Shown piece by piece: positions 1-64,000 of a DNA stretch of 64,000 nucleotides. Numbering within the stretch: the stretch's first letter is position 1; each line of letters begins with the position of its first letter. The stretch spans positions 1-64,000 of the forward strand of contig JAUZNX010000013.1 in the NCBI GenBank assembly GCA_030706745.1, written 5' to 3'. The DNA is from Bacteroidota bacterium (lineage in GTDB: Bacteria > Bacteroidota > Ignavibacteria > Palsa-1295). The translations under genes were made by a program, and so were the position numbers. The notes beneath the pieces were generated by a model. That model saw nothing but the letters and a program-made list of their open reading frames with translations, did no database searches and was not told where the DNA came from.

Positions 1-332
1 ATTTTGCCGATCAACTGCTGTGCGGCGATAAGACCATGCGGGCTGTGATGAACGGTGCCACGGAAATCGACTTAATCCATCCGGCGACACCGGATCCGGT
101 CACAGGAAACGCGATCAAGATCAGCTATGCGAACCGTCTGGAAGGCATCCTTTCGCTGGGGATTTATGACATCCTGGGCAACGAGGTCGCGCGTCCGCTT
201 GACGGCGTCGCACAGGGTGCAGGTTCATGGCAGGTTGTCTGCGATGTATCGCACCTACCGAGCGGTCAGTATACCTACCGCCTGAGCGAAGGCCGCACTG
301 TGATCTCGAAACAGTTCGTGATCCAACGATAA
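1..332 (+). CDS. C-terminal end of a T9SS-secreted surface protein (partial)
   Basis: The reading frame is open at the window edge (first full codon at base 3) and ends at a stop at 330-332, so only about 109 C-terminal residues are present. They carry a T9SS type A sorting domain: a PDP turn, then the GIYDILGNEV strand, LPSGQYTYRL and a terminal KQFVIQR. In known systems this domain directs outer-membrane translocation through the type IX machinery and is then removed. The segment just before it (DQLLCGDKTMRAV) closely matches the same region of the protein at 1460-5698 (DLCGDKTLRRAL), so the two are probably paralogues of similar architecture, with a cohesin-like module before the sorting domain. 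What lies upstream cannot be seen. Confidence 0.85.
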   Translation, partial: FADQLLCGDKTMRAVMNGATEIDLIHPATPDPVTGNAIKISYANRLEGILSLGIYDILGNEVARPLDGVAQGAGSWQVVCDVSHLPSGQYTYRLSEGRTVISKQFVIQR

Positions 333-343
333 ATGAATTCGGG

Positions 344-377
344 GGAGGGGATGACCGTTCATCCCCTCCGCTTTTTT
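344..377 (+). terminator. Rho-independent terminator
   Basis: An 11-bp perfect stem (GGAGGGGATGA with TCATCCCCTCC) and a CCGT loop are followed by a run of T at 372-377. It lies 12 bases after the stop of the truncated T9SS gene and ends that transcript. Confidence 0.9.
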
Positions 378-464
378 CAAAGAATTATTGAAACAAAGCG
401 CACTCGACTTCATTCTTTCCGGTTTTTAGAATTGGCTTTTATTAAACTTTTGACATTCGACGCT

Positions 465-1307
465 ATGAGAACTCGTCTCTTCCTACTTCTTTCGGCTTGC
501 GCCTTTGTTGTTCTGGCTGGCCGTGTTGATGCCCAGAGCGTTATCGTCCCGACGGTTCAGACCGGATTCCTGATCGGTCCAGTCGGTGGTATCAATCTGG
601 TTGCATACTCCTCCGATGCCTTTCCGATTCTGAACTCGGAGCCGTCGTGCTTCCAGGCGCAGAACGGTTCGGACGTTGCGCCGTGGGGTGGACTCTCCTT
701 CGAGTATCCACTCGGCAATGCGCAGGAATTGCAGAACTTCATCGTGGCTGAAGTCCTCTATGATTCCAAGTCATCCAAGTTCACTTCGCTCAGCGCCGCG
801 CAACAGACGACGCCGACGAAGAAAAATGGCGTGACAGCCGATGGCACAGTGAACACGTCACTCGATGCGAACCTGGGCTATCTCGACCTATTTGTAGGAT
901 ACAAATACAACTTTACACCGGGACCGTCTCCGGTCGGCCCTGGCATCCAGGTCGGTCCGGCTGTTGGCATTAAGATGTCGGCGAAGTTCGATAAGACCGT
1001 CACGGTGACCGCTTCGAGCGGTGTGAGTTCCAACCCGACCTCGACATCAACAGTCACGCAGACAGTTGATGTGCAAGGATTTACAATGCAGTCGGATGGC
1101 ACACGGTCACAGAATGGCGTTTCTGCGAATGCACTTCGCATCGCACTTCGCGCTGCCGCGACCTATGACATCCCATTCTCGCAAGAGTGGATTGGGACCC
1201 CAATCGTTGGCTACGATTTTCCAATCACAAAGGTCGAGAATTCGCGTAACTGGCGCGCGTCCTCTGCCTTTGGCGGTATTGCATTCCGCTATTTCATCCG
1301 CGGTTAA
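465..1307 (+). CDS. Outer-membrane beta-barrel protein, putative
   Basis: The 280-residue protein starts with a clear signal peptide (MRTRLFLLLSACAFVVLAGRV, cut near DAQ). An in-frame start exists at 333, but it would put 44 unconvincing residues before the signal peptide, so ATG 465 is preferred. The mature part is rich in alternating Gly/aromatic strands (SFEYPLG, LDLFVGYKYNF, VGPAVGIKMSAKF) and ends with FGGIAFRYFIRG, a typical barrel-closing aromatic C-terminus. It resembles the protein at 57762-58580 in length, in an early Cys-containing FQAQNGSD / FQNGDGTG stretch, and in the late motif YDFPITKVEN / YDFPLTTVRT, so the two are probably paralogues. The function is unknown; pore, T9SS accessory or structural roles are all possible. 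It lies between two giant T9SS cargo genes. Confidence 0.75.
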   Translation: MRTRLFLLLSACAFVVLAGRVDAQSVIVPTVQTGFLIGPVGGINLVAYSSDAFPILNSEPSCFQAQNGSDVAPWGGLSFEYPLGNAQELQNFIVAEVLYDSKSSKFTSLSAAQQTTPTKKNGVTADGTVNTSLDANLGYLDLFVGYKYNFTPGPSPVGPGIQVGPAVGIKMSAKFDKTVTVTASSGVSSNPTSTSTVTQTVDVQGFTMQSDGTRSQNGVSANALRIALRAAATYDIPFSQEWIGTPIVGYDFPITKVENSRNWRASSAFGGIAFRYFIRG

Positions 1308-1321
1308 GTCTTCGGAAGCGA

Positions 1322-1394
1322 GTGAAGTGTAACTTCGCCAGTTACTTCACCCGTCCTGAGCGTTAGAATTGGGCCGGCGCAGCCGGTCCAATTC
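1322..1394 (+). terminator. Two tandem hairpins after the barrel gene
   Basis: The first hairpin pairs GTGAAG/TAAC (1322-1333) with GTTA/CTTCAC (1341-1350). The second pairs GAATTGGGCCGG (1366-1377) with CCGGTCCAATTC (1383-1394) over a five-base loop. Neither has a T-run, so termination is plausible but unproven; they could instead stabilise the transcript end. Confidence 0.4.
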
Positions 1395-1442
1395 GGTGCG
1401 TATTACCTACCGGCGCGCAGTATTTTGCTTGCTGTTAACAAT

Positions 1443-1450
1443 TACCTTTG
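1443..1450 (+). promoter_or_regulatory. TAnnTTTG promoter element (TACCTTTG)
   Basis: This is an exact match to the Bacteroidota -7 consensus TAnnTTTG, nine bases before ATG 1460. A TTTTG at 1423-1427 could serve as the upstream element, but the spacing is shorter than the usual 19-20. Confidence 0.5.
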
Positions 1451-1459
1451 GGGAGAAAT

Positions 1460-4400
1460 ATGTCACGATTCTGGTCTGTCAAACCAATTTTTGCTATCCT
1501 GCTGTGCGCTGCGATAGTCTGGCCAAGTATAAGTTCAGCTCAAAAGGGGCAAACATCGCTCGGAACAGACTTTTGGCTCGGATTTATGCCAAATTCCTTC
1601 TCTTTGGGTTGCTGCCCGCCTCAGGGCGTGACGATGTACATTGGATCCGGTACCGATAATGAAGTTTGGATAGATGTGTTTGGTGGCAATCAAAACCCGA
1701 GCGAACACTATCATACGAAGATGCTCGCAAATTCGGTCTGGACAGTTGCACCAACAAGTGAGGCAAGTTGGGAGACTCTTAATCCAGCCGAGGTGATTGC
1801 GTACCGGGCCATCCATGTGTATTCTGCAAAGCCAATTGTGATCTATGGTTATCAGTATACAGGTGCTAACACCTCATCGACGGATAGTTATCTTGGGCTG
1901 CCGACACCGGCCTTAGGCACCGAGTATTACCCCTCATGTTACTATGACGATCATTACACGCTGGGTCCATCCAATCCGCTGGCCGGACAGTTTCTAATCA
2001 TCTCCCCTTATGATAACAACGTCGTTACGATCGGGCCGGTGAAGACCGATACCCGCGAAGACGCTGCCGCCACGAAGACTCTTCATTTCAAAGGAGACGT
2101 TTGGAACGTGACACTACAACGTGGGCAAACTTATCTGGTGCAGTCCACTGGGCTGGGTTATGGTGATGAGGACATTACCGGAACACATATCGTCAGTACG
2201 AAGCCGATCGCTTTGATTTCGGGTCATCAACTTTGCTCGATCCCAATCGGTGAACTGGCCGACCAAAATGGCTCCAAGGACGAAATTTTTGAAATGATCC
2301 CGCCTGTCAGTGTTTGGGGCTCCGAATATTACGACATGCCGACCGCGACTCGAAATGTTTGCGGCGATTTGGTCCGTGTAATCGCTGGCGAAGATGGCGA
2401 GGTTGTCACCGCGACGAGCATCAATGGCGCCCCACAAGGCATCCTCTCCAAAGCCGGAGACTATTATGACTTCGATCAGATCGTCGATCCGACGGTGTTC
2501 AAGGAGCAGAATGGAAAGAAATTCCTCGCGGTGCAGATGGCATACAGTCAGGGATACCTTGGTGATCCCGGTTCATCCGATCCGTTTTCTATTGTTCTGA
2601 CGCCGAAAGCCCAGTTTCAAAAGAAGATGATTTTTCGGACCCCCGATCGTTCTGGGGCAACCGGCTTCCTGCACTTCGGGACATTCATTTGCCGAGAAGA
2701 CTCTATTTTGAAGATCATGCTGAACGGAAAACCGATCAGCACATATACCTACGCGGGGCAACTCCCGATTCCTGGGACGAATCCACCGATGGCTGCTCGC
2801 AGAATTCAGTTCGCGAATACATCGACAACATACGTCGCAACTTGCGGAGCGCCATTCGGATGTTACTTGTATGGATGGGATGTGTTCGAAAGTTATGGGC
2901 ACCCTGCTGGTATGGCACTTGGAGTAATTTCACCTGACACCTTACCGCCGTTGCAGGATCCCCACATGCAATGCGGCAACTTCCAGGTAAAACTTACGGA
3001 ACCTCGCCATATTCCGGCGTTCAGCTTTGAGGATACCAGGATCGCGGACATCGCGATGATTACCGACTCGAACGATTCGAGATGGTCGCACGCCTCCTAT
3101 AATTATGCGTTTCAGATTGACCCCGCGCATCCATTCATGCCAGGCGATAGCGTAGCATACTTTGACCTGACGCTCATCGATGGAAGCAAGGATGCCTATG
3201 CCGCCGTTTGGACCACAGATAAGGCAGGTAACGATACGGTGTATCAGTATTCGTATACCGCTCCCCGTCTCCTCGAGACTCCGAGCGCTCCGCTCGACCT
3301 TAGTCCCGTTTGGGCCACGCTGAATGGGTCAATCGATTCGTGCCGGGATCTCTTGCTGATAAACCAACAGGACAGTGATCTTGTGCTTACGAGCGCACAA
3401 ATCATGGGTGTTGATACACTTGGCAAATTCACACTCTCGCCAAAGCCCAGTAACGTTACCCTACATCCAAAGGATACGCTTGCTCTCCATATTTGCTTTA
3501 GTCCGACTGATACCTTAGCTTCTTCCGACACCTTAATGTTGACGGTGGGATGTATCCCATTCAAATACCCGCTGCAGGGTGCTGGAGTTATTCCACAAAT
3601 TATTGCCGATGACGTCAACTTTGGAAATGTGCTCGTCGGAGATACAGTCTGCAAACCGGTGACCATTACCAATCCGGGTAAGCTTCCCCTTGTCATCAAC
3701 AAGAACTGGCTCCTGAATAACTCGAAGGAGTTCTCGTTCGAAGATGTGAGCCGCTTGCCGGTCACTATTCAGGCCGGAAAGTCCGTGACGCTTAATTTCT
3801 GCTTCCATCCAGATACAACGGGCCCCATCTCTGGCCGGCAGGATTGGGGCACGAATTTGCTTGCGCCATACCAACATTCGATCAAAGATACTTCCTCGTT
3901 GCTCGGATTTGGCAGACAGCCAGGTCTCGAATGGGATCGGCCAACGCAATCCTACACGGTGCAGTGCGATCCGGAGGTCGTCCGGGTTAATCTGTTAAAT
4001 TCCGCGCCGGCATCAACAGGTTCCAGCATTAGCGTAACGAAGGTTGATGTGGAAGGGGCGGATGCGGCGGAATTCACCATTGTCAATGCGCAGAAGGGCG
4101 CCGTTCCTCCTCCATCATGGGGTCTGCAACCGGGACAGACCGACTGGGTCGACGTCCAATTCAAGCCGGATTTGTCCAAGGGCTACGCACAACGGAATGC
4201 AACGCTTGTTGCCTACGGCAGTGACAATGACACTACGCTCCAGCGTATTATTCTGCTGTCTGCTACGGTCCGGCATTCAACGCTTCGGATCACGCCGACT
4301 TCGTATGATTTTGGAATGGTCGGACAAAATGACCCGATCTCAACAACATTCTGGATTCATAACGACGGCGATACAGACCTTGTCCTGAGTAATATGACGG

Positions 4401-5698
4401 TGGACGGCGGCTTTACCCTTAGCGGCTTTAGTCCTGGACAAATAGTCAAGCCACTTGACAGCGTTCAGGTCACGATAAGTGGAAATGCACCGCCAGGTAC
4501 TACCACCGCAACGTTGCTCGCGGTAAGCTCTGCTTCATGCACACCTTCCAAAACGGCCGCTCTGAAGGTGTCGTCATCATATCCTAGCTTCCCCGCTACG
4601 GCCCACGATTTTGGGGACATCTTTGTATGTCAAGGCGATTCCGCGGTGATCACGCTTCAAAACACAGGCACGCAGAATGCGATCCTGGAAAAGGTGCAGA
4701 TCATTGATACGCTTGGTACTACCGGTGCGAATCAGTATTCATTCAGTAACGGTTCGCGATCGGAAGAATTAGGGGTACCCTTGGATACCGGGGCCAGCAT
4801 GAACTTTAAGATTAAGTTCACACCGGGCGCAGACGTATCGGACAGTGCATGGGTAGTGTATACTCTAAACATTTCATCGCCGACATCTCGGGATACTGTT
4901 ATCATGAGGAAGCTCTCCGGGACTGGTCTGCATTTCGCAAATGCAGTCACCGCGAGGCGCAATGATGTGGATACGCTCTACACCGCCACAGCGGGTAAGA
5001 CGATTTCTGTACCGATTCGCTTGAAACAACCCTTCGATTCGAAGGCAAAGGTGTTTGGTGTGACCTATTCATTGCGCTTCCTCCGCGATGTGCTGACGCT
5101 TGAGCAGGTAAATGCGTTGGGAGGACTCACGGGTTCATCCACGCTCCCGCAGCTGACCAAGGATCCAACCGATACTCTATACGATCTTCTGACAGTCAAG
5201 CAAATGTCCACGTCGAGAATAACAACGCTCGACACTGTGGCGATGGCAAACTTCCTGTATGTCATCAGCGACTCGACGGCAACACCAATCGAGGTGCACG
5301 ATGTCGCATTCCTTGATAGTTTGGGAAATACAGTCTGCTGGGTCACACCTGATAATATCCCAGGTAACTTCCAGGGTAATGATCTTTGTGGCGATAAGAC
5401 ACTCCGCAGGGCCTTAGCTGGATTGCCACCCGAGCCTTGGATCAAGAGTGTGTCGCCTAATCCAACAACGGGCAGCACGAACATCGAATATGGGACCGAT
5501 GGCGACGGGATGCCGGTAACCATCGAACTTTATGATCTATTGGGAAGAAGGGTCTCGACGATTCTGCGCAATCCCTCGATGGCCGCCGGCGATCATATCG
5601 CAACGTTCGACGGCTCGCAGCTACCCAGCGGAACCTATATCGTGCGGCTCTCATCTGGGCGGTTCGTTCATTCATCGACGTTGATTGTAGGAAAATAA
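1460..5698 (+). CDS. Giant T9SS-secreted multidomain surface protein (IgGFc-binding-like / ASH / cohesin-like)
   Basis: The 1412-residue protein has a signal peptide (WSVKPIFAILLCAAIVWPSI, cut after SSA). A TTG at 1448 is an alternative start, but ATG 1460, just after a TACCTTTG promoter box, is better. Residues about 20-480 open with GTDFWLGFMPNSF and resemble the IgGFc-binding N-terminal family found on Bacteroidota surface proteins. An Ig-like part follows (about 495-610), then three or more ASH / choice-of-anchor-D modules (DDVNFGNVLVGD, YDFGMVGQND, HDFGDIFVCQGD; about 700-1130). A cohesin-like domain (ATAGKTISVPIRLKQPFD) lies at about 1165-1300, and the T9SS type A sorting domain (SPNPTTGSTNIEY ... 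LPSGTYIVRL) forms the end. Adhesion or extracellular-matrix binding is the natural guess, but the ligand is unknown. It is monocistronic and followed by a strong terminator. Confidence 0.85.
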   Translation: MSRFWSVKPIFAILLCAAIVWPSISSAQKGQTSLGTDFWLGFMPNSFSLGCCPPQGVTMYIGSGTDNEVWIDVFGGNQNPSEHYHTKMLANSVWTVAPTSEASWETLNPAEVIAYRAIHVYSAKPIVIYGYQYTGANTSSTDSYLGLPTPALGTEYYPSCYYDDHYTLGPSNPLAGQFLIISPYDNNVVTIGPVKTDTREDAAATKTLHFKGDVWNVTLQRGQTYLVQSTGLGYGDEDITGTHIVSTKPIALISGHQLCSIPIGELADQNGSKDEIFEMIPPVSVWGSEYYDMPTATRNVCGDLVRVIAGEDGEVVTATSINGAPQGILSKAGDYYDFDQIVDPTVFKEQNGKKFLAVQMAYSQGYLGDPGSSDPFSIVLTPKAQFQKKMIFRTPDRSGATGFLHFGTFICREDSILKIMLNGKPISTYTYAGQLPIPGTNPPMAARRIQFANTSTTYVATCGAPFGCYLYGWDVFESYGHPAGMALGVISPDTLPPLQDPHMQCGNFQVKLTEPRHIPAFSFEDTRIADIAMITDSNDSRWSHASYNYAFQIDPAHPFMPGDSVAYFDLTLIDGSKDAYAAVWTTDKAGNDTVYQYSYTAPRLLETPSAPLDLSPVWATLNGSIDSCRDLLLINQQDSDLVLTSAQIMGVDTLGKFTLSPKPSNVTLHPKDTLALHICFSPTDTLASSDTLMLTVGCIPFKYPLQGAGVIPQIIADDVNFGNVLVGDTVCKPVTITNPGKLPLVINKNWLLNNSKEFSFEDVSRLPVTIQAGKSVTLNFCFHPDTTGPISGRQDWGTNLLAPYQHSIKDTSSLLGFGRQPGLEWDRPTQSYTVQCDPEVVRVNLLNSAPASTGSSISVTKVDVEGADAAEFTIVNAQKGAVPPPSWGLQPGQTDWVDVQFKPDLSKGYAQRNATLVAYGSDNDTTLQRIILLSATVRHSTLRITPTSYDFGMVGQNDPISTTFWIHNDGDTDLVLSNMTVDGGFTLSGFSPGQIVKPLDSVQVTISGNAPPGTTTATLLAVSSASCTPSKTAALKVSSSYPSFPATAHDFGDIFVCQGDSAVITLQNTGTQNAILEKVQIIDTLGTTGANQYSFSNGSRSEELGVPLDTGASMNFKIKFTPGADVSDSAWVVYTLNISSPTSRDTVIMRKLSGTGLHFANAVTARRNDVDTLYTATAGKTISVPIRLKQPFDSKAKVFGVTYSLRFLRDVLTLEQVNALGGLTGSSTLPQLTKDPTDTLYDLLTVKQMSTSRITTLDTVAMANFLYVISDSTATPIEVHDVAFLDSLGNTVCWVTPDNIPGNFQGNDLCGDKTLRRALAGLPPEPWIKSVSPNPTTGSTNIEYGTDGDGMPVTIELYDLLGRRVSTILRNPSMAAGDHIATFDGSQLPSGTYIVRLSSGRFVHSSTLIVGK

Positions 5699-5722
5699 GT
5701 CTACAATAAGGTATTGTGATCA

Positions 5723-5757
5723 AGCCCCCGCCAAACGCGGGGGCTTGTTTTTTGTTG
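5723..5757 (+). terminator. Rho-independent terminator
   Basis: A 10-bp perfect stem, AAGCCCCCGC (5723-5732) with GCGGGGGCTT (5738-5747), is followed by GTTTTTTG. It closes the giant T9SS gene 25 bases after its stop codon. Confidence 0.93.
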
Positions 5758-5807
5758 TAGATCAACCGGAGCCTTACTGGCTGGGACGCCGTTCCTCACA
5801 CGTCACC

Positions 5808-5815
5808 TTAATTTG
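5808..5815 (+). promoter_or_regulatory. TAnnTTTG-like promoter element (TTAATTTG)
   Basis: One mismatch to TAnnTTTG, five bases before the tal ATG. The same distance is seen at the oxidoreductase (35360) and ald (42731) genes, which suggests a near-leaderless mRNA. No -33 TTG is visible. Confidence 0.4.
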
Positions 5816-5820
5816 AACAC

Positions 5821-6951
5821 ATGCCAAATCGCTGGAAACAAGTAGAGCAGATCGGTCAGAGCCTGTGGTATGATAACCTGAGCCGCGAATTCATCCAAAA
5901 TGGTACGATCGCGCGCATGATCGAGGATGTCGGTCTTCGCGGCATCACTTCCAACCCCACGATCTTCGAGAAAGCGATCTCGTCGAGTGAGATCTATGAT
6001 GACGATATTCAGTCCTGCATCCGCGAGGGTCTTTCGACCGATGCGATCTATGAACGGCTCACGACCGATGACGTTCGTGCAGCTGCCGACATTATGCGCC
6101 CTGTTTTCGATCGCACAAACGGACTCGATGGCTTCGTTTCGATCGAGGTCGATCCCCGCATTGCAGCGGAAGCCGATGCATCTGTTGAAGCTGCCCGGAG
6201 ACTTTGGAAGACTGTTGATCGGCCAAATGTCATGATTAAGATTCCCGGGACACCAGAGTGCATTCCAGCTATTCGGCAATGCCTCGCCGAAGGTATCAAC
6301 ATCAATATCACGCTTCTCTTCGGCATCGAAAATTACACCGAAGTCGCTCATGCATATCTTGCTGCGCTTCGCGATCGACTGGCGAATGGCAAAGACGTGA
6401 CAAAAATTGCGAGCGTGGCCAGCTTTTTTCTTTCGCGCGTCGATACCAACGTGGATAAGAAACTCGAAACGAAGATAGCAGCGATGAATGGCGAGGGCAA
6501 TGAAATGCGCAAGCTGCTGGGTTTGGCCGCAGTTGCCAATGCCAAACTGGCCTATGAGCGATATCTTTCGATCTTCAAAGGGCCTGAATTCGCGGACCTG
6601 ACAATTGCCGGGGCGCAGCCGCAACGATGCTTATGGGCCTCGGTAAGTACCAAGAATCCAAAGTATAGCGATATTATGTACATCGAACCGCTTATTGGTC
6701 CCGAAACGGTGACGACAGTGCCCGACGAGACCATCCAGGCATTTGGGGATCACGGTGCGGTGTCGAATACATTGGCGACCAATGTTGCTGAAGCGCACAA
6801 GACGGTCGAGCGTCTTGGATTGCTGGGCATTGACATGGAGCGGGTCGCCAGTGAATTGCAGGTCGAAGGGGTGAAGAAATTTTCCGAGTCGTTCGGAGTG
6901 CTTGCGCAGAAGCTTGACGCAAAACGTCACGAAATAGAACAGGCAGCATAA
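5821..6951 (+). CDS. tal: Transaldolase
   Basis: Transaldolase moves a dihydroxyacetone unit between sugar phosphates (sedoheptulose-7-P + glyceraldehyde-3-P to erythrose-4-P + fructose-6-P) in the cytoplasmic non-oxidative pentose phosphate pathway. The 376-residue length and the motifs GITSNPTIFEKAI (about 41-53), NVMIKIPGTPE with Schiff-base Lys140, and ASVASFFLSRVDTNVD are those of the longer transaldolase type that in many bacteria is fused to phosphoglucose isomerase. Here the stop codon is two bases before the GTG start of pgi, so the two are co-transcribed and probably translationally coupled. The ATG choice is supported by the TTAATTTG box ending five bases upstream. I am confident of the family and function. 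Confidence 0.96.
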   Translation: MPNRWKQVEQIGQSLWYDNLSREFIQNGTIARMIEDVGLRGITSNPTIFEKAISSSEIYDDDIQSCIREGLSTDAIYERLTTDDVRAAADIMRPVFDRTNGLDGFVSIEVDPRIAAEADASVEAARRLWKTVDRPNVMIKIPGTPECIPAIRQCLAEGININITLLFGIENYTEVAHAYLAALRDRLANGKDVTKIASVASFFLSRVDTNVDKKLETKIAAMNGEGNEMRKLLGLAAVANAKLAYERYLSIFKGPEFADLTIAGAQPQRCLWASVSTKNPKYSDIMYIEPLIGPETVTTVPDETIQAFGDHGAVSNTLATNVAEAHKTVERLGLLGIDMERVASELQVEGVKKFSESFGVLAQKLDAKRHEIEQAA

Positions 6952-6953
6952 CC

Positions 6954-8600
6954 GTGAAGATCTCCAAGTTTATAGGCGAATCGGCTACGATCGTATCACC
7001 TTCCCTTCAGGCGGCTCTGGATAAGGCTATTGCCTCAAATTTGGCTCATCGCATTTGGGAAGAAGATACTACAGTATGGGCCAGTAGTGATTTCCATCGT
7101 CGCGAGAACGCATCAGGGAGTGATGCCTCACAGGCCGAGGCGATTCGTGGCAGGCTTGGCTGGCTCCGCGTGCCGGATTGGTCGATCCAGCATCTGGATG
7201 AGATTTTGGAGTTTGCGGAAGGTGTCCGCCAGGAAGGGTTCACGCATGTAGTCGTCCTTGGCATGGGTGGTAGTAGCTTGTGCGTCGAGGTTCTTCGAGA
7301 TACATTTGGCACAAAGGCGGGTTATCCGCAACTATTGGTGCTCGATAGCACTCATCCCGACCAGATCCTTGCGACTGAGTTGGCGTGTGATTTGGCGAAG
7401 ACACTTTTCATTGTTGCAAGCAAGTCCGGTACAACGCTTGAGCCGCAATGCTATTATGACTATTTTTGGGAAAGACTCTCAGGCATCACTGACGATCGCT
7501 CAAGGCACTTTGCAGCGATAACGGACCCAGGAACACCGCTTGCAAAACTGGCAAGTGAACGCCGTTTCCGGCATACTTTCCAAAATCCGCCAGACATTGG
7601 CGGTCGCTATTCGGCCCTTTCCTATTTTGGCATGGTACCGGCCGCACTTATTGGAGTCGACATTTCAGAAGTCCTATCGCTTGCTGCGTCAGCAGCAAGT
7701 CTGAGTCGAGCAGAAGATGAAGTGATCCCCGCTCTTTTGCTCGGGGTATTCATGGGCGATGGTGCGCTGCATGGGCGGGACAAGCTTACAATCGTTACGG
7801 ATCCCGAATTCTCGTCGTTTGGTGCATGGGCCGAGCAACTCATCGCCGAAAGTACGGGCAAAATGGGTAAAGGAATCTTACCGGTCGAAGGTGAGACTGC
7901 GCGCGCGCGCGAGGAAGGCGAACCACATCGGCTTTATGTCCATCTGACATTCGGTCAAGAAGGGGTGAGCGCAGATGAGCGGAGCGATCCGAATCATCTG
8001 GAGCTGCATCGTATGGAGCAAGCTGGTCTCGGCGCCGAATTCTTCCGGTGGGAGTTCGCGACGGCCGTTGCCGGGTCCATCCTGGGTATCAATCCATTTG
8101 ACGAGCCAAATGTCGCGGAAGCTAAAGCCAAGACGAACGAAGTGCTTTCGAACTGGGATGGGAAGTCTCCGCTCGTATTTCCTAATCTCCAACAGCCTGA
8201 TAAACAGATGCTTCAGGCATTTTTGGACAAAGAGGTTAAAGAAGACGGGTATATCGCGATTATGGCATACGTGCATCGCGATCCGGCATCGAACGCCGCG
8301 CTGCAAGCTTTGCGCGAGCAGTTATCAGTGCGGTATCACATTCCAGTGACCGTCGGATTTGGTCCGCGTTTTCTTCACTCGACCGGACAGTTACACAAAG
8401 GCGGGCCGCCCACAGGTACGTTCATCCAATTTGTCGACACACCCCACGTTGACCTTCCGATTCCTGGTAAACCCTATAGTTTCGGGACGCTTATTCGCGC
8501 GCAAGCAATCGGCGATGCTGAAACGCTTCGTAAGCATAACCGTCCAGTAATCTGCATGGATTTAGGCACGGATACGATCAAATCCATCCAAAGTCTTTAA
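6954..8600 (+). CDS. pgi: Glucose-6-phosphate isomerase
   Basis: This enzyme interconverts glucose-6-phosphate and fructose-6-phosphate in glycolysis and gluconeogenesis. The 548 residues contain the sugar-isomerase phosphate-binding signatures VVVLGMGGSSLCVEVLRD (about 100-117) and FIVASKSGTTLEPQ (about 145-158), and the C-terminal STGQLHKGGPPTGTFIQF segment. The sequence resembles the isomerase half of bifunctional transaldolase/isomerase proteins more than stand-alone E. coli-type Pgi. It starts with GTG two bases after the tal stop; no better start exists because MKISKFIGES begins there. Its product supplies the fructose-6-phosphate that transaldolase also makes, so the pair links glycolysis with the pentose phosphate pathway. 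No clear terminator follows; the next gene is convergent, 45 bases away. Confidence 0.95.
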   Translation: MKISKFIGESATIVSPSLQAALDKAIASNLAHRIWEEDTTVWASSDFHRRENASGSDASQAEAIRGRLGWLRVPDWSIQHLDEILEFAEGVRQEGFTHVVVLGMGGSSLCVEVLRDTFGTKAGYPQLLVLDSTHPDQILATELACDLAKTLFIVASKSGTTLEPQCYYDYFWERLSGITDDRSRHFAAITDPGTPLAKLASERRFRHTFQNPPDIGGRYSALSYFGMVPAALIGVDISEVLSLAASAASLSRAEDEVIPALLLGVFMGDGALHGRDKLTIVTDPEFSSFGAWAEQLIAESTGKMGKGILPVEGETARAREEGEPHRLYVHLTFGQEGVSADERSDPNHLELHRMEQAGLGAEFFRWEFATAVAGSILGINPFDEPNVAEAKAKTNEVLSNWDGKSPLVFPNLQQPDKQMLQAFLDKEVKEDGYIAIMAYVHRDPASNAALQALREQLSVRYHIPVTVGFGPRFLHSTGQLHKGGPPTGTFIQFVDTPHVDLPIPGKPYSFGTLIRAQAIGDAETLRKHNRPVICMDLGTDTIKSIQSL

Positions 8601-8645
8601 GCATGTCGTAAAAGCTTCGAGGTTACACCAAAAGTTGACTCACGC

Positions 8646-9965
8646 TCAAAGTGCTTCGAGCGAGTCACGCAATCTCGGTAACATCGTCTCTATCTCGTCC
8701 ATTGATACGGCTCCGACGGAGAGTCGGAACCAGCCGGTATTCTCCTGAGAGCCGAACGCCTGGAAGGGCACAACAGCCAGTCGTGCCGATTCGAGCAAGT
8801 ATTTTCGGATATCTTCATTGGTGGCTAACGTCTTGCCACTTGGTGTGCGGCGGCCGATCAAGTCGAAACGGGCAGTAAGATAGATTGCGCCCATAGGAGT
8901 GATCGCATCGACCGGAAGTCCGCTACGCTGCATTGCCGTTAAACCATCATAGAGCGCATCGAGTCGGACCTCGATCTCGCGAATCATCAGTGAGTGATAT
9001 GTCTGGATCGCATCCTCATCCAGTAATAATGCTGCTGTTGCAAGTTGCTCGGCGCGAGGAGCCCATGCACCAATATGTCCCAGAATATTCGACATGGCCC
9101 CCGCGATGTCTGGAGGGGCGACACACCACCCAACCCGAACGCCAGTTGCTGCGAAGGCCTTGCTAATGCCATCCACGAAAATCGTATTTGATGCAAGTTC
9201 TGGCCGGAGTGAAACGGGATTATAGTGTACGGTATCACCGAAGGTCAACATCCAATAGACCTGATCGTACATAATGAATAGCGGGCGCTCATGGGACTCG
9301 CGCGACGCGTTTTCTTCGATCACCAGATCGCAGATTCCCTCCAACGCTTCGCGTGTGAATGCTGTCCCGGTTGGATTCAGTGGCGAACAAAGCGAAAGCA
9401 TCTTCGCGTCAGTGAGTGTTCCCTCGAGTATGTCGCGGGTAGGCAGAAACGCATCCTCCGCGCGACAGATTGCTGTCTGGTATGTTGCGCGGCTCAAGTG
9501 GGTATAGTGATTGTTGTTCCAGGAGGGAATTGGATAGACAACTTTGTCGCCTTCCTCGATCAATGCATTATACGTTGCATAGATCGCTGGCCGTGCGCCG
9601 CTGGTGATAATGAAGGATTCAATCGGGTAATCGAGACCTAGCCGGCGCTCGTAAAATGACTTCACCGCGCGGCGAAGCTGCATCATCCCATCCGAAGGAG
9701 GATAGTTCGTTTCGCCCGCATCGAGCATACCTTGGATCGAGGCGCGGAGCTCCGTAGGAATTGGAAAATATGCCGGATTGAAATCCCCGACGGTGAGATT
9801 GCAGATGGCGTGACCCTCGGCGACCATCGTGCGAATGTCAGCCGCAATCTTCAGTATTTCCGAGCCGATCAGTCCGCGAGCCATCGTGGAGATGGCGGAT
9901 GGTCGTTGAGCAAATTGTGGCTTTGTCATGGTAACAGGATCCATCTCGGCAAGTTCGTATCCCAT
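8646..9965 (-). CDS. PLP-dependent class I/II aminotransferase
   Basis: A fold-type I aminotransferase of up to 439 residues. Visible features are the N-terminal substrate-arm segment NLTVGDFNPAYFPIP, the YPPSDGMMQLRRAV motif, IITSGARPAIYATYNAL, the cofactor-binding CSPLNPTGTAFT, MYDQVYW, and the PLP Schiff-base lysine in FVDGISKAFAATGVRVGW. These are typical of aspartate / aromatic aminotransferase-like enzymes that move an amino group to 2-oxoglutarate; the exact substrate cannot be read from the sequence. The first in-frame ATG is at 9965, but ATGs at residues 8 and 13 (MDPVTMTKPQ) could serve. It is transcribed alone: 170 bases separate it from the operon on its upstream side, with a TATCTTTG box at 10020-10027 and a TATAAT-like hexamer closer to the start. 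Confidence 0.9.
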   Translation of the reverse strand: MGYELAEMDPVTMTKPQFAQRPSAISTMARGLIGSEILKIAADIRTMVAEGHAICNLTVGDFNPAYFPIPTELRASIQGMLDAGETNYPPSDGMMQLRRAVKSFYERRLGLDYPIESFIITSGARPAIYATYNALIEEGDKVVYPIPSWNNNHYTHLSRATYQTAICRAEDAFLPTRDILEGTLTDAKMLSLCSPLNPTGTAFTREALEGICDLVIEENASRESHERPLFIMYDQVYWMLTFGDTVHYNPVSLRPELASNTIFVDGISKAFAATGVRVGWCVAPPDIAGAMSNILGHIGAWAPRAEQLATAALLLDEDAIQTYHSLMIREIEVRLDALYDGLTAMQRSGLPVDAITPMGAIYLTARFDLIGRRTPSGKTLATNEDIRKYLLESARLAVVPFQAFGSQENTGWFRLSVGAVSMDEIETMLPRLRDSLEAL

Positions 9966-10019
9966 AATTTGTCCTTAGGCGCGCATTATAGAAAATGAGC
10001 AGTCATGCGCCGCTCCCTA

Positions 10020-10027
10020 CAAAGATA
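10020..10027 (-). promoter_or_regulatory. TAnnTTTG promoter element (TATCTTTG) for the aminotransferase
   Basis: An exact TAnnTTTG match on the minus strand, 54 bases before ATG 9965. A separate CTATAATGC lies nearer the gene, at about 9985-9993, so which one is used is uncertain. Confidence 0.4.
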
Positions 10028-10135
10028 TGTAGAAAAAAACAATGAACGATGGAAATCGATATTCTGATCTTTGAATTTGCGTTAACGCTAGGTTCGGATG
10101 TCTCATGAATTGGAAATCCTCTTCTTGCGCTTAAA

Positions 10136-11377
10136 TCAAGACGGACGTGAGAGGATCTTGGCGATGCCAGGGATGCTCAATTCGTCTGGCCAATTCCACT
10201 TTTCCTTCGCCTCTGAGAGTGCAGTAAGAAACCCATCTTGCGGGTGGAAGAGAAGGCGATGCATTGCGCGCGCTGTTCGTGTGCGCATTTGCGGCGATGT
10301 TCCCCGCATGTCAAACTCAGAATCTGGCAGTTGAAAGAGTGTATGCATCTGAAAGGTCGTTGCGCCCCGCCGCAGATATTCGAATGCAATCTTGCCAGTA
10401 ATAATGTTACCTGTCGCGGAAAGTGGCGCGGTGAGATGACTCTTCGAGAGCACACTCAGATTACGATCGCTGAGATCGGGACCGCCGTAAGCGACGCCAG
10501 TAGTACTTTCGTAGCTCTTGTTCGGATCGAAGAGCCGGTTGCCGTAAATCAGGAAGTCCGCGCGAGATAAACCATGTGCCGCTTCACAAGTCGCCAGCAT
10601 TTCGACTTGAAAATCATCGATTTCATCGCCTCTGTTCTGCGAGGCATTGAAGAGCTTCATGCCGAGCCGAATCTCAGTTCCATGAGAAGTCTCGTGTACG
10701 ATTCGTGGCACCGCATGAAGCCACCGGAGAATCGTCTCCCGTTGACTTGAAAAACTTTGATCGCCGGCGAGCGTTGGTGAAAAGTCCTTCTCGATCGGCA
10801 TAGGCAATTTGCCGCCATGATGGTTGCGCCATACATCAAATAGCCGTGAAGTCGTATATTCGTACTCTTTGACCCGCCATTCGGACTCGCCCGGTTTCGG
10901 AAGATGATATTTGACCGACGGAACGACGAGCATTGTACTCGGTGATCCAATCTCAAGTGATTCGCCAAAGAAGGTGAGATAGGCTTCGAACGTATCACTC
11001 CAACCTCGGCCTTTCCAGGTCACGGTCCAACCGCGTTCGCCACGCACCCCACTGCGCGTTCCAATGATTTCCTCGACCGTCATTTTTGTCGCCGGAATTG
11101 CCCAGGCCTTCATGGATTGCCCACCGAGTTCATCTTGCGCAATCAGTGTCTTTAGTACGACAAATCCAAGTCCAGCTTCTGCATCCCGCGCAACTTGGTT
11201 TGCATTGAGCGAAAGCTGCCCAGAGGCTTTGCCAAATGGGTTCTTTATCGGGAGTCTAGCATATTCACTGGCGAGTGAGAGGTGGTAGGTATCAAGGATA
11301 TAATCTTCGAGCGGACAAGGAAGTCCGCTCGCAAAGCGAAGGTAATCCTCCGCGATTCGGGATCGCCAGTCCATCAC
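10136..11377 (-). CDS. Dihydroorotate-dehydrogenase-like FMN TIM-barrel protein, function unknown
   Basis: The 413 residues keep the layout of the dihydroorotate dehydrogenase / PreA fold. An N-terminal barrel strand and phosphate loop read LPIKNPFGKASGQLSLNANQV (about 43-63) and GLGFVVLKTL; a mid-domain region reads ADFLIYGNRLFDP ... GVAYGGPDLSDRNL; and the FMN-phosphate motif is SATGNIITGKIAFEYLRRGATTF (about 330-352). It is longer than class 1 PyrD (about 310), with an insertion around residues 90-190. It lacks any iron-sulfur motif. Its start overlaps the stop of the DapA-like gene by four bases (ATGA), so it belongs to the sugar-uptake operon. A role in pyrimidine synthesis is unlikely in that context; oxidation or reduction of a catabolic intermediate is an inference. 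The substrate is unknown. Confidence 0.7.
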   Translation of the reverse strand: MMDWRSRIAEDYLRFASGLPCPLEDYILDTYHLSLASEYARLPIKNPFGKASGQLSLNANQVARDAEAGLGFVVLKTLIAQDELGGQSMKAWAIPATKMTVEEIIGTRSGVRGERGWTVTWKGRGWSDTFEAYLTFFGESLEIGSPSTMLVVPSVKYHLPKPGESEWRVKEYEYTTSRLFDVWRNHHGGKLPMPIEKDFSPTLAGDQSFSSQRETILRWLHAVPRIVHETSHGTEIRLGMKLFNASQNRGDEIDDFQVEMLATCEAAHGLSRADFLIYGNRLFDPNKSYESTTGVAYGGPDLSDRNLSVLSKSHLTAPLSATGNIITGKIAFEYLRRGATTFQMHTLFQLPDSEFDMRGTSPQMRTRTARAMHRLLFHPQDGFLTALSEAKEKWNWPDELSIPGIAKILSRPS

Positions 11378-12399
11378 CGCTTCAGCTCTATCGGAAGTGA
11401 GGCCATGAAATCTCCGACAAGATCGATTTCTGGGTCGCTGAGTTCAGGTCCCCATGGGTCGTGTGTGGCCTCTCGGCTAACGAGATCGAGCCACGAAAGC
11501 GTATAGAGCATCCGGCTGATATAGCCTTCAATGGGCGACGAAAACGTTGCCATCGCAAAGCGGTCGACCCATCCCGAACGATAGAGAAAATTCTGAGTAT
11601 CCTCCATGTAATAGGCTTTCATCATGTCGGATTGTAGCATCGCGAGTGCGCCGCCCATGCCGACAAGCGCTGCATCCGCGCCCATCATGAGAGAATAACC
11701 GAGAAAGCGGTCCTCGCCGGTAATCAGCAGTTGATTCGGATATTCTGATTTCAGTTGACCGGCCACAGCCTGAAATGTCATGACCGAATCGAGCGTTGCC
11801 ATCTTGATTCCGATCACATCGGGCAATTTGAAAAGCTCGCGCAAGACCCGGGGAGAATATGAGATACCACCTGCGGCTTCATACAAATAGAATAGAATAA
11901 TCGGCAAGCCTGCCTGAGCAATTTCGCGATGATACGCGACGATCGCTTCTTCCTGCTGAGGCATTGGCATTTCTCGGAAGCGAACGGGCGGATAACACAA
12001 GATGGCATCGGCACCCAATTCTTTAGCGTGCAACGCCATATTCCGAGCCCGAAACATATAAGCGTCATCACCAAAGACATGATTGCCATTTGACTCTGCC
12101 GAGCAACCGGCTCCGGCAATGATAATGCCCTTAGGCAGCGATTCTCGCCAGTGCGTGAGCACGTTCTCGCGCTCCTGCTCCGTCAGGTAGAGGCCGCGTC
12201 CTGTATGCGCCCAGACCGCAACGCCGGCCACCGGCATCTCCGACATGTAATCGGCCATGCGGGCATGCGAGTCATGATGGATGATTCGCTCTTCGGTGAA
12301 AGGTACGGGCAGCGCCGGGATTAGCTTATGGCGCAGGCTACCTCGAATATCTGTCATGTTCATAAGCTCATCGGTAATTGCGTGGCCTGGCCACGTCAC
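11374..12399 (-). CDS. Dihydrodipicolinate synthase (DapA)-family lyase/aldolase
   Basis: A class I aldolase-type (beta/alpha)8 barrel of up to 341 residues. It shows the family pattern HKLIPALPVPFTEE near the start, a GIIIAGAGCSAES strand, the ILFYLYEAAG segment holding the likely proton-relay Tyr, VIGIKMATLDS with the Schiff-base lysine, and LITGEDRFLGYSLMMGADAALVGMGGAL. Family members split or join pyruvate with an aldehyde, or dehydrate and decarboxylate sugar acids. Genuine DapA is not indicated: the YNxP motif is altered and no lysine-pathway genes are near. The first ATG (12399) is six bases from the enolase-superfamily stop; ATGs at 12363 and 12357 (MTDIRGSLRH) fit the family length better. 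It overlaps the next gene by ATGA. Confidence 0.82.
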   Translation of the reverse strand: MTWPGHAITDELMNMTDIRGSLRHKLIPALPVPFTEERIIHHDSHARMADYMSEMPVAGVAVWAHTGRGLYLTEQERENVLTHWRESLPKGIIIAGAGCSAESNGNHVFGDDAYMFRARNMALHAKELGADAILCYPPVRFREMPMPQQEEAIVAYHREIAQAGLPIILFYLYEAAGGISYSPRVLRELFKLPDVIGIKMATLDSVMTFQAVAGQLKSEYPNQLLITGEDRFLGYSLMMGADAALVGMGGALAMLQSDMMKAYYMEDTQNFLYRSGWVDRFAMATFSSPIEGYISRMLYTLSWLDLVSREATHDPWGPELSDPEIDLVGDFMASLPIELKR

Positions 12400-12405
12400 C
12401 TCGAT

Positions 12406-13557
12406 TTAGAATTCTTGCTTCCGGATAGTATATCGCTCGAGCTTCAAAGTATCAACTTCATATTCAATGGGTCCATGTTCCTGAGGTTCGTTCTCCAGAA
12501 GTCCGCGATCCGGAAAAACAATTGCCCCTCGATCTGAAATTGAAATCGGAGGATCGAGAATGTCATCGGTGAACCATCGTTCGCTCGCTTCGATGTCCGT
12601 AGGATAAACAAATCCGGGCAAAGAAGCAATCGCAAGTGCCTGCGCGCTCGCGATGCCAAGCTCAGGCATTGTTCCAAGCCAACAGCCGAGGCCAGCTTCG
12701 CGAGCACGGGCGAGTATACGGGTGGCGTTCCACAGTCCTCCGACTCGCTGAACTTTGATGTTGACAATAGAAGCCGCCGCTAAGCGAATGATCTCTTCGA
12801 GAGCAATCATCGAGTCCGCCGATTCATCCACGCAAATCGGAGTCTTCATTGCGAGCGCCAGTTCAGCCATATCGTTTAGCGCATTGGCAGCGAGCGGTTG
12901 TTCGAGCATCATCAGCCCAAAGCGGTCGAGCGAGAGAAGAATGTTACGGTGCGTTTCGAGATCATACGCGGCATTCGCGTCGACCATCAAAGGAATATCC
13001 CCAAATCGGCTGCGTATTGCGGTGAGTGGCACAATGTCCCATCCCGGCATGATCTTGATCTTGACCCGTTGATAGCCATCCTTCAGATAGAGAGCAATTC
13101 GATCGAGAAGCTCATCGATTGTATCGCAGATACCAACGGCAAGCCCCGACAGGATTTCAGCGCGAGGTGCGCCGAGCAACTCGCGAATCGTTGTGCCGAG
13201 CTTTGCAGCCTGCAGATGCCACACCGCCCCCTCGATACCCGCGCGTGCGAATGGTTCTTGCGTATACGCGCTCAGTAATTCCGCGTACTCGACCGGGTTT
13301 CGGATCGTGCGAGTGAAAAGATCGGGAATGAGGTCATTTGCGAGGGCATTCCACGTTGTCTCTGGCGTTTCGCTCGAATAAAACGATCCACTCATTGGCG
13401 ATGCTTCACCATAGCCAATGAAGCCACCAGAATGAAGCTCGAGAACGATGCTTTCTTTTTCAGAGACGATTCCGTTCGAAATTCGAAACGGCTCGCGCAT
13501 CGGCACGCGAACATGGCGCAAAAGTGCGCGCTCGACTCGATATCCCGTCTCTTCCAT
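12406..13557 (-). CDS. Enolase-superfamily enzyme (MLE/OSBS/N-acylamino-acid racemase subgroup)
   Basis: A 383-residue enolase-superfamily protein with a capping domain (about 1-130) and a barrel. The catalytic set of the muconate-lactonizing subgroup is intact: KIK in RVKIKIMPGWD (about 169-179), metal ligands Asp in MVDANAAY, Glu in MLEQPL and Asp in CVDESADS, and the second catalytic Lys in VNIKVQRVGG. The late WLGTMPELGIASAQALAIASL segment recalls o-succinylbenzoate synthase and N-succinylamino-acid racemase. Members of this subgroup abstract a proton alpha to a carboxylate (syn-elimination, racemisation or cycloisomerisation). No menaquinone genes are nearby, so a catabolic role with the adjacent DapA-like and flavoprotein genes is more likely than MenC. 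Its ATG overlaps the permease stop (TAATG). Confidence 0.82.
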   Translation of the reverse strand: MEETGYRVERALLRHVRVPMREPFRISNGIVSEKESIVLELHSGGFIGYGEASPMSGSFYSSETPETTWNALANDLIPDLFTRTIRNPVEYAELLSAYTQEPFARAGIEGAVWHLQAAKLGTTIRELLGAPRAEILSGLAVGICDTIDELLDRIALYLKDGYQRVKIKIMPGWDIVPLTAIRSRFGDIPLMVDANAAYDLETHRNILLSLDRFGLMMLEQPLAANALNDMAELALAMKTPICVDESADSMIALEEIIRLAAASIVNIKVQRVGGLWNATRILARAREAGLGCWLGTMPELGIASAQALAIASLPGFVYPTDIEASERWFTDDILDPPISISDRGAIVFPDRGLLENEPQEHGPIEYEVDTLKLERYTIRKQEF

Positions 13558-14384
13558 TATCCTTTTACTCCTGACCGCAGAAATGCCTCCGAGACAAACC
13601 GCTGCGTGAAAATGTAAAGTAAAATGATCGGCACCACAGCGATGAGCGTGCCAGCCATCAGTAGATCGAAGCGGAAATTATGCTGGACGGTTTGGAGCAC
13701 TGCCAGGCCGAATGTCAGAGGCATTTTGTCTTCAGATGAAAGGAAGAGGACCGGACTCAGCAAGTCATTCCATATTCCCATAAAAACGAATAGCCCGAGG
13801 ACAGCAAGCGCGGGCTTCGAAAGCGGAAGCAGAATGGTCAGAAAGAATCGAAATCGGCTGGCGCCATCGATCCGCGAAGCATCCTCTAATTCTTTTGGTA
13901 TCGATTCGAAGAATTGACGCAGCAAAAAGACGCCGAATGCGCCCGTTGCAAACGCGCCGCCGAAGAAATGCGGAATAATGAGTGAAGCGTGCGAATCGAG
14001 CCAGCCCAAATACCGCATGATAATGTAGACCGGGACCATCGTAACCTGAAATGGAATCATCATTGTCGAGATGACGATTGCAAACAACCAATTTTTGCCT
14101 CGGAATTCCATTCGCGCAAACGCGAATGCGGCGAGTGAAGCGGCGAAGAGTTCGCCAATCGTGCCAAGGACCGATATCTTGACTGAGTTGTAGAAGAACT
14201 GTCCGATTGGTAATCGTTGAAAGACGTCGGAGTAATTCGAAAAACGTGGCGGGGCGGGGAGCAGTCGGGGCGGAAAGACCGTGAGGGTCTCTGGAGTCTC
14301 AAGCGAAGTCGCGATCATCCAGAGGAATGGCGCGAGAATAAGCACGCCGGTAAGGCCGAGCAAGATGTATCGAAGCAGCTTCAT
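13557..14384 (-). CDS. Sugar ABC transporter permease (MalG/UgpE type)
   Basis: A polytopic inner-membrane protein of 275 residues with six predicted membrane helices, starting MKLLRYILLGLTGVLILAPF. The binding-protein-dependent transport motif, which contacts the ATPase, is ELEDASRIDGASRFRFFLTI followed by LPLSKPALAVLGLF. The ending TQRFVSEAFLRSGVKG is typical of the carbohydrate (CUT1) family. An in-frame ATG at 14399 exists, but ATG 14384 forms an ATGA overlap with the stop of the partner permease, so translational coupling favours it. No ATPase gene is in the operon, so a shared MsmX/UgpC-like ATPase encoded elsewhere is probably used. Confidence 0.93.
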   Translation of the reverse strand: MKLLRYILLGLTGVLILAPFLWMIATSLETPETLTVFPPRLLPAPPRFSNYSDVFQRLPIGQFFYNSVKISVLGTIGELFAASLAAFAFARMEFRGKNWLFAIVISTMMIPFQVTMVPVYIIMRYLGWLDSHASLIIPHFFGGAFATGAFGVFLLRQFFESIPKELEDASRIDGASRFRFFLTILLPLSKPALAVLGLFVFMGIWNDLLSPVLFLSSEDKMPLTFGLAVLQTVQHNFRFDLLMAGTLIAVVPIILLYIFTQRFVSEAFLRSGVKG

Positions 14385-15301
14385 GGCCGGAACACCCACC
14401 TCTTTCTTGCTCGGAATTGGAGGAAGGTGAAGACCAGTACAATCAGAAAGAAGAGATAGCCAAGCGCGGCGGCGCGACCAAGATCAAAGAATTCGAACGC
14501 CGTCTGCCAGATATAATAACTAAGTGTCAGGGTTGACGTGCCCGGCCCACCATTCGTCATCACATACGTTTGTTCGAAGACCTGAAACGCGCCGATTGTT
14601 GTAACGATGAGTACAAAGAAGAGTACTGGCGAAAGTAGTGGGAGCGTGATCGTTCGGAAGCGGCGGAACGCGCCGGCGCCATCTAAACGGGCGGCCTCGT
14701 GATAGTCGGAAGGCACTTGCGCAAGTCCTGCGAGCAGGATCATCATGTTGTAACCCGCATTTTTCCAGACGCTCATAAGCGCAATGGCCGGCATGGCCCA
14801 ATGTGGATCGCGAAGCCATTGTGGGCCGGAAATGCCGAGCAGTGAGAGAAGATAGTTCAGCAAACCCACGTCACCATTGTAGAGCCATGACCAAATAATT
14901 GCCGCGGCGACTGTCGAGGTTACCACAGGCAGGAAATAGATCGTTCGGAATAGTGCGATGCCTCGCGTCTTCTTCTCGATGAGCGAGGCCAGCGCGAGAG
15001 AAACTCCGATACTGACAGGGACGTACAGCAAGGCATAATAGAATGTTTGCTCCGCGACCTGCCAGAAGAGTTGCGACGAGAGTAGACTCTGATAGTTTGC
15101 CAAGCCAATGAGTTTCGGCGCAAGGCCGATCTCATAATGCGTCAGCGAGAGACCGAGGGAAGCGATGACAGGCCCAATGGTGAAGACCATGAGGCCGATC
15201 AAAATTGGAGCAAGATACCAATAGGCGATGGAACTGCCACTTCGCTTCCGCCGATCTGTAAGGCTGGATCGTAGCGGCTTTTGACTGGAAGGGCCGATCA
15301 T
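14381..15301 (-). CDS. Sugar ABC transporter permease (MalF/UgpA type)
   Basis: A 306-residue inner-membrane permease. After a basic cytoplasmic N-terminus (TDRRKRSGSS) come six predicted helices beginning YWYLAPILIGLMVFTIGPVI. The EAA-type loop is DYHEAARLDGAGAFRRFRTI followed by TLPLLSPVLFF, and the conserved ending NGGPGTSTLTLSYYIWQTAF ... GRAAALGYLFFLIVL is characteristic of CUT1 family MalF-like subunits. An earlier ATG at 15364 would overlap the upstream receptor gene by 59 bases; ATG 15301 lies four bases after the receptor stop and begins just before the basic segment, so it is preferred. It pairs with the downstream MalG-like subunit to form the membrane channel. Confidence 0.92.
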   Translation of the reverse strand: MIGPSSQKPLRSSLTDRRKRSGSSIAYWYLAPILIGLMVFTIGPVIASLGLSLTHYEIGLAPKLIGLANYQSLLSSQLFWQVAEQTFYYALLYVPVSIGVSLALASLIEKKTRGIALFRTIYFLPVVTSTVAAAIIWSWLYNGDVGLLNYLLSLLGISGPQWLRDPHWAMPAIALMSVWKNAGYNMMILLAGLAQVPSDYHEAARLDGAGAFRRFRTITLPLLSPVLFFVLIVTTIGAFQVFEQTYVMTNGGPGTSTLTLSYYIWQTAFEFFDLGRAAALGYLFFLIVLVFTFLQFRARKRWVFRP

Positions 15302-15305
15302 CCCA

Positions 15306-16640
15306 TTATTTGTTGCGCGCAAGGACTTCATTGATCTTCTCATCGATGGCCTTGCAACCTTCAATAACCGATTCGCGGCCGGCCATCATGTCTTGCATGT
15401 GAGGATCGAACCCATGGTCGCGCCACTCCTGCCACCCAGGTGTGATCAGCGTGAATACATGACCACTCGTATTAATTGCCAGCAGAGCGCGACGATTGCA
15501 CTTTGGGTCGCCTTCCAAATATTCTGACGAGTATGCGAGGGGTTTATAGAGCGGCATGGCCGAGCGATGTAGCTCATTGACGCCCTTCGTGGTGGGCAAA
15601 GTCACAATCCACTTGATCAGCTCCCAGGCGGAATCAGGATGCTCGCACTGTCTTGCGATGCCGAACGCTTGTCCGTTCTGGCGGTCAAGCAAGCCGACAG
15701 TGCCTTTCGGTGGAGCCGCCACATCCCATTTGAACGTCGCGTGAGCAAACTCGGTCTTGGCAAAGTCGATCATCAGCATCATTGCCGCGTGGCCTTGTAA
15801 GAATCGCTGGCCTAAGGCCTGTGATGGATCCGGCGGCGGGGCAACGTGCTCCTTCTGAATCAAATCGACGTAGGATTGGACCGCGGCAATCGTCGCTGGC
15901 TCGGACATTGCACCGTGCGTCCGATCGTCGGAGAGAATCTTGCCGCCATTGGAATAAATGTACGTGTCTATGCCTGTAAAGAGACCATCATCGAGCAAGA
16001 GGCCCCAGGTCTTCGAGCCGGGATCCGCGGAATTGTTGGTCAGTCTGCGTGCGGCGTCCAGCATGGTTGCGTACGTCCATGTGGAATCCGGATATTTCAC
16101 GCGGGCCTTATCGAAGAGGTCCTTATTATAAAAGAGCGCTGTGACACCGCCCGAAGCCGGCATTGCCATCAGCGGCGCCGATGGAATGCCGCCGTTGTGC
16201 CAGACAGTAAAAAACTGCGTGAAGAAGTCAGAGTCATGCAGATCGCGGTGAAAGAATGTATCGAGCGGAATTGTGTAGTTGCGTTTGAAGAGCTCCTGCC
16301 CATACCAATCGTCAATGAGCACAACATCGCCGAGCGCCATACCACTTGCCGCTGCTGATTCGATCTTGGTCGTGTACAGTCCATACGGAATCGCTTCGAT
16401 CTCGACATCAATAGCGGGATGCGCCTTCATAAACGGAACGGCAACATCTTGTTTCCACAATTCCTGCTGATCGAGATTGAAGTGGACGAGCTTGATGTGA
16501 GTCTTACCCGATGTGGATTGCTCAGTGCGCCCGCAACCAATCGCGCCAAGCAGCAAGGAGATGCAAAGGAGCGCGAGTGCAGCGATGTTTGCCTTGCCAA
16601 CCGGTCTGCGTTGCTGCTGACCCTCATCGAACGCTCGCAC
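15306..16640 (-). CDS. Sugar-binding lipoprotein of the ABC importer, probable internal GTG start
   Basis: This is the C-terminal 444 residues of the long frame shared with recQ. It contains a lipoprotein signal: basic RRPVGK, hydrophobic ANIAALALLCISLL and lipobox LLGAIGC, with the lipidated Cys about 35 residues after the GTG. The rest is a family 1 extracellular solute-binding domain (IKLVHFNLDQQELWKQDVAV, MPASGGVTALFYNKDLFDKA, FLQGHAAMMLMIDFAKTEF, FGIARQCEHPDSAWELIKWI). It would capture a carbohydrate-like ligand outside the inner membrane for the two permeases that follow four bases later. GTG 16640 is the best start that leaves a normal signal peptide; a GAGGA lies about 10 bases before it. 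Translation as a RecQ fusion would bury the signal, so independent initiation is inferred. The ligand is unknown. Confidence 0.75.
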   Translation of the reverse strand: MRAFDEGQQQRRPVGKANIAALALLCISLLLGAIGCGRTEQSTSGKTHIKLVHFNLDQQELWKQDVAVPFMKAHPAIDVEIEAIPYGLYTTKIESAAASGMALGDVVLIDDWYGQELFKRNYTIPLDTFFHRDLHDSDFFTQFFTVWHNGGIPSAPLMAMPASGGVTALFYNKDLFDKARVKYPDSTWTYATMLDAARRLTNNSADPGSKTWGLLLDDGLFTGIDTYIYSNGGKILSDDRTHGAMSEPATIAAVQSYVDLIQKEHVAPPPDPSQALGQRFLQGHAAMMLMIDFAKTEFAHATFKWDVAAPPKGTVGLLDRQNGQAFGIARQCEHPDSAWELIKWIVTLPTTKGVNELHRSAMPLYKPLAYSSEYLEGDPKCNRRALLAINTSGHVFTLITPGWQEWRDHGFDPHMQDMMAGRESVIEGCKAIDEKINEVLARNK

Positions 16641-18770
16641 GAAACGGATTTCCTCGAAAGAGTAGCCCTCGCCGAGATGCTCTTTTACTACCGTTAGTGT
16701 TGCGACACCAAGTTGTTTGAACGCCTCGCGGATGGGAGCAATCTTCCGGTCCTCCACAAGTCCCGTGAGCGATGTGATGTCTCCGTTCTGCAATAGGGAT
16801 GCAAGATGTCCGGCAATCGTACTGACAGCGAGCGAACGCATGTCAGAAATACCTCTCAGATTCAGGCCTTGTTTGAAGAACCGGAGCGTTTCATACGCAC
16901 TATCACCACCTTTGGGCTCACGCGGTGCATGGGATACCACGCCGAGTCGTGTAAGACTTGGATTGCTCTCGCGAAATTTCCGAATACACGCCAGGAACGG
17001 GATGCCGTATTGGCGCGACTTTGTTTCGCCGATGCCGGATATCGTCCGGAATTCACCACCATCATTTGGCACGCGAGCAGCGATCTCTTTAAGCGTATAG
17101 TCATTGAAGATGACATAGGGCGGAATGTTCTGTTGCTCCGCCAGGCTATGCCGGAGTCTGCGCAAGTCTTCGAAGAGTGCGCGGTTGAGTGCCGGCAGGT
17201 CTACGGCTTCGCGCGTTTCATGCGCCAGTTCTTTGGGTCTGTTCAGAGTTACTGTGCGGTTGTTTCGAAGGACTTCCCATCCTTTCGGTGTCACCTTCAC
17301 TACGCTGAAATGGTCGTGATCCTGAATAATGAGTCCTTGCCGACGAAGCTCATTTGTGAAATGCCGCCATTCGGTCTTGGTATGCTCATGGCCGACGCCA
17401 TAGGTAGAGAGTTCATGGTGCCGGAAGTCCTGAATCTTTTGACCGCGAGATCCTTTGAGCACATCGATGATATGCGACGCGCCAAAATTCTGCCCTACGC
17501 GGACGACACAGGAAAGGAACATCTGCGCGAGCCGAGTGCCATCGAAAGTCTCAACATTCTGGGTCGAGAGACAATTATCACACGAGCCACAATTCGCATC
17601 CGGATATGCTTCGCCGAAATATGCGAGCATTGCCTTGCGGCGGCATGTATTGACCTCGGCAAAATCGACGAGTTTGTCGAGTTCTTCGATCGAGCGCGTT
17701 CGCTCCTCGGGTGATTTGTCATCAAAGAACTGCATATACTTCTGCCGGTCACCCTGCGCGTAGAACATGATGCAATCGCTCGCAAGCCCATCGCGGCCAG
17801 CGCGGCCGGTCTCTTGATAGTACGCCGGGATATTTTTGGCAATATCATAATGGAGAACAAATCGCACGTTCGGCTTATCGATGCCCATGCCAAACGCGAT
17901 TGTTGCGCAGATAATATCGACTTTATCACGAACAAATAGCTCTTGTACCTTTGTACGGACGGCCTTATCGAGACCGGCGTGATAGGCCATGGCCTTGTGT
18001 CCTCTCGCTTTGAGCGAAGCCGCCATTCGCTCAGTGCCCTCGCGGCTCAAACAATAGATGATCCCGGATTCACCCTTTCTGTGCGCGAGATAGCCTTCGA
18101 GTTGGGCCATGGCGCCGCGCTTCGGCCAGACTTGATAGATCAAGTTCTTGCGATCGAAGCTTGCGTTGAACTTCTTCGTATCAGCGCGCAAATGCAATTG
18201 ATCGAGAATGTCGGTAACGACACGGCTTGTCGCCGTGGCGGTGACGGCCATGATTGGGGCCGAAGGAAACCGCTCGCGCAACACATGAAGATTGCGGTAG
18301 TCCGCTCGAAAGTCGTGCCCCCACTCGCTGATGCAGTGTGCTTCGTCAACGACCGATAGCGAGACATTCAGCTCGGAGAGGAAGTCCAGGAAGCCCGGGA
18401 CCGGAAATCGCTCTGGCGCAATATAGAGTAACTTGTATTCTCCCGCACGCAATCGACGAACCCGGTCCGAGATTTCGCGGCCCTCAAGCGAGCTATTCAA
18501 GAACGTGGCGGGGATGCCGGTCGCATTCAGAGCATCGACCTGATCCTTCATCAGCGCGATGAGCGGACTGATGACGATCGTGATGCCGGGCAGCATCGCT
18601 GCGGGAAGTTGGAAGCAAAGTGATTTGCCGGCGCCCGTCGGCATCAGCGCGAAGACATCGCTCTTCGCGAGTACAGCTTCAACGATCTCGCGCTGAAGCG
18701 GGCGAAATTCCGAAAACCCAAAATACTGTTTAAGGGATGCAACCATGTTGTGGAAAGTGCTGACATCCAA
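15306..18770 (-). CDS. recQ: RecQ-family DNA helicase whose frame continues into a sugar-binding lipoprotein
   Basis: Residues 1 to about 716 form a complete RecQ: Walker A MPTGAGKSLCFQLPA (about 43-57), DEAH box VVDEAHCISEWGHDF, motif VI YYQETGRAGRDG, a four-Cys zinc site (CRRKAMLAYF ... NCGSCDNC), a winged-helix RQC domain, an HRDC domain and a C-terminal helical tail ending SFEEIRFVRAF. RecQ unwinds DNA 3' to 5' in recombination and fork repair in the cytoplasm. No stop codon follows: the same frame runs through a lipoprotein signal peptide (lipobox LLGAIGC at about 742-748) into a solute-binding domain, total 1154 residues. A helicase with an internal export signal makes no topological sense, so this is either two products from one frame, a recent loss of the recQ stop, or a base error in the sequence. 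It begins 36 bases after the hsdMS stop. Confidence 0.85.
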   Translation of the reverse strand: MDVSTFHNMVASLKQYFGFSEFRPLQREIVEAVLAKSDVFALMPTGAGKSLCFQLPAAMLPGITIVISPLIALMKDQVDALNATGIPATFLNSSLEGREISDRVRRLRAGEYKLLYIAPERFPVPGFLDFLSELNVSLSVVDEAHCISEWGHDFRADYRNLHVLRERFPSAPIMAVTATATSRVVTDILDQLHLRADTKKFNASFDRKNLIYQVWPKRGAMAQLEGYLAHRKGESGIIYCLSREGTERMAASLKARGHKAMAYHAGLDKAVRTKVQELFVRDKVDIICATIAFGMGIDKPNVRFVLHYDIAKNIPAYYQETGRAGRDGLASDCIMFYAQGDRQKYMQFFDDKSPEERTRSIEELDKLVDFAEVNTCRRKAMLAYFGEAYPDANCGSCDNCLSTQNVETFDGTRLAQMFLSCVVRVGQNFGASHIIDVLKGSRGQKIQDFRHHELSTYGVGHEHTKTEWRHFTNELRRQGLIIQDHDHFSVVKVTPKGWEVLRNNRTVTLNRPKELAHETREAVDLPALNRALFEDLRRLRHSLAEQQNIPPYVIFNDYTLKEIAARVPNDGGEFRTISGIGETKSRQYGIPFLACIRKFRESNPSLTRLGVVSHAPREPKGGDSAYETLRFFKQGLNLRGISDMRSLAVSTIAGHLASLLQNGDITSLTGLVEDRKIAPIREAFKQLGVATLTVVKEHLGEGYSFEEIRFVRAFDEGQQQRRPVGKANIAALALLCISLLLGAIGCGRTEQSTSGKTHIKLVHFNLDQQELWKQDVAVPFMKAHPAIDVEIEAIPYGLYTTKIESAAASGMALGDVVLIDDWYGQELFKRNYTIPLDTFFHRDLHDSDFFTQFFTVWHNGGIPSAPLMAMPASGGVTALFYNKDLFDKARVKYPDSTWTYATMLDAARRLTNNSADPGSKTWGLLLDDGLFTGIDTYIYSNGGKILSDDRTHGAMSEPATIAAVQSYVDLIQKEHVAPPPDPSQALGQRFLQGHAAMMLMIDFAKTEFAHATFKWDVAAPPKGTVGLLDRQNGQAFGIARQCEHPDSAWELIKWIVTLPTTKGVNELHRSAMPLYKPLAYSSEYLEGDPKCNRRALLAINTSGHVFTLITPGWQEWRDHGFDPHMQDMMAGRESVIEGCKAIDEKINEVLARNK

Positions 18771-18806
18771 AGCAAATCGGAAGTGTCAGTTGTTCCGCGA
18801 AGTCCG

Positions 18807-21314
18807 CTATTCCCCCCACAGCCCCGCAACCCGCGCCTTGATCTTCCCCTCCATCCGCGCAACAAGCCCCTTCAGCATCTCCATCTCCGCCCGCTCCTGT
18901 TCGAGGCGCGCGACGATGGTTTGCTGCTCGGCGAGAGGGGGAAGATAGATGCTTTCTTTAGCTAACAACGAAGCACTAATGTTTGCTTGACCGATAGCGC
19001 GAGACGCCTTTGTCTTCAATTGTTTTTGCCACCAATCGAGATTCATGTGAAAGTTCAAGAAGTGCGGGTCCACTTTCAACTTATCGGGAATAAGGCGGAC
19101 AAGATAGGATGCTGCGATATAATCACCATCGAGTTCAAAGATGCCGGTTCTTCCTACGTGTTCAATACTGTTTGTGCGATTAAAGAGAATATCCTCGCGC
19201 CTGAGCTGATACTTCTTAAATACTTGGGGTGTGATGTCGGCGCACTTCATACTGCCGTTATCAACCGTGCGGCCATTGACTATCTCATTCATTCTAAACG
19301 TCTTGTAGCCGACGCCGTCCGTGTTGAGCGCCTCGGAGATACCGTAATCAAACTTCTTGCAGACTTGGCTTAGCTGTACGATCTCCCACTTCGGATCGAT
19401 CTCGATTTCGGGCTTGTAGTTCGCAAGGATGGCGCGGGCGCCTTCGATCATCTTGCGGTAGCGCTCTAACTCGGCCACCAACGCCTCCTGCACGGGGAGC
19501 GGCGGAAGGGGGATTTCAGTCTCGCCAAGGCTCTTTAAGTTTATTCCAGCCTGTCCGACCCACTTGTTGCATTTAGCGAGGAAGTAGCCCGATTGAAAAA
19601 GATAGTGAAGAACATATGCCAAGAAGCGGGGTGATAGGAGAGCACGCTCAACCCGTATTCTAGTCATGTGATTAGAGTAAACAGCATCATAATCCTTGTC
19701 GATCAAGCACGTCTTGCCTACCAACTCTTTGCTGTTGGTGTTGTTGAATAGCACGTCATCGGCTTTGAGCGTGTATTCTGGTTTCGCTTCTGACCTTGAA
19801 ATGTATTTTGAACCCTCAAATGTAAGTTCTCCTTTCGACGTAATGTTCATTGGTCGAAGATGAATCACATCACCTGTCTCTTTTTCAGAATTGCCCGAGG
19901 CAAATCCTGACTTCATCTCCGTAACCAACTCTTCCAATTTCAACCGAGGCCATCTTTCGTTTCCGGTGATTACCGCATCTCGATACCGGTCCATCGAGAG
20001 ATTGTAATCGCCGGAGGCGGTGATTTTCTCTTTCGGGACGAGGAGGGCCTGGATTCCAGCTTTCGCGGGAATGACATGTTTGGTTTTGTACTCTTTGATT
20101 ACTTCCAGCGCGGAAGGTAATTCGTCCTTCTCGGGTGTGGGCCTTCGTTGAGCGCCAATTTCGAAGCCATCGTTTCCAATCTTGACGAAGAGAATATGCT
20201 CGCTGCGGCGGGCGATTTCTTTGTCGATAAAGAGGATGCTCGTCTTGACTCCGGAATAGGGCTGGAAGACCCCAGCCGGGAGCGAGACGACGGCATAGAG
20301 CAAATGTTCATCGACGAGCCACTTTCGCAAATCTTTATAGGCATTGCCACTTTGGAAAATAATCCCTTCGGGCACGATGATACCGGCCTTGCCTTGCGGC
20401 GTTAGGTGCTCCAGGATGTAATCGACGAACAGCACTTCGCTACGGCTTGCGGCAATACGGAATTTGCCGTGCGGACGAATGCCGCCTTTCGGCGACATGA
20501 AGGGCGGGTTCGCCATGATGACGTCGGCCTTGTCGTCCCAGCGGTCTTCGCTGGTGAGAGTATCATACTCTTGAATGGCGGGATCGGCGAAGCCATGCAG
20601 ATACAGATTGACCAGCGACATACGGACCATGTCGGGCGAGATGTCATAGCCGACGAGGTTCTTTCCAAGCTCTTTGCGGTCTTTGGTCGTGAGCAGATCG
20701 CCTTCGCGCTTATTCGTATTCGTCTTCAGGATATACTTGAATGCCGCGATGAGGAACCCGGCGGTGCCGCAGGCCGGATCGAGAATGCGATCGGTCTTCA
20801 TCGGCCCGACCACCTGCACGATGAAATCAATAATGTGGCGCGGAGTTCGGAATTGCCCCGCATCGCCTTGCGAGCCAAGGACCGAGAGGAGATATTCATA
20901 CGCATCTCCCAGCATCTCGCTGTGATCGTAACTGAACTCGTTGATGACGCTAAGAAACAGGCGTAGTGTTTCGGGGTCTCGATATGGCAGGAATGCATTC
21001 TTGAAAATGTCGCGAAAGAGCGGCGGCAGATTCGGATTGAGCTGCATTTCCGCGAGTGCATCCCCATAAAGCCCGATGAGTTCGTGTCCGCCGATCTTGG
21101 TGGAATAGACGCTCGTCCACGCATACTTTTTGTACTTGCCGACGAAGAACGTGGCTTTGCCGCCCAACCGCTCGGCTTGCTGGTCCATGTCGTGCATGAA
21201 CTTGTAGATGAGGGCCAGCGTGATCTGTTCGACCTGCGATTTCGGGTCGGGGACCTTTCCGACCAGGACATCACGAGCCTTGTCGATTCGATTTTTAGTG
21301 GCGGAGTCCAGCAT
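18807..21314 (-). CDS. Fused type I restriction-modification HsdM-HsdS (methylase plus specificity subunit)
   Basis: The 835-residue protein joins two subunits that are normally separate. Residues 1 to about 445 are an N6-adenine methyltransferase: N-terminal helical bundle, AdoMet motif I DPACGTAGFLIAAF (about 179-192), motif IV VIMANPPFMSPKGG and the following VPEGIIF. Residues about 455-835 hold two target-recognition domains, each ending in the conserved helical linker (IPLPPLPVQEALVAELERYR and IYLPPLAEQQTIVARLEQER), so the recognised site should be bipartite. It would methylate adenine in the host DNA and guide the HsdR nuclease. The linker at about residues 413-421 is VIPAKAGIQ, encoded by a REP-like repeat (20050-20076). 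The separate hsdR gene lies 290 bases upstream across an inverted-repeat element. Confidence 0.93.
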   Translation of the reverse strand: MLDSATKNRIDKARDVLVGKVPDPKSQVEQITLALIYKFMHDMDQQAERLGGKATFFVGKYKKYAWTSVYSTKIGGHELIGLYGDALAEMQLNPNLPPLFRDIFKNAFLPYRDPETLRLFLSVINEFSYDHSEMLGDAYEYLLSVLGSQGDAGQFRTPRHIIDFIVQVVGPMKTDRILDPACGTAGFLIAAFKYILKTNTNKREGDLLTTKDRKELGKNLVGYDISPDMVRMSLVNLYLHGFADPAIQEYDTLTSEDRWDDKADVIMANPPFMSPKGGIRPHGKFRIAASRSEVLFVDYILEHLTPQGKAGIIVPEGIIFQSGNAYKDLRKWLVDEHLLYAVVSLPAGVFQPYSGVKTSILFIDKEIARRSEHILFVKIGNDGFEIGAQRRPTPEKDELPSALEVIKEYKTKHVIPAKAGIQALLVPKEKITASGDYNLSMDRYRDAVITGNERWPRLKLEELVTEMKSGFASGNSEKETGDVIHLRPMNITSKGELTFEGSKYISRSEAKPEYTLKADDVLFNNTNSKELVGKTCLIDKDYDAVYSNHMTRIRVERALLSPRFLAYVLHYLFQSGYFLAKCNKWVGQAGINLKSLGETEIPLPPLPVQEALVAELERYRKMIEGARAILANYKPEIEIDPKWEIVQLSQVCKKFDYGISEALNTDGVGYKTFRMNEIVNGRTVDNGSMKCADITPQVFKKYQLRREDILFNRTNSIEHVGRTGIFELDGDYIAASYLVRLIPDKLKVDPHFLNFHMNLDWWQKQLKTKASRAIGQANISASLLAKESIYLPPLAEQQTIVARLEQERAEMEMLKGLVARMEGKIKARVAGLWGE
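20050..20076 (-). repeat. REP-like palindromic repeat inside hsdMS (VIPAKAGIQ peptide)
   Basis: About 27 bases with half-sites GGATTCCAGC and GCGGGAATGA around a TTTC centre match the short interspersed palindrome that recurs in many bacterial genomes and, in frame, encodes VIPAKAGIQ. It sits at the junction of the methylase and specificity parts. I know this repeat mainly from Proteobacteria and some other phyla; that is recollection, not a search. Confidence 0.7.
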
Positions 21315-21336
21315 GGATTGTGTGTGGTAAAAACAT

Positions 21337-21588
21337 CGCCCTTTCAGGGCTTCAAAATCTATTAAACGTCTGCTTACCCAGGGTTCCGCTTCGCCGCACC
21401 ATAGGTGCGGCTCGCTCCACCCTGGGCTGCGAGTACTTCGCCCCTTCGGGGCTGGGTCAGCTCGCCAGACGCTGTTGTGGCCGAAGCATTCAGCCGCGGA
21501 GCGGCGGAGTACTCGCAGCCCAGGGTGGAGGCCGAAGGCCGGAACCCTGGGTCGCGCAACCCAAACACACCTAAGCCCTGAAAGGGCG
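21337..21588. repeat. 252-bp composite inverted-repeat element between hsdMS and hsdR
   Basis: The outer ends are perfect 16-bp inverted repeats (CGCCCTTTCAGGGCTT at 21337-21352; its complement at 21573-21588). Inside are a 13-bp pair (ACCCAGGGTTCCG at 21377-21389 with 21540-21552) and a 28-bp pair with one mismatch (21415-21442 with 21503-21530). Small local hairpins fill the rest (CCGCACC/GGTGCGG, GCCCC/GGGGC). No convincing gene lies within. The nested symmetry suggests a mobile palindromic element or a long RNA cruciform. It also fills the 290-base gap between the two restriction genes. Confidence 0.8.
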
Positions 21589-21604
21589 GTGTCCCGGAAT
21601 GCGA

Positions 21605-24112
21605 TTACGCATTTGGCAGAAAATTATTGAGCGATACATAGGTATCGATGTACTGCGGAATAATGTCGCGGTATCCGTTCAATGCTTCGACATCGGAGAG
21701 GCGCAACATCGGATTTGTCGCGAGCCTTCCGTATTCCTTGTTCCGCATGATCTCCTGCACTTCGGGATCGGTCAGATAGGCTTTGAACGCGCGGTTGATT
21801 GCTCCATAATACTTTGGGTCCGGCTTCTCAACCTGAATGAAGCTTTCCAATTCCAGATCTAGCAATTCTTCTCGCGATGGGATTGCCTTCTTCTGGAACA
21901 CATGATCGAGCAATTCCTCGATCGTTGGCTTGCGGTCCAGCCCCAACGCCTTACGGATTTTTTCGAGATTGAAATACTCTTCGGGCTTTTCGAAAATCTC
22001 CCTTCGAATATAATCCTTGACGACGGCAAGATTGCCGCTCATGTAGTTATCCGTGACCACCGGATCGTTCTTGACGGTCTCCTCGAACTTCTGGAAGAGC
22101 ATCCGGTCGGGCTTCAGCCCTTCGAGTCCAACCTGAATTTCCTTCAAATCCTTGAGCGGATCGAGCCGTTCGCTGACATACGACCCTTCCGGATGCCTCG
22201 GCGGTGGCTCACCTTCCGGTGGCCGGTCGCTGCGCGGCAGCGGTAGTTTCAGCCGCTCGTCGTAATCGAACTTATGCTCGAAGAACTCGACATTGCCGAA
22301 GAAATCGAAGAGGCGGAACGTGGTCTTCGGCTCGGTGGTCACATCGCGCTCGCCGTTCGCAAGCTTCACCTCATACTTGAAATTGTACTTCCGGGTGCCG
22401 CGGCCTTTCATCTGCACGAATTCCGTTGGCGAGAAGATCGGACGCATGAGGCAGAGGTTCAGAATGTCCTGACAATCGTATCCGGTCGTCATCATTCCAA
22501 CCGTCACGCAGACGCGCGTCTTCGATGTCTCGTATCCTTCTACGAGTTTGGATTCCCCGTTGAGCTTATTGTTTGCAAACTGCTTGGTCATACCCTGCGC
22601 GCCCGTAATGCGCGAGGTAACCTGTAACGCGAAATCGGACCGGTAGCGGCCGGGCCACGCCTTATCGGCAATCGCATTCAGCACTTCCGTAATTTTCATT
22701 GCGTGGTTCTGGCTCACGCAAAACATGATGGTCTTTCCGATTTCGCCGGTGATCGGATCTTTCAGGGCATGTTCCAGGAAGGTCTCGCAAAATACGCGGT
22801 TGGTCTTATCGCTGAAGAATTTCTTCTCAAAGTCCCTATTTACGAAGTTCTCCGTGACTTCATCGCCGTTATCGGCGTCATAGACAACCGCATAGCCTTC
22901 ATCGGAAAGCAATTGTGTCGTGATCTCCGTTCGAGCATCGAGCACATAGGGATTGACGAGATAGCCCTCTTTGACGCCATCGAGGAGGGAGTATCGGAAT
23001 GTCGGATCGCCGCTCTCGCATCCGAAGGTCTTATAGGTGTCGAGGATCTGTCGCTTCTCCAGTTCGGCGGGTGAGCCTCTGAGAAGTGCTTCCGTATCGG
23101 TATTCTTGATGTAGTCTTTTGGTGTTGCGGTCAAACCCAGCTTGAAGCCGACGAAAGGCTCGAAGACGGCACGGGCATTGCCTCCGATGGAGCGGTGCGC
23201 TTCGTCCGAAATGACGAGATCGAAATCGAGCGGTGAAAAATCACGGAAGCGAGTGAGCAGGCTCTGCACGGTCGTCACGACGATTGCGGCATCTCGCCAG
23301 TCCTCACGATTCTGTTTCCAGACCTTCGTAGTGTAGTCGTTCTTGAGATAGTCCTTGAAATTCTTCTCCGCCTGATCTTCCAACTCCAACCGATCGACGA
23401 GGAAGAGAACTCTGGTTGCGTTGCCAGTTCGCAGAAAGAGCTTGATGATGGCCGCTGCGGTCAGTGTCTTGCCGGTGCCGGTCGCCATCTCGAACAGGAA
23501 TCGGTCGTTGCCTTTCTTGACAGAGTCCTGTAATGCCTGGACCGCTTTGATCTGATAGGGTCGCAAGAGCCGAAGCTTCTGGCTCTCGATAAATTCTTTC
23601 CGCGTCTTCTCGTCGAGATACGAAGGATTCTGAGCATAGAGAGGGTTCTGGGTGATGGCAATGTAATCCTCGCCAACCACTTCGCGGATGAGCGCGTGAC
23701 GGTCCGGTTTGAACTGCTCCTTTAGCGAGAAGTCGGATTGATCGGGAAACTTGGAAATGATCTGCGGATTTCCTGCTTCCAAATCCCAGAGGTAGTGGAT
23801 ATTTCCGTTCGTGAGAATGATGTACCGAGCATTCTTGCCCTTCGCGTAACCGCGTGCCTGCTCCTTGCCATCGAGTGGGTTTCGCTCTTCGCGCTTGGCT
23901 TCGACCACGCAAAGCGCATCACCACGCTTATCGAGCAGAAGGTAGTCGATGAAGCCGTTCTTCGTGTGTTCGAAGTCATCGCCGACGGCATCGATTTTTA
24001 CAGAGGCTTCGAGCGCGATGTTCGCTTTCCCCTCCGCCGTGTCGAAGAACTGCCAACCGGCGTTATCCAGCAAGTGGTTGACTTTGATTCGGGCACGGGC
24101 TTCTGTGGACAT
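21605..24112 (-). CDS. hsdR: Type I restriction enzyme R subunit (EcoEI-like)
   Basis: An 835-residue HsdR. The N-terminal PD-(D/E)xK nuclease shows FIDYLLLDKRGDALCVVEAKREE (about 53-75) with the catalytic Asp and the ExK pair. The motor follows: LRPYQIKAVQAL, Walker A FEMATGTGKTLTAAA (about 209-223), DEAH box LVISDEAHRSIGG, GLTATP, and motif VI MKGRGTRKYN. The C-terminal part resembles the EcoEI R-subunit C-terminal domain. The complex with HsdMS would translocate unmethylated DNA and cut it at a distance, as defence against phage and foreign DNA. Start ATG 24112 is the first in frame and gives a normal N-terminus. Transcription probably begins in the 359-base gap upstream and reads through the inverted-repeat element into hsdMS. 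Confidence 0.94.
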   Translation of the reverse strand: MSTEARARIKVNHLLDNAGWQFFDTAEGKANIALEASVKIDAVGDDFEHTKNGFIDYLLLDKRGDALCVVEAKREERNPLDGKEQARGYAKGKNARYIILTNGNIHYLWDLEAGNPQIISKFPDQSDFSLKEQFKPDRHALIREVVGEDYIAITQNPLYAQNPSYLDEKTRKEFIESQKLRLLRPYQIKAVQALQDSVKKGNDRFLFEMATGTGKTLTAAAIIKLFLRTGNATRVLFLVDRLELEDQAEKNFKDYLKNDYTTKVWKQNREDWRDAAIVVTTVQSLLTRFRDFSPLDFDLVISDEAHRSIGGNARAVFEPFVGFKLGLTATPKDYIKNTDTEALLRGSPAELEKRQILDTYKTFGCESGDPTFRYSLLDGVKEGYLVNPYVLDARTEITTQLLSDEGYAVVYDADNGDEVTENFVNRDFEKKFFSDKTNRVFCETFLEHALKDPITGEIGKTIMFCVSQNHAMKITEVLNAIADKAWPGRYRSDFALQVTSRITGAQGMTKQFANNKLNGESKLVEGYETSKTRVCVTVGMMTTGYDCQDILNLCLMRPIFSPTEFVQMKGRGTRKYNFKYEVKLANGERDVTTEPKTTFRLFDFFGNVEFFEHKFDYDERLKLPLPRSDRPPEGEPPPRHPEGSYVSERLDPLKDLKEIQVGLEGLKPDRMLFQKFEETVKNDPVVTDNYMSGNLAVVKDYIRREIFEKPEEYFNLEKIRKALGLDRKPTIEELLDHVFQKKAIPSREELLDLELESFIQVEKPDPKYYGAINRAFKAYLTDPEVQEIMRNKEYGRLATNPMLRLSDVEALNGYRDIIPQYIDTYVSLNNFLPNA

Positions 24113-24471
24113 GAGGGAACAGGGTAGGTTTCTGGAATCAGGCGATGAAAACCCTATGATGTTGAGTCATAGTTGCACCCAATCGCTATTGCGGGTTAGA
24201 CCTCGTCCGGTTTGGCTGAAAAAACTTCGTGAATTCTTTGATGGGCACCTTGCGCGAGGGGTGAGGAATGTTGTATGTTGATTGTGTGATGACGGGCACC
24301 CATTGCTCATTGAAAGCAGAGGCGATTTTGCGCGAAGGGAGAGGGCGTTCATTAAATGACAATTCAAAAGAGAGAATTAAAGTATTACTTTAACTTCGGG
24401 CACCTCTTCTTGGGGGCAAATGGCGAATTGGAGGTGCGCGACCGAAAGGCTTCGTAAATTGCATAAAGCCG
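24113..24471. other. Divergent intergenic region between hsdR and the histidine kinase
   Basis: These 359 bases must hold the promoters of both flanking genes. I see no exact TAnnTTTG box here. A short palindrome at 24377-24393 is the only clear symmetric site. Open frames in the region have no recognisable features and I do not call a gene. Confidence 0.6.
24377..24393. promoter_or_regulatory. Palindrome, possible operator upstream of the kinase
   Basis: TTAAAGT-ATT-ACTTTAA is a perfect 7-bp inverted repeat in an AT-rich patch, 78 bases before the kinase ATG. It could bind a dimeric regulator; this is inference from symmetry only. Confidence 0.35.
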
Positions 24472-27400
24472 ATGAAGTTCTTTCGACTTGTTGTTCGGGC
24501 GATTCTTCGATTCGTGCGCGCCATGCGCGGCATGAGTTCGTTGTCGTGGCATAGGTTGAAGGACCAACTCGCTCCGGCTCCCCGGCTTTTTGTACGAATT
24601 GTTCGGATCGTTGCGATTCTTTCGGCGCTCAGTTGGGCCGCCTGGTTCGGCCTTCGGCTTGGTGGCCTCGATCAAAGTCAGGATGTCTGGACACCTGGCG
24701 AAGTAGCCAGTGCAAGCCGCAGCCGCCTCGGCGCAATCTCCGCAGCGCTCGACACCGTTCGCGATCGTCTTGCGGCAGATCCGGCGATTCAGCATTTCAC
24801 GGTCCAGCATTCCACCCAGGAGTTATTTGCCCTTCTCCGGCAACGGGACTCGGTCTATGCCGCTCATCTGCCGGACTCTGCTCTGACGGTATCCACGTCG
24901 GAGGGATATCGTGTGGCCGATCATGGATCGGCGATCTATTCGGCCGATGGCCGGCTGCTTGCCTGGTATACCTCGCGCTCCGTGACATTTGGGTTCGATA
25001 CTCTTCTGACCGGCGAGGCATTACTTGCAAATCGAGACCGCGGTATCTTCCTCGAGAGCGAGCCAATATATGCATATTTGACTGCCGTCCGCAAACTTGT
25101 CTCTCATGAAGGTGTCCTCGAAGGATACATTGAGACGAAACGACTCATTGCGACGAAGGAGCCGGTAGGCGGTCCGCGGGACGCGACGTTTTTGGGAGGC
25201 CTGCGAGATGCCCCTCATCGCGAAGTGCAGGTCCATTTCGGCGGTGTGCCTGGCCGGTTGCGTTCAAATGCAGAATGGACCAGAGTCGATCTTTTTGCGG
25301 ACCCGAGTGATCCAGCCAGCTTTGTCGGGAATCTGGAAATCGCAAATCGAGTGACAAACGATCAATCTGATCTCTCGATTTGGTTGAACGTGCTATGGAG
25401 GCTAGGGACGACGCTCGTACTTATTGGGTGTTTGATTTGGTTGCTCGTAGCGATCGCAGAACCAACCGAGCCGACTCCCAATGACCGCTCCGGAATACCC
25501 AGGCCGGACGGAATGATTGAGGATCGGCCTGTATCCGCTCGGGTCTGGTTCTCGCTTATTGTCATCGGCTCGATCACGCTCGTGCGAATTCTTGTCGCCC
25601 GGCTCGGCGGTCTCAGTATGCTCGTGGGTGCTGCATATCGAAACCCGGCAGATTTCACATCAGACTACGGATACGGTATTGCCCATAATCCGTTCGAGCT
25701 GTTTGTCACATCTGTCTTTGCAACCGCAGCTGCGGTCATGTTCTGGATTGTGTGGATGCCGCGCGAACCATTAGTGCGCGATGAATCTAAACAGAAATAT
25801 TTTGCATCCCTTGGTCCAAGGAAGATTATCGGGTTGATCGGCTTTATGTCTGTTGCCGTCTTTGCCTCGCAACTTCTTGCCGATGGCGTGAGCTCGACCG
25901 TGGAAGCGATCGTCATGGGTGGTCCATTGCGATACATGACAGTGAAGCAGGTGCTCCCGGCGCCGGGGATGCTCCTGATGTTGCTTTCCTTCCTTGGTCT
26001 TGGTGTTGCCTTTTTGTTCCTCACTTCTTTGCTTCTGACGTTTGCTCTGCGCTCGGCGATCTCACTACTCTCTCGGCGACTCTCCGTTCTTACGCGCATC
26101 ATCTTTGGTAGTCTTTTGCTCGCGGTTCTCATGCTGGGTGCAGTCTTTGCGGGAGATCTCATTTCGCTTTCGGAAATTAGTCTTCTCTACCGTTCATCGC
26201 TTGCTGCGCTCGCGTTTATCGTGAGTCTTTCTGTCATCACCATCGACGCCCTTTCGCCCGACACAGCCCAAGGTGATTCATCCTTTCTATACAAGCTGCC
26301 GCGTTCCAGCCGGTCCATTCTTTTTATTTTGGCGATCTCCACGCTGATCATGAGTCCGCTCATCGCTTCGAAGCAACTCGAGGCCGACAAACTGGTAGCG
26401 GAGCGAATGGTCCGTGAAAATGCGGAAGTTAGTACGACGGAGTTAGCGGGTGCATCAGCACGCATTCTGTTGGCGGCACGCGATCGACTGAACGATTGGA
26501 GACAGTCGGGTCGCGATACCGCCGCTTTGAGAGAATATGCCTTCTTGATTTGGCTCGATGGCGCCAAATCCCACCCGGCATGGGAGGCGGCCATTAATGT
26601 GACTAGTGAGGCACACCCATCTGCCGTGATCTCGCATTTTGCCACGCTGGGCGCGGCTTCGGAGATGCGACGCATCGGCCCCATTCTGGATTCTGAAGTC
26701 CGTCTGACCTCCGCGCGAGATAGTGGTTCTGAGACCACCGTTCGGATTGTTCCATGTCTTACGAGTTCATGCGCCCCCGTTGCAGCTGGAGTTCTGCGAT
26801 ACAGCGATACGCTTGGAGGTCCATCGCAGCAAAATGCTTCGCATGGGACCAGACTTCTTGTTTCAGTTGCCCTGTGGAGCGATCTTCCAGTGCTCGTTAA
26901 GCCGGCGTCTCAACTCCAAGTAATCGCGTCTCCTGCGTTTGGCGTGCGTGGCGGCTCCTCGGTCGTCTCCGATCCGATGGCTGACGGAAGTTTTGTCATT
27001 GCAGAATATCGTCCAAATGCCCGCCGCATCACAAATGCACCCTGGCTGGATGTGCCTTCAGCACTTCCACTTTGGACGGTCCGGGCCTTGCGGCATGTTA
27101 CGAGTTTCTGGCGATCGATAGCCTTCGGTGGCGATCGGTTTCAGACGCTCTTTTATCGCGTGCCGATGAGCGATGCGATCATCACCGTCAGCACGCCGGA
27201 GCCGACTTTTAGCCGCACACTCGAGTTCGCCCTGCGTTTGAATGCGATCGGTCTCATTTATGGAGCTTTCATTGTCCTCGTCCTTTTGGTGGCCCGACAA
27301 GTAGCAACTCGACGTATTCGGTTTACCCTCCGCTTTCGCGATCGTATCTTCTTGATTGTATTGCTGATTTCTCTTGTGCCACTCGTCGTGGTGACCAATG

Positions 27401-28791
27401 TGACACGGACGTTGCTCAGCGAGCGGGCGCAATCCGAAGAGCAGGACCGCCTCGCACGCGACGCTTCCGTCATTAAGGATCGGATCGCCCGCGTGTTCGA
27501 AGCGCCCTCGTCGTCCGAATCTGGAACTCGCAATCGTGACCTACAAATTGAAGTTGAAAATCTCTCACAGATTATTGGCCGGGATTTCAGTGTGTTTGAT
27601 CCCGCGGGCCGGCTTCGAGCGAGCAGTCGTCCAGAGTTGTATGAATCATCATTATTGGCGAGTACCCTTGGTTCGCGCGCCATCGAGGAGGTCGCGCTTG
27701 GAGAACGGACGTTCTTCACTGAACCCGTCCGGCTCGGAAGGGAGACATATGAAGTCGGATATCAGCCGGTGACCTCAACGACAGGTTCGAAGCTTCTGGC
27801 GGTACTGAGTCTGGCGACAATGAATGAGGCAGTGCGGATCGATGCCCAAGTTGCCCGCACGACGAGTTTTGTGTATGGAATCTTTGCCGCTCTCGGCTTA
27901 GTCCTATTGGGCATTGGAGCGCTCTTTGCCGCAAGAGTCGCATCGCCGATTTTGGAGTTAATTCACGCGACCGAACGCGTCGCTCGCGGCAAATTACAGA
28001 CTTCGATTCCTGTCACGAGGGATGATGAAATTGGGGAGCTGATGCAGTCATTCAACGAAATGACCCACGAACTCGAAAAGAGCCGAGAAATCGTGGCACA
28101 GACGGAGCGTGAATTAGCGTGGAAGGAAATGGCCCGGCAGGTGGCACATGAGATCAAGAATCCACTGACCCCCATGAAACTCTCCGTTCAGCATCTGGAG
28201 CACGCTCATGAGGCAAAGGATCCCAATTTCAACTCGATCTTTCGCCGTGTGATTCGGACGCTTCGTGAGCAGATCGACGTACTTACGCGCATAGCCACCG
28301 AATTTTCACGCTTCGGAGCGATGCCGCGCCGAAAATGGGGACCTGTCAATCTTCGTCGTGTTTGCGAGAGTGCTGTCGCCCTGTTCGATTCTGAACGCAG
28401 CCGAATTCGGTTTATTATTGATGTCCCGAAGAATCTCCCACTTCTCCATTCGGACGAAGATGAGCTTCGCCGTGCATTTGTCAATCTTCTCAGAAATGCG
28501 GTCCAGGCGATCGAAGGGTGGGGGATTGTGGTGATTCGGGCGGCTGAAGCTGAAGGGATGATCCACGTCAAGCTTCGGGATACGGGATTTGGCATGTCCG
28601 AAGAGACACTCAAGCGAGCTTTTGACCCCAATTTTTCCACGAAGACCAGTGGGATGGGGCTCGGCCTTGCCCTTGTGAAAAAGACAATTACTGATATGTC
28701 AGGATCTATTCGGGTGGAAAGTGAACCGGGCCATGGAACAGTTTTCCATATAGACCTTCCTGCTCGAGGCTACATCGAAGAGAGTGAATAG
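24472..28791 (+). CDS. Large NtrY-like membrane sensor histidine kinase
   Basis: A 1439-residue kinase, far larger than typical NtrY (about 750). The first membrane helix (IVRIVAILSALSWAAWFGL) is followed by a soluble, probably periplasmic stretch (about 65-300). About eight further hydrophobic helices span 305-635, then a second soluble stretch (about 640-915), helices near 920-975, a sensor-like region, a last helix and a HAMP domain (about 1150-1205, VASPILELIHATERVARGKL). The dimerisation/phosphoacceptor box ARQVAHEIKNPLTPMKLSVQ has His at about 1226, and the ATPase has LLRNAVQAI, DTGFGMS and GMGLGLALVKK. The EIKNPLTPMK box is characteristic of the NtrY family, linked to nitrogen or redox sensing. 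No response regulator is adjacent, so the partner is unknown. Confidence 0.88.
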   Translation: MKFFRLVVRAILRFVRAMRGMSSLSWHRLKDQLAPAPRLFVRIVRIVAILSALSWAAWFGLRLGGLDQSQDVWTPGEVASASRSRLGAISAALDTVRDRLAADPAIQHFTVQHSTQELFALLRQRDSVYAAHLPDSALTVSTSEGYRVADHGSAIYSADGRLLAWYTSRSVTFGFDTLLTGEALLANRDRGIFLESEPIYAYLTAVRKLVSHEGVLEGYIETKRLIATKEPVGGPRDATFLGGLRDAPHREVQVHFGGVPGRLRSNAEWTRVDLFADPSDPASFVGNLEIANRVTNDQSDLSIWLNVLWRLGTTLVLIGCLIWLLVAIAEPTEPTPNDRSGIPRPDGMIEDRPVSARVWFSLIVIGSITLVRILVARLGGLSMLVGAAYRNPADFTSDYGYGIAHNPFELFVTSVFATAAAVMFWIVWMPREPLVRDESKQKYFASLGPRKIIGLIGFMSVAVFASQLLADGVSSTVEAIVMGGPLRYMTVKQVLPAPGMLLMLLSFLGLGVAFLFLTSLLLTFALRSAISLLSRRLSVLTRIIFGSLLLAVLMLGAVFAGDLISLSEISLLYRSSLAALAFIVSLSVITIDALSPDTAQGDSSFLYKLPRSSRSILFILAISTLIMSPLIASKQLEADKLVAERMVRENAEVSTTELAGASARILLAARDRLNDWRQSGRDTAALREYAFLIWLDGAKSHPAWEAAINVTSEAHPSAVISHFATLGAASEMRRIGPILDSEVRLTSARDSGSETTVRIVPCLTSSCAPVAAGVLRYSDTLGGPSQQNASHGTRLLVSVALWSDLPVLVKPASQLQVIASPAFGVRGGSSVVSDPMADGSFVIAEYRPNARRITNAPWLDVPSALPLWTVRALRHVTSFWRSIAFGGDRFQTLFYRVPMSDAIITVSTPEPTFSRTLEFALRLNAIGLIYGAFIVLVLLVARQVATRRIRFTLRFRDRIFLIVLLISLVPLVVVTNVTRTLLSERAQSEEQDRLARDASVIKDRIARVFEAPSSSESGTRNRDLQIEVENLSQIIGRDFSVFDPAGRLRASSRPELYESSLLASTLGSRAIEEVALGERTFFTEPVRLGRETYEVGYQPVTSTTGSKLLAVLSLATMNEAVRIDAQVARTTSFVYGIFAALGLVLLGIGALFAARVASPILELIHATERVARGKLQTSIPVTRDDEIGELMQSFNEMTHELEKSREIVAQTERELAWKEMARQVAHEIKNPLTPMKLSVQHLEHAHEAKDPNFNSIFRRVIRTLREQIDVLTRIATEFSRFGAMPRRKWGPVNLRRVCESAVALFDSERSRIRFIIDVPKNLPLLHSDEDELRRAFVNLLRNAVQAIEGWGIVVIRAAEAEGMIHVKLRDTGFGMSEETLKRAFDPNFSTKTSGMGLGLALVKKTITDMSGSIRVESEPGHGTVFHIDLPARGYIEESE

Positions 28792-29103
28792 CGATTTTGG
28801 CAGTTCCGCGAGACCAATTAAAATAAAACTCAAAAAAATATCCGTGGCGACTGTTACCTTTTGGAGGTTCATTGGTCTTCTATAGTGGCATGGGCTGTTC
28901 GATAACCTCTTATAGCAGGTGCTGAAAAACCGAATTTCGTGGGTGCGGTCGAAAAATGTGTTATTTTTACAGTGATACATCCGAGACCAGACTGTGAAAG
29001 AGGGATAAGCCGTGCGGTTAATCCGAAGGCCGTCCTCTTTTGGAGTGTTGCTACTTGCTTATTATCAGCATTCATTTTAACCAATCACTAACCTAAGACA
29101 ACG
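28792..29103. other. 312-base leader/intergenic region before the T9SS cargo gene
   Basis: It contains an AT-rich stretch near 28965-28975 (TATTTTTA, one mismatch to TAnnTTTG) that could be the promoter, and the hairpin listed at 28997-29040. No gene is apparent. Confidence 0.5.
28997..29040 (+). ncRNA. Structured hairpin in the putative 5' leader
   Basis: A nested stem: AAAGAGG (28997-29003) with CCTCTTT (29034-29040), GCC (29009-29011) with GGC (29028-29030), and CGG (29015-29017) with CCG (29023-29025) around TTAAT. It ends 63 bases before the ATG. It could be a leader control element or a weak terminator; it matches no riboswitch I know. Confidence 0.3.
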
Positions 29104-32100
29104 ATGAGACGTGTTTACTACGTGTCCGTTCTTGTGTGCTTATCGGTGCTCGCTCTCTTGAGCATCGCTCCGCGCGCTGGGGCACAATCGAAGGACCGTC
29201 GCGGTGAACCGAATAATCTGGCGACCGGCTACTTTGTGGTCGATTCGGACGATAATTCGCCGACGCCGTGGAGGCCCAATTATTTCTTCGTCGATACCAC
29301 GTTCAATCCGATCGAGTGGTTTCGCGTAGCGACCGGTCCGCAGCAACTTGCACGGCCTGGGACGTTCTTCTTCAATCCGACCTATACGATTGGAGCGGCC
29401 AATTACGATAGCTCTAATGATGCTATGGCCGGCCCGATTCCGTTAGCAATGGGGCAGCATTGGAATTTTTACGGACAGAATTATGACAGCATCTACGTCT
29501 CATCGAATGGATTTATCGGCTTTGGCCCGTATTCTAATGCATCGGCAGGATCACCTCCGGCATATTGCCGCGGCTCCAATGTCGATTTCCTGAACAGCGC
29601 CAGTTCTGCGCCGCGCGATATTATCGCCGGGCTCTGGGCTGATCTCGATATGCGTCACGGCGGAAGATATGACACAACCCTCGTGTATTATCGGACTTCG
29701 ACTTCGCTCGATACGTTCTACATGAATTGCTATAATTTCCGCTTGCGTCCGGCTAGCCCAAATAATTTCGCTCCGGCTGGTTTCACTTATCCCGGCGCTG
29801 ATAGAATCTGGATTCAGAAATTCCAGTATGTTCTCGCCAATACGGATTCCAGCATCCAAATCAACTACGGACGTTTCATTGGCTCAATCAATGGATTCCC
29901 TCCGACCTTAGCATACCGACTTTTCCAGAACAATGTATCCATCGGTATGGTCAACGAAACGGGCGCACAATCCACGTCCGTCCTCTATGGCCGAGCGGCC
30001 CGCTGGGATGCGAACAAGAACATTACGTGCAAGAGCTGCAACAAGGACTTCCGCCAGAATGGCCAATGGGCTCTGAAATTCCGCCGTTGGCATGATGCGG
30101 TGCGAGCAGTTTCGGTTGACTACCCGCCCAGGAACTATGAAATTTGCCTCGGTGCCGCAGTAACGCCCAAGGCGACGTATGTCGATGTCGATCCAAATGC
30201 GGCAGACATCCATGATTTCAAGGCGAGATTCCAGATTCGCAATGTTGTCACGGGTATCATTACCTATAGCCGTGTTGCAATCGTCGATACGACCCCGACG
30301 ATTCCTAAGCAGATCACATTCCTGCCGTACGCAACGAACCCGAACATCCTCAGCCAGCTCGGGACGTTCAATGCTTGCGCCGTCGCAACAACGTTCGACT
30401 CCGTTGACAACAACATCGGTGACCAGTGGCCATTTGATGACACGGTCTGCATTCGTATCTTCGGTGTTCGCAGAACGACTCAGCCATACCGCGATCCTTC
30501 GAACAACTACAGCAAGACACTCTCTGCTGATATTCCTGACCAGACATTATGGATTTCTGTCGGAGCGCAGGTGGTTGAAGGTGAATCTCAAACTTGGGAT
30601 CCGCCACCACCACGCGATCTGACCGGTGGCGGTTATGGGGCCGATGGCTTCCAATCCCCTGTCATTCAATTGGACCGCCTTGACGTTGATGGAAATACAT
30701 ACAGCGGCAATGGCGTTGGCGATACACTCATGAGTTTCCCAATAAATCTGTTGGGGCAAACCAGGGCGAATTTCATGTTCGATTTCCAACGCTCGGGACG
30801 CATCGCTTACCCATGGCTCTATGACGGTGATGTCATGCTCGGTGCAGAGCAGAGTGTCGTTAATATCCAGGGTAATAAGGTTCGGACTGGAGACTCGATG
30901 GTAATTGAGTTCAAACAACCAAATCAACCTGGCTGCAATCCCTCACCCAGCGGTTGGACCTATATTACGGCAATCGATGGTGGACATGACTTCGAATTCC
31001 AGAAGTTCTTCATGGCAATGACACCGACAAACGCCACGATACAGATTACTGGATTCCCGAATGTGATCATTCCAACTGCGAACTACTTCACTGCAGATTT
31101 TCGCTTCCGCTTCCGTCTGAAGGCCAGCTATAATGGTGCAAATCCGCCCCCGCCTTCTGATGATGCCGATCCGTGGTACATTGATAATCCGACAGTCATC
31201 GTTCCCCGAAAGCCGGAGATCGAAGTCATGTGGATTCGTGTGGTCAGCCCGTATACCAAAATCCCAGCTTCGCAAGCTGTGACGATTCCGGTCTATGTAA
31301 AGATCAAGAATAATTCCACGGACGTTGCCATTCCATTCCCGCTACGGGTGCAGGTCCTCGATCCGAACGGTAATACCGTATATTGGCAGGCCGTCACGGT
31401 GAGCCAATTGGGCGCCGGTCGTGACTCTGTCGTTAAGATGCCGAACTGGAATGCACAGAACGCTACCACCGGCCAGGGGCTTGTCTATACGATCCACGGA
31501 TGGATCGATCAATCGGGCTATCAGCCGGAGACTTCGATCACTGGAACCTACACCAAGTTCGCACTTTGTGTCGAAACTGGCTCGCAGGCGGTGCAGGAGT
31601 TTGCGTATGACAATGCTGGAATTACTCCAGGTATTGGTGCGGGCAATGATATGCCTACACTGACACGGACCACCGGTTCAGGCATTGGATTCAACCAAAA
31701 TAGTGGGACATACGCTGTGAAATTCAAACTTTCACAGAAGGACACTATTTACGGTGCACGCGTATTCTTTGCGGACGCAAACCAAGAAGCTAATGGCATC
31801 CGAATCTCGCTGCTTAATGGCGATCCTTCTTCATGCCAGCCGAATGATACCGTTGTCCAGTCTGGAATTCAATCTACCTTTAATGACGTAAGAAGGGGTG
31901 GAAACTTCAATCAGTTCTGGCCTTACTTCTTCCCGAAGCCGATCGTGGTTCAGGGCGGTGCGGACGCCGGTGCGACACAGGGCGTGTACTGGATTGGTGT
32001 TAGCCAGCTTGGCCTCAACAATATGGAGAATGGCGGCAATATCTCTCGCGGTAGTGCAGTCGTTCGGGTATATGACCCCATCCTGCCTTCTTTGCCACCG

Positions 32101-32955
32101 ATGTATAATAGCCAGTACGGAACGGCTTGGAGCCAATCCGAAAACACCGGCGATATTAGTTGCGTCTGGGCACTTGAGGTAACTGCTGGTAGCCAAACAT
32201 GGGCTCCTTGGACCCCGAGTTCTGGATATTGGCCGACAAACTGCTTCCTTGCTGGCGGCAACTATCAGTTCTGGTGTGGAAGCCCGAACTGGGGTTACAT
32301 GGTCAGTGCCGGTAGTTATACTCCAATGATTCGTCCGATGGTTTCGAAGAGCATCATGTTGCCGATCGAACTCGTCTATCTGCATGGCGAATCGCAGAAT
32401 GGTACTTCCGTCCTGACTTGGGCTACTGCAAGCGAGACGAACAATGATGGTTTCTACATCGAACGCCGCAGTGCTGCGACGCCAGACGACTTCTTTGAGA
32501 AGGTCGGATTTGTTCAGTCAAAGGGCCCCAACAGCTCGACGCAGACAGGTTACGGCTGGATTGACCACGATGTCAAGCCTGGTACGTACACGTACCGTCT
32601 CGAGCAGTTGGATCTTAACGGTGCGTTGCATGCGACCAATTCGGTCGAAGTGACCATTGATCCTACGAAGGAGTTCAGCCTTTCGCAGAACTACCCGAAT
32701 CCCTTCATGCCGGTTAATGGCTCAACCGACTTGAGCTATACGATTCCGACTGCCGCGCCGACGACACTCGTAATCTATAATCAGCTTGGCGAAACGGTGC
32801 GTACGCTGGTTGCGACTGATCAAGATGCTGGTTCACACACAGCAGAGTGGAATGGTAAGGACAATGGCGGCAACGATGTCGCGGCTGGTTCTTACATCTG
32901 CAAGCTGGTCAGTGGCGAGCATAGTGCATCAATCAAGATGACTGTTACGAAGTAG
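29104..32955 (+). CDS. Large T9SS-secreted extracellular protein
   Basis: A 1283-residue protein with signal peptide MRRVYYVSVLVCLSVLALLS (cut after GAQ). Residues about 110-300 show a nidogen-like arrangement (YDSIYVSSNGFIGFGPYS ... IIAGLWADLDMRHGG ... FQYVLANTDSSIQINYG), often seen in surface proteins that begin with a beta-sandwich module. The middle has jelly-roll-like regions (for example HDFEFQKFFMAM ... WYIDNPTVIVPRKPEIEVMW). Before the end comes the fibronectin-like segment ELVYLHGESQNGTSVLTWAT ... GFYIERRSA, and then a classical T9SS type A sorting domain (FSLSQNYPNPFMP ... GSYICKLVSG). An extracellular structural or adhesive role is likely; no catalytic motif is visible. It is monocistronic with a terminator 24 bases after the stop. 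Confidence 0.88.
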   Translation: MRRVYYVSVLVCLSVLALLSIAPRAGAQSKDRRGEPNNLATGYFVVDSDDNSPTPWRPNYFFVDTTFNPIEWFRVATGPQQLARPGTFFFNPTYTIGAANYDSSNDAMAGPIPLAMGQHWNFYGQNYDSIYVSSNGFIGFGPYSNASAGSPPAYCRGSNVDFLNSASSAPRDIIAGLWADLDMRHGGRYDTTLVYYRTSTSLDTFYMNCYNFRLRPASPNNFAPAGFTYPGADRIWIQKFQYVLANTDSSIQINYGRFIGSINGFPPTLAYRLFQNNVSIGMVNETGAQSTSVLYGRAARWDANKNITCKSCNKDFRQNGQWALKFRRWHDAVRAVSVDYPPRNYEICLGAAVTPKATYVDVDPNAADIHDFKARFQIRNVVTGIITYSRVAIVDTTPTIPKQITFLPYATNPNILSQLGTFNACAVATTFDSVDNNIGDQWPFDDTVCIRIFGVRRTTQPYRDPSNNYSKTLSADIPDQTLWISVGAQVVEGESQTWDPPPPRDLTGGGYGADGFQSPVIQLDRLDVDGNTYSGNGVGDTLMSFPINLLGQTRANFMFDFQRSGRIAYPWLYDGDVMLGAEQSVVNIQGNKVRTGDSMVIEFKQPNQPGCNPSPSGWTYITAIDGGHDFEFQKFFMAMTPTNATIQITGFPNVIIPTANYFTADFRFRFRLKASYNGANPPPPSDDADPWYIDNPTVIVPRKPEIEVMWIRVVSPYTKIPASQAVTIPVYVKIKNNSTDVAIPFPLRVQVLDPNGNTVYWQAVTVSQLGAGRDSVVKMPNWNAQNATTGQGLVYTIHGWIDQSGYQPETSITGTYTKFALCVETGSQAVQEFAYDNAGITPGIGAGNDMPTLTRTTGSGIGFNQNSGTYAVKFKLSQKDTIYGARVFFADANQEANGIRISLLNGDPSSCQPNDTVVQSGIQSTFNDVRRGGNFNQFWPYFFPKPIVVQGGADAGATQGVYWIGVSQLGLNNMENGGNISRGSAVVRVYDPILPSLPPMYNSQYGTAWSQSENTGDISCVWALEVTAGSQTWAPWTPSSGYWPTNCFLAGGNYQFWCGSPNWGYMVSAGSYTPMIRPMVSKSIMLPIELVYLHGESQNGTSVLTWATASETNNDGFYIERRSAATPDDFFEKVGFVQSKGPNSSTQTGYGWIDHDVKPGTYTYRLEQLDLNGALHATNSVEVTIDPTKEFSLSQNYPNPFMPVNGSTDLSYTIPTAAPTTLVIYNQLGETVRTLVATDQDAGSHTAEWNGKDNGGNDVAAGSYICKLVSGEHSASIKMTVTK

Positions 32956-32978
32956 TTCGCATCGAACTACTCGCAAAG

Positions 32979-33014
32979 AGAAGCCCTCGCCATTGCGGCG
33001 AGGGCTTCTTGTTT
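32979..33014 (+). terminator. Strong, probably bidirectional terminator
   Basis: A 13-bp perfect stem, AGAAGCCCTCGCC (32979-32991) with GGCGAGGGCTTCT (32997-33009), is followed by TGTTT. It sits between the convergent T9SS gene and lpxA; a smaller hairpin (GTAGTTCG/CGAACTAC) precedes it. Confidence 0.88.
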
Positions 33015-33049
33015 ATTGGGTCGAAAAATGGATGTTGGCGTACCTGCGC

Positions 33050-33865
33050 CTATGCGGCGCCAATAATGCCGCGCTTCGAAAGGGAAATAAAGCGGAGAAT
33101 CTGCTGGACTTCTGGTATGGCGGACTCCGGACTTTGCTCGATCGATCGCACTGCCGCAGTTACATTGAGGCCACTGTGGTAGAGGGTGAAATAGGATGAC
33201 TTGATCGCCTGAATTGTCTCGCGGGATTTTCCACGGCGTGCTAAACCTATGCGGTTGATTCCGCTAAATCGCGCGCCGCCGCCGCCAATCAGGGAGAAAG
33301 GAGGCACGTCTTTTCGGACCTCGGCTCCGCCGCCGATCATCGAGAGCGTACCAATCATGCAGAATTGATGGACAAGGCCCCCGCCGCCAATGGTCGCAAG
33401 ATCTTCAACTGTCACGTGACCAGCGAGCTGGGTTGCATTCGAGAGGATCACCCCTTCGCCAACTTTGCAGTCGTGCGCAACATGAGCATACGCCATGATG
33501 AGTGTGCCTCGTCCAATGCGGGTCACGCCATCCAAGGTTCCGGCATTCGTATCGGCTTGATGAATGGTTGCCCGATGGATCGTCGCGAACTCTCGGACGA
33601 CGGAGTCATCGCCTAGTTCTACATAGGTCTTTTCCGTGCCCATGAACTTCAAGTCCTGGGGGACATTGGAGACCACAGCGGCATGGTGAATTTGGCAGCG
33701 TTCGCCAATACGCGCACCATTGCCAAGAAAGACATGATGATGAATTCGCGTACCGCGGCCAATCTCGACGTCGCCTTCGACGATAGCATATGCTCCAATC
33801 TCGACATCGTCAGCGAGCTTGGCCTTAAAATCGACGATTGCCGTCGGATGAATCGTTGTTGCCAT
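33050..33865 (-). CDS. lpxA: Acyl-ACP--UDP-N-acetylglucosamine O-acyltransferase
   Basis: LpxA adds a 3-hydroxyacyl chain from ACP to UDP-GlcNAc, the first step of lipid A synthesis, in the cytoplasm. The 271-residue length is normal. Residues 1 to about 190 are left-handed beta-helix hexapeptide repeats (VEIGAYAIVEGDVEIGRGTRI), with the catalytic His in MAYAHVAHDCKVGEGV (about 125) and the RIGRGTLIMAY segment. The C-terminal helical part holds NRIGLARRGKSRETIQAIK. It begins three bases after the stop of lpxC-fabZ, so the two are co-transcribed, the usual order in Bacteroidota and relatives. The convergent neighbour is separated by a strong terminator. Confidence 0.96.
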   Translation of the reverse strand: MATTIHPTAIVDFKAKLADDVEIGAYAIVEGDVEIGRGTRIHHHVFLGNGARIGERCQIHHAAVVSNVPQDLKFMGTEKTYVELGDDSVVREFATIHRATIHQADTNAGTLDGVTRIGRGTLIMAYAHVAHDCKVGEGVILSNATQLAGHVTVEDLATIGGGGLVHQFCMIGTLSMIGGGAEVRKDVPPFSLIGGGGARFSGINRIGLARRGKSRETIQAIKSSYFTLYHSGLNVTAAVRSIEQSPESAIPEVQQILRFISLSKRGIIGAA

Positions 33866-33868
33866 ATC

Positions 33869-35275
33869 TTATCTATCCACGATTGCTGCCATCAATTCCG
33901 CTTCGGCAACGACTTGCCCTTCAACTTTTGCGATGCCGGACATGACAAATGTTTTGCCTCGGTTCCGCAGCATTGTGAGCTCAAAAATTAATTGATCGCC
34001 GGGAGTAACAGGCTTGCGAAATTTTGCCTTGTCAATTGCCATGAAAAGAATCAGCTTCTTCTCCGGATCGGCAATCGCATTCAGGAGAAGCATCCCACCT
34101 GTTTGAGCCATTGCCTCAAGGATGAGTACTCCGGGCATTACTGGTTTGCCGGGGAAATGACCCATGAAGAACGGCTCATTATAGGTCACGTTCTTTAGTC
34201 CTACGATCTGCTCGTGCCCTTGTGTGATATCCATCGATAGAATCCGATCAACGAGCAACATCGGGTATCGATGGGGCATGATCCGCTCTATTGCGGTAAT
34301 GTCAAACACATAGCCGTTCCTTGCGGAAGGATTGTACTTCTGCACAAGCGCCTTCTTTTCGTATAATTTCCGAAGTTTACGCGCAAATTCGACGTTGGAC
34401 GCGTGACCGGGTCGGGCAGCGAGGATCTGCGCCTGGAGTGGTGCTCCTGCTAATGCTAGATCGCCCAGAAGGTCCAACAACTTATGCCTGGCGGGCTCAT
34501 TCTTATAGTGAAGTTGCTTATCGTTGAGCATGCCATTTGATCCCAGGATCACGCTATCTCGAATACCAAGCCGCGTACTCAGCGCCCGAAGTGCCTCTGC
34601 GTCCAGCTCCCGATCGACAATTACGATCGCATTGTCGACATTCCCGCCTTTTATGAGCCCCTGCTCATAAAGCATTTCCACCTCATGGAGGAAGCAGAAT
34701 GTCCGCGCTTTCGCAAATTCGGTCACAAATTCCCGCTCCAGCGAGAAGAGGCCAGTGTGCTGACTCCCGAGAACCGGGTTATTATAGTCGATCATCACCG
34801 TTACGCGATAATCATCCGGCAGAGGCAGCGCGACGATTTCTACTTGGGCTGCCTCATTACGAAATGAGACAGTCTCATCAACGACAAGATACTTTCGCGG
34901 CGCTGTTTGTTCCGTAAATCCTGCCCGAAGCAGGGCCTCGACGTAGGGCTCGGCACTCCCATCGCCGATCGGTGGCTCGTTCGCTGTCAGTTCAATTCGA
35001 ATGTTGTCGATTTCCAGACCGACGACCGCCGCGAGAACGTGTTCAACTGTATGGACGCTTGCGTTATTGTGCGTCAGCGTCGTCCCACGCGAAATATCGG
35101 AAACATAATCGACGAGTGCCGGAATCTCAGGTTTTCCGGGCAGGTCGCTCCTCACAAAGCGGATGCCGTAGCCCTCCGGGGCCGGATGGAATTCGATCGA
35201 GCTGGTATTTCCGGTATGAAGCCCGATTCCTTCGAATTTGGAGACGTGTGAAATTGTCCGTTCGTTAGCGCGCAT
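33869..35275 (-). CDS. lpxC/fabZ: Bifunctional LpxC deacetylase / FabZ dehydratase
   Basis: A 468-residue fusion. Residues 1 to about 310 are LpxC, the zinc deacetylase committing UDP-3-O-acyl-GlcNAc to lipid [10 protein letters not shown], the zinc His in [18 protein letters not shown] (about 78), the GGNVDNAIV loop, and [12 protein letters not shown] with the second His and Asp. Residues about 325-468 are FabZ, the 3-hydroxyacyl-ACP dehydratase of fatty acid synthesis: [14 protein letters not shown] with catalytic His, and [20 protein letters not shown] with catalytic Glu. The fusion is characteristic of Bacteroidota/Chlorobiota and supports the phylum assignment. It couples acyl-chain supply to lipid A. 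The promoter must lie in the 97-base divergent gap to the oxidoreductase; a TTATAC hexamer sits just before the start. Confidence 0.97.
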
Positions 35276-35359
35276 TCCGTATAATGAGTGGATGGGTTGG
35301 CATCCCGGTGCAAAAACACCAGCAAAACGGAATAAGTCCTATGGCTCTCACAAAGTCCG

Positions 35360-35367
35360 TAATTTTG
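35360..35367 (+). promoter_or_regulatory. TAnnTTTG promoter element (TAATTTTG)
   Basis: An exact TAnnTTTG match whose last G is five bases before the ATG of the oxidoreductase gene. It implies a leaderless or near-leaderless mRNA. No convincing -33 TTG is seen. Confidence 0.55.
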
Positions 35368-35372
35368 TTGAG

Positions 35373-36356
35373 ATGACCGATCATCCTATCACGCCTTCTA
35401 TTGCAATTCTCGGCTGCGGCCTGATCGGTGAAACCCATGCCCGTATTCTGGCCCAGTTGGGTTCGCCACCGACATTCTTTGTAGATAGCGATATTCAGCG
35501 GGCCAAACGGCTCGCCGAAGAATTCTCAGCACGGGCCTCGTCTGATCCAATCGATCCCATTCGGGACAACGCGATCGACGCAGTCTATATCTGCACCTAC
35601 CATGATACCCACGCACCGCTGGCGATTGAAGCGGCTCGGCAAGGAAAGCAGATCTTTCTTGAGAAACCGATGGCTATTACGGCGAGTGATTGTCACGCGA
35701 TTTTGGATGCGGTACAACGGCATCGTGTCAGATGCATGAGCGGCTTCAAACTGCATTACTACTCACTAGCACAGACTGCGAAACAACTGATTGGTCAACC
35801 GCTTGCGCTCAGTGCGCAAGTATTCGACCATCGCTGGCCCGACAAGAGCTGGGCGAACGATCCAGTGCGTGGCGGAGGAAATGTCCTTTCACAGGGTTGC
35901 CACGCCATTGAGTTGCTCTGCTATCTTGCTGGTTCGCGCCCGATCCGCATTTATGCCGAAGGTGGCAATCTCCATCATTCCACCCTTTATCTTGTTGATT
36001 CTATGGCAGCAACGCTAGCTTTCGAGAATGGCGCGATTGCGACTTTGCTCATCGGGGATTTGGGGGAGACGCCTCGCAATGGCAAGTTCTCATTTCAGGC
36101 AATGAACGGCTCGAAATCGGTACATCTCTATGATCGATTGACCCGCCTTAGCTATTTCAATAGCGAATTTGAGGAAGTGTTCTCGGGCGATGAGGATGGA
36201 TTCCTGAACGAGAACCGAGAATTTCTCGCCGCTTTGACCGAAGGGCGACAACCGGAGACGACCGAAATTGATGGCGCCCGCGCAACAATGATCCTCCTTG
36301 CCGGAATCGAGTCTCTTCGCACCCAAGAGCCCCAATCACTTGGAGGATTGCCATGA
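35373..36356 (+). CDS. Gfo/Idh/MocA-family NAD(P)-dependent oxidoreductase
   Basis: A 327-residue sugar-dehydrogenase-like enzyme. The Rossmann nucleotide-binding loop is IAILGCGLIGETHARIL (about 11-27). DAVYICTYHDTHAPLAIEAARQ and the catalytic-lysine motif IFLEKPMAIT (about 100) follow, then the C-terminal alpha/beta domain with GGGNVLSQGCHAIELLCYLAG, where the His is the usual active-site residue. Members oxidise or reduce sugars, inositols or amino sugars using NAD(P); the substrate here is unknown. An in-frame start at 35238 would add 45 residues overlapping the divergent lpxC; ATG 35373 is preferred because a TAATTTTG box lies just upstream and the Rossmann motif begins where expected. 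The gene overlaps the next by ATGA. Confidence 0.92.
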   Translation: MTDHPITPSIAILGCGLIGETHARILAQLGSPPTFFVDSDIQRAKRLAEEFSARASSDPIDPIRDNAIDAVYICTYHDTHAPLAIEAARQGKQIFLEKPMAITASDCHAILDAVQRHRVRCMSGFKLHYYSLAQTAKQLIGQPLALSAQVFDHRWPDKSWANDPVRGGGNVLSQGCHAIELLCYLAGSRPIRIYAEGGNLHHSTLYLVDSMAATLAFENGAIATLLIGDLGETPRNGKFSFQAMNGSKSVHLYDRLTRLSYFNSEFEEVFSGDEDGFLNENREFLAALTEGRQPETTEIDGARATMILLAGIESLRTQEPQSLGGLP

Positions 36357-39073
36357 GTCCAAAACACAAGCCGGGCGAATGGCGGGACTATCGACGGGAT
36401 GATACACGAAGCGGCCATCAGCCACTTGCGGGGCATCCAGGTGCGACGCTCAGCCCGCGCTGGTCCTATCGCCTTGGTGGCAGTTATCAAGAAATAGAGT
36501 TGATACCAGATGGCTCGGGAGATATGTTGCTGGCGGATGGCGGTGGAATCCAACGCATGGACCCGGGCGGAAACGAGCGATGGAAGACGAAACCGTTTGG
36601 TGCGCATTGGATCAGTGGTGTTTTCGATCTCGATGGGGATGGACGTCTAGAGATAGTGACGACGAATGGGCACGAAGTCATTATCATCTCGGCTCTTGAT
36701 GGCTCGTTCTTGTTCCGTCACTATATCGGTCCACCATTTTCGAATGGGACCTATGGGGGAATGTTTCAAATACATTCCTTCGCGAACTCAATTAGCAGAG
36801 GGGCAGATGGTGCGATGCAAATCATCATCCCGTGCTTCTCGCAGAAGGAAGTCTTAGTCTACGATTGCTCTGATGGTGCCGAGCGGACGCGTGTGCTGCA
36901 TCGTCTTTGGATGGATGATAGTTACCATCCATCGATCGCCATTGGCGATGTCAACGGAGATGGCGCGGATGAAATTGTGATTGCCAGAATTGGTGGCATA
37001 TACGTCTTCGATCCTGCGAACGGGCAGTTAATTTCACAAACGCAATGGACTTCTGACACTGAACGTCGGCGCAACTATGGACATTTTGAACTTTGCGATA
37101 TCGATGGTGATGGCGCACTTGAAGCAGTGATCCTGAGTGATATGGTATCGCGCCACGTTGCCGTTTTGGATAATGATGGCGCGGGTAACTTCCAGCCACT
37201 CTGGGATCGATTCATTGAACATATTTACCCTTCGGATTCCACGGATCTCCGCTATACGTCGAACTCGATTCGCGATTTCGATGGAGATGGGAACCTTGAG
37301 ATTGCGGTCAGTATATTCAATGAGCACCAAGATCTTCGTTGGCATACGGAGATCTTGCGAGCCAGGACAGGGGAGTGCATCTCGGATCTGCCGAATCAAT
37401 ACCTCCGAGGTGTGCAGGATGTTAACAATGATGGGTTCTACGAACTGTGCTTGAGCCGTGAGGCAACAGTCAATCCACTCGCCAACTCTGAACTATCGGT
37501 CTACTCTGTCAAGAACGATAGTACGGTATGGAGTTTGGAAAATGCCTCCTTCGCTGAGCGGACCGTCCATCTTCAGCCGCACGCCTCGGAGTTCAAGCCC
37601 GATGTCTTCGCGTCGCAAGAAATCCAGCGAGGAAAGTTTTTGGAGCGAGAAGGAATCTTCCTGCAAACAGAATCTGGACTGTGTTTGCTAGATCGATCTC
37701 TTACGCTGCATACGATCGGATTCGAGTCCAGTATCCCGTACCGCGTTGCCCATGTTGCGAACGATCGTGTGCTTATCACAACATCCAACGGAGATGTCAC
37801 ATCCATTACTCGTCATGGTATTGAGTATGTACGTTCTTGCGGATATCATCTGACTCCTGAAGCACATGCTGCTGCGAGACCTGGTAGTACCGCAACCGTA
37901 TTTGAGAATGGTGAGGACCGCTATCTCGCCGTGCCAGACTTTGCGAATCGTATTCACATGCTCGTAGCGGATGGCAAGATGGTGCACAAAATCGAAGGCC
38001 ACTCCAGGATTGGTTATGATGGCGTGTTTCATGCTGTGAGCATGATCGAGACAAAGGGAGGTCCGATGCTGGTGGTCGTTGATGATCGCGGATTAGATCA
38101 CGCACGCCTTTCACTGTATTCCATGCATGGCGAGCGCGTTCGGTCCTTCGATTTTCCTGATCTGCCAGCCAGCATTATAGGTTCGCGTGTCGGTTGTTAC
38201 GATTGGCTCGGATTCGAGCACTCGCGTGGCGAAGCACTATTCGCAAGCTTTTATCGCTCGCGTTCCATGAACACCGAATGCTCGCTCGCGTTTTTGATCG
38301 CAACGGGCGAAGTTCTCTGGCGGAAAGACCGCATTGGAATTGGCGAGTATGGACGTGGCGTGGGGCCATGGGGTACAGCCGCACTTCTCCTTAAGGATCG
38401 GCGATCCATCGCGGTATTCTGCGCAAAAGATTCGCTCTGCCGTCTTGATCTCGAAACCGGTGAATTGCTCAGCGTACCAAAGCTGCTTACGGACTACACT
38501 GCAGAGGTATTGAAATCGGAGCAATTGCTGAAAGCGCAGAATCTCACGACCCAGTCCTCAATTGATGACCCGTTCACGGCGTATGGCTCGCCGACGCTTA
38601 TTGGCGATGATCTGGTTATTTCAGGTGCATTTGGTGGGTTTGGAGTCATCCAAAAATCAAGTCAGGCTCGGTGGTGGAAACGAGCGCCGTTCGGTGATAT
38701 TCTTTATCGACTCCCTGGCATTGGTGATGTTGATGGTGATGGTCAACTCGAGTTTGCACAGGCCCATGGCGATGGATGCGTTCGCATCTATGATTACACG
38801 ACTGGAGTGGAACGAACATGCGTGGATCTCCAAGCAACGGCTACCGACATTCTCACCGTTGACTTCGATGGCGATGGAAGGGAAGAATTTGTGTTTGGTA
38901 CAAACGACGGCCGGCTGATCGCGGTCGGCTGGACCGGCAATGAGATTGCGGTTAAGTCCGTTTATGATTCTGGCGTCGCGATGGGCTCGCCCATTGCTGC
39001 CGATCTCGATGGGGACGGGGCGTCCGAGATTTACGTCGTCTCCGCCGATGGTCTATTAACTTGTTTTGGATAA
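36353..39073 (+). CDS. FG-GAP/VCBS-repeat beta-propeller protein without a visible signal peptide
   Basis: A 906-residue protein of repeated FG-GAP-like blades. At least eight calcium-loop motifs of the form DxDGDGxxE are visible (DLDGDGRLE, DVNGDGADE, DIDGDGALE, DFDGDGNLE, DVNNDGFYE, DVDGDGQLE, DFDGDGREE, DLDGDGASE), with PQQ-propeller-like strands between (GIYVFDPANGQLI, GELLSVPKLL). The N-terminus MSPKHKPGEWRDYRRDDTRS is charged and has no hydrophobic segment, unlike most FG-GAP proteins, which are secreted. The start is fixed by the ATGA overlap with the oxidoreductase stop, and the nitrilase starts four bases after this stop. It may be a cytoplasmic binding or scaffold protein, or exported by another route; the function is unknown. 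Confidence 0.8.
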   Translation: MSPKHKPGEWRDYRRDDTRSGHQPLAGHPGATLSPRWSYRLGGSYQEIELIPDGSGDMLLADGGGIQRMDPGGNERWKTKPFGAHWISGVFDLDGDGRLEIVTTNGHEVIIISALDGSFLFRHYIGPPFSNGTYGGMFQIHSFANSISRGADGAMQIIIPCFSQKEVLVYDCSDGAERTRVLHRLWMDDSYHPSIAIGDVNGDGADEIVIARIGGIYVFDPANGQLISQTQWTSDTERRRNYGHFELCDIDGDGALEAVILSDMVSRHVAVLDNDGAGNFQPLWDRFIEHIYPSDSTDLRYTSNSIRDFDGDGNLEIAVSIFNEHQDLRWHTEILRARTGECISDLPNQYLRGVQDVNNDGFYELCLSREATVNPLANSELSVYSVKNDSTVWSLENASFAERTVHLQPHASEFKPDVFASQEIQRGKFLEREGIFLQTESGLCLLDRSLTLHTIGFESSIPYRVAHVANDRVLITTSNGDVTSITRHGIEYVRSCGYHLTPEAHAAARPGSTATVFENGEDRYLAVPDFANRIHMLVADGKMVHKIEGHSRIGYDGVFHAVSMIETKGGPMLVVVDDRGLDHARLSLYSMHGERVRSFDFPDLPASIIGSRVGCYDWLGFEHSRGEALFASFYRSRSMNTECSLAFLIATGEVLWRKDRIGIGEYGRGVGPWGTAALLLKDRRSIAVFCAKDSLCRLDLETGELLSVPKLLTDYTAEVLKSEQLLKAQNLTTQSSIDDPFTAYGSPTLIGDDLVISGAFGGFGVIQKSSQARWWKRAPFGDILYRLPGIGDVDGDGQLEFAQAHGDGCVRIYDYTTGVERTCVDLQATATDILTVDFDGDGREEFVFGTNDGRLIAVGWTGNEIAVKSVYDSGVAMGSPIAADLDGDGASEIYVVSADGLLTCFG

Positions 39074-39077
39074 CGTG

Positions 39078-39965
39078 ATGCCAAAGGTACGTGTAGCGAC
39101 AGTCTCATTTCTCATGGAGGATACTCCGCATACCGTCGAGATGAATCTCGAACGGGCGCGCATGTACATTCGCGATGCGAGTGAACAAAAGGCGGACATT
39201 GTTTGCCTGCCGGAGACAGTGACAACTAATGGTTTGGCGAATCCGATTGACTCGGCCAAATACTCCGATGCCTGGATGGATTATTTCGCGGATGCCGCAA
39301 AGAAGTATGGAATTGCAGTCATCGCTCCGTTCTTTGTGCGCGACATCACGGCGGTTTACAATCAGGCGACGGTATTCAATCGAGATGGTAGCTGTGTCGA
39401 TCATTATCGAAAGCTTCAGCCGACCGGAATCGAAGCAAAGTCTGTCACACCGGGCTGGGAATTCCCTATTATCGATCTTGGCTTCGCGAAGATTACGGTC
39501 ATGATTTGCATGGATATTTACTTCCCCGAGATCGCGCGAATCTATGCTATGAAGGGCGCTGAGTTGTTGTTTTGGCCAACGACGACGCATGGCCCAACGC
39601 AAAGCGGTCTCGAAGCACAGTTGCGATCGCGGGCAATCGACAACTCCATGTGGATTGTCGAATCGAACCTGGCGGGTCATCAGCCGTATGCGCCCTATGA
39701 TGGTCGCTTCTATCCTGGCAATGCGCGTGTCATGGATTTCAATGGCGATATTATTGCGGAGACCGGTCGCCGCGCCGGACTTGCGGTCTGCGATATCGAT
39801 CTCGATGAGCGCCGCACCACTTCGCAAGTCCTGCTCATCCATGAACCAGACGATACGCGGGCCGATCTCGAATCGCTTGCCCGGATGGACCTCTATGCAA
39901 AGGAATACTCTGCGATTGCTGCGCGGCAGAATCGCTACTATGACATGCTGCGACCGAAGCGCTAG
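39078..39965 (+). CDS. Carbon-nitrogen hydrolase (nitrilase superfamily)
   Basis: A 295-residue nitrilase-superfamily amidase. The catalytic triad is intact: Glu in DIVCLPETVT (about 45), Lys in HYRKLQPTG (about 118) and Cys in TVMICMDIYFPEIARI (about 152). The superfamily hydrolyses amides, carbamoyl groups or nitriles in the cytoplasm; the substrate cannot be read. ATG 39078 is four bases after the propeller stop; the GTG directly before it is possible. As third gene of the operon it probably acts on the same compound class as the oxidoreductase, for example release of ammonia or an acyl group from an amidated sugar or amino acid. That link is inferred from context only. It ends convergently with the small membrane protein, overlapping by four bases. 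Confidence 0.9.
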   Translation: MPKVRVATVSFLMEDTPHTVEMNLERARMYIRDASEQKADIVCLPETVTTNGLANPIDSAKYSDAWMDYFADAAKKYGIAVIAPFFVRDITAVYNQATVFNRDGSCVDHYRKLQPTGIEAKSVTPGWEFPIIDLGFAKITVMICMDIYFPEIARIYAMKGAELLFWPTTTHGPTQSGLEAQLRSRAIDNSMWIVESNLAGHQPYAPYDGRFYPGNARVMDFNGDIIAETGRRAGLAVCDIDLDERRTTSQVLLIHEPDDTRADLESLARMDLYAKEYSAIAARQNRYYDMLRPKR

Positions 39966-40126
39966 ACTCGCAATCGCGTCCAGGTCTGCTCGGCAAAAAG
40001 CAGCCCAATGCGAAGGGCGCCGAGCCGAATCGGGAAATTGAATAGATGCTGGGTGAGGTCAAAGCCCAGAAGGGCAAGGACCGCAACGAGCGCCCAGAGA
40101 TGCCAGTGCTTTAGGATTTTTGCCAT
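39962..40126 (-). CDS. Small membrane protein, 54 residues
   Basis: A short frame reads MAKILKHWHLWALVAVLALL and continues through a hydrophobic helix, then FPIRLGALRIGLLFAEQTW and a basic end TRLRV. It begins eight bases after the stop of the metallophosphoesterase on the same strand, so it is probably co-transcribed. A basic start, a helix near residues 8-24 and a second amphipathic stretch are consistent with a real inner-membrane peptide. There is no recognisable family. It overlaps the nitrilase stop codon region tail to tail. Confidence is moderate because of the length. Confidence 0.5.
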   Translation of the reverse strand: MAKILKHWHLWALVAVLALLGFDLTQHLFNFPIRLGALRIGLLFAEQTWTRLRV

Positions 40127-40134
40127 ATCCCAAT

Positions 40135-41076
40135 CTATACTGTCGCAATTACGCGAGCATTATCCTGTGGTGATTCTATTATGCTTTCTCGCTTCAACTT
40201 TGATACCGTTACGCGGGAGATACTTGGTGCGCGGACCCCGAGATCAATGAGGTGATATGCGAAACCATCCTCGCGGTTAGTCGGAGAGACTGCACCTGCG
40301 CTGTTGAGACAGATTAGTCCATTCCTGTCATACTGGCCAGTAAAATGCACATGTCCATGGAGCAGGAGATTGGCCCCGATCCGCTCGAACATTCCTAGCG
40401 CTCGTCGTTTACGGTGTAACTTCAATGTTTGGAGCTCGATCGTCGAAGCCAATCCTGATGATGCCTGGCGACCCATTCGCACCAGGTCCCTGTGCCGGAA
40501 CAAGTGATGGTGCATCAGAACGATCCGGTAGCGTGCCGTCCGCCACGCATGGAAGTTGCCAAGATGATCAATACTCTGTCGATGGCCCTTCACGATCTCC
40601 CCGTTTGAGCCGAAGGGATTCCCAATGACCGAGTGCTCTGCAACGGTGTTGAGCGCCATGAAGGCAACATGCTTCAGTCGTTTCACGAACGGATAGGCAA
40701 GCCCTCCAACTGTGATCGTGTCCGCGAACAACTCCGAAAAATGCTCCTGAAAGATGGCGAGCCGTTCTCGCGTGTCACAGATACGGCAACGCTCTGGGAA
40801 TGCGAGTACATCATCGGCGAGCTGGGGACCGCCATAGATGTCGTGGTTGCCAGGGACGATGGTGAGCTTGCTCGATCGCATGATACCCAGCATTTCGAAG
40901 AGTCGGCGTGTCGTCCTGAGATCGCGCGCATCGGCGTTACTTGTCAGGTCGCCGGTAATGACGATGTGTTCCGCACCACGCCGGAGTGCGTCTTCGAGCG
41001 TTCTCCGCAATCGTGGCAAATGCTGCGGATGGTACTTCAGGTTAATGTGAGGATCGGAGAGGTGTGCAATTCGCAT
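40135..41076 (-). CDS. Metallophosphoesterase
   Basis: A 313-residue calcineurin-like phosphoesterase with the complete two-metal motif series: IAHLSDPHINL (D-x-H), VITGDLTSNAD (GD), IVPGNHDIYGG (GNHD), VLMHHHLFRHRD (H) and LLLHGHVHFTGQY (GHxH). Such enzymes hydrolyse phosphomonoesters or phosphodiesters such as cyclic nucleotides, UDP-sugars (LpxH-like) or nucleic acids. There is no signal peptide, so it is cytoplasmic. The frame is open to 41313, but the upstream part overlaps the divergent peptidase promoter and has no family similarity; ATG 41076 (or 41085) puts the first motif at the N-terminus as usual. Downstream is the 54-residue membrane protein. Confidence 0.9.
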   Translation of the reverse strand: MRIAHLSDPHINLKYHPQHLPRLRRTLEDALRRGAEHIVITGDLTSNADARDLRTTRRLFEMLGIMRSSKLTIVPGNHDIYGGPQLADDVLAFPERCRICDTRERLAIFQEHFSELFADTITVGGLAYPFVKRLKHVAFMALNTVAEHSVIGNPFGSNGEIVKGHRQSIDHLGNFHAWRTARYRIVLMHHHLFRHRDLVRMGRQASSGLASTIELQTLKLHRKRRALGMFERIGANLLLHGHVHFTGQYDRNGLICLNSAGAVSPTNREDGFAYHLIDLGVRAPSISRVTVSKLKRESIIESPQDNARVIATV

Positions 41077-41195
41077 AAATAGCATTTTGTATTCAGCTAA
41101 CGCAGGTGGTCTCGCACCCGTCGCACTGGCACGATATGGGATCGTTGCCATTGTATTATCATATTGTTTAGAGAGTCGTTGCGAGCCATTCTCCG

Positions 41196-41203
41196 TATCT
41201 TTG
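41196..41203 (+). promoter_or_regulatory. TAnnTTTG promoter element (TATCTTTG)
   Basis: An exact TAnnTTTG match ending six bases before a TTG codon in the M16 peptidase frame. The same geometry at other genes supports TTG 41210 as the start. Confidence 0.5.
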
Positions 41204-41209
41204 CAGGTA

Positions 41210-42604
41210 TTGAAACAGAAAAAGAAGCACCCAAGTCCTAAATTGCCTTCTGCTAAGGCCCGTGGCCGATTTGCTGCCAGACCGCGACGAATTGTTGCCG
41301 ATAGCAAGCGCATTGCGCCAGAAGAAATCTCCCGCGTCGATGTGCGGACAAAGACCTACATCAATGGCCTTCGCGTCGTCAGCGAGCGGGTCGAGGGCGC
41401 ATCTTCTCTGTGTGTGGGTCTTTGGGTGCGAGCCGGCTCCCGTCACGAGAGCATTCGCCAGCATGGTATCGCACACTTTATCGAGCATGTCGTTTTCAAA
41501 GGCACCGCTGGCCGGACCATGCGCGAGATCATGCGTTCAATCGAAGCCCGAGGCGGATACTTGAACGCTTTCACGACAAAGGAGCACACTTGCTTCTATA
41601 CCTGGACGCGTACCTTGCATCTCGATGAGTCGGTCTCGGTGCTTTTCGATCTGGCACTGCGGCCAAAGTTCTCCGCCGAAGACATCGAGCGCGAAAAGTC
41701 GGTAATCATAGAAGAGATCAATGGCATCGAGGACGAGCCGGACGAGATGGTCTTCGATTTGTTCGAGGAAGAGATCTTTGGCCGACACGCGCTGGCACAC
41801 CCGATTATCGGCACGCCCGAGAGCATTCAGCGCATGAATCGACAGACCCTCTCGGCGTTTCACCGCAAGCACTATCGCTCGCGCGATATTGTCATTGTTG
41901 CCAGCGGTTCACATGAGCATGATGCCCTCTTTGCAGCGATCGATCGTGCAATAAAGCATGCGCCGAAACACGTTTCCAGGCGTCTACTCGAACCGTACAG
42001 GTTTCCACGACGGCCACAATCCGAGTTGCATGTACCAAGGGCATCCGGGCAGCAGGCCCATCTTATCCTGGGAAGACGCGCACCGGGAGTAAGGAGCGAG
42101 CGCCATCTTGCTATCAGCGCGCTCATTACATTGTTGGGAGTGGGCATGAGCAGCCGACTGAATTTACGCCTGCGCGAAGAACTGGGCCTGGCTTATGATT
42201 CCGTCGCATTTTACTCGCCATTTGAAGATGCTGGAGCCGTTGGACTCTATATCGCCACTGCGATCGAGAACCGTGAGCGCTCCCTCCGGGAAATGCGCCG
42301 CATTCTTCGCGGACTCACGACCAGACCAGTTTCGAACGCCGAACTTGACCGCGCAAAAGAGCAAATGATCGGCTCGGTGGTGCTGCCAATGGAATCGATC
42401 TCTAATCGCATGATGCGTGCCGCCCAGAACGAGCTCTATTTCGGAGAGTACTACTCCGTCGAGCATGACATCCAGAAGATTTCAAATCTGCCGCTCGAAA
42501 AGGTCCGTGACGAGGTGACGCGTCTATTTACCGACGAAGACCGCTACACGCTCGTCTCGGTTGTGCCGGAAAAGGAAGAAGAGCAGGAAGAAGAGAAGGA
42601 ATAG
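41210..42604 (+). CDS. M16-family zinc metallopeptidase
   Basis: A 464-residue pitrilysin/mitochondrial-processing-peptidase-like enzyme. The inverted zinc site is HFIEH in GIAHFIEHVVFKGT, with the distal Glu in EDIEREKSVIIEEINGIEDE. The C-terminal domain has the substrate-binding REELGLAYDSVAFYSPFEDA. It cleaves small peptides or leader sequences. A basic stretch (KQKKKHPSPKLPSAKARGRF) precedes the domain; no signal peptide is seen. No ATG occurs before the catalytic domain, so a non-ATG start is needed. TTG 41210 is chosen because a TATCTTTG promoter box ends six bases before it; TTG 41201 is an alternative. The C-terminus is a run of Glu (EKEEEQEEEKE). Confidence 0.9.
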   Translation: MKQKKKHPSPKLPSAKARGRFAARPRRIVADSKRIAPEEISRVDVRTKTYINGLRVVSERVEGASSLCVGLWVRAGSRHESIRQHGIAHFIEHVVFKGTAGRTMREIMRSIEARGGYLNAFTTKEHTCFYTWTRTLHLDESVSVLFDLALRPKFSAEDIEREKSVIIEEINGIEDEPDEMVFDLFEEEIFGRHALAHPIIGTPESIQRMNRQTLSAFHRKHYRSRDIVIVASGSHEHDALFAAIDRAIKHAPKHVSRRLLEPYRFPRRPQSELHVPRASGQQAHLILGRRAPGVRSERHLAISALITLLGVGMSSRLNLRLREELGLAYDSVAFYSPFEDAGAVGLYIATAIENRERSLREMRRILRGLTTRPVSNAELDRAKEQMIGSVVLPMESISNRMMRAAQNELYFGEYYSVEHDIQKISNLPLEKVRDEVTRLFTDEDRYTLVSVVPEKEEEQEEEKE

Positions 42605-42730
42605 CCTTAGGAACATTATCTGGCCGAACTTGTCTCAAATTATGACCGGTTCGCGTGGATGAAAGTGCTTCCGACCTTGTTTATGCGCGCGCTCAAAGCA
42701 ACCTTCCGTGCGGAGAGTCCATAATCATCG

Positions 42731-42738
42731 TAAATTTG
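42731..42738 (+). promoter_or_regulatory. TAnnTTTG promoter element (TAAATTTG)
   Basis: An exact TAnnTTTG match whose last G is five bases before the ald ATG, the same geometry as at 35360. It implies a near-leaderless transcript. No -33 TTG is visible. Confidence 0.55.
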
Positions 42739-42743
42739 CACGC

Positions 42744-43859
42744 ATGAAAATAGGAGTACCGAAGGAAATCAAAGTAAACGAGAACCGCGTACCCCTCACG
42801 CCAAGCGGCGCAGAGATTCTCGTTGCCAATGGCCACACGGTGTTTGTTGAGACAAATGCGGGTGTCGGCTCAGGATTTAAGAACCAGGATTACATTGCAG
42901 CCGGCGCGAAAATCTTGCAGACCGCAAAGGAGGTCTTCGACACGGCGGATATGGTCATGAAGGTGAAGGAGCCGATCAAGCAAGAATACGATCTTATTCG
43001 CAAAGGCCAGCTCCTCTTTACCTATTTCCATTTCGCTGCGAGCCGTGAGTTGACGGACGCGATCCTGAAGACGAAGTCGATCGCCATCGCGTACGAGACG
43101 GTGCAGCGCGCGGATCACTCGCTGCCTCTACTGATTCCGATGTCGGAAGTCGCGGGCCGGATGGCGCCGCAAGAAGGTGCAAAATATTTGGAGAAGACGA
43201 TGGGCGGCCGTGGTGTCCTGCTGGCCGGAGTGCCAGGCACCGATCCGGGCGAAGTTGTCGTGCTGGGAGGCGGCGTTGTCGGGACAAGTGCGGCGAAGAT
43301 CGCGGCAGGTCTTGGTGCGCATGTGACCATCCTCGATTCGAATCTCTACCGGCTTCGATATCTCGATGACGTGATGCCGAAGAACGTGACAACGCTCATG
43401 TCCAATCCGTACAACATTCGCAAGCTCATCAAGCACGCCGATCTTGTGATCGGCGCGGTGTTGATTCCGGGTGCCAAAGCTCCGCGTCTCGTGACCAAAG
43501 AGATGCTGAAAGACATGAAGGAAGGATCGGTAATCGTCGATGTATCGGTCGATCAGGGCGGATGCATCGAGACCTGCAAGCCCACGACTCACGAGAACCC
43601 GACGTTTGTTGTCGATGGCGTTGTGCATTACTGCGTGGCAAATATGCCGGGTGCAGTGCCGATGACTTCAACGATTGCGCTGACGAACGCGACATTGCCC
43701 TATGCGGTCCAACTCGCGAATCAGGGCTATGAAAAGGCGATATCGAACAATAAGGAATTGCGACTCGGACTCAACGTGATTGACGGCACCGTCGTCTATG
43801 AAGGAGTCGCCGAGGCATTTGGAATGAAGTGGGAAGACTCACATAAGTATATTAAGTAA
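42744..43859 (+). CDS. ald: Alanine dehydrogenase
   Basis: Alanine dehydrogenase oxidises L-alanine with NAD+ to pyruvate, ammonia and NADH, or runs in reverse, in the cytoplasm. The 371 residues carry the family signature [20 protein letters not shown] at the N-terminus, substrate residues in [20 protein letters not shown] and [15 protein letters not shown] (Lys and His), and the NAD loop [20 protein letters not shown] (about 168-187). The motif [20 protein letters not shown] is also typical. An upstream in-frame start at 42708 is disfavoured because the TAAATTTG box lies between it and ATG 42744. Complex I genes follow on the same strand, so the NADH formed could be reoxidised by their product. 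Confidence 0.97.
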
Positions 43860-43886
43860 CGAGTGATGCGTAACGAGTAACGAGTT
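43857..43886. repeat. TAACGAG-type short tandem repeat after ald
   Basis: TAACGAG occurs three times within 30 bases, starting in the ald stop codon, and an inverted CTCGTTA follows at about 43898. The last copy and its inverse could form a weak hairpin. Similar TTACGA units occur inside the DUF255 gene (52242-52264). Confidence 0.5.
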
Positions 43887-43935
43887 TTCGTCAAGCCCTC
43901 GTTATTTGATACCAACAACTCATTCACTGCGAAGC

Positions 43936-45696
43936 ATGCCGAAGATCACTATCGACGGAACAGAGTACCAAGCCCGGGATGGGCAGACGATCATTCAGGT
44001 CGCGACAGAGAACGGGATCGACATCCCGCATTTTTGCTGGCACCCGGCCCTGACGGTGGCCGGTAACTGCCGTATGTGTTTGGTCGAAGTCGAGAAGAAC
44101 CCGAAACTTCAGATCGCTTGCGCAACGACGGTTGCCGATGGCATGAATGTCAAGGTGAATTCTCCTGTTGCGACAAAAGGCCGCGAGGATGTGATGGAGT
44201 TTCTTCTCATCAACCATCCACTTGATTGCCCGATCTGCGATGAAGCCGGTCAGTGCAAGTTGCAGGACTATGCGTTCGAGCATTCGCGGGGTGTCTCCCG
44301 GTTCGTCGAAGAGAAGAACCACAAGGATAAACGCGTGGCGTTCGGTCCGAACGTTCTCTTCGATGGCGAACGATGCATTTCATGCTCGCGCTGTATTCGT
44401 TTTGCGCAGGAAGTTGCGGAGCAGCCGGTTTTGACGTTCGTCAATCGCGGGGACCATGTGACGATCAATGCCGTCCCTGCCGAAGGGTTTGACAACAACA
44501 TGTCGATGAACGTCATTGACATCTGCCCGGTCGGTGCTCTTACGAGCCGCGACTTTCGCTTTAAGGCGCGTGTGTGGGATATGTCATTCACGGATTCGAT
44601 CTGTCCGGGTTGCTCGCGCGGCTGCAACGTCCGCGTTGGCGTGCGCAATAACGAGATCATGCGTTTGGAGCCGCGCAATAATCCGAATGTCAACGAATAC
44701 TGGATGTGCGACTACGGTCGGCTAAGTACTTACCACGCGGTCAACGAGGAACGCCTCGAAGGTCCGCGCATGAAGGATACCAATGCTCTGGCGCAGCCGA
44801 CGGATAGCGATACCGCTGCTCGGCGCGTCGCGCAAGAACTTGCGAAGTATAAAAAGGACGAGGTGTTACTGCTCGGCTCGGCGCGAATGCCGATCGAGGA
44901 TAACTATCTTATGCTGAAGCTCGCGAAAGAGAAGTTTGGTAGGATTGCGATTCCGTTCATCCCTCATATCTCGGGCGTAGACGAACGATTATTACTACGT
45001 GCCGATAAACTCCCGAATGCAATGGGCGCAACGCTTATGGGCTGCGTGGCTGATGGGCACTATCAGCACACGCGAGGCGAGAAGGAAGCACATACAACTG
45101 TGCTCGAACTGCTTCGCTCACGCAAAATCAAAGCCGTTGTTGCGCTTGGCGGGAATTTCCTCGCCGATGGTGCCCTGCTCGAGGCCTTCGAAGATGTCGA
45201 GTTCTTCGCAACGTGTTCATCAAACGACAATGTCACCTCGCGCCGCGCCGATGTGGTGTTTAGCACCTCGCAATGGGCCGAGCGCGACGGTGTCTTCGTC
45301 AATTTTGAAGGCTGGGCACAACTCCTCAGGCCCGCTGTCGCAACTAAGTACTACATGCGCGGCCGCGACCAACTCCACATGTCGCGTCTCGATCGTTTCG
45401 GTTCTCAGTTCGATAAGTGGGCGCGCTCCAATAAGCGCGATGCACGCGAAGCATGGCGTTCCGTGCAGAAGATTGCAGCCGAACTTGGAGATCACTGGAA
45501 GTATCAGCATACGGAGGACATCTTCGACGAGATTGCTGCGACGAACCCGGAGTTCAAAGGGCTATCATATGATTCGCTCGGCGAGATGGGGCAACCGGTC
45601 GCCAGTAATCACGAGAAGGTCGTGCAGGCGAACTATGAAGAGGTCGCTCAGGCTTCGACGCAGCGCATTGAAAGTGTGGGAAGTGTAATTCTCTGA
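43936..45696 (+). CDS. nuoG: NADH-quinone oxidoreductase subunit G
   Basis: NuoG is the iron-sulfur-rich subunit in the peripheral arm of complex I. In 586 residues it shows the 2Fe-2S ferredoxin domain (HFCWHPALTVAGNCRMCLVEV ... ACATTV), the His-Cys cluster (HPLDCPICDEAGQCKLQDYAF), a 4Fe-4S cluster (CISCSRCIRFAQEV ... DICPVGALT), and the additional CPGCSRGCNVRVGV cluster (CxxCxxxC). A molybdopterin-oxidoreductase-like domain without obvious cofactor residues completes it. It is shorter than E. coli NuoG (about 900) but usual for this phylum. ATG 43936 is chosen over an earlier frame start because the ferredoxin fold begins directly after it. nuoH and nuoI follow; nuoE, F and J-N are not in the window. 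Confidence 0.96.
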   Translation: MPKITIDGTEYQARDGQTIIQVATENGIDIPHFCWHPALTVAGNCRMCLVEVEKNPKLQIACATTVADGMNVKVNSPVATKGREDVMEFLLINHPLDCPICDEAGQCKLQDYAFEHSRGVSRFVEEKNHKDKRVAFGPNVLFDGERCISCSRCIRFAQEVAEQPVLTFVNRGDHVTINAVPAEGFDNNMSMNVIDICPVGALTSRDFRFKARVWDMSFTDSICPGCSRGCNVRVGVRNNEIMRLEPRNNPNVNEYWMCDYGRLSTYHAVNEERLEGPRMKDTNALAQPTDSDTAARRVAQELAKYKKDEVLLLGSARMPIEDNYLMLKLAKEKFGRIAIPFIPHISGVDERLLLRADKLPNAMGATLMGCVADGHYQHTRGEKEAHTTVLELLRSRKIKAVVALGGNFLADGALLEAFEDVEFFATCSSNDNVTSRRADVVFSTSQWAERDGVFVNFEGWAQLLRPAVATKYYMRGRDQLHMSRLDRFGSQFDKWARSNKRDAREAWRSVQKIAAELGDHWKYQHTEDIFDEIAATNPEFKGLSYDSLGEMGQPVASNHEKVVQANYEEVAQASTQRIESVGSVIL

Positions 45697-45715
45697 TGAT
45701 CTTGAAAGCAGAGTA

Positions 45716-46735
45716 ATGATAATTGAAGCACTCATAAAAATTGCGGTTATTCTCCTGGTGGTGCTCACGGCGGTGTCTTACACCGTATTGCTGGAGCGTT
45801 GGGTCTGCGCATGGGTCCAGGACCGCATTGGTCCGAACCGTGTAGGACCATTCGGTTTATTTCAACCATTGGCGGATGTCCTTAAGCTTTTGCTGAAAGA
45901 GGATATCGAGCCATTGATGGCTCAGGGTTGGTTTCACTGGGTCGCACCGGTAATTTCGATTACCGTGGCATTCACGGTGCTTGCGGTTGTGCCGTTCGGG
46001 CACACGCTCGCAATCGGTGAGCGAATTATCCCGCTTACGATCGCCTCCAATATCAATATCGGTGTGCTCTTTATTGTCGCGATGACTTCTGTTGGCGTGT
46101 ATGGGATAACGCTGGCCGGTTGGTCAAGTGGATCGAAGTATTCTTTGCTTGGCGGATTGCGGTCGAGCGCGCAGATGATCAGCTACGAACTCACCCTCGG
46201 GCTTGGACTGCTCAGCGTCGTGATGCTCAGTGGCACGCTCGATCTGAACGGGATCATCGACTCGCAGGTGAATGGCCTGTGGAATATCGTTCGTGCGCCG
46301 ATCGGCTTCCTGCTCTTTCTCGTCTCCTCCTTTGCTGAGACGAATCGGCAGCCGTTCGATCTGCCCGAAGCAGAACCGGAGCTTGTCGGCGGATACCACA
46401 CGGAGTACAGCTCGATGAAATTCGCGCTCTTCTTCCTGTCGGAATATGCGAACATCATCACGGCAAGCGCCGTCATGACGGTACTCTTCCTAGGCGGCTG
46501 GCACGTTCCTTTTGTCGATTCGCTCGGGCTGTCGCCACTTGTGATGACAATTGTCGGAGTTCTGGCGTTTATCTTGAAGGTCGTCGGTTTACTGTTCGTA
46601 TTCATCTGGGTGCGCTGGTCGATCCCGCGCTTCCGGTACGATCAATTGATGGACCTCGGCTGGAAGGTGCTTTTGCCGCTTGGGATCGTCAATATTATCC
46701 TGACGGCACTTGAAAAGATGTATTTGATGCACTAA
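45716..46735 (+). CDS. nuoH: NADH-quinone oxidoreductase subunit H
   Basis: A 339-residue inner-membrane protein with about eight predicted helices. It has the signature LLERWVCAWVQDRIGPNRVGPFGLFQPLADVLKLLLKEDI near the N-terminus, and FAETNRQPFDLPEAEPELVGGYHTEYSSM in the middle, the acidic loop that lines the quinone chamber. NuoH anchors the peripheral arm and couples quinone reduction to proton pumping. It starts 19 bases after the nuoG stop, and a perfect 20-bp palindrome lies between it and nuoI. Confidence 0.97.
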   Translation: MIIEALIKIAVILLVVLTAVSYTVLLERWVCAWVQDRIGPNRVGPFGLFQPLADVLKLLLKEDIEPLMAQGWFHWVAPVISITVAFTVLAVVPFGHTLAIGERIIPLTIASNINIGVLFIVAMTSVGVYGITLAGWSSGSKYSLLGGLRSSAQMISYELTLGLGLLSVVMLSGTLDLNGIIDSQVNGLWNIVRAPIGFLLFLVSSFAETNRQPFDLPEAEPELVGGYHTEYSSMKFALFFLSEYANIITASAVMTVLFLGGWHVPFVDSLGLSPLVMTIVGVLAFILKVVGLLFVFIWVRWSIPRFRYDQLMDLGWKVLLPLGIVNIILTALEKMYLMH

Positions 46736-46755
46736 GTGGATGATCGATCATCCAC
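46736..46755. promoter_or_regulatory. Perfect 20-bp palindrome between nuoH and nuoI
   Basis: GTGGATGATC followed by its exact reverse complement begins directly after the nuoH stop and ends nine bases before the nuoI ATG. As RNA it makes a tight stem that could affect nuoI translation or mRNA processing. A similar stop-adjacent hairpin lies at 57725-57740. Confidence 0.5.
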
Positions 46756-46764
46756 ATTCGCCAC

Positions 46765-47280
46765 ATGAGTACTACGACGAAATATAACAATCCGAAGACC
46801 CGCCGCAAGCTGTCGCTGTGGGAGAAGCTTTATCTCTTCGAAGTCGTGCGCGGGCTGCTTACGACCTTCAAGCACCTCTTTCGGCCGAAGTTTACGCGCC
46901 AGTACCCCGAAGAACGCTGGGATCCGCCCGCGTCATTTCGGGGACGGCCCGTGCTCGTTCTCGAAGAGAATGGCGTCGAGCGTTGTGTGGCCTGCGGGCT
47001 GTGCTCGCGCGTGTGCCCGCCGCTGGCCATCGAAGTCCGCGCCAGCGAGACCGAACTGCTGAAGGAGCGCTACCCTGTTGTTTTCGAGATCAACATGCTG
47101 CGCTGCATATTTTGCGGCTATTGCGAAGAGGTCTGCCCCGAAGAGGCGATCATCATGAGCAAGGATTACGAACTAACCTTCCGCGATCCTTCCGAGGGCA
47201 TCTTTGGCAAGGATAAACTACTCACTCCGAAGGCGCAGCTCAAAGATCGGTTGGATTATCTCGCCAAGATGCGGAATTAG
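46765..47280 (+). CDS. nuoI: NADH-quinone oxidoreductase subunit I
   Basis: A 171-residue ferredoxin-like subunit carrying clusters N6a and N6b, which relay electrons toward quinone. Both 4Fe-4S motifs are complete: CVACGLCSRVCPPLAIEV (about 75-92) and CIFCGYCEEVCPEEAIIMS (about 114-132). The N-terminal amphipathic stretch (KLYLFEVVRGLLTTFKHLF) fits contact with the membrane arm, and the RQYPEERWDPPASFRGRP segment is typical of NuoI. It is the last complex I gene here; the cluster stops without nuoJKLMN, which must be encoded elsewhere if complex I is complete. Confidence 0.97.
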   Translation: MSTTTKYNNPKTRRKLSLWEKLYLFEVVRGLLTTFKHLFRPKFTRQYPEERWDPPASFRGRPVLVLEENGVERCVACGLCSRVCPPLAIEVRASETELLKERYPVVFEINMLRCIFCGYCEEVCPEEAIIMSKDYELTFRDPSEGIFGKDKLLTPKAQLKDRLDYLAKMRN

Positions 47281-47315
47281 CACCAAACACCGGATGCCGA
47301 ATAATCTGCTTTGGC

Positions 47316-47666
47316 ATGGACCTCGATGAAGTGCGATCTTATTGTTTGGCGAAGGAGGGAGTACAAGAGACCTTTCCATTCGGAGATACGCATCATGTAT
47401 TCAAAGTTGGAGGCAAGATGTTCTTGCTTGCAAGTTCGGATAGCATTCCGCTCACCATCAACGTGAAAGCCGATCCAGTGACAGCAATCGAGCAACGCGA
47501 ACGGTATGCAGCGGTCACCCCAGGGTATCACATGAACAAGAAGCATTGGAATACAGTTATCCTCAATGGAAGTATCCGCCCAACGCTTCTCAAGCAATGG
47601 ATTGATGACTCGTATAACTTGGTGCTCGCGTCGATCCCAAAGGCAAAGCGACCAGACCTAGCATAA
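47316..47666 (+). CDS. MmcQ/YjbR-family protein
   Basis: A 116-residue protein of the YjbR/MmcQ (DUF419) family, a small fold resembling DNA-binding CyaY-like proteins. The signature is ETFPFGDTHHVFKVGGKMF (about 19-37), SIPLTINVKADP, VTPGYHMNKKHWNTVIL (about 67-83) and the ending LKQWIDDSYNLVLASIPK. It is cytoplasmic; its biochemical role is not established, although DNA binding has been suggested for the family. It starts 35 bases after nuoI and is not clearly part of that operon. Confidence 0.9.
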   Translation: MDLDEVRSYCLAKEGVQETFPFGDTHHVFKVGGKMFLLASSDSIPLTINVKADPVTAIEQRERYAAVTPGYHMNKKHWNTVILNGSIRPTLLKQWIDDSYNLVLASIPKAKRPDLA

Positions 47667-47700
47667 ACGGATTGTATGATTCGAGCGTACGTCCGGGTGC

Positions 47701-47738
47701 GCACGTTCCTGCCATACCCTCTAATGGCAGGCGCGTGC
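47701..47738. other. Strong hairpin downstream of the YjbR gene
   Basis: GCACG (47701-47705) and CCTGCCAT (47708-47715) pair with ATGGCAGG (47724-47731) and CGTGC (47734-47738), interrupted only by a 2x2 internal loop. No T-run follows, so a simple intrinsic terminator is doubtful. The rest of the 260-base gap (47667-47926) shows no gene. Confidence 0.5.
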
Positions 47739-47926
47739 CGCATAGATCGATCATGATTTTCTTCCTGCTAAAACACCATCTCCACTGTTGGAGCACCTCC
47801 GTTTTGTAGTTACCTGCCAATTTGCCAAAGTCGGAATGATATTCGGTGAATTTGTGGTAGAATGAGTCGGCTCTTCCCATATATACAGAACATGCATCGA
47901 AATGTCGTTCAAAGTGTTTGAAGGCA

Positions 47927-49837
47927 ATGCTGTTCTTTCGGTTGCCGATACATCTGGCAATTTTATGCCTCGCAGGGCTATGTTTGGCCACTACTTTCGC
48001 GTCTTCGGCTCGTGCCACTGGCGAGATCGCTTTGGTGCGTGCGCCCGAAGAGATCCCGGAAGGTGATGATGTGACCGTCTTAGTTTCCGCCACTGCGCGT
48101 GAAACAGATATCGATCGGATCCTTGCTCTGCAGTATCCCGATTCATGGAAGCCAAAGCGCGCATGGCGCGTCGAGGCCGGAGGCAGCGATCACGTTGCGA
48201 TTATCCCCGATCCGGAAATTCAATCGCTCTTCACGCCGGAAAAGGGACAGAAAGTGATCGCCCTCGCAGATTACCTCGGTCAGTTCGATCCTGATGCGGC
48301 GGGCGTTGCTTATTTCATCGTCTTTCGAACGAAAGCGGTGCCAGGTGCCGCTGTGGGTCAGAGCGCGACGATCAAGGCCGCACTCATCGAACGGACGAAT
48401 CCGGATGCTCCTCCGCAAATCGACCCCAAGACCAAACGGCCGAAGCCGGTTAATACAAGCTGGCGAATGACCTACCCCGCGAAGCCTGATTTTTCGTTTG
48501 CCGGTACATGGTTCCGGCGTCTCGTGGCGAGTGTTAGACTCGAACGGGTTATTAAGACTGCCCGCGCCTTCGATGCAGAAGGACGGCAAGATGGGACTGC
48601 TTCACTTCACACAAGTCCCGAGTCGATCCGCGAGTATTTCCGACATCCGTTCTCGCTCCAATTTTGGCTCCGCACAACCGAACCGGAACAGACATTCCTA
48701 CAACTTCAAAGCAGCGATGGAAGCGACGTTGTTCTCGCCGCCGGGTTGTTGGGACAGCCGCTCATCATACAGAAGCGACCGCAGCGACGAACATTGCTGC
48801 AAACCCGCGGCATTGCCAATGATGGTGTCTGGCATAACCTTGTCATTTCCCATGATTCGCTTGGCAAGCTCCGGCTGTTCTTCGATGGTCAGCCACCGAG
48901 CATAACGGACATGCCAAAGGGATTTCTTGCCAATGTCACTTCGATCACCCTTGGCGATACGACGAGCGAGAATGATTTTTCGATCGATGAATTGCGCATG
49001 ATGCACGGAGCTTATCGAGATCCGTCTGAGTTCGAGCGAGCGATTGCGTTGCATGCGCGGGACACGCTGCACAATGCATTCGCGGTCTTCCATTTCGATG
49101 AACTCTCGAATATTGCGAGGTCCAGTGTGCCATTGTACCTCAGCTCCGCAGTTGGGGCAAAGGCCGAGCCTGTGCCGACCTTCTTTGTGCTCGATAGTGG
49201 TGCGGTGATCTCCGAGAGCACTTCACCGGTGCAGCTGGACCCGGTCATGCTCACCGCCGATCTACTTTCAGCAACGAATGTGAGCATCCATTGGAAGACA
49301 ACCTGCGAACTGGGAATCAAGCAATTCCGGCTCGAGCGCCGGGTGGGGACGTTCGGGCCATTCGAGAAAGTCCTCGTCATCGATGCAAAGCATGGGATGA
49401 AGGCACCGAAGCGTGGACAATCCATTGTATCGCGCAACAATTATTCCGCCAATGAAGAACTGCCAAAACTGAACGGCGATATAGAGCTCTATTATCGTCT
49501 GGCCACGATCGGGTATAACGAGAAGGAGATGCCAACGTATAGTCTTCCGGTCAAGCTGGAATATGGTGCCGACCGTGATGTGTTCGTCGAGCAGAACCAG
49601 CCGAATCCATTCAATCCAACGACACAACTTGCATTCAGACTGCCGAAAGCAACTCCGGTCAAGCTGTCCGTCTTCGATATGATCGGCCGGGAAGTCTCGG
49701 TAATTGTGAACGGCAAGCTGGAAGCCGGCCGACATGTGTACACGCTCGATGCGACGAACTGGCCGGGTGGAATTTACTTTTACAAAGTAAAAACTCCGAA
49801 GACGACGATCACGCGGAAGATGGTATTGGCAAAATGA
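47927..49837 (+). CDS. T9SS-secreted LamG-domain protein
   Basis: A 636-residue secreted protein. The signal peptide is LAILCLAGLCLATTFASSARA after MLFFRLPIH. Residues about 200-400 resemble a concanavalin/LamG-like beta-sandwich (FSLQFWLRTTEPEQTFLQL ... GVWHNLVISHDSLGKLRLFF ... FSIDELRMMHGAYRDPSEFE), a fold that often binds carbohydrates or proteins. A fibronectin-like segment (VSIHWKTTCELGIKQFRLER) precedes the T9SS type A domain (EQNQPNPFNPTTQLAFRLPK ... GGIYFYKVKT). A TTG start nine bases upstream is possible, but ATG 47927 gives the better signal peptide. There are no catalytic residues to suggest an enzyme; surface binding is likely. It ends just before an inverted repeat that reaches into fmt. 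Confidence 0.87.
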   Translation: MLFFRLPIHLAILCLAGLCLATTFASSARATGEIALVRAPEEIPEGDDVTVLVSATARETDIDRILALQYPDSWKPKRAWRVEAGGSDHVAIIPDPEIQSLFTPEKGQKVIALADYLGQFDPDAAGVAYFIVFRTKAVPGAAVGQSATIKAALIERTNPDAPPQIDPKTKRPKPVNTSWRMTYPAKPDFSFAGTWFRRLVASVRLERVIKTARAFDAEGRQDGTASLHTSPESIREYFRHPFSLQFWLRTTEPEQTFLQLQSSDGSDVVLAAGLLGQPLIIQKRPQRRTLLQTRGIANDGVWHNLVISHDSLGKLRLFFDGQPPSITDMPKGFLANVTSITLGDTTSENDFSIDELRMMHGAYRDPSEFERAIALHARDTLHNAFAVFHFDELSNIARSSVPLYLSSAVGAKAEPVPTFFVLDSGAVISESTSPVQLDPVMLTADLLSATNVSIHWKTTCELGIKQFRLERRVGTFGPFEKVLVIDAKHGMKAPKRGQSIVSRNNYSANEELPKLNGDIELYYRLATIGYNEKEMPTYSLPVKLEYGADRDVFVEQNQPNPFNPTTQLAFRLPKATPVKLSVFDMIGREVSVIVNGKLEAGRHVYTLDATNWPGGIYFYKVKTPKTTITRKMVLAK

Positions 49838-49843
49838 TTCAAA

Positions 49844-50018
49844 CCAGGATTGCGCGGATTCAAGGTGATTACACGGACGAGTGCTTGGATTTTGCGAACG
49901 CTTCCCATGCACATTTGAAATGGGCGCTAAGAAGATTCTTTTGACATAATTACGCCACTTCGTGTTTTGAGATCCTATAAATCGTCCAGTTAATCACCTT
50001 GAATCCGCGTAATCCAGG
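49844..50018. repeat. Pair of 28-bp inverted repeats flanking the fmt leader
   Basis: The left arm 49844-49871 and right arm 49991-50018 are reverse complements at 26 of 28 positions (core GCGGATTCAAGGTGATTA). The right arm contains the fmt TTG start codon and its first codons. The 119 bases between have no gene. The arms resemble ATTACGCGGATT-type dispersed repeats. Confidence 0.8.
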
Positions 50019-50958
50019 CTCTGAGATCGTCTTCTTCGGCACACCGGAGTTCGCCGCGCATATCCTGCGCGAGCTTGTCGCGCGTGGAGTGAATATCGTC
50101 GCAGCTGTAACAACACCAGATAAACCAAGAGGCAGGGGACTCCATGTTGAAAGCAGCGCTGTCAGTCGGGTGGCTACCGAATTAGGAATTCCGGTCTTCA
50201 AGCCGACGAAGCATCGTGATCCAGAATTCCTTCAATCGCTACGAGAGCTTCATGCTGATGTGTTTGTGGTTGTCGCGTACAAGATCCTTCCGATCGAGGT
50301 GATCGCGATTCCGCGTCTCGGCGCATTCAACGTTCACGCCTCATTGCTGCCGAAATATCGTGGCGCGGCTCCGATCAACTGGGCGATCATGCGCGGTGAG
50401 AGCGAAACTGGGATTACGACATTCTTGCTCGAACAAGGCGTCGATACCGGTGGAATTCTCATGCAAGAACGAACGCCCATCGGACCAGACGAGACGGCGG
50501 GCGAACTGCATGACCGGCTGATGATCATGGGTGCGAGAGTTGCTTTCGATACCATCCAGTGCCTATCAGCCGGGACGCTGCATCCTGCGCCGCAATCGAA
50601 CGAGGATGCTACATCTGCTCCAAAGATTTTTCCAAAAGATTGCGAAATTGACATTCACAAATCAGCGCTGGACATTCACAACTTCATCCGCGGACTCTCG
50701 CCGCACCCCGGAGCGTGGATTCGTCAGGAAGGCCTGCACCTCAAACTCCTTAGAGCAAGGAGAAGCGACGAGATGTTCGATATCGCAAGCCAGGCACAGG
50801 GCTTGTTCGTCTCTCCGGGTCACAAGCATCTCTATCTCCGCACGATCGATGGTGTCATTGACATTCTTGAGGTACAGCGCGAAGGCAAGCGGGCGATGAG
50901 TGCGGAAGAATTTCTTCGCGGCAATATGACGTTATTCCCTTCTCACCTCCAGACCTGA
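49999..50958 (+). CDS. fmt: Methionyl-tRNA formyltransferase
   Basis: Fmt formylates Met-tRNAfMet from 10-formyl-tetrahydrofolate, providing the initiator for translation. The 319-residue protein has the N-terminal formyltransferase fold: EIVFFGTPEFAAHILRELVA, VTTPDKPRGRG, and the catalytic region FNVHASLLPKYRGAAPINWAIMRGE (Asn, His) with Asp in LEQGVDTGGI. The C-terminal OB-like domain follows. The frame is closed by a stop at 49978, and TTG 49999 is the only plausible start before the fold begins. The extra N-terminal residues NPRNPGSE are encoded by the right arm of an inverted repeat. Usually fmt sits beside def; here it heads an unrelated run (GDPD, DUF255, DNA glycosylase, DipZ-like). 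Confidence 0.94.
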   Translation: MNPRNPGSEIVFFGTPEFAAHILRELVARGVNIVAAVTTPDKPRGRGLHVESSAVSRVATELGIPVFKPTKHRDPEFLQSLRELHADVFVVVAYKILPIEVIAIPRLGAFNVHASLLPKYRGAAPINWAIMRGESETGITTFLLEQGVDTGGILMQERTPIGPDETAGELHDRLMIMGARVAFDTIQCLSAGTLHPAPQSNEDATSAPKIFPKDCEIDIHKSALDIHNFIRGLSPHPGAWIRQEGLHLKLLRARRSDEMFDIASQAQGLFVSPGHKHLYLRTIDGVIDILEVQREGKRAMSAEEFLRGNMTLFPSHLQT

Positions 50959-50960
50959 CT

Positions 50961-51746
50961 ATGATTCCACTTCGAGATTATCCCTTTGCTGCACGGCCCA
51001 TGATTATTGCGCATCGTGGCGATACTTCGCTCGGCGCGCGCGAGAACTCGATCGAGGCGGTTGCCGCCGCGCTCGCCAGTGGTGCCGATATGATCGAGCT
51101 TGATGTGCAATGGACCGCCGATGAGGAATTCGTCTGCTGGCATGACGAGTCGCATCGCGCGCTGGATGAGCCGGTGCACCGTACCATGTTCAAGGATACG
51201 CGTCACGCTGGCATTACGTCGCTGGTCGAAATTTGCGAGGCGGTAAGGGACAAAGCGTATCTCAATATCGAGGTCAAAGAATATTCCGCGCGCGATCCGA
51301 AACGGTTCATGCACCGTCTCGTCGAGCTTCTGCGCGAGCTAAGTATCCATGAGCATGTCCTTCTTTCGTCGTTCCGAATCGATTATCTACAAGAAGCTGG
51401 CTGGGAGTTGCCGACGTTTGTGATTCATCCCGATGAAGAGATGCGGATGCTCTTCACGTTGCGCGCGTTCGCCGAGCCGGTCGTACTCGACCGCCCGCTA
51501 CATAGCTACTTGCCGAGTGAGCTCATGAAGATCGCTCGCGCAACGGGTTATGGCTGCCAGCTTGCGGAGTTAACGCCCGACGCGCTCGCAGACATTCGCA
51601 AGTGCAACATTCTGCTCGGCGTTTATACCATCACGACTGAACTCGAATTTGATCAGGCCGTCTCACGCGGCGCCCGCGCGCTCGTTTGCGAGAAGCCACA
51701 CGAATTTGTGGAGTTGAGAAACAGGCGATTTCCGGTTTTGGCATGA
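50961..51746 (+). CDS. Glycerophosphodiester phosphodiesterase
   Basis: A 261-residue GDPD-family TIM barrel. The active-site pattern is present: [20 protein letters not shown] (HR, EN), [20 protein letters not shown] (E, D and His), and the metal-binding Glu in [10 protein letters not shown]. It hydrolyses glycerophosphodiesters to glycerol-3-phosphate and an alcohol. No signal peptide is visible, so it is likely cytoplasmic and may recycle phospholipid head groups. ATG 50961 is two bases after the fmt stop, and the stop overlaps the next ATG (ATGA), so this is a tight operon. Confidence 0.92.
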
Positions 51747-53827
51747 GAATCAATCGTCTCTCCCGCGAGAAATCGCCCTACCTGTTGCAGCATGCCCACA
51801 ACCCGGTGGATTGGTATCCGTGGGGCGAGGAGGCGTTCGAGAAGGCGCGCATGGAAGAGAAGCCGATCTTTCTCTCGATTGGATACAGTACCTGCCACTG
51901 GTGCCATGTGATGGAGCGCGAGAGTTTCGAAGACGAAACCATCGCACGGGTGCTGAACGAGCATTTTATTCCGATCAAGGTCGATCGCGAGGAGCGGCCC
52001 GATGTCGATCATGTCTATATGTCGGCGCTTCAAGCGATGTCGGGCGCGGGTGGCTGGCCCATGTCGGTGTTTCTCACGCCGGATTTGAAGCCGTTCTTTG
52101 CCGGCACATACTTTCCTCCGCGACCAATGCATGGACGGCCGAGTTTCATGCAAGTGCTCGAACGCCTGCATGAGGTATGGGAGAGCGAGCGGGAGAAGAT
52201 AATTGAATCGAGCGAAGACATCATTCAACAAATTGCGGATTTCGAGTTACGAATTACGAATGAGGGAGTACATGACTCTCCTCGCGATTCGACAGCTCTA
52301 ATTCGTACTTCAATCGAGAAGACATATCGTAACTTCGAGCAATCGTTCGATCCGGCGGAAGGCGGCTTTGGAGGCGCGCCGAAATTTCCGCGGCCGGTGC
52401 AGTTCGATTTCCTGTTCGGTTATTGGTCCGCTTTCAGAGAAGAAAAGACGCGCGACATGGCGCTCTTCACGCTTCGCAAGATGGCGTTCGGTGGTATGCA
52501 CGATCAATTGGGCGGCGGATTCCATCGGTATTCGGTCGATCGCTACTGGCGCGTCTCGCATTTCGAAAAGATGCTCTACGATCAGGCGCAGCTTGTCAAT
52601 TCTTACATCGACGCCTGGCAGATCACCCATGACGAATTCGAAGCCGGAGTCGCGCGGAGTGCGATTGAATATGTCCTTCGTGATTTGACGCATCCGGATG
52701 GTGGGTTCTATTCTGCCGAAGATGCGGATTCGGAAGGCGAAGAAGGGAAGTTCTATGTCTGGACGCTCGCCGAGCTGGAGACCATCCTGGGGAAAGATGC
52801 CGCAGCCATCTCCGCGCTTCGATTTGGAGTGACCGCAGAGGGCAATTTCGAGCATGGCAAGAATGTGCTTTACCTTGCGCGCTCGATCGAGGAGACTGCT
52901 GCACACTTTGGCGCATCAGAAACGGAAATCCGGCAAACATTGGGCGGGAATGCCAACAAGCTCATTGCTGCAAGGGCGCAGCGTGTCCGTCCCCATCTCG
53001 ATGACAAGATTCTGACTTCGTGGAATGGCCTCATGATTGGCGCAATGGCCCGGGCGGGCAGTGCATTGAGCATACCCAGATATGTTGAGGCGGCAACAAA
53101 GTCGGCCGACTTTATTTGGAATAACCTAAGGGTATCCAAAAGTGGACTTACCACGTTGCTCCACCGGTGGCGGGATGGTGAGGCACGATATGTCGGGTAT
53201 CTGGAGGACTACGCATTTCTCATTAAAGGCTTTCTCGAACTGTACGAGGCAACGTTTGACGACAACTGGCTTCGGCGTGCGATCGAGTTACAAGATGAAC
53301 AGGACCGCACGCTGTATGACGAAGAGCAAGGCGGTTATTTCATGAGCCGAAACGCTCCGGACGTGATTGTTCGCTCGAAGCCAAATTATGATGGAGCGGA
53401 GCCGAGTGGGAATTCCATCGCCGTGCAGAACTTGTTTCGCCTCTCGCACTTCACCGAAGACAATCGATACGCTGAGCGCGCCCGGCAAACGCTCTCGCAC
53501 TTTGCCGCGCGTGTCGAAGGCTATCCCTACGCCATGCCGGAGATGATGGCTTCTGCGTTTTGGGATCTGGTGGCACCCATGCAGATTGTCTTCGCTGGCG
53601 ATGACACTTCTGCACTGAAGTATGAAGTTACCTCGCGGTATTTGCCGGTTTCGGTCATGATGTCAGCCAATCATGGCATTGCTCCGTTTGCGAAGTCTCT
53701 TCCAGTTGTTGATGGAAAGGGGACTGTATACGTCTGTCACCATTTCCGTTGCGAGCGACCAGTGACGAGTGCCCTTGAGTTGGCCGCAATTCTGGATGAA
53801 ATGACAAAACACAAATTGAATCGCTGA
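51743..53827 (+). CDS. DUF255 thioredoxin-fold / glycan-like domain protein (YyaL/SSP411 family)
   Basis: A 694-residue protein of the YyaL/spermatogenesis-associated 20 family. The N-terminal thioredoxin-like domain reads [25 protein letters not shown] (about 3-27), with the CxxC-type [17 protein letters not shown] and [19 protein letters not shown]. The remainder is an (alpha/alpha)6-barrel-like domain ([36 protein letters not shown]). Its biochemical function is not established; a redox or cellobiose-epimerase-like activity has been suggested for related folds. An ATGA overlap with GDPD fixes the start. Around residues 167-175 the stretch FELRITNEG is encoded by a short TTACGAATTACGAA repeat and looks like an insertion between the two domains. 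Confidence 0.9.
52242..52264. repeat. TTACGA-type short repeat inside the DUF255 gene
   Basis: CGAGTTACGAATTACGAATGA contains two TTACGAA-like units, translated as ELRITNE. It resembles dispersed ELRITNYE-encoding repeats seen in several genomes, and the TAACGAG units after ald. Confidence 0.45.
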
Positions 53828-53862
53828 AACTGCGCGGGTCCGCTTTGGGGTTGGGAAGTATA

Positions 53863-54465
53863 ATGTCGTCGTCAAAGCCGTTCTCCCGGAAGTTTTATAC
53901 GCAAGCGAGTCCAATTGTGGCGGAGCGATTGCTTGGATCATACTTGCATCGTATTAGCGATGGCGTTCATCTGATTGGCAAGATTGTCGAGACGGAAGCC
54001 TATGGCATCGGCGATGAGGCCTGCCACGCCTTTCGTGGCAAGACGCCGAGAAACGAAATCCTTTTTCAGGAGGGTGGCTTCTCGTATGTTTACTTCACGT
54101 ACGGAATGCACCATTGCTTCAATGTGAGCACCAATGTGGAAGGTTTGGCCGAAGCCGTGCTGATTCGCGCCGTCGAGCCGATTGAAGGTATGGAGAAGAT
54201 GCGACTACTGCGGGGCAAAGCCACTACGCCTCGCGAACTGACCAACGGTCCCGGCAAACTCTGTCAGGCGTTCGGGCTCACGCGGAGCGATAATGCCGTC
54301 GATCTGATCGAAAGCGAGCAGTTGTTTATTACATCGGCACGGCCGATTGCAGCGAATCTTATTGGCGTTTCGACCCGTATAGGCATCAACGTCGCCAAGC
54401 ATTATCCCTGGCGTTTTTTTATTAAAGGGAATGAATACGTCTCACGTGCCAAGCCTTCGGCTTAG
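53863..54465 (+). CDS. 3-methyladenine DNA glycosylase (AAG/MPG family)
   Basis: A 200-residue alkyladenine DNA glycosylase of the AAG fold, which removes alkylated or deaminated purines in base-excision repair. The signatures are SPIVAERLLGSYL, GKIVETEAYGIGDEACHAFR (about 41-60, with the catalytic Glu), GGFSYVYFTYGMHHCFNVST, and the late TNGPGKLCQAFGLTR. The last part is LIGVSTRIGINVAKHYPWRF. An earlier in-frame TTG at 53845 exists, but ATG 53863 begins directly before the conserved region. It starts 35 bases after DUF255, and the next gene starts 35 bases before this one ends, so it is embedded in the operon. Confidence 0.94.
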   Translation: MSSSKPFSRKFYTQASPIVAERLLGSYLHRISDGVHLIGKIVETEAYGIGDEACHAFRGKTPRNEILFQEGGFSYVYFTYGMHHCFNVSTNVEGLAEAVLIRAVEPIEGMEKMRLLRGKATTPRELTNGPGKLCQAFGLTRSDNAVDLIESEQLFITSARPIAANLIGVSTRIGINVAKHYPWRFFIKGNEYVSRAKPSA

Positions 54466-55585
54466 TCTTGTTGTTGCTGCGCTGCTCGGTTTTCTATGTA
54501 TTTCGGGTTGCGCAAAAAGTCAAACTCCACACGCAGTGAACTTCCCGGCAGAGCGCGCCAAGCTTGCAAGCGAAATCGAGGACATCGGCGGGCAACATGT
54601 TCACATGCCGCCGCTGCCGCTCGATCTTCCGGCCAATCAGTATCTGAACGTCACACCGGAATTCTTGCGCGATTCGCTCAAAGAGAAAGTCGTTCTGATC
54701 GATATTTGGGATTACACATGCGTCAATTGCATTCAGACGCTGCCATATATCAAAGAGTGGAACGCGCGCTATAAAAATAAGGGCCTCGTTATTATCGGTG
54801 TTCACGATCCGGAATTTGAATTCGAGAAAGACCCGAAAAATCTCGATTCGGCAGTGAAGCAGTTCGGATTGGATTATCCAATCATCGCCGATAATGACTA
54901 CAAGATTTGGAACTCGCTGGCGAATCAATACTGGCCAGCGAAATACTTATTCGATTCCAAGGGCATCCTGCGGGCCGAGCATTTTGGCGAAGGGGATTAT
55001 CAAGCATTCGAGGCGTTTCTGCAAAGGATCTTGCTCGAGCGCGATAGTTCGACCGCGTTGCCGGAGCCTGTCGCGCCGGTCCGCGAGACCGATAAGCCGG
55101 GCGCGGTCTGCTACAGAGCCACACCGGAAACATACCTGGGCTCTGCGCGCAATCATCCGGGCAATGCCGAAGAGATCAAGACCGATCATCCAGCAAACTA
55201 TCATGCCCCCAAAGTATTGAAGAGCGACCTGGTCTACTTCGATGGGCCATGGACTGTGCGCCGTGAGTATGCGCAACCGAGTGGCAAAGCTACCGCATCA
55301 CTCGTATTCGATTATCAGGCGAAGGAGGCAAACCTGGTTATTCATCCGCAAGCCGATGCGGGTTTTCATGTCCAGATCACGCAGGATGGCAAACCGCTCG
55401 CCAAAGCGGATCGCGGCGCCGACGTTAAAGAGTCAGATGGAATGACCTATCTCGAGGTTCACGAGGGCCGAATGTATCGTATTACGAACAATCAGGATTT
55501 TGGCAGGCATACGCTTCGACTGAGTTCTGACAATCCAAGTTTTGGCGCTTACGCATTCACATTCACAACGGCTTGCAAGCATTGA
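54431..55585 (+). CDS. DipZ-like thioredoxin-family lipoprotein
   Basis: A 384-residue exported protein with signal RLSLVVAALLGFLCISGCAK, whose lipobox Cys suggests membrane anchoring. Residues about 55-210 are a redoxin/TlpA-like thioredoxin domain with active site DYTCVNCIQTLPYIKEWN (CVNC, about 97-100), followed by GVHDPEFEFEKDPKNLDSAV and a cis-Pro-like WPAKYLFD. Residues about 220-384 resemble the C-terminal carbohydrate-binding-like domain of DipZ (AYTFTTACKH end, GFHVQITQDGKPLAKADRGAD). Typical DipZ is fused to an eight-helix CcdA membrane domain, which is absent here, so it must receive electrons from a separate CcdA. It starts 35 bases inside the glycosylase gene. The periplasmic targets are unknown. 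Confidence 0.88.
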   Translation: MNTSHVPSLRLSLVVAALLGFLCISGCAKSQTPHAVNFPAERAKLASEIEDIGGQHVHMPPLPLDLPANQYLNVTPEFLRDSLKEKVVLIDIWDYTCVNCIQTLPYIKEWNARYKNKGLVIIGVHDPEFEFEKDPKNLDSAVKQFGLDYPIIADNDYKIWNSLANQYWPAKYLFDSKGILRAEHFGEGDYQAFEAFLQRILLERDSSTALPEPVAPVRETDKPGAVCYRATPETYLGSARNHPGNAEEIKTDHPANYHAPKVLKSDLVYFDGPWTVRREYAQPSGKATASLVFDYQAKEANLVIHPQADAGFHVQITQDGKPLAKADRGADVKESDGMTYLEVHEGRMYRITNNQDFGRHTLRLSSDNPSFGAYAFTFTTACKH

Positions 55586-55857
55586 AAATGTCCCTTGCCC
55601 GCGAAACGCTTTTGTGATGAAACTGTTATCATCGAAGGTCTTTCGGCTACCGGCTACTGCCTGAAAGCTGCAAGGCTTACCGCATTCAGTATCGAATTCG
55701 CCCCTTTCTCGATCTGAACGAATGGCCGCGTATTGATTCGACTCTTTTCGAACACAGGAGCGGACAATCGGGTGTTCTTCATCGAGGTGCACACCAATTC
55801 ATGGATGTAAAGCTGCTTCCAGCAACAACACTCCTGCATGCGAACCATGCTCGAGGT

Positions 55858-57723
55858 ATGAGAGCGCAACCTGTTCTTCTCGCGCTACGTAGGGTCATTC
55901 TCATTGCTTGCGGCATTGTGGCTACGCTTAGCGTTGCCGGAACGGTGCATGCGCAAGCGGAATCCCGTGGCGATACCAGCAATCGTATTCTGGCGGCTCC
56001 GAAGGATGACCTGCGAGTCGAGGCCCTCATGGAGCTCGGTTCTAAAGGTGATGATGCCAGTTGTTGGATATCACCGACCGATGGCTCTATCTATTTCACG
56101 AGCTCGCGCGATGATGGGAAGAATGTCATTTATGTAGCGAAACGGGTGCCGGAGCAAGGGACCGGTCATGGTTCGCATTGGTCTTCTCCCGAGAAATTCC
56201 TTGAGCTTCCTGGCAAAGAGAATGTCAGCTCGCTTTCTGTTGCGGCGGATGGAATCACGGCGCTCCTTGGCGTCTGTAATCGCCATGATGCGGTGATGGG
56301 GTCATGTGATATTTATCAGGGCGAGATGGGTGCCTCGACAGTCGATCATCTCGTGCCGCTTGGGCCGCAGGTAAATACCGAATGGTGGGATGCGCAGCCT
56401 ACGATCAGTACGGATGGGCAGACCATGTACTTTGCCAGCGACCGGAAAGGTGGACACGGCGGCAGCGACATTTACATGTGTGAACGTACCAGCGATGGCA
56501 AATGGGGCACACCTGTCAACGCGAGCTTCAATACGAGCGGCGATGAGATGGCGCCGTTTATCGCGGCAGATAATCAGACGTTGTATTTCGCCGCCAACCA
56601 CTTGCCTGGTGGCATGGGCGGATTCGATATTTACATGACGCATCGCAATGCCGAAAATTCCTGGACGGAGCCGAAGAACCTTGGACCGACCATCAACTCG
56701 CCGCGCGATGAGATGTTCTTCTATGTGCCGCCTGCCGGCAACGAGTTGTATTTCTCCAGCGATCGTGAAGGCCCATTTCGGCTGTTCCACGTGTATGTTC
56801 AGCCGCCGCCGCCCAAACCAAAATTTGCCGTGCTGACTGGCCGACTCATCGATGGCGAGACGCATCAACCTCTTTCCACAACTTCGGAAATCACGATTTC
56901 CGTGGGTGGCGAGAAAATGTCCAATGATGCCACCGGCTCCGCTTTCAAAGTCCGCGTTCCGGCCGGAAGCCTCGTGCATGTGGATGCCGGTGCCGATGCC
57001 TACGTATCGAACACACTCGATTGGAAAGCGCCCGATCCGGCAGACCGCGCATATTCCTCCGGCGATCCGGAGTTGACAAAAGACATTGTGCTCATGCCAT
57101 CACACGCGCGCATCATGGGCCATGTCAGCAATGCCTTTACGCAAAAGCCTTTGAAGGCGAAGGTCACGCTCGAACAATTGGCGGGTGGCGCTCCGCCCGT
57201 CACCGTCGAAAGCGACCCGGCGAATGGCGCATTTATGTTCAATGTAAACCCACTGATTACTTATAAGATATCGGCCACCGCCGTGGATTATGAGCCGTAT
57301 CCGACTGGACTCGATCCGGTCAAGGTCGAAATTCCGGCCGCGCGTGAAAAGATGATTACGGTCGAAAAAGAGATTCACATGACCCCGGTGGGTATTCAGC
57401 CGGTCATTGTCTATTTCGAGTTCGCAAAGTTCGATCTGAAGCCTGAAGAGAAGCCAAAATTCGACCACTTCATTCAGCAGGTAAAGGAGAATTCCTACGT
57501 GCGTATCGAGGTCAATGGATATGCCGATACCGTCGGCAGCGTCGAGAAGAACATGAAGCTTTCGGAAGACCGCGCGAACGGAGTCGTGAATTATTTGCTC
57601 TCGCAGGGCGTGCCGCACGATCAAGTCGCGATTGTCAAGGGATTCGGTAAGTCCCAGGCTGATCCGAACGATCAGGCGAAGAACCGCCGCGTCGAAGTCA
57701 GAATTGTTGGTAAGCAAGACTAA
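55858..57723 (+). CDS. OmpA-family protein with PD40 beta-propeller (PorE-like)
   Basis: A 621-residue envelope protein. The signal is VILIACGIVATLSVAGTVHAQ after a basic start. Residues about 60-315 are PD40/WD40-like repeats (YFTSSRDDGKNVIYVAKR, MYFASDRKGGHGGSDIYMCE, LYFAANHLPGGMGGFDIYMT, LYFSSDREGPFRLFHVYV). Two carboxypeptidase-regulatory-like beta-sandwiches follow (VLTGRLIDGETHQPLSTTSE; IMGHVSNAFTQKPLKAKVTL), and the end is an OmpA peptidoglycan-binding domain (YFEFAKFDLKPEEKPKFDHF ... NGYADTVGSVEKN ... NRRVEVRI). The same order occurs in T9SS component PorE, so a role in anchoring the T9SS is plausible, given the five cargo genes here. The frame also opens at 55801, but ATG 55858 gives a proper signal. 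A barrel gene follows. Confidence 0.9.
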   Translation: MRAQPVLLALRRVILIACGIVATLSVAGTVHAQAESRGDTSNRILAAPKDDLRVEALMELGSKGDDASCWISPTDGSIYFTSSRDDGKNVIYVAKRVPEQGTGHGSHWSSPEKFLELPGKENVSSLSVAADGITALLGVCNRHDAVMGSCDIYQGEMGASTVDHLVPLGPQVNTEWWDAQPTISTDGQTMYFASDRKGGHGGSDIYMCERTSDGKWGTPVNASFNTSGDEMAPFIAADNQTLYFAANHLPGGMGGFDIYMTHRNAENSWTEPKNLGPTINSPRDEMFFYVPPAGNELYFSSDREGPFRLFHVYVQPPPPKPKFAVLTGRLIDGETHQPLSTTSEITISVGGEKMSNDATGSAFKVRVPAGSLVHVDAGADAYVSNTLDWKAPDPADRAYSSGDPELTKDIVLMPSHARIMGHVSNAFTQKPLKAKVTLEQLAGGAPPVTVESDPANGAFMFNVNPLITYKISATAVDYEPYPTGLDPVKVEIPAAREKMITVEKEIHMTPVGIQPVIVYFEFAKFDLKPEEKPKFDHFIQQVKENSYVRIEVNGYADTVGSVEKNMKLSEDRANGVVNYLLSQGVPHDQVAIVKGFGKSQADPNDQAKNRRVEVRIVGKQD

Positions 57724-57724
57724 G

Positions 57725-57740
57725 TGGATGTCATCATCCA
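57725..57740 (+). other. Short hairpin after the OmpA gene
   Basis: TGGATG pairs with CATCCA around TCAT, beginning one base after the stop codon. It mirrors the palindrome after nuoH (same TAAGTGGATG start), so the two may be members of one short intercistronic family. Confidence 0.4.
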
Positions 57741-57761
57741 AGAGGCAACAGTAGTCCAGAC

Positions 57762-58580
57762 ATGAAACACATCACCCGTTCGATTGCAGCGCTGCCCCTG
57801 CTGCTCGCGTTACTCTCTCCGCAGCGGATCGATGCCCAGATCCTGAGCCGCGGCGATCTGTTCGGCCCTGGCGCGCCGCCGCCGTTCGCCGGCATTGAAG
57901 TAGCCCTCGGTAAGCACGCGCAACAGGGGACATTCGATGCCAGTTGCGGATGCACGTTCCAAAATGGCGATGGGACCGGATTTATGGGAGCCGCGTTCTT
58001 CGAGTTGCCACTCGACTATTCCTGGGCCATCGGATTGAAGGCCGGGGTTGACTTTAAGAATACGAAAAGCACATTCGGTATTACCGAATCGGCGATCATC
58101 CAGAGCGGGACGGCCGGTGGTGCCTACGATACCGTTGCGCAAATGCCGTTGAACCGTATCGGCACTGTTTCGATGACTTACCTGAACCTGCTGCCTTACG
58201 TGCAATTCCAGTTTTACCGCATGGGACCGTTCGTTCAGGCCGGCCTTCAAGCTGGGATGCTGCTCAGCAATCACTTTACGCAGCAGCGGGAGTTGACCCA
58301 AACCTCTATCGTGGTGAACGGGAGTCCGGTGACCGATCTTCGGTTCCAGAATGGGACGATCGATGAGACGCTTGACGACACCACGATCACGGATGTCAGC
58401 AAACTCCGGCTGGGGCTTGTGCTCTCGGCTGGTTACAATGTGCAAGTTTCCGAACGCTCTGTACTTTCTCCGCTGCTTACCTACGACTTTCCACTTACAA
58501 CCGTACGGACCACGAATGCATCTGGCTGGAAGATCGGATCGCTCTATGCCTCCGTGGAGTTAAAATTCCGGTTGGATTAA
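57762..58580 (+). CDS. Outer-membrane beta-barrel protein, putative
   Basis: A 272-residue exported protein (signal MKHITRSIAALPLLLALLSP, cut near DAQ). The mature part alternates hydrophobic strands and Gly/Tyr turns (YSWAIGLKAGVDFKN, YLNLLPYVQFQFYRMGPFVQ, GLQAGMLLSN, LGLVLSAGYNVQVSERSVLS) and ends ASVELKFRLD, as expected for a small outer-membrane barrel. The resemblance to the protein at 465-1307, including a Cys-rich start and the YDFPL motif, marks the two as paralogues. It follows the OmpA/PD40 gene by 38 bases, so the two may be co-transcribed and act together at the outer membrane. PorP/PorT-like T9SS roles are possible but not shown. Confidence 0.75.
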   Translation: MKHITRSIAALPLLLALLSPQRIDAQILSRGDLFGPGAPPPFAGIEVALGKHAQQGTFDASCGCTFQNGDGTGFMGAAFFELPLDYSWAIGLKAGVDFKNTKSTFGITESAIIQSGTAGGAYDTVAQMPLNRIGTVSMTYLNLLPYVQFQFYRMGPFVQAGLQAGMLLSNHFTQQRELTQTSIVVNGSPVTDLRFQNGTIDETLDDTTITDVSKLRLGLVLSAGYNVQVSERSVLSPLLTYDFPLTTVRTTNASGWKIGSLYASVELKFRLD

Positions 58581-58725
58581 GCTCATTTCGTGGTCTGAAC
58601 CAACGTTCTCAGGTATTTGGAATCATAATTCATCTTTCAGAGTCTTAGCATTTCGTAATCCTAACCGGCCGCCCCGCCGGGTAAGTTACCCCTCTGTGGT
58701 GGCGCCAATATTTCTCGATTTTATT

Positions 58726-61700
58726 ATGCGTCATCCTCGCCGACGGAGTCCCTATTCATGGATCGTAATTGCGATCGCTGCTCCACTTTTGGCGGCGTTT
58801 AGCTTCGGACCGTCCATCGTTCACGCTCAGGCGTTTGTAACGCAGAATGACTTCGTGGGTGGCCTCGTCTATAGTCCCTCAGATGGAAAAGTCACGTTCA
58901 CGCAGGTCGTAAACAAAAAAGCCACCGCTCCGCCGGCGAAGATTCTTTCATTCCAGGATTTTTCTTATCTGACCCTGCTGATTGACGGGCAATACTATAC
59001 CAACAACACATCTCCGCCGCCTTCGCAAGCGACGTCCTCGCTCGGAGGAAACCCATTTGCGAAGAACTATGACGTGGCTTTGGATAATGGTTCAACCCGG
59101 AAGATCAAGGACACAATTGAGACCACATGGCCCGAAGGTGATTTCGATATTGTCCAGGATATCTATCCCGTGGCATTTCGGAACAGCGGCCAGATCGTGT
59201 TAAAAGTTAAAATCGTTAATCACACGACATCTTCGCATAGTGTCCAGGCCCAATACCTGCTCGATGTCGCCGATGGCAGCAACGACCATGCGTTTATGCT
59301 CGACCAGTTCAGTTATGAGGGCAATATGAAGTGGAACATTTACAAGAGTGCTCCACCAACATTTTACATGGGCTTCGAAGGAGATCCCGCCACACTCAAC
59401 GTCGGGACGATCGGGGCGGGGTACACGACCGATGCCTACGCTCCTGGTGTCATGGGTCTCACGCCGTGCTCCGGCATGGTGTTCGGCGATGATGCGGTCC
59501 TGGCTGGCTTCACGTTCGGCTCGCCGCCAGCGCAAACTTCCACAGTCCCACTCGATGCCTCGGTACTGATGCAATGGCCGCAGGTCAATCCTCCAGGAAA
59601 GACCGATGTCGATAGCGTCACCGAAATCTTCCGGACAAGCTATGGCACACAGGAGTTCTGTTTGTGCCTTGGCAATGTGATTGGGATCAGCGTGCATCCA
59701 ACGCAATTGACGTTCAATCAAAAGACTCGGAAGTATTCGCCGAATCCATTCAACGTTGAGGAGTTGATTATCAATACCAGTGGCAGCGCACTAAATAATG
59801 TCCACATCAAGCAGTCTGTCTCCGGCTCTCTGCGGATAATTGGGAATCCAACAGATTCGGTGCCCGCTACGATTGGCGCTGGTCAGGTTGGTGATTACAC
59901 CTGGACAGACTCGACTGTCCTGAACACAAACTGCAATGGTGCGCCGAGCGTGTGTGACTTGACATTTGACATGTTTGCCAATGGACTCCAGCAACCCGTG
60001 TGGCCTGATGGCTGCAATGGCTCGTGCGATGTTTTAGTCGATTGCGCCGATGTCGATACGACCGCGCCTATCGTGGATAATGTCCATTCCGGTCCCGCCG
60101 TTGGAGTTTTCAGCGAAACCCTGTTCAACGTGCACGACAGTTCTTCAAAAGATTTTGGGATGAAGAACATTCAATGGAGCCAAATCTCCGGGCCACCCGC
60201 TAACTTCATTGTCACGCCGCCCATAGGAGTCCTGAATGGCGTCGATCTGGCGAATTGCCCGAAGAGCGTCTTTACGTTTGACATCAAACAGAAGGACTCG
60301 GCCTTCGGCGGGTGCTTTGAGTTCATCTTCTTAGATTGCGCCGGCAATACGAGGAAAGACACGTTCTGCTTTGCGACCCATCCAGTGCCCGCCCATTATG
60401 ACGTGTACCCGCCAATATTCGTTTTGGAAAGCCTGGCGAATAAGAACGTGCCGGAAAATCTTTCTAGTGGCTGCGATGACACCTCGAATGCGAAGCGACA
60501 GAATTGGATGATCATCGATACACTGAATCAGCCTCATGCCCATGGCATTCGAAGTACTGGAATTAGTGCGATCGGTGCGAACAATATGACGCTCACGCTA
60601 ACTCCGTTTGCTGGTGTCGCGGATTCAGCCCGTTTCCATGTGGACGTGGTGGATTCGATGAAGGATGGATCAATTTGTGTTGTGGCTACCGATACAGCCG
60701 GAAACTCTGACACAATCTGTCTGCACTATTGCACCGTGCCGGATACACAGGCACCACTCGTGAGCGATTGGCTCATTAATGCTCAGCATGGCTACCGCGT
60801 CCATGTAAGTGATTCCGGTGCCTGGCAGCGCGGGCTGGATTCGGTCTATCTCGTGGGTACGACGAATGTCACCACGACGCCAGCGGTTCTTCCGAACGGC
60901 CTCGGATGTGTTGACACCACAGGTTTCGACATCAATGTGATCGATCCCTTCAAGGTCGCATGCTTCCAGGTCTATGCCCGCGATTGTGCCGGAAATCACA
61001 TTCTGCTTGGGCCGATTTGTTTGGGTGGTGATACGGATATTCATCCGCCGGTGCTGACGGCGACACCGATTGGCACCAACAGTATGCTCATTGAGATTAT
61101 CGATAGTGCCGACCCCTCGGAGCAAGGCATTGATTCGGTCTGGTTCTCTACGGTGCAGAACATGCACTTTGAGCCGATCGACCCGAGCAATCCACCTGTG
61201 GCTCAGACAGTTGGACCAAACACGACTGGGACCTTTGCAACCTTCCATGGCCGGCCAACCGGTAAAGCTGGCGGACATCCGACCTATCAGCAGAGCGTCT
61301 CCTTCAAACTTACGGTGGACGATTCAAACAACGTCGTCTCCCCGTTGGCAACCGTGACCGTGTGTGCGGTCGATGGCGCCACGCACCAGCTCCAAGGCGG
61401 GTGTTATACCTGGAATCTCCGAATGTTCCCCGATTCGTTGCCGCCGGTGATCCTTGGTACCAACCCGACTTGCCAATCGATCGATATTGGCGTGACCGAT
61501 ACTCAGGCGCGTGACCGAGGCCTATCGGAATTCAAACTTACGAATACCGTAAATTTCCACCCGTTCGATGATCATAGCTATAGCCCCAGCCATCATTTGA
61601 CATTGAACGTAATGACGCCGGGCAAGTCCGCATTTGCGCAGCTTTGGGCCGTCGATACCTTTGGGGCGAAGAATCCAACGCTTCAATCATCACACTCGGC

Positions 61701-62547
61701 CTCCGGCAGCTTGTGGATCTACGCGCAGGACCTTTCGATGCAGGCCGCTCACGTATTCACCGATACAGGATACGATACCGTGCCGGTCATGATCGTCAAA
61801 CAGGATTCGGTGCCACTCGGACAAAAGCAGATACGAGATCTGACTTTTACATTCCATCTCGATGGCAGCCCGTTGATCGACTTTGTGAAGGTCCTTCCGG
61901 GTTCATTCGCACCGGGCTGGACTTCGAGTTTCGCGACGAACCCATCGCCGCCAGCTCCGGCGCGTTCGTATACCATCACAGCCAGCGGACCGCCATTGCC
62001 GGACTGGACTCCGGGTCCAACGCCGGACGTAATCCTGCGCCTGATCTTCCATGGAAATTGGAGCTCAACAACGGGTGAGACGAATATTCACGTCGATCCG
62101 GTTCAATGCGGGACCCTCAGCTACGAGGTGAGTTACAATGGCGGGAAGGATTCAACGATCTTTGGGCAGAACACGATAATCTCGGTGCCTGCGCCATTCG
62201 GGAATCTCGGTGGTGGGACGATGACGCTGAAGGGTGCCTGCGCGCCATTTATCAGTGAGCATGGCGCGCCACCGACGGCGATCTCGCTGGCGCCAATTAC
62301 TCCGAACCCGGCCACAGTCGGCACTCCTGCATTACAGATCGATTATACCATACCAACTGAAGGTCCTGTAACACTCAGTCTCTATAATGCGCTGGGCGTG
62401 CAAGTTCGCACAATCGTATCTGAAACGCAGAAGCAAGGTGAGTATAGGATCGAAGCTCCGGCCGACGGTCTGCCCGAAGGAATCTATTTCCTCCGCCTTG
62501 TCTCGGGAGGCGAGAGCCGTTTGCGCCGTGTCGTGCTAGGCCAATAG
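58726..62547 (+). CDS. T9SS-secreted protein with Cys-containing Ig-like tandem repeats
   Basis: A 1273-residue secreted protein. The signal peptide is WIVIAIAAPLLAAFSFGPSI after MRHPRRRSPYS, cut after HAQ. The N-terminal about 330 residues form an uncharacterised beta-rich domain. From about residue 440 come five or so Ig-like units of about 100-130 residues, each opening with D-x-x-(A/P)-P-(I/V) (DTTAPIVDN, VYPPIFVLE, DTQAPLVSD, DIHPPVLTA, DSLPPVILG) and most ending C-(F/V)-x(4)-D-(C/T)-A-G-N-x(6)-C. The end is a T9SS type A sorting domain (ITPNPATVGTPALQIDYTIP ... EGIYFLRLVSGG). A GTG start at 58696 is possible, but ATG 58726 gives a shorter, basic n-region. A structural or adhesive surface role is likely. 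It is monocistronic with a terminator downstream. Confidence 0.87.
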   Translation: MRHPRRRSPYSWIVIAIAAPLLAAFSFGPSIVHAQAFVTQNDFVGGLVYSPSDGKVTFTQVVNKKATAPPAKILSFQDFSYLTLLIDGQYYTNNTSPPPSQATSSLGGNPFAKNYDVALDNGSTRKIKDTIETTWPEGDFDIVQDIYPVAFRNSGQIVLKVKIVNHTTSSHSVQAQYLLDVADGSNDHAFMLDQFSYEGNMKWNIYKSAPPTFYMGFEGDPATLNVGTIGAGYTTDAYAPGVMGLTPCSGMVFGDDAVLAGFTFGSPPAQTSTVPLDASVLMQWPQVNPPGKTDVDSVTEIFRTSYGTQEFCLCLGNVIGISVHPTQLTFNQKTRKYSPNPFNVEELIINTSGSALNNVHIKQSVSGSLRIIGNPTDSVPATIGAGQVGDYTWTDSTVLNTNCNGAPSVCDLTFDMFANGLQQPVWPDGCNGSCDVLVDCADVDTTAPIVDNVHSGPAVGVFSETLFNVHDSSSKDFGMKNIQWSQISGPPANFIVTPPIGVLNGVDLANCPKSVFTFDIKQKDSAFGGCFEFIFLDCAGNTRKDTFCFATHPVPAHYDVYPPIFVLESLANKNVPENLSSGCDDTSNAKRQNWMIIDTLNQPHAHGIRSTGISAIGANNMTLTLTPFAGVADSARFHVDVVDSMKDGSICVVATDTAGNSDTICLHYCTVPDTQAPLVSDWLINAQHGYRVHVSDSGAWQRGLDSVYLVGTTNVTTTPAVLPNGLGCVDTTGFDINVIDPFKVACFQVYARDCAGNHILLGPICLGGDTDIHPPVLTATPIGTNSMLIEIIDSADPSEQGIDSVWFSTVQNMHFEPIDPSNPPVAQTVGPNTTGTFATFHGRPTGKAGGHPTYQQSVSFKLTVDDSNNVVSPLATVTVCAVDGATHQLQGGCYTWNLRMFPDSLPPVILGTNPTCQSIDIGVTDTQARDRGLSEFKLTNTVNFHPFDDHSYSPSHHLTLNVMTPGKSAFAQLWAVDTFGAKNPTLQSSHSASGSLWIYAQDLSMQAAHVFTDTGYDTVPVMIVKQDSVPLGQKQIRDLTFTFHLDGSPLIDFVKVLPGSFAPGWTSSFATNPSPPAPARSYTITASGPPLPDWTPGPTPDVILRLIFHGNWSSTTGETNIHVDPVQCGTLSYEVSYNGGKDSTIFGQNTIISVPAPFGNLGGGTMTLKGACAPFISEHGAPPTAISLAPITPNPATVGTPALQIDYTIPTEGPVTLSLYNALGVQVRTIVSETQKQGEYRIEAPADGLPEGIYFLRLVSGGESRLRRVVLGQ

Positions 62548-62566
62548 GAGATAGTTGATTGTGAAG

Positions 62567-62598
62567 ACGGAGAGTGGAAGACCACTCTCCGTTTTGCG
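62567..62598. terminator. Terminator between convergent genes
   Basis: An 11-bp perfect stem, ACGGAGAGTGG (62567-62577) with CCACTCTCCGT (62582-62592), is followed by TTTGCGTTTG. It lies between the T9SS gene and the amidase, which end toward each other, so it may serve both. Confidence 0.85.
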
Positions 62599-62610
62599 TT
62601 TGTTGTAAGG

Positions 62611-63411
62611 TTAGGACTTCTCGTACTGCGACTTATATTTTTTGATCGCTTCAAAAATGGCGCGGGCGTAATCGGCTTGTCCCTTTTCGCTTCTGAGCAA
62701 CGCCTCTTCTTTCGGGTTGCTGATGAAGCCGGTTTCTATCAGCGCATTCGGCATCGCCGCGCCGACCAGCACGAGAAATCCGGCTTGCGAAACACCATCA
62801 TTCCGAATCGAGAGCCGCTTCGATAATTCCTTCTGAACGAGCGACGCGAATTTCTCGCTGTACTTCACGTCCTGACTGCGCGCCATCGAGGTTAGGATAA
62901 AATCTTCGTCTGTCAACTCGTGATAGCGCGCACGTTCTTTCTCGTAGCTGATGACCGCGTTCTCTCGCGCGGCGACGCGGATTGCCTGATCGGTTTTTCC
63001 GGGTCGCAGAATATAGCTTGTGAAACCCGAGGCATTCGATGGCTTTTGTGGTGTGGAATTGCAGTGGACGCTGATGAACAGCTTCGCATGCTTCTCATTC
63101 GCGATTTCGCCGCGGCGGTACAACTCAACAAAACGGTCGTCCTTCCTGGTATAAACGACCTTCGTGCCGGGCAGCTCTTTTTCGATCAGGCGACCAAGTT
63201 TCAGCACGATTCCAAGCGCGGCCTGCTTCTCGAAGTAGCCGTGGGTGCCGACTGCACCCGCGTCCTTGCCGCCGTGCCCGGCATCGAGCACGATGACATC
63301 GAGCCGGGGCTTGCTGCTAACACCACCGCTATGCGAAGGGGCGAACAGGAGCCAAGCCAGGAACAGGAAACGTCTCACGGAGCCACTAACGCTTAATCCG
63401 ATTGAATTCAT
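62611..63411 (-). CDS. N-acetylmuramoyl-L-alanine amidase (AmiC-like, amidase_3)
   Basis: A 266-residue zinc amidase that cuts the bond between N-acetylmuramic acid and L-alanine in peptidoglycan, working in the periplasm during cell separation or wall turnover. A signal peptide (FLFLAWLLFAPSHSGG) precedes the amidase_3 domain: VIVLDAGHGGKDAGAVGTHG (first zinc His), YFEKQAALGI (Glu), FISVHCNSTPQ (second His) and the catalytic Glu in NALIETGFISNPKEEALL near the C-terminus. There is no AMIN targeting domain, so it is a minimal type. It is divergent from mtnN with a 27-base gap; a TATAAT hexamer lies upstream in that gap. Confidence 0.95.
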   Translation of the reverse strand: MNSIGLSVSGSVRRFLFLAWLLFAPSHSGGVSSKPRLDVIVLDAGHGGKDAGAVGTHGYFEKQAALGIVLKLGRLIEKELPGTKVVYTRKDDRFVELYRRGEIANEKHAKLFISVHCNSTPQKPSNASGFTSYILRPGKTDQAIRVAARENAVISYEKERARYHELTDEDFILTSMARSQDVKYSEKFASLVQKELSKRLSIRNDGVSQAGFLVLVGAAMPNALIETGFISNPKEEALLRSEKGQADYARAIFEAIKKYKSQYEKS

Positions 63412-63438
63412 TTCTCTTCCAGAGCATTATAGCCGACG

Positions 63439-64000
63439 ATGAAACTTGGACTGATCGGCGCTATGCCTCAAGAAATCGAAGCGATCGCCCACGATTTTAC
63501 CACGGATCACACCGAGCGGATTGCCGGTCGGGATTTTCACGTCGGGACATTTGCCGGTGTGGAGGCTGTGCTTGTCTTCTCGCGGTGGGGCAAGGTCGCC
63601 GCTGCGATGACGGCAACAGCGCTCATCGAGCGGTTTGGCGTCGATCTCGTGATCTTCACCGGAGTCGCCGGAGCGGTTCACCCCGAGCTATCCGTTGGCG
63701 ACGTGGTGATTGCCGACACGCTGATCCAGCACGATTTCGATGCGAGCCTCTCCGGAATGTTTTCGAAATTCGAAATTCCGCTGCTTGGAATATCCCGGTT
63801 TCCGGTCGAGGCGCGACTTAGTAAGATGGCACATGCCGGCGCCGAACGCTTTTTTGCTGCAAGCGAATCTACGAGCCGCGCTGTCATCGGCACGATTGCC
63901 AGCGGCGATGAATTCATCGCGGGCTTAGAACGATTGGAGGAAATCCGGCAGGCAATTCCCGGCGTGATGTGTGTGGAAATGGAAGGCGCGGCCGTCGCGC
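63439..64000 (+). CDS. mtnN: 5'-methylthioadenosine/S-adenosylhomocysteine nucleosidase (3' end outside window)
   Basis: The frame from ATG 63439 stays open to the window end (187 complete codons). It begins MKLGLIGAMPQEIEAIAHDF, the hallmark of MtnN with its base-contacting Glu at about 12, then VFSRWGKVAAAMTATALIER, FTGVAGAVHPELSVGDVVIA, and the ribose-binding CVEMEGAAVA near the edge. The enzyme cleaves MTA and SAH to adenine and thioribose products, recycling methyltransfer by-products. Only about 45 residues should be missing from the usual 230. The divergent amidase is 27 bases away. Confidence 0.95.
   Translation, partial: MKLGLIGAMPQEIEAIAHDFTTDHTERIAGRDFHVGTFAGVEAVLVFSRWGKVAAAMTATALIERFGVDLVIFTGVAGAVHPELSVGDVVIADTLIQHDFDASLSGMFSKFEIPLLGISRFPVEARLSKMAHAGAERFFAASESTSRAVIGTIASGDEFIAGLERLEEIRQAIPGVMCVEMEGAAVA

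Follow-up and report, generated by a model that had tools for sequence, protein, structure and literature searches.

The window, i.e. the whole stretch of 64,000 nucleotides analysed here, carries on its minus strand a single stop-free frame (18770-15306, 1154 aa) in which a RecQ helicase is followed by a solute-binding protein (SBP). The initial annotation had reported this ORF at 15306-18770, leaving the strand unstated, and had described it as RecQ and SBP, both complete, sharing one frame with the export signal in its interior; the ORF proved real, and Pfam and NCBIfam agreed with that description. The mechanical ORF opens at TTG 18770, which is probably not the true start. Since conservation with a second species of the same genus (G001; the window genome is G000) begins at ATG 18746 (residue 9), this ATG is the likely start, giving a product of 1146 aa. 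The frame comprises the following features:

15306 to 18746, minus strand: recQ::SBP fusion gene, from the conserved ATG 18746; 1146 aa, 128 kDa (128.3)
16629 to 18746, minus strand: RecQ part with DEAD, Helicase_C, RecQ_Zn_bind, RQC, HRDC and HTH_40 domains and the conserved tail EEIRFVRAF
16638 to 16640, minus strand: GTG (V711), last canonical in-frame start ahead of the export signal; candidate internal start
16581 to 16628, minus strand: junction linker DEGQQQRRPVGKANIA, 16 codons, fast-evolving, omega about 0.5
16536 to 16586, minus strand: hydrophobic segment of the internal lipoprotein signal, IAALALLCISLLLGAIG; the protein's most hydrophobic 19-aa stretch
16584 to 16586, minus strand: lost SBP start codon, ATC (GTT in G001), aligned with the ATG of the G002 SBP
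16533 to 16535, minus strand: lipobox cysteine C746, predicted Lgt/Lsp site; residue 36 from GTG 16640
15306 to 16535, minus strand: mature family-1 solute-binding domain, 409 aa, 45.6 kDa, omega 0.033

The RecQ part matched the NCBIfam recQ model TIGR01389 over its full length (716.9 bits against a curated cut-off of 640.2, residues 12-598). Pfam placed DEAD at residues 23-187, Helicase_C at 222-328, RecQ_Zn_bind at 340-401, RQC at 406-514, HRDC at 530-596 and HTH_40 at 624-712. Judged by this domain content and by the purifying selection acting on it, the N-terminal part is a RecQ helicase. PADLOC matches to DpdF reflect general RecQ-helicase similarity and were not counted as evidence of a defence role. 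In the same frame, the whole SBP_bac_1 domain (PF01547) was found at residues 771-1056 with 93.9 bits (cut-off 26), and the solved structures nearest to it are mostly sugar or oligosaccharide receptors (PDB 5f7v, 6rjy and 1eu8). Two complete proteins and an internal signal thus occupy one frame, as in a polyprotein. An AlphaFold model of residues 611-1154 had a mean pLDDT of 43.5 and was confident for HTH_40 only.

The receptor heads an ABC operon (window 8646-16535, minus strand) with two permeases and four enzyme-like genes, including:

14381 to 15364, minus strand: first ABC permease (UgpA/MalF-like), found downstream of the SBP in every SBP-bearing member of the genus; start uncertain
13557 to 14399, minus strand: second ABC permease
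12406 to 13557, minus strand: enolase-superfamily enzyme (MR_MLE; menC/N-acylamino-acid-racemase-like)

The corresponding operon of four relatives (G002 and G004-G006) encodes the two permeases, the enolase-superfamily enzyme, a DHDPS-like enzyme, a 413-aa protein and an aminotransferase. No ATPase gene was present among the genes scanned in the ABC operon, which may share an ATPase from elsewhere. On the other side of the fusion gene, a type I restriction system (18807-24112, minus strand) lies between recQ and a histidine kinase gene; it consists of hsdR and a single ORF that joins the methylase to two specificity domains (HsdM-HsdS fusion), and is absent at that place in G001. Elsewhere in the window, one ORF joins LpxC and FabZ-like (FabA) domains (33869-35275, minus strand), and another (1448-5698, plus strand) encodes a large secreted protein that combines an IgGFc_binding domain and HYDIN/ASH-like Ig domains with a Por_Secre_tail sorting domain.

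The same uninterrupted fusion was found in G001, with 86% amino acid identity over residues 2-1154 and 78% nucleotide identity, dS being about 1.6, so that synonymous sites are near saturation. Omega was 0.044 for the helicase core, 0.067 for RQC-HRDC, 0.085 for HTH_40 and 0.033 for the SBP, and the internal gaps between the two sequences (14 and 5 codons) were all whole-codon. Therefore, both parts encode functional proteins and the frame has survived a long divergence; values of 0.03-0.09 outside the junction at this dS are those of a fused arrangement kept by selection, as in a conserved polyprotein. The RecQ of both species branched normally within the genus, with no acceleration. This evidence for the fusion comes from the genome sequences of two species. 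That a missing stop or an indel near the junction had been produced by assembly or sequencing, as the initial annotation had suspected, is a reading to which we give almost no credence: the window genome is in 30 contigs, but an identically framed junction is present in another species at such a distance. The loss of the recQ stop, also proposed there, was seen in both species.

Comparison of the junction in the other five members of the genus (G002-G006), which the initial annotation had called for, gave a different arrangement from that of G001. In all five, recQ is apart from this SBP; four (G002, G004, G005 and G006) have the two genes at different loci, and G003 has recQ and no SBP match. 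Among 294 genomes of the class, no strong RecQ match other than the two fusions lay in a frame longer than 894 aa. In G003, G004 and G006, the standalone recQ ends only a few codons past the FDE-type tail, and in G005 it runs slightly further. Alone among the relatives, the recQ of G002 reads on past this tail (locus L116:6303-8984, minus strand), being joined in frame after FVRAFDE to a DUF559 domain (PF04480, 104.8 bits). It resembles recQ::SBP in having the same recQ, the same tail and an in-frame C-terminal partner, and differs in that the partner is DUF559 and no export signal was seen; by its sequence it is a second, distinct C-terminal fusion of the gene within the genus.

In the four relatives with a standalone SBP, that gene lies directly downstream of a CN_hydrolase gene and heads the same operon. 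In the window, this neighbour was found on the far side of the breakpoint:

39066 to 39965, plus strand: CN_hydrolase gene, which directly precedes the SBP in relatives

Here and in G001 it has identical new neighbours, a phosphoesterase and an M16 peptidase gene, and one rearrangement common to both species is therefore indicated. On this comparison of gene order, the fusion is the product of a rearrangement that separated the SBP from the CN_hydrolase gene. One inversion spanning about 16.6-40 kb would fit both breakpoints and was considered as a candidate event; in none of the relatives examined was recQ close to the SBP operon or adjacent to the phosphoesterase gene that here lies 3' of the CN_hydrolase gene. 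Standalone SBPs have their own ATG about 18-20 codons ahead of the lipobox Cys, and the position of the lost start codon listed above comes from an alignment of signal peptides that is only approximate.

The peptide across the RecQ-SBP junction is FVRAFDEGQQQR. After the RecQ tail and before the hydrophobic segment lies the linker of about 16 codons, 6 of which are a single step away from a stop. In a neutral-stop simulation, the probability that the linker would remain stop-free in both lineages was about 0.04-0.11, which is weakly supportive and does not discriminate a precursor from an internal start. The sequence ATGA is indeed present at 16628, where the initial annotation had taken it as the mark of two ancestrally overlapping genes. 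This interpretation did not hold, since ATGA is here formed by the RecQ Asp-Glu codons GAT GAR, which are general in recQ and recur in standalone genes that stop a few codons later, and since the two genes are non-adjacent in relatives. A real ATGA overlap occurs in G004-G006, but between the CN_hydrolase gene and the SBP. The same codons bear on a programmed -1 frameshift, by which RecQ would end at the TGA of GATGAG (codon 715) and regain its native length. The codon position of the -1 TGA is shared by the two species, but as a by-product of GAT GAR it is also seen in standalone recQs, and no slippery heptamer (X_XXY_YYZ) lies within usable range in either genome, making such a frameshift highly improbable.

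The hydrophobic segment and the lipobox are retained in both fusions (LLLGAIGC and LLLGAYGC) and their Cys aligns with that of standalone SBPs, as expected of a lipoprotein, being conserved in G001, G002, G004, G005 and G006. Counted from the conserved ATG, this Cys is residue 738, so that the signal is not N-terminal; it would be so solely if translation began at GTG 16640, with the Cys at 36. The initial annotation had named this GTG as an internal start. Its position was correct, and it is the only plausible codon for that role: downstream of V711, neither G000 nor G001 has an ATG, GTG or TTG before the hydrophobic segment, a TTG at 739 in G000 falling within the segment itself. With no other start before the segment, the SBP can be made either through translation of recQ or from GTG 16640.

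Two products might be made, a RecQ-SBP read-through and most of the SBP by internal initiation at this GTG, in which case the recQ stop could not return because the SBP start would be nested in the recQ tail. The SBP would then start with MRAFDEGQQQRRPVGKAN, a long but ordinary signal-peptide n-region that is positively charged. The GTG is found in both species, the Cys follows as residue 36, a GAGG lies 11 nt 5' of the GTG in G000, and the site lies in a 20-nt run identical between the two genomes, one of five runs of at least that length in the fusion. Given the GTG in both species and this run, a weak internal start is conceivable. Against it, the Val codon is also GTG in some standalone recQs (G002 and G003), and the Shine-Dalgarno match is not conserved (energy of -5.9 in G000 vs -2.9 in G001). 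The predicted mRNA structure at the GTG (-8.8 and -11.4 kcal/mol in the two species) was similar to in-gene means (-9.4 and -9.8) and unlike that of ATG starts (mean -4.2 kcal/mol, n = 17, a rough yardstick as this set was taken from ORF calls). Four-fold sites are 47% identical overall between the two species, so three identical ones in a row are unremarkable, and no promoter-like site was matched on the minus strand between 16400 and 19000. Internal initiation, one of the explanations offered by the initial annotation, is conceivable, but by its sequence the GTG resembles any ordinary codon inside a gene, and we consider internal initiation rather unlikely as the main source of the SBP.

We lean, by a modest degree, towards a genuine, selected gene fusion that is read as one precursor and cut at the lipobox. 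Comparison with relatives shows that a chromosomal rearrangement in the common ancestor of the two species cut the SBP off from the upstream CN_hydrolase gene and fused its signal-peptide region in frame to recQ, at a point a few codons short of the recQ stop. Because the frame has no stop, ribosomes on recQ would continue into the SBP and give a 128 kDa precursor. The RecQ part would fold in the cytoplasm, the internal signal would insert N-in/C-out via the Sec translocon, Lgt would modify C746 and signal peptidase II would cut before it. This would yield a normal 46 kDa lipoprotein receptor serving the ABC permeases, and an 83 kDa RecQ ending in a hydrophobic tail, which would either stay at the membrane or be released afterwards through an intramembrane protease. 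The genome encodes LspA, Lgt and two site-2-type (M50) proteases. Receptors are usually abundant, and a 1:1 helicase-to-receptor ratio would be odd, which counts against the precursor.

The fusion might alternatively stay uncut, with RecQ tethered to the membrane, the receptor outside and the location or activity of the helicase coupled to the transporter. Conservation of the fused frame, purifying selection on both parts and a segment hydrophobic enough for anchoring would all suit a stable fusion, but the lipobox and Cys are retained as in standalone SBPs and LspA and Lgt are encoded, so cleavage is expected and we regard the uncut form as very unlikely. With a cleaved precursor, a cytosolic DNA-repair helicase would be the N-terminal part of a lipoprotein precursor, and every such RecQ would begin at the membrane, to be released or held there by lipoprotein maturation; we propose this tentatively, at somewhat less than an even chance. 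A second, shorter RecQ (C3:293264, 584 aa frame) is encoded in the genome and in other members of the genus, and may relax the demands on the fused one.

In Bradyrhizobium, fbcH encodes cytochrome b and cytochrome c1 as one precursor that is separated by signal peptidase. As here, two proteins share one bacterial frame and the second has an internal signal peptide cleavable by signal peptidase; both fbcH products, however, are envelope subunits of one complex, whereas in recQ::SBP a cytoplasmic DNA helicase comes first, the second protein is unrelated and cleavage would be expected from signal peptidase II. Compared with bacterial RecQ proteins with an HTH_40 tail (TIGR01389; PF14493), the fusion has all domains, above cut-off, but lacks the stop and gains a signal and a receptor. 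With family-1 solute-binding lipoproteins (PF01547) it shares sequence family, lipobox and permease neighbours, and it differs in having lost its own start codon and in the internal position of the signal. For hepatitis C virus (HCV) core-E1, PMC5402940 describes a cytosolic protein followed by an internal signal, which stays signal-anchored after the cut until released by signal-peptide peptidase; that system is viral, is located in the ER, uses the ER signal peptidase and has demonstrated processing, whereas processing of recQ::SBP is predicted. A partial literature search found no described RecQ-receptor fusion and nothing specific on RecQ fusions or internal bacterial signals.

Gene fusions normally unite proteins of the same compartment, whereas here a cytosolic DNA enzyme and an exported receptor are joined across an intact export signal. 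The fusion has been retained through a large divergence in two species, while relatives have the genes separate, and it provides an example of a gene whose own start codon was lost after fusion. It can serve as a natural experiment on the ability of the Sec/lipoprotein pathway to handle a signal lying over 700 residues into the chain, and on the ability of bacteria to tolerate or exploit a helicase with a membrane tail.
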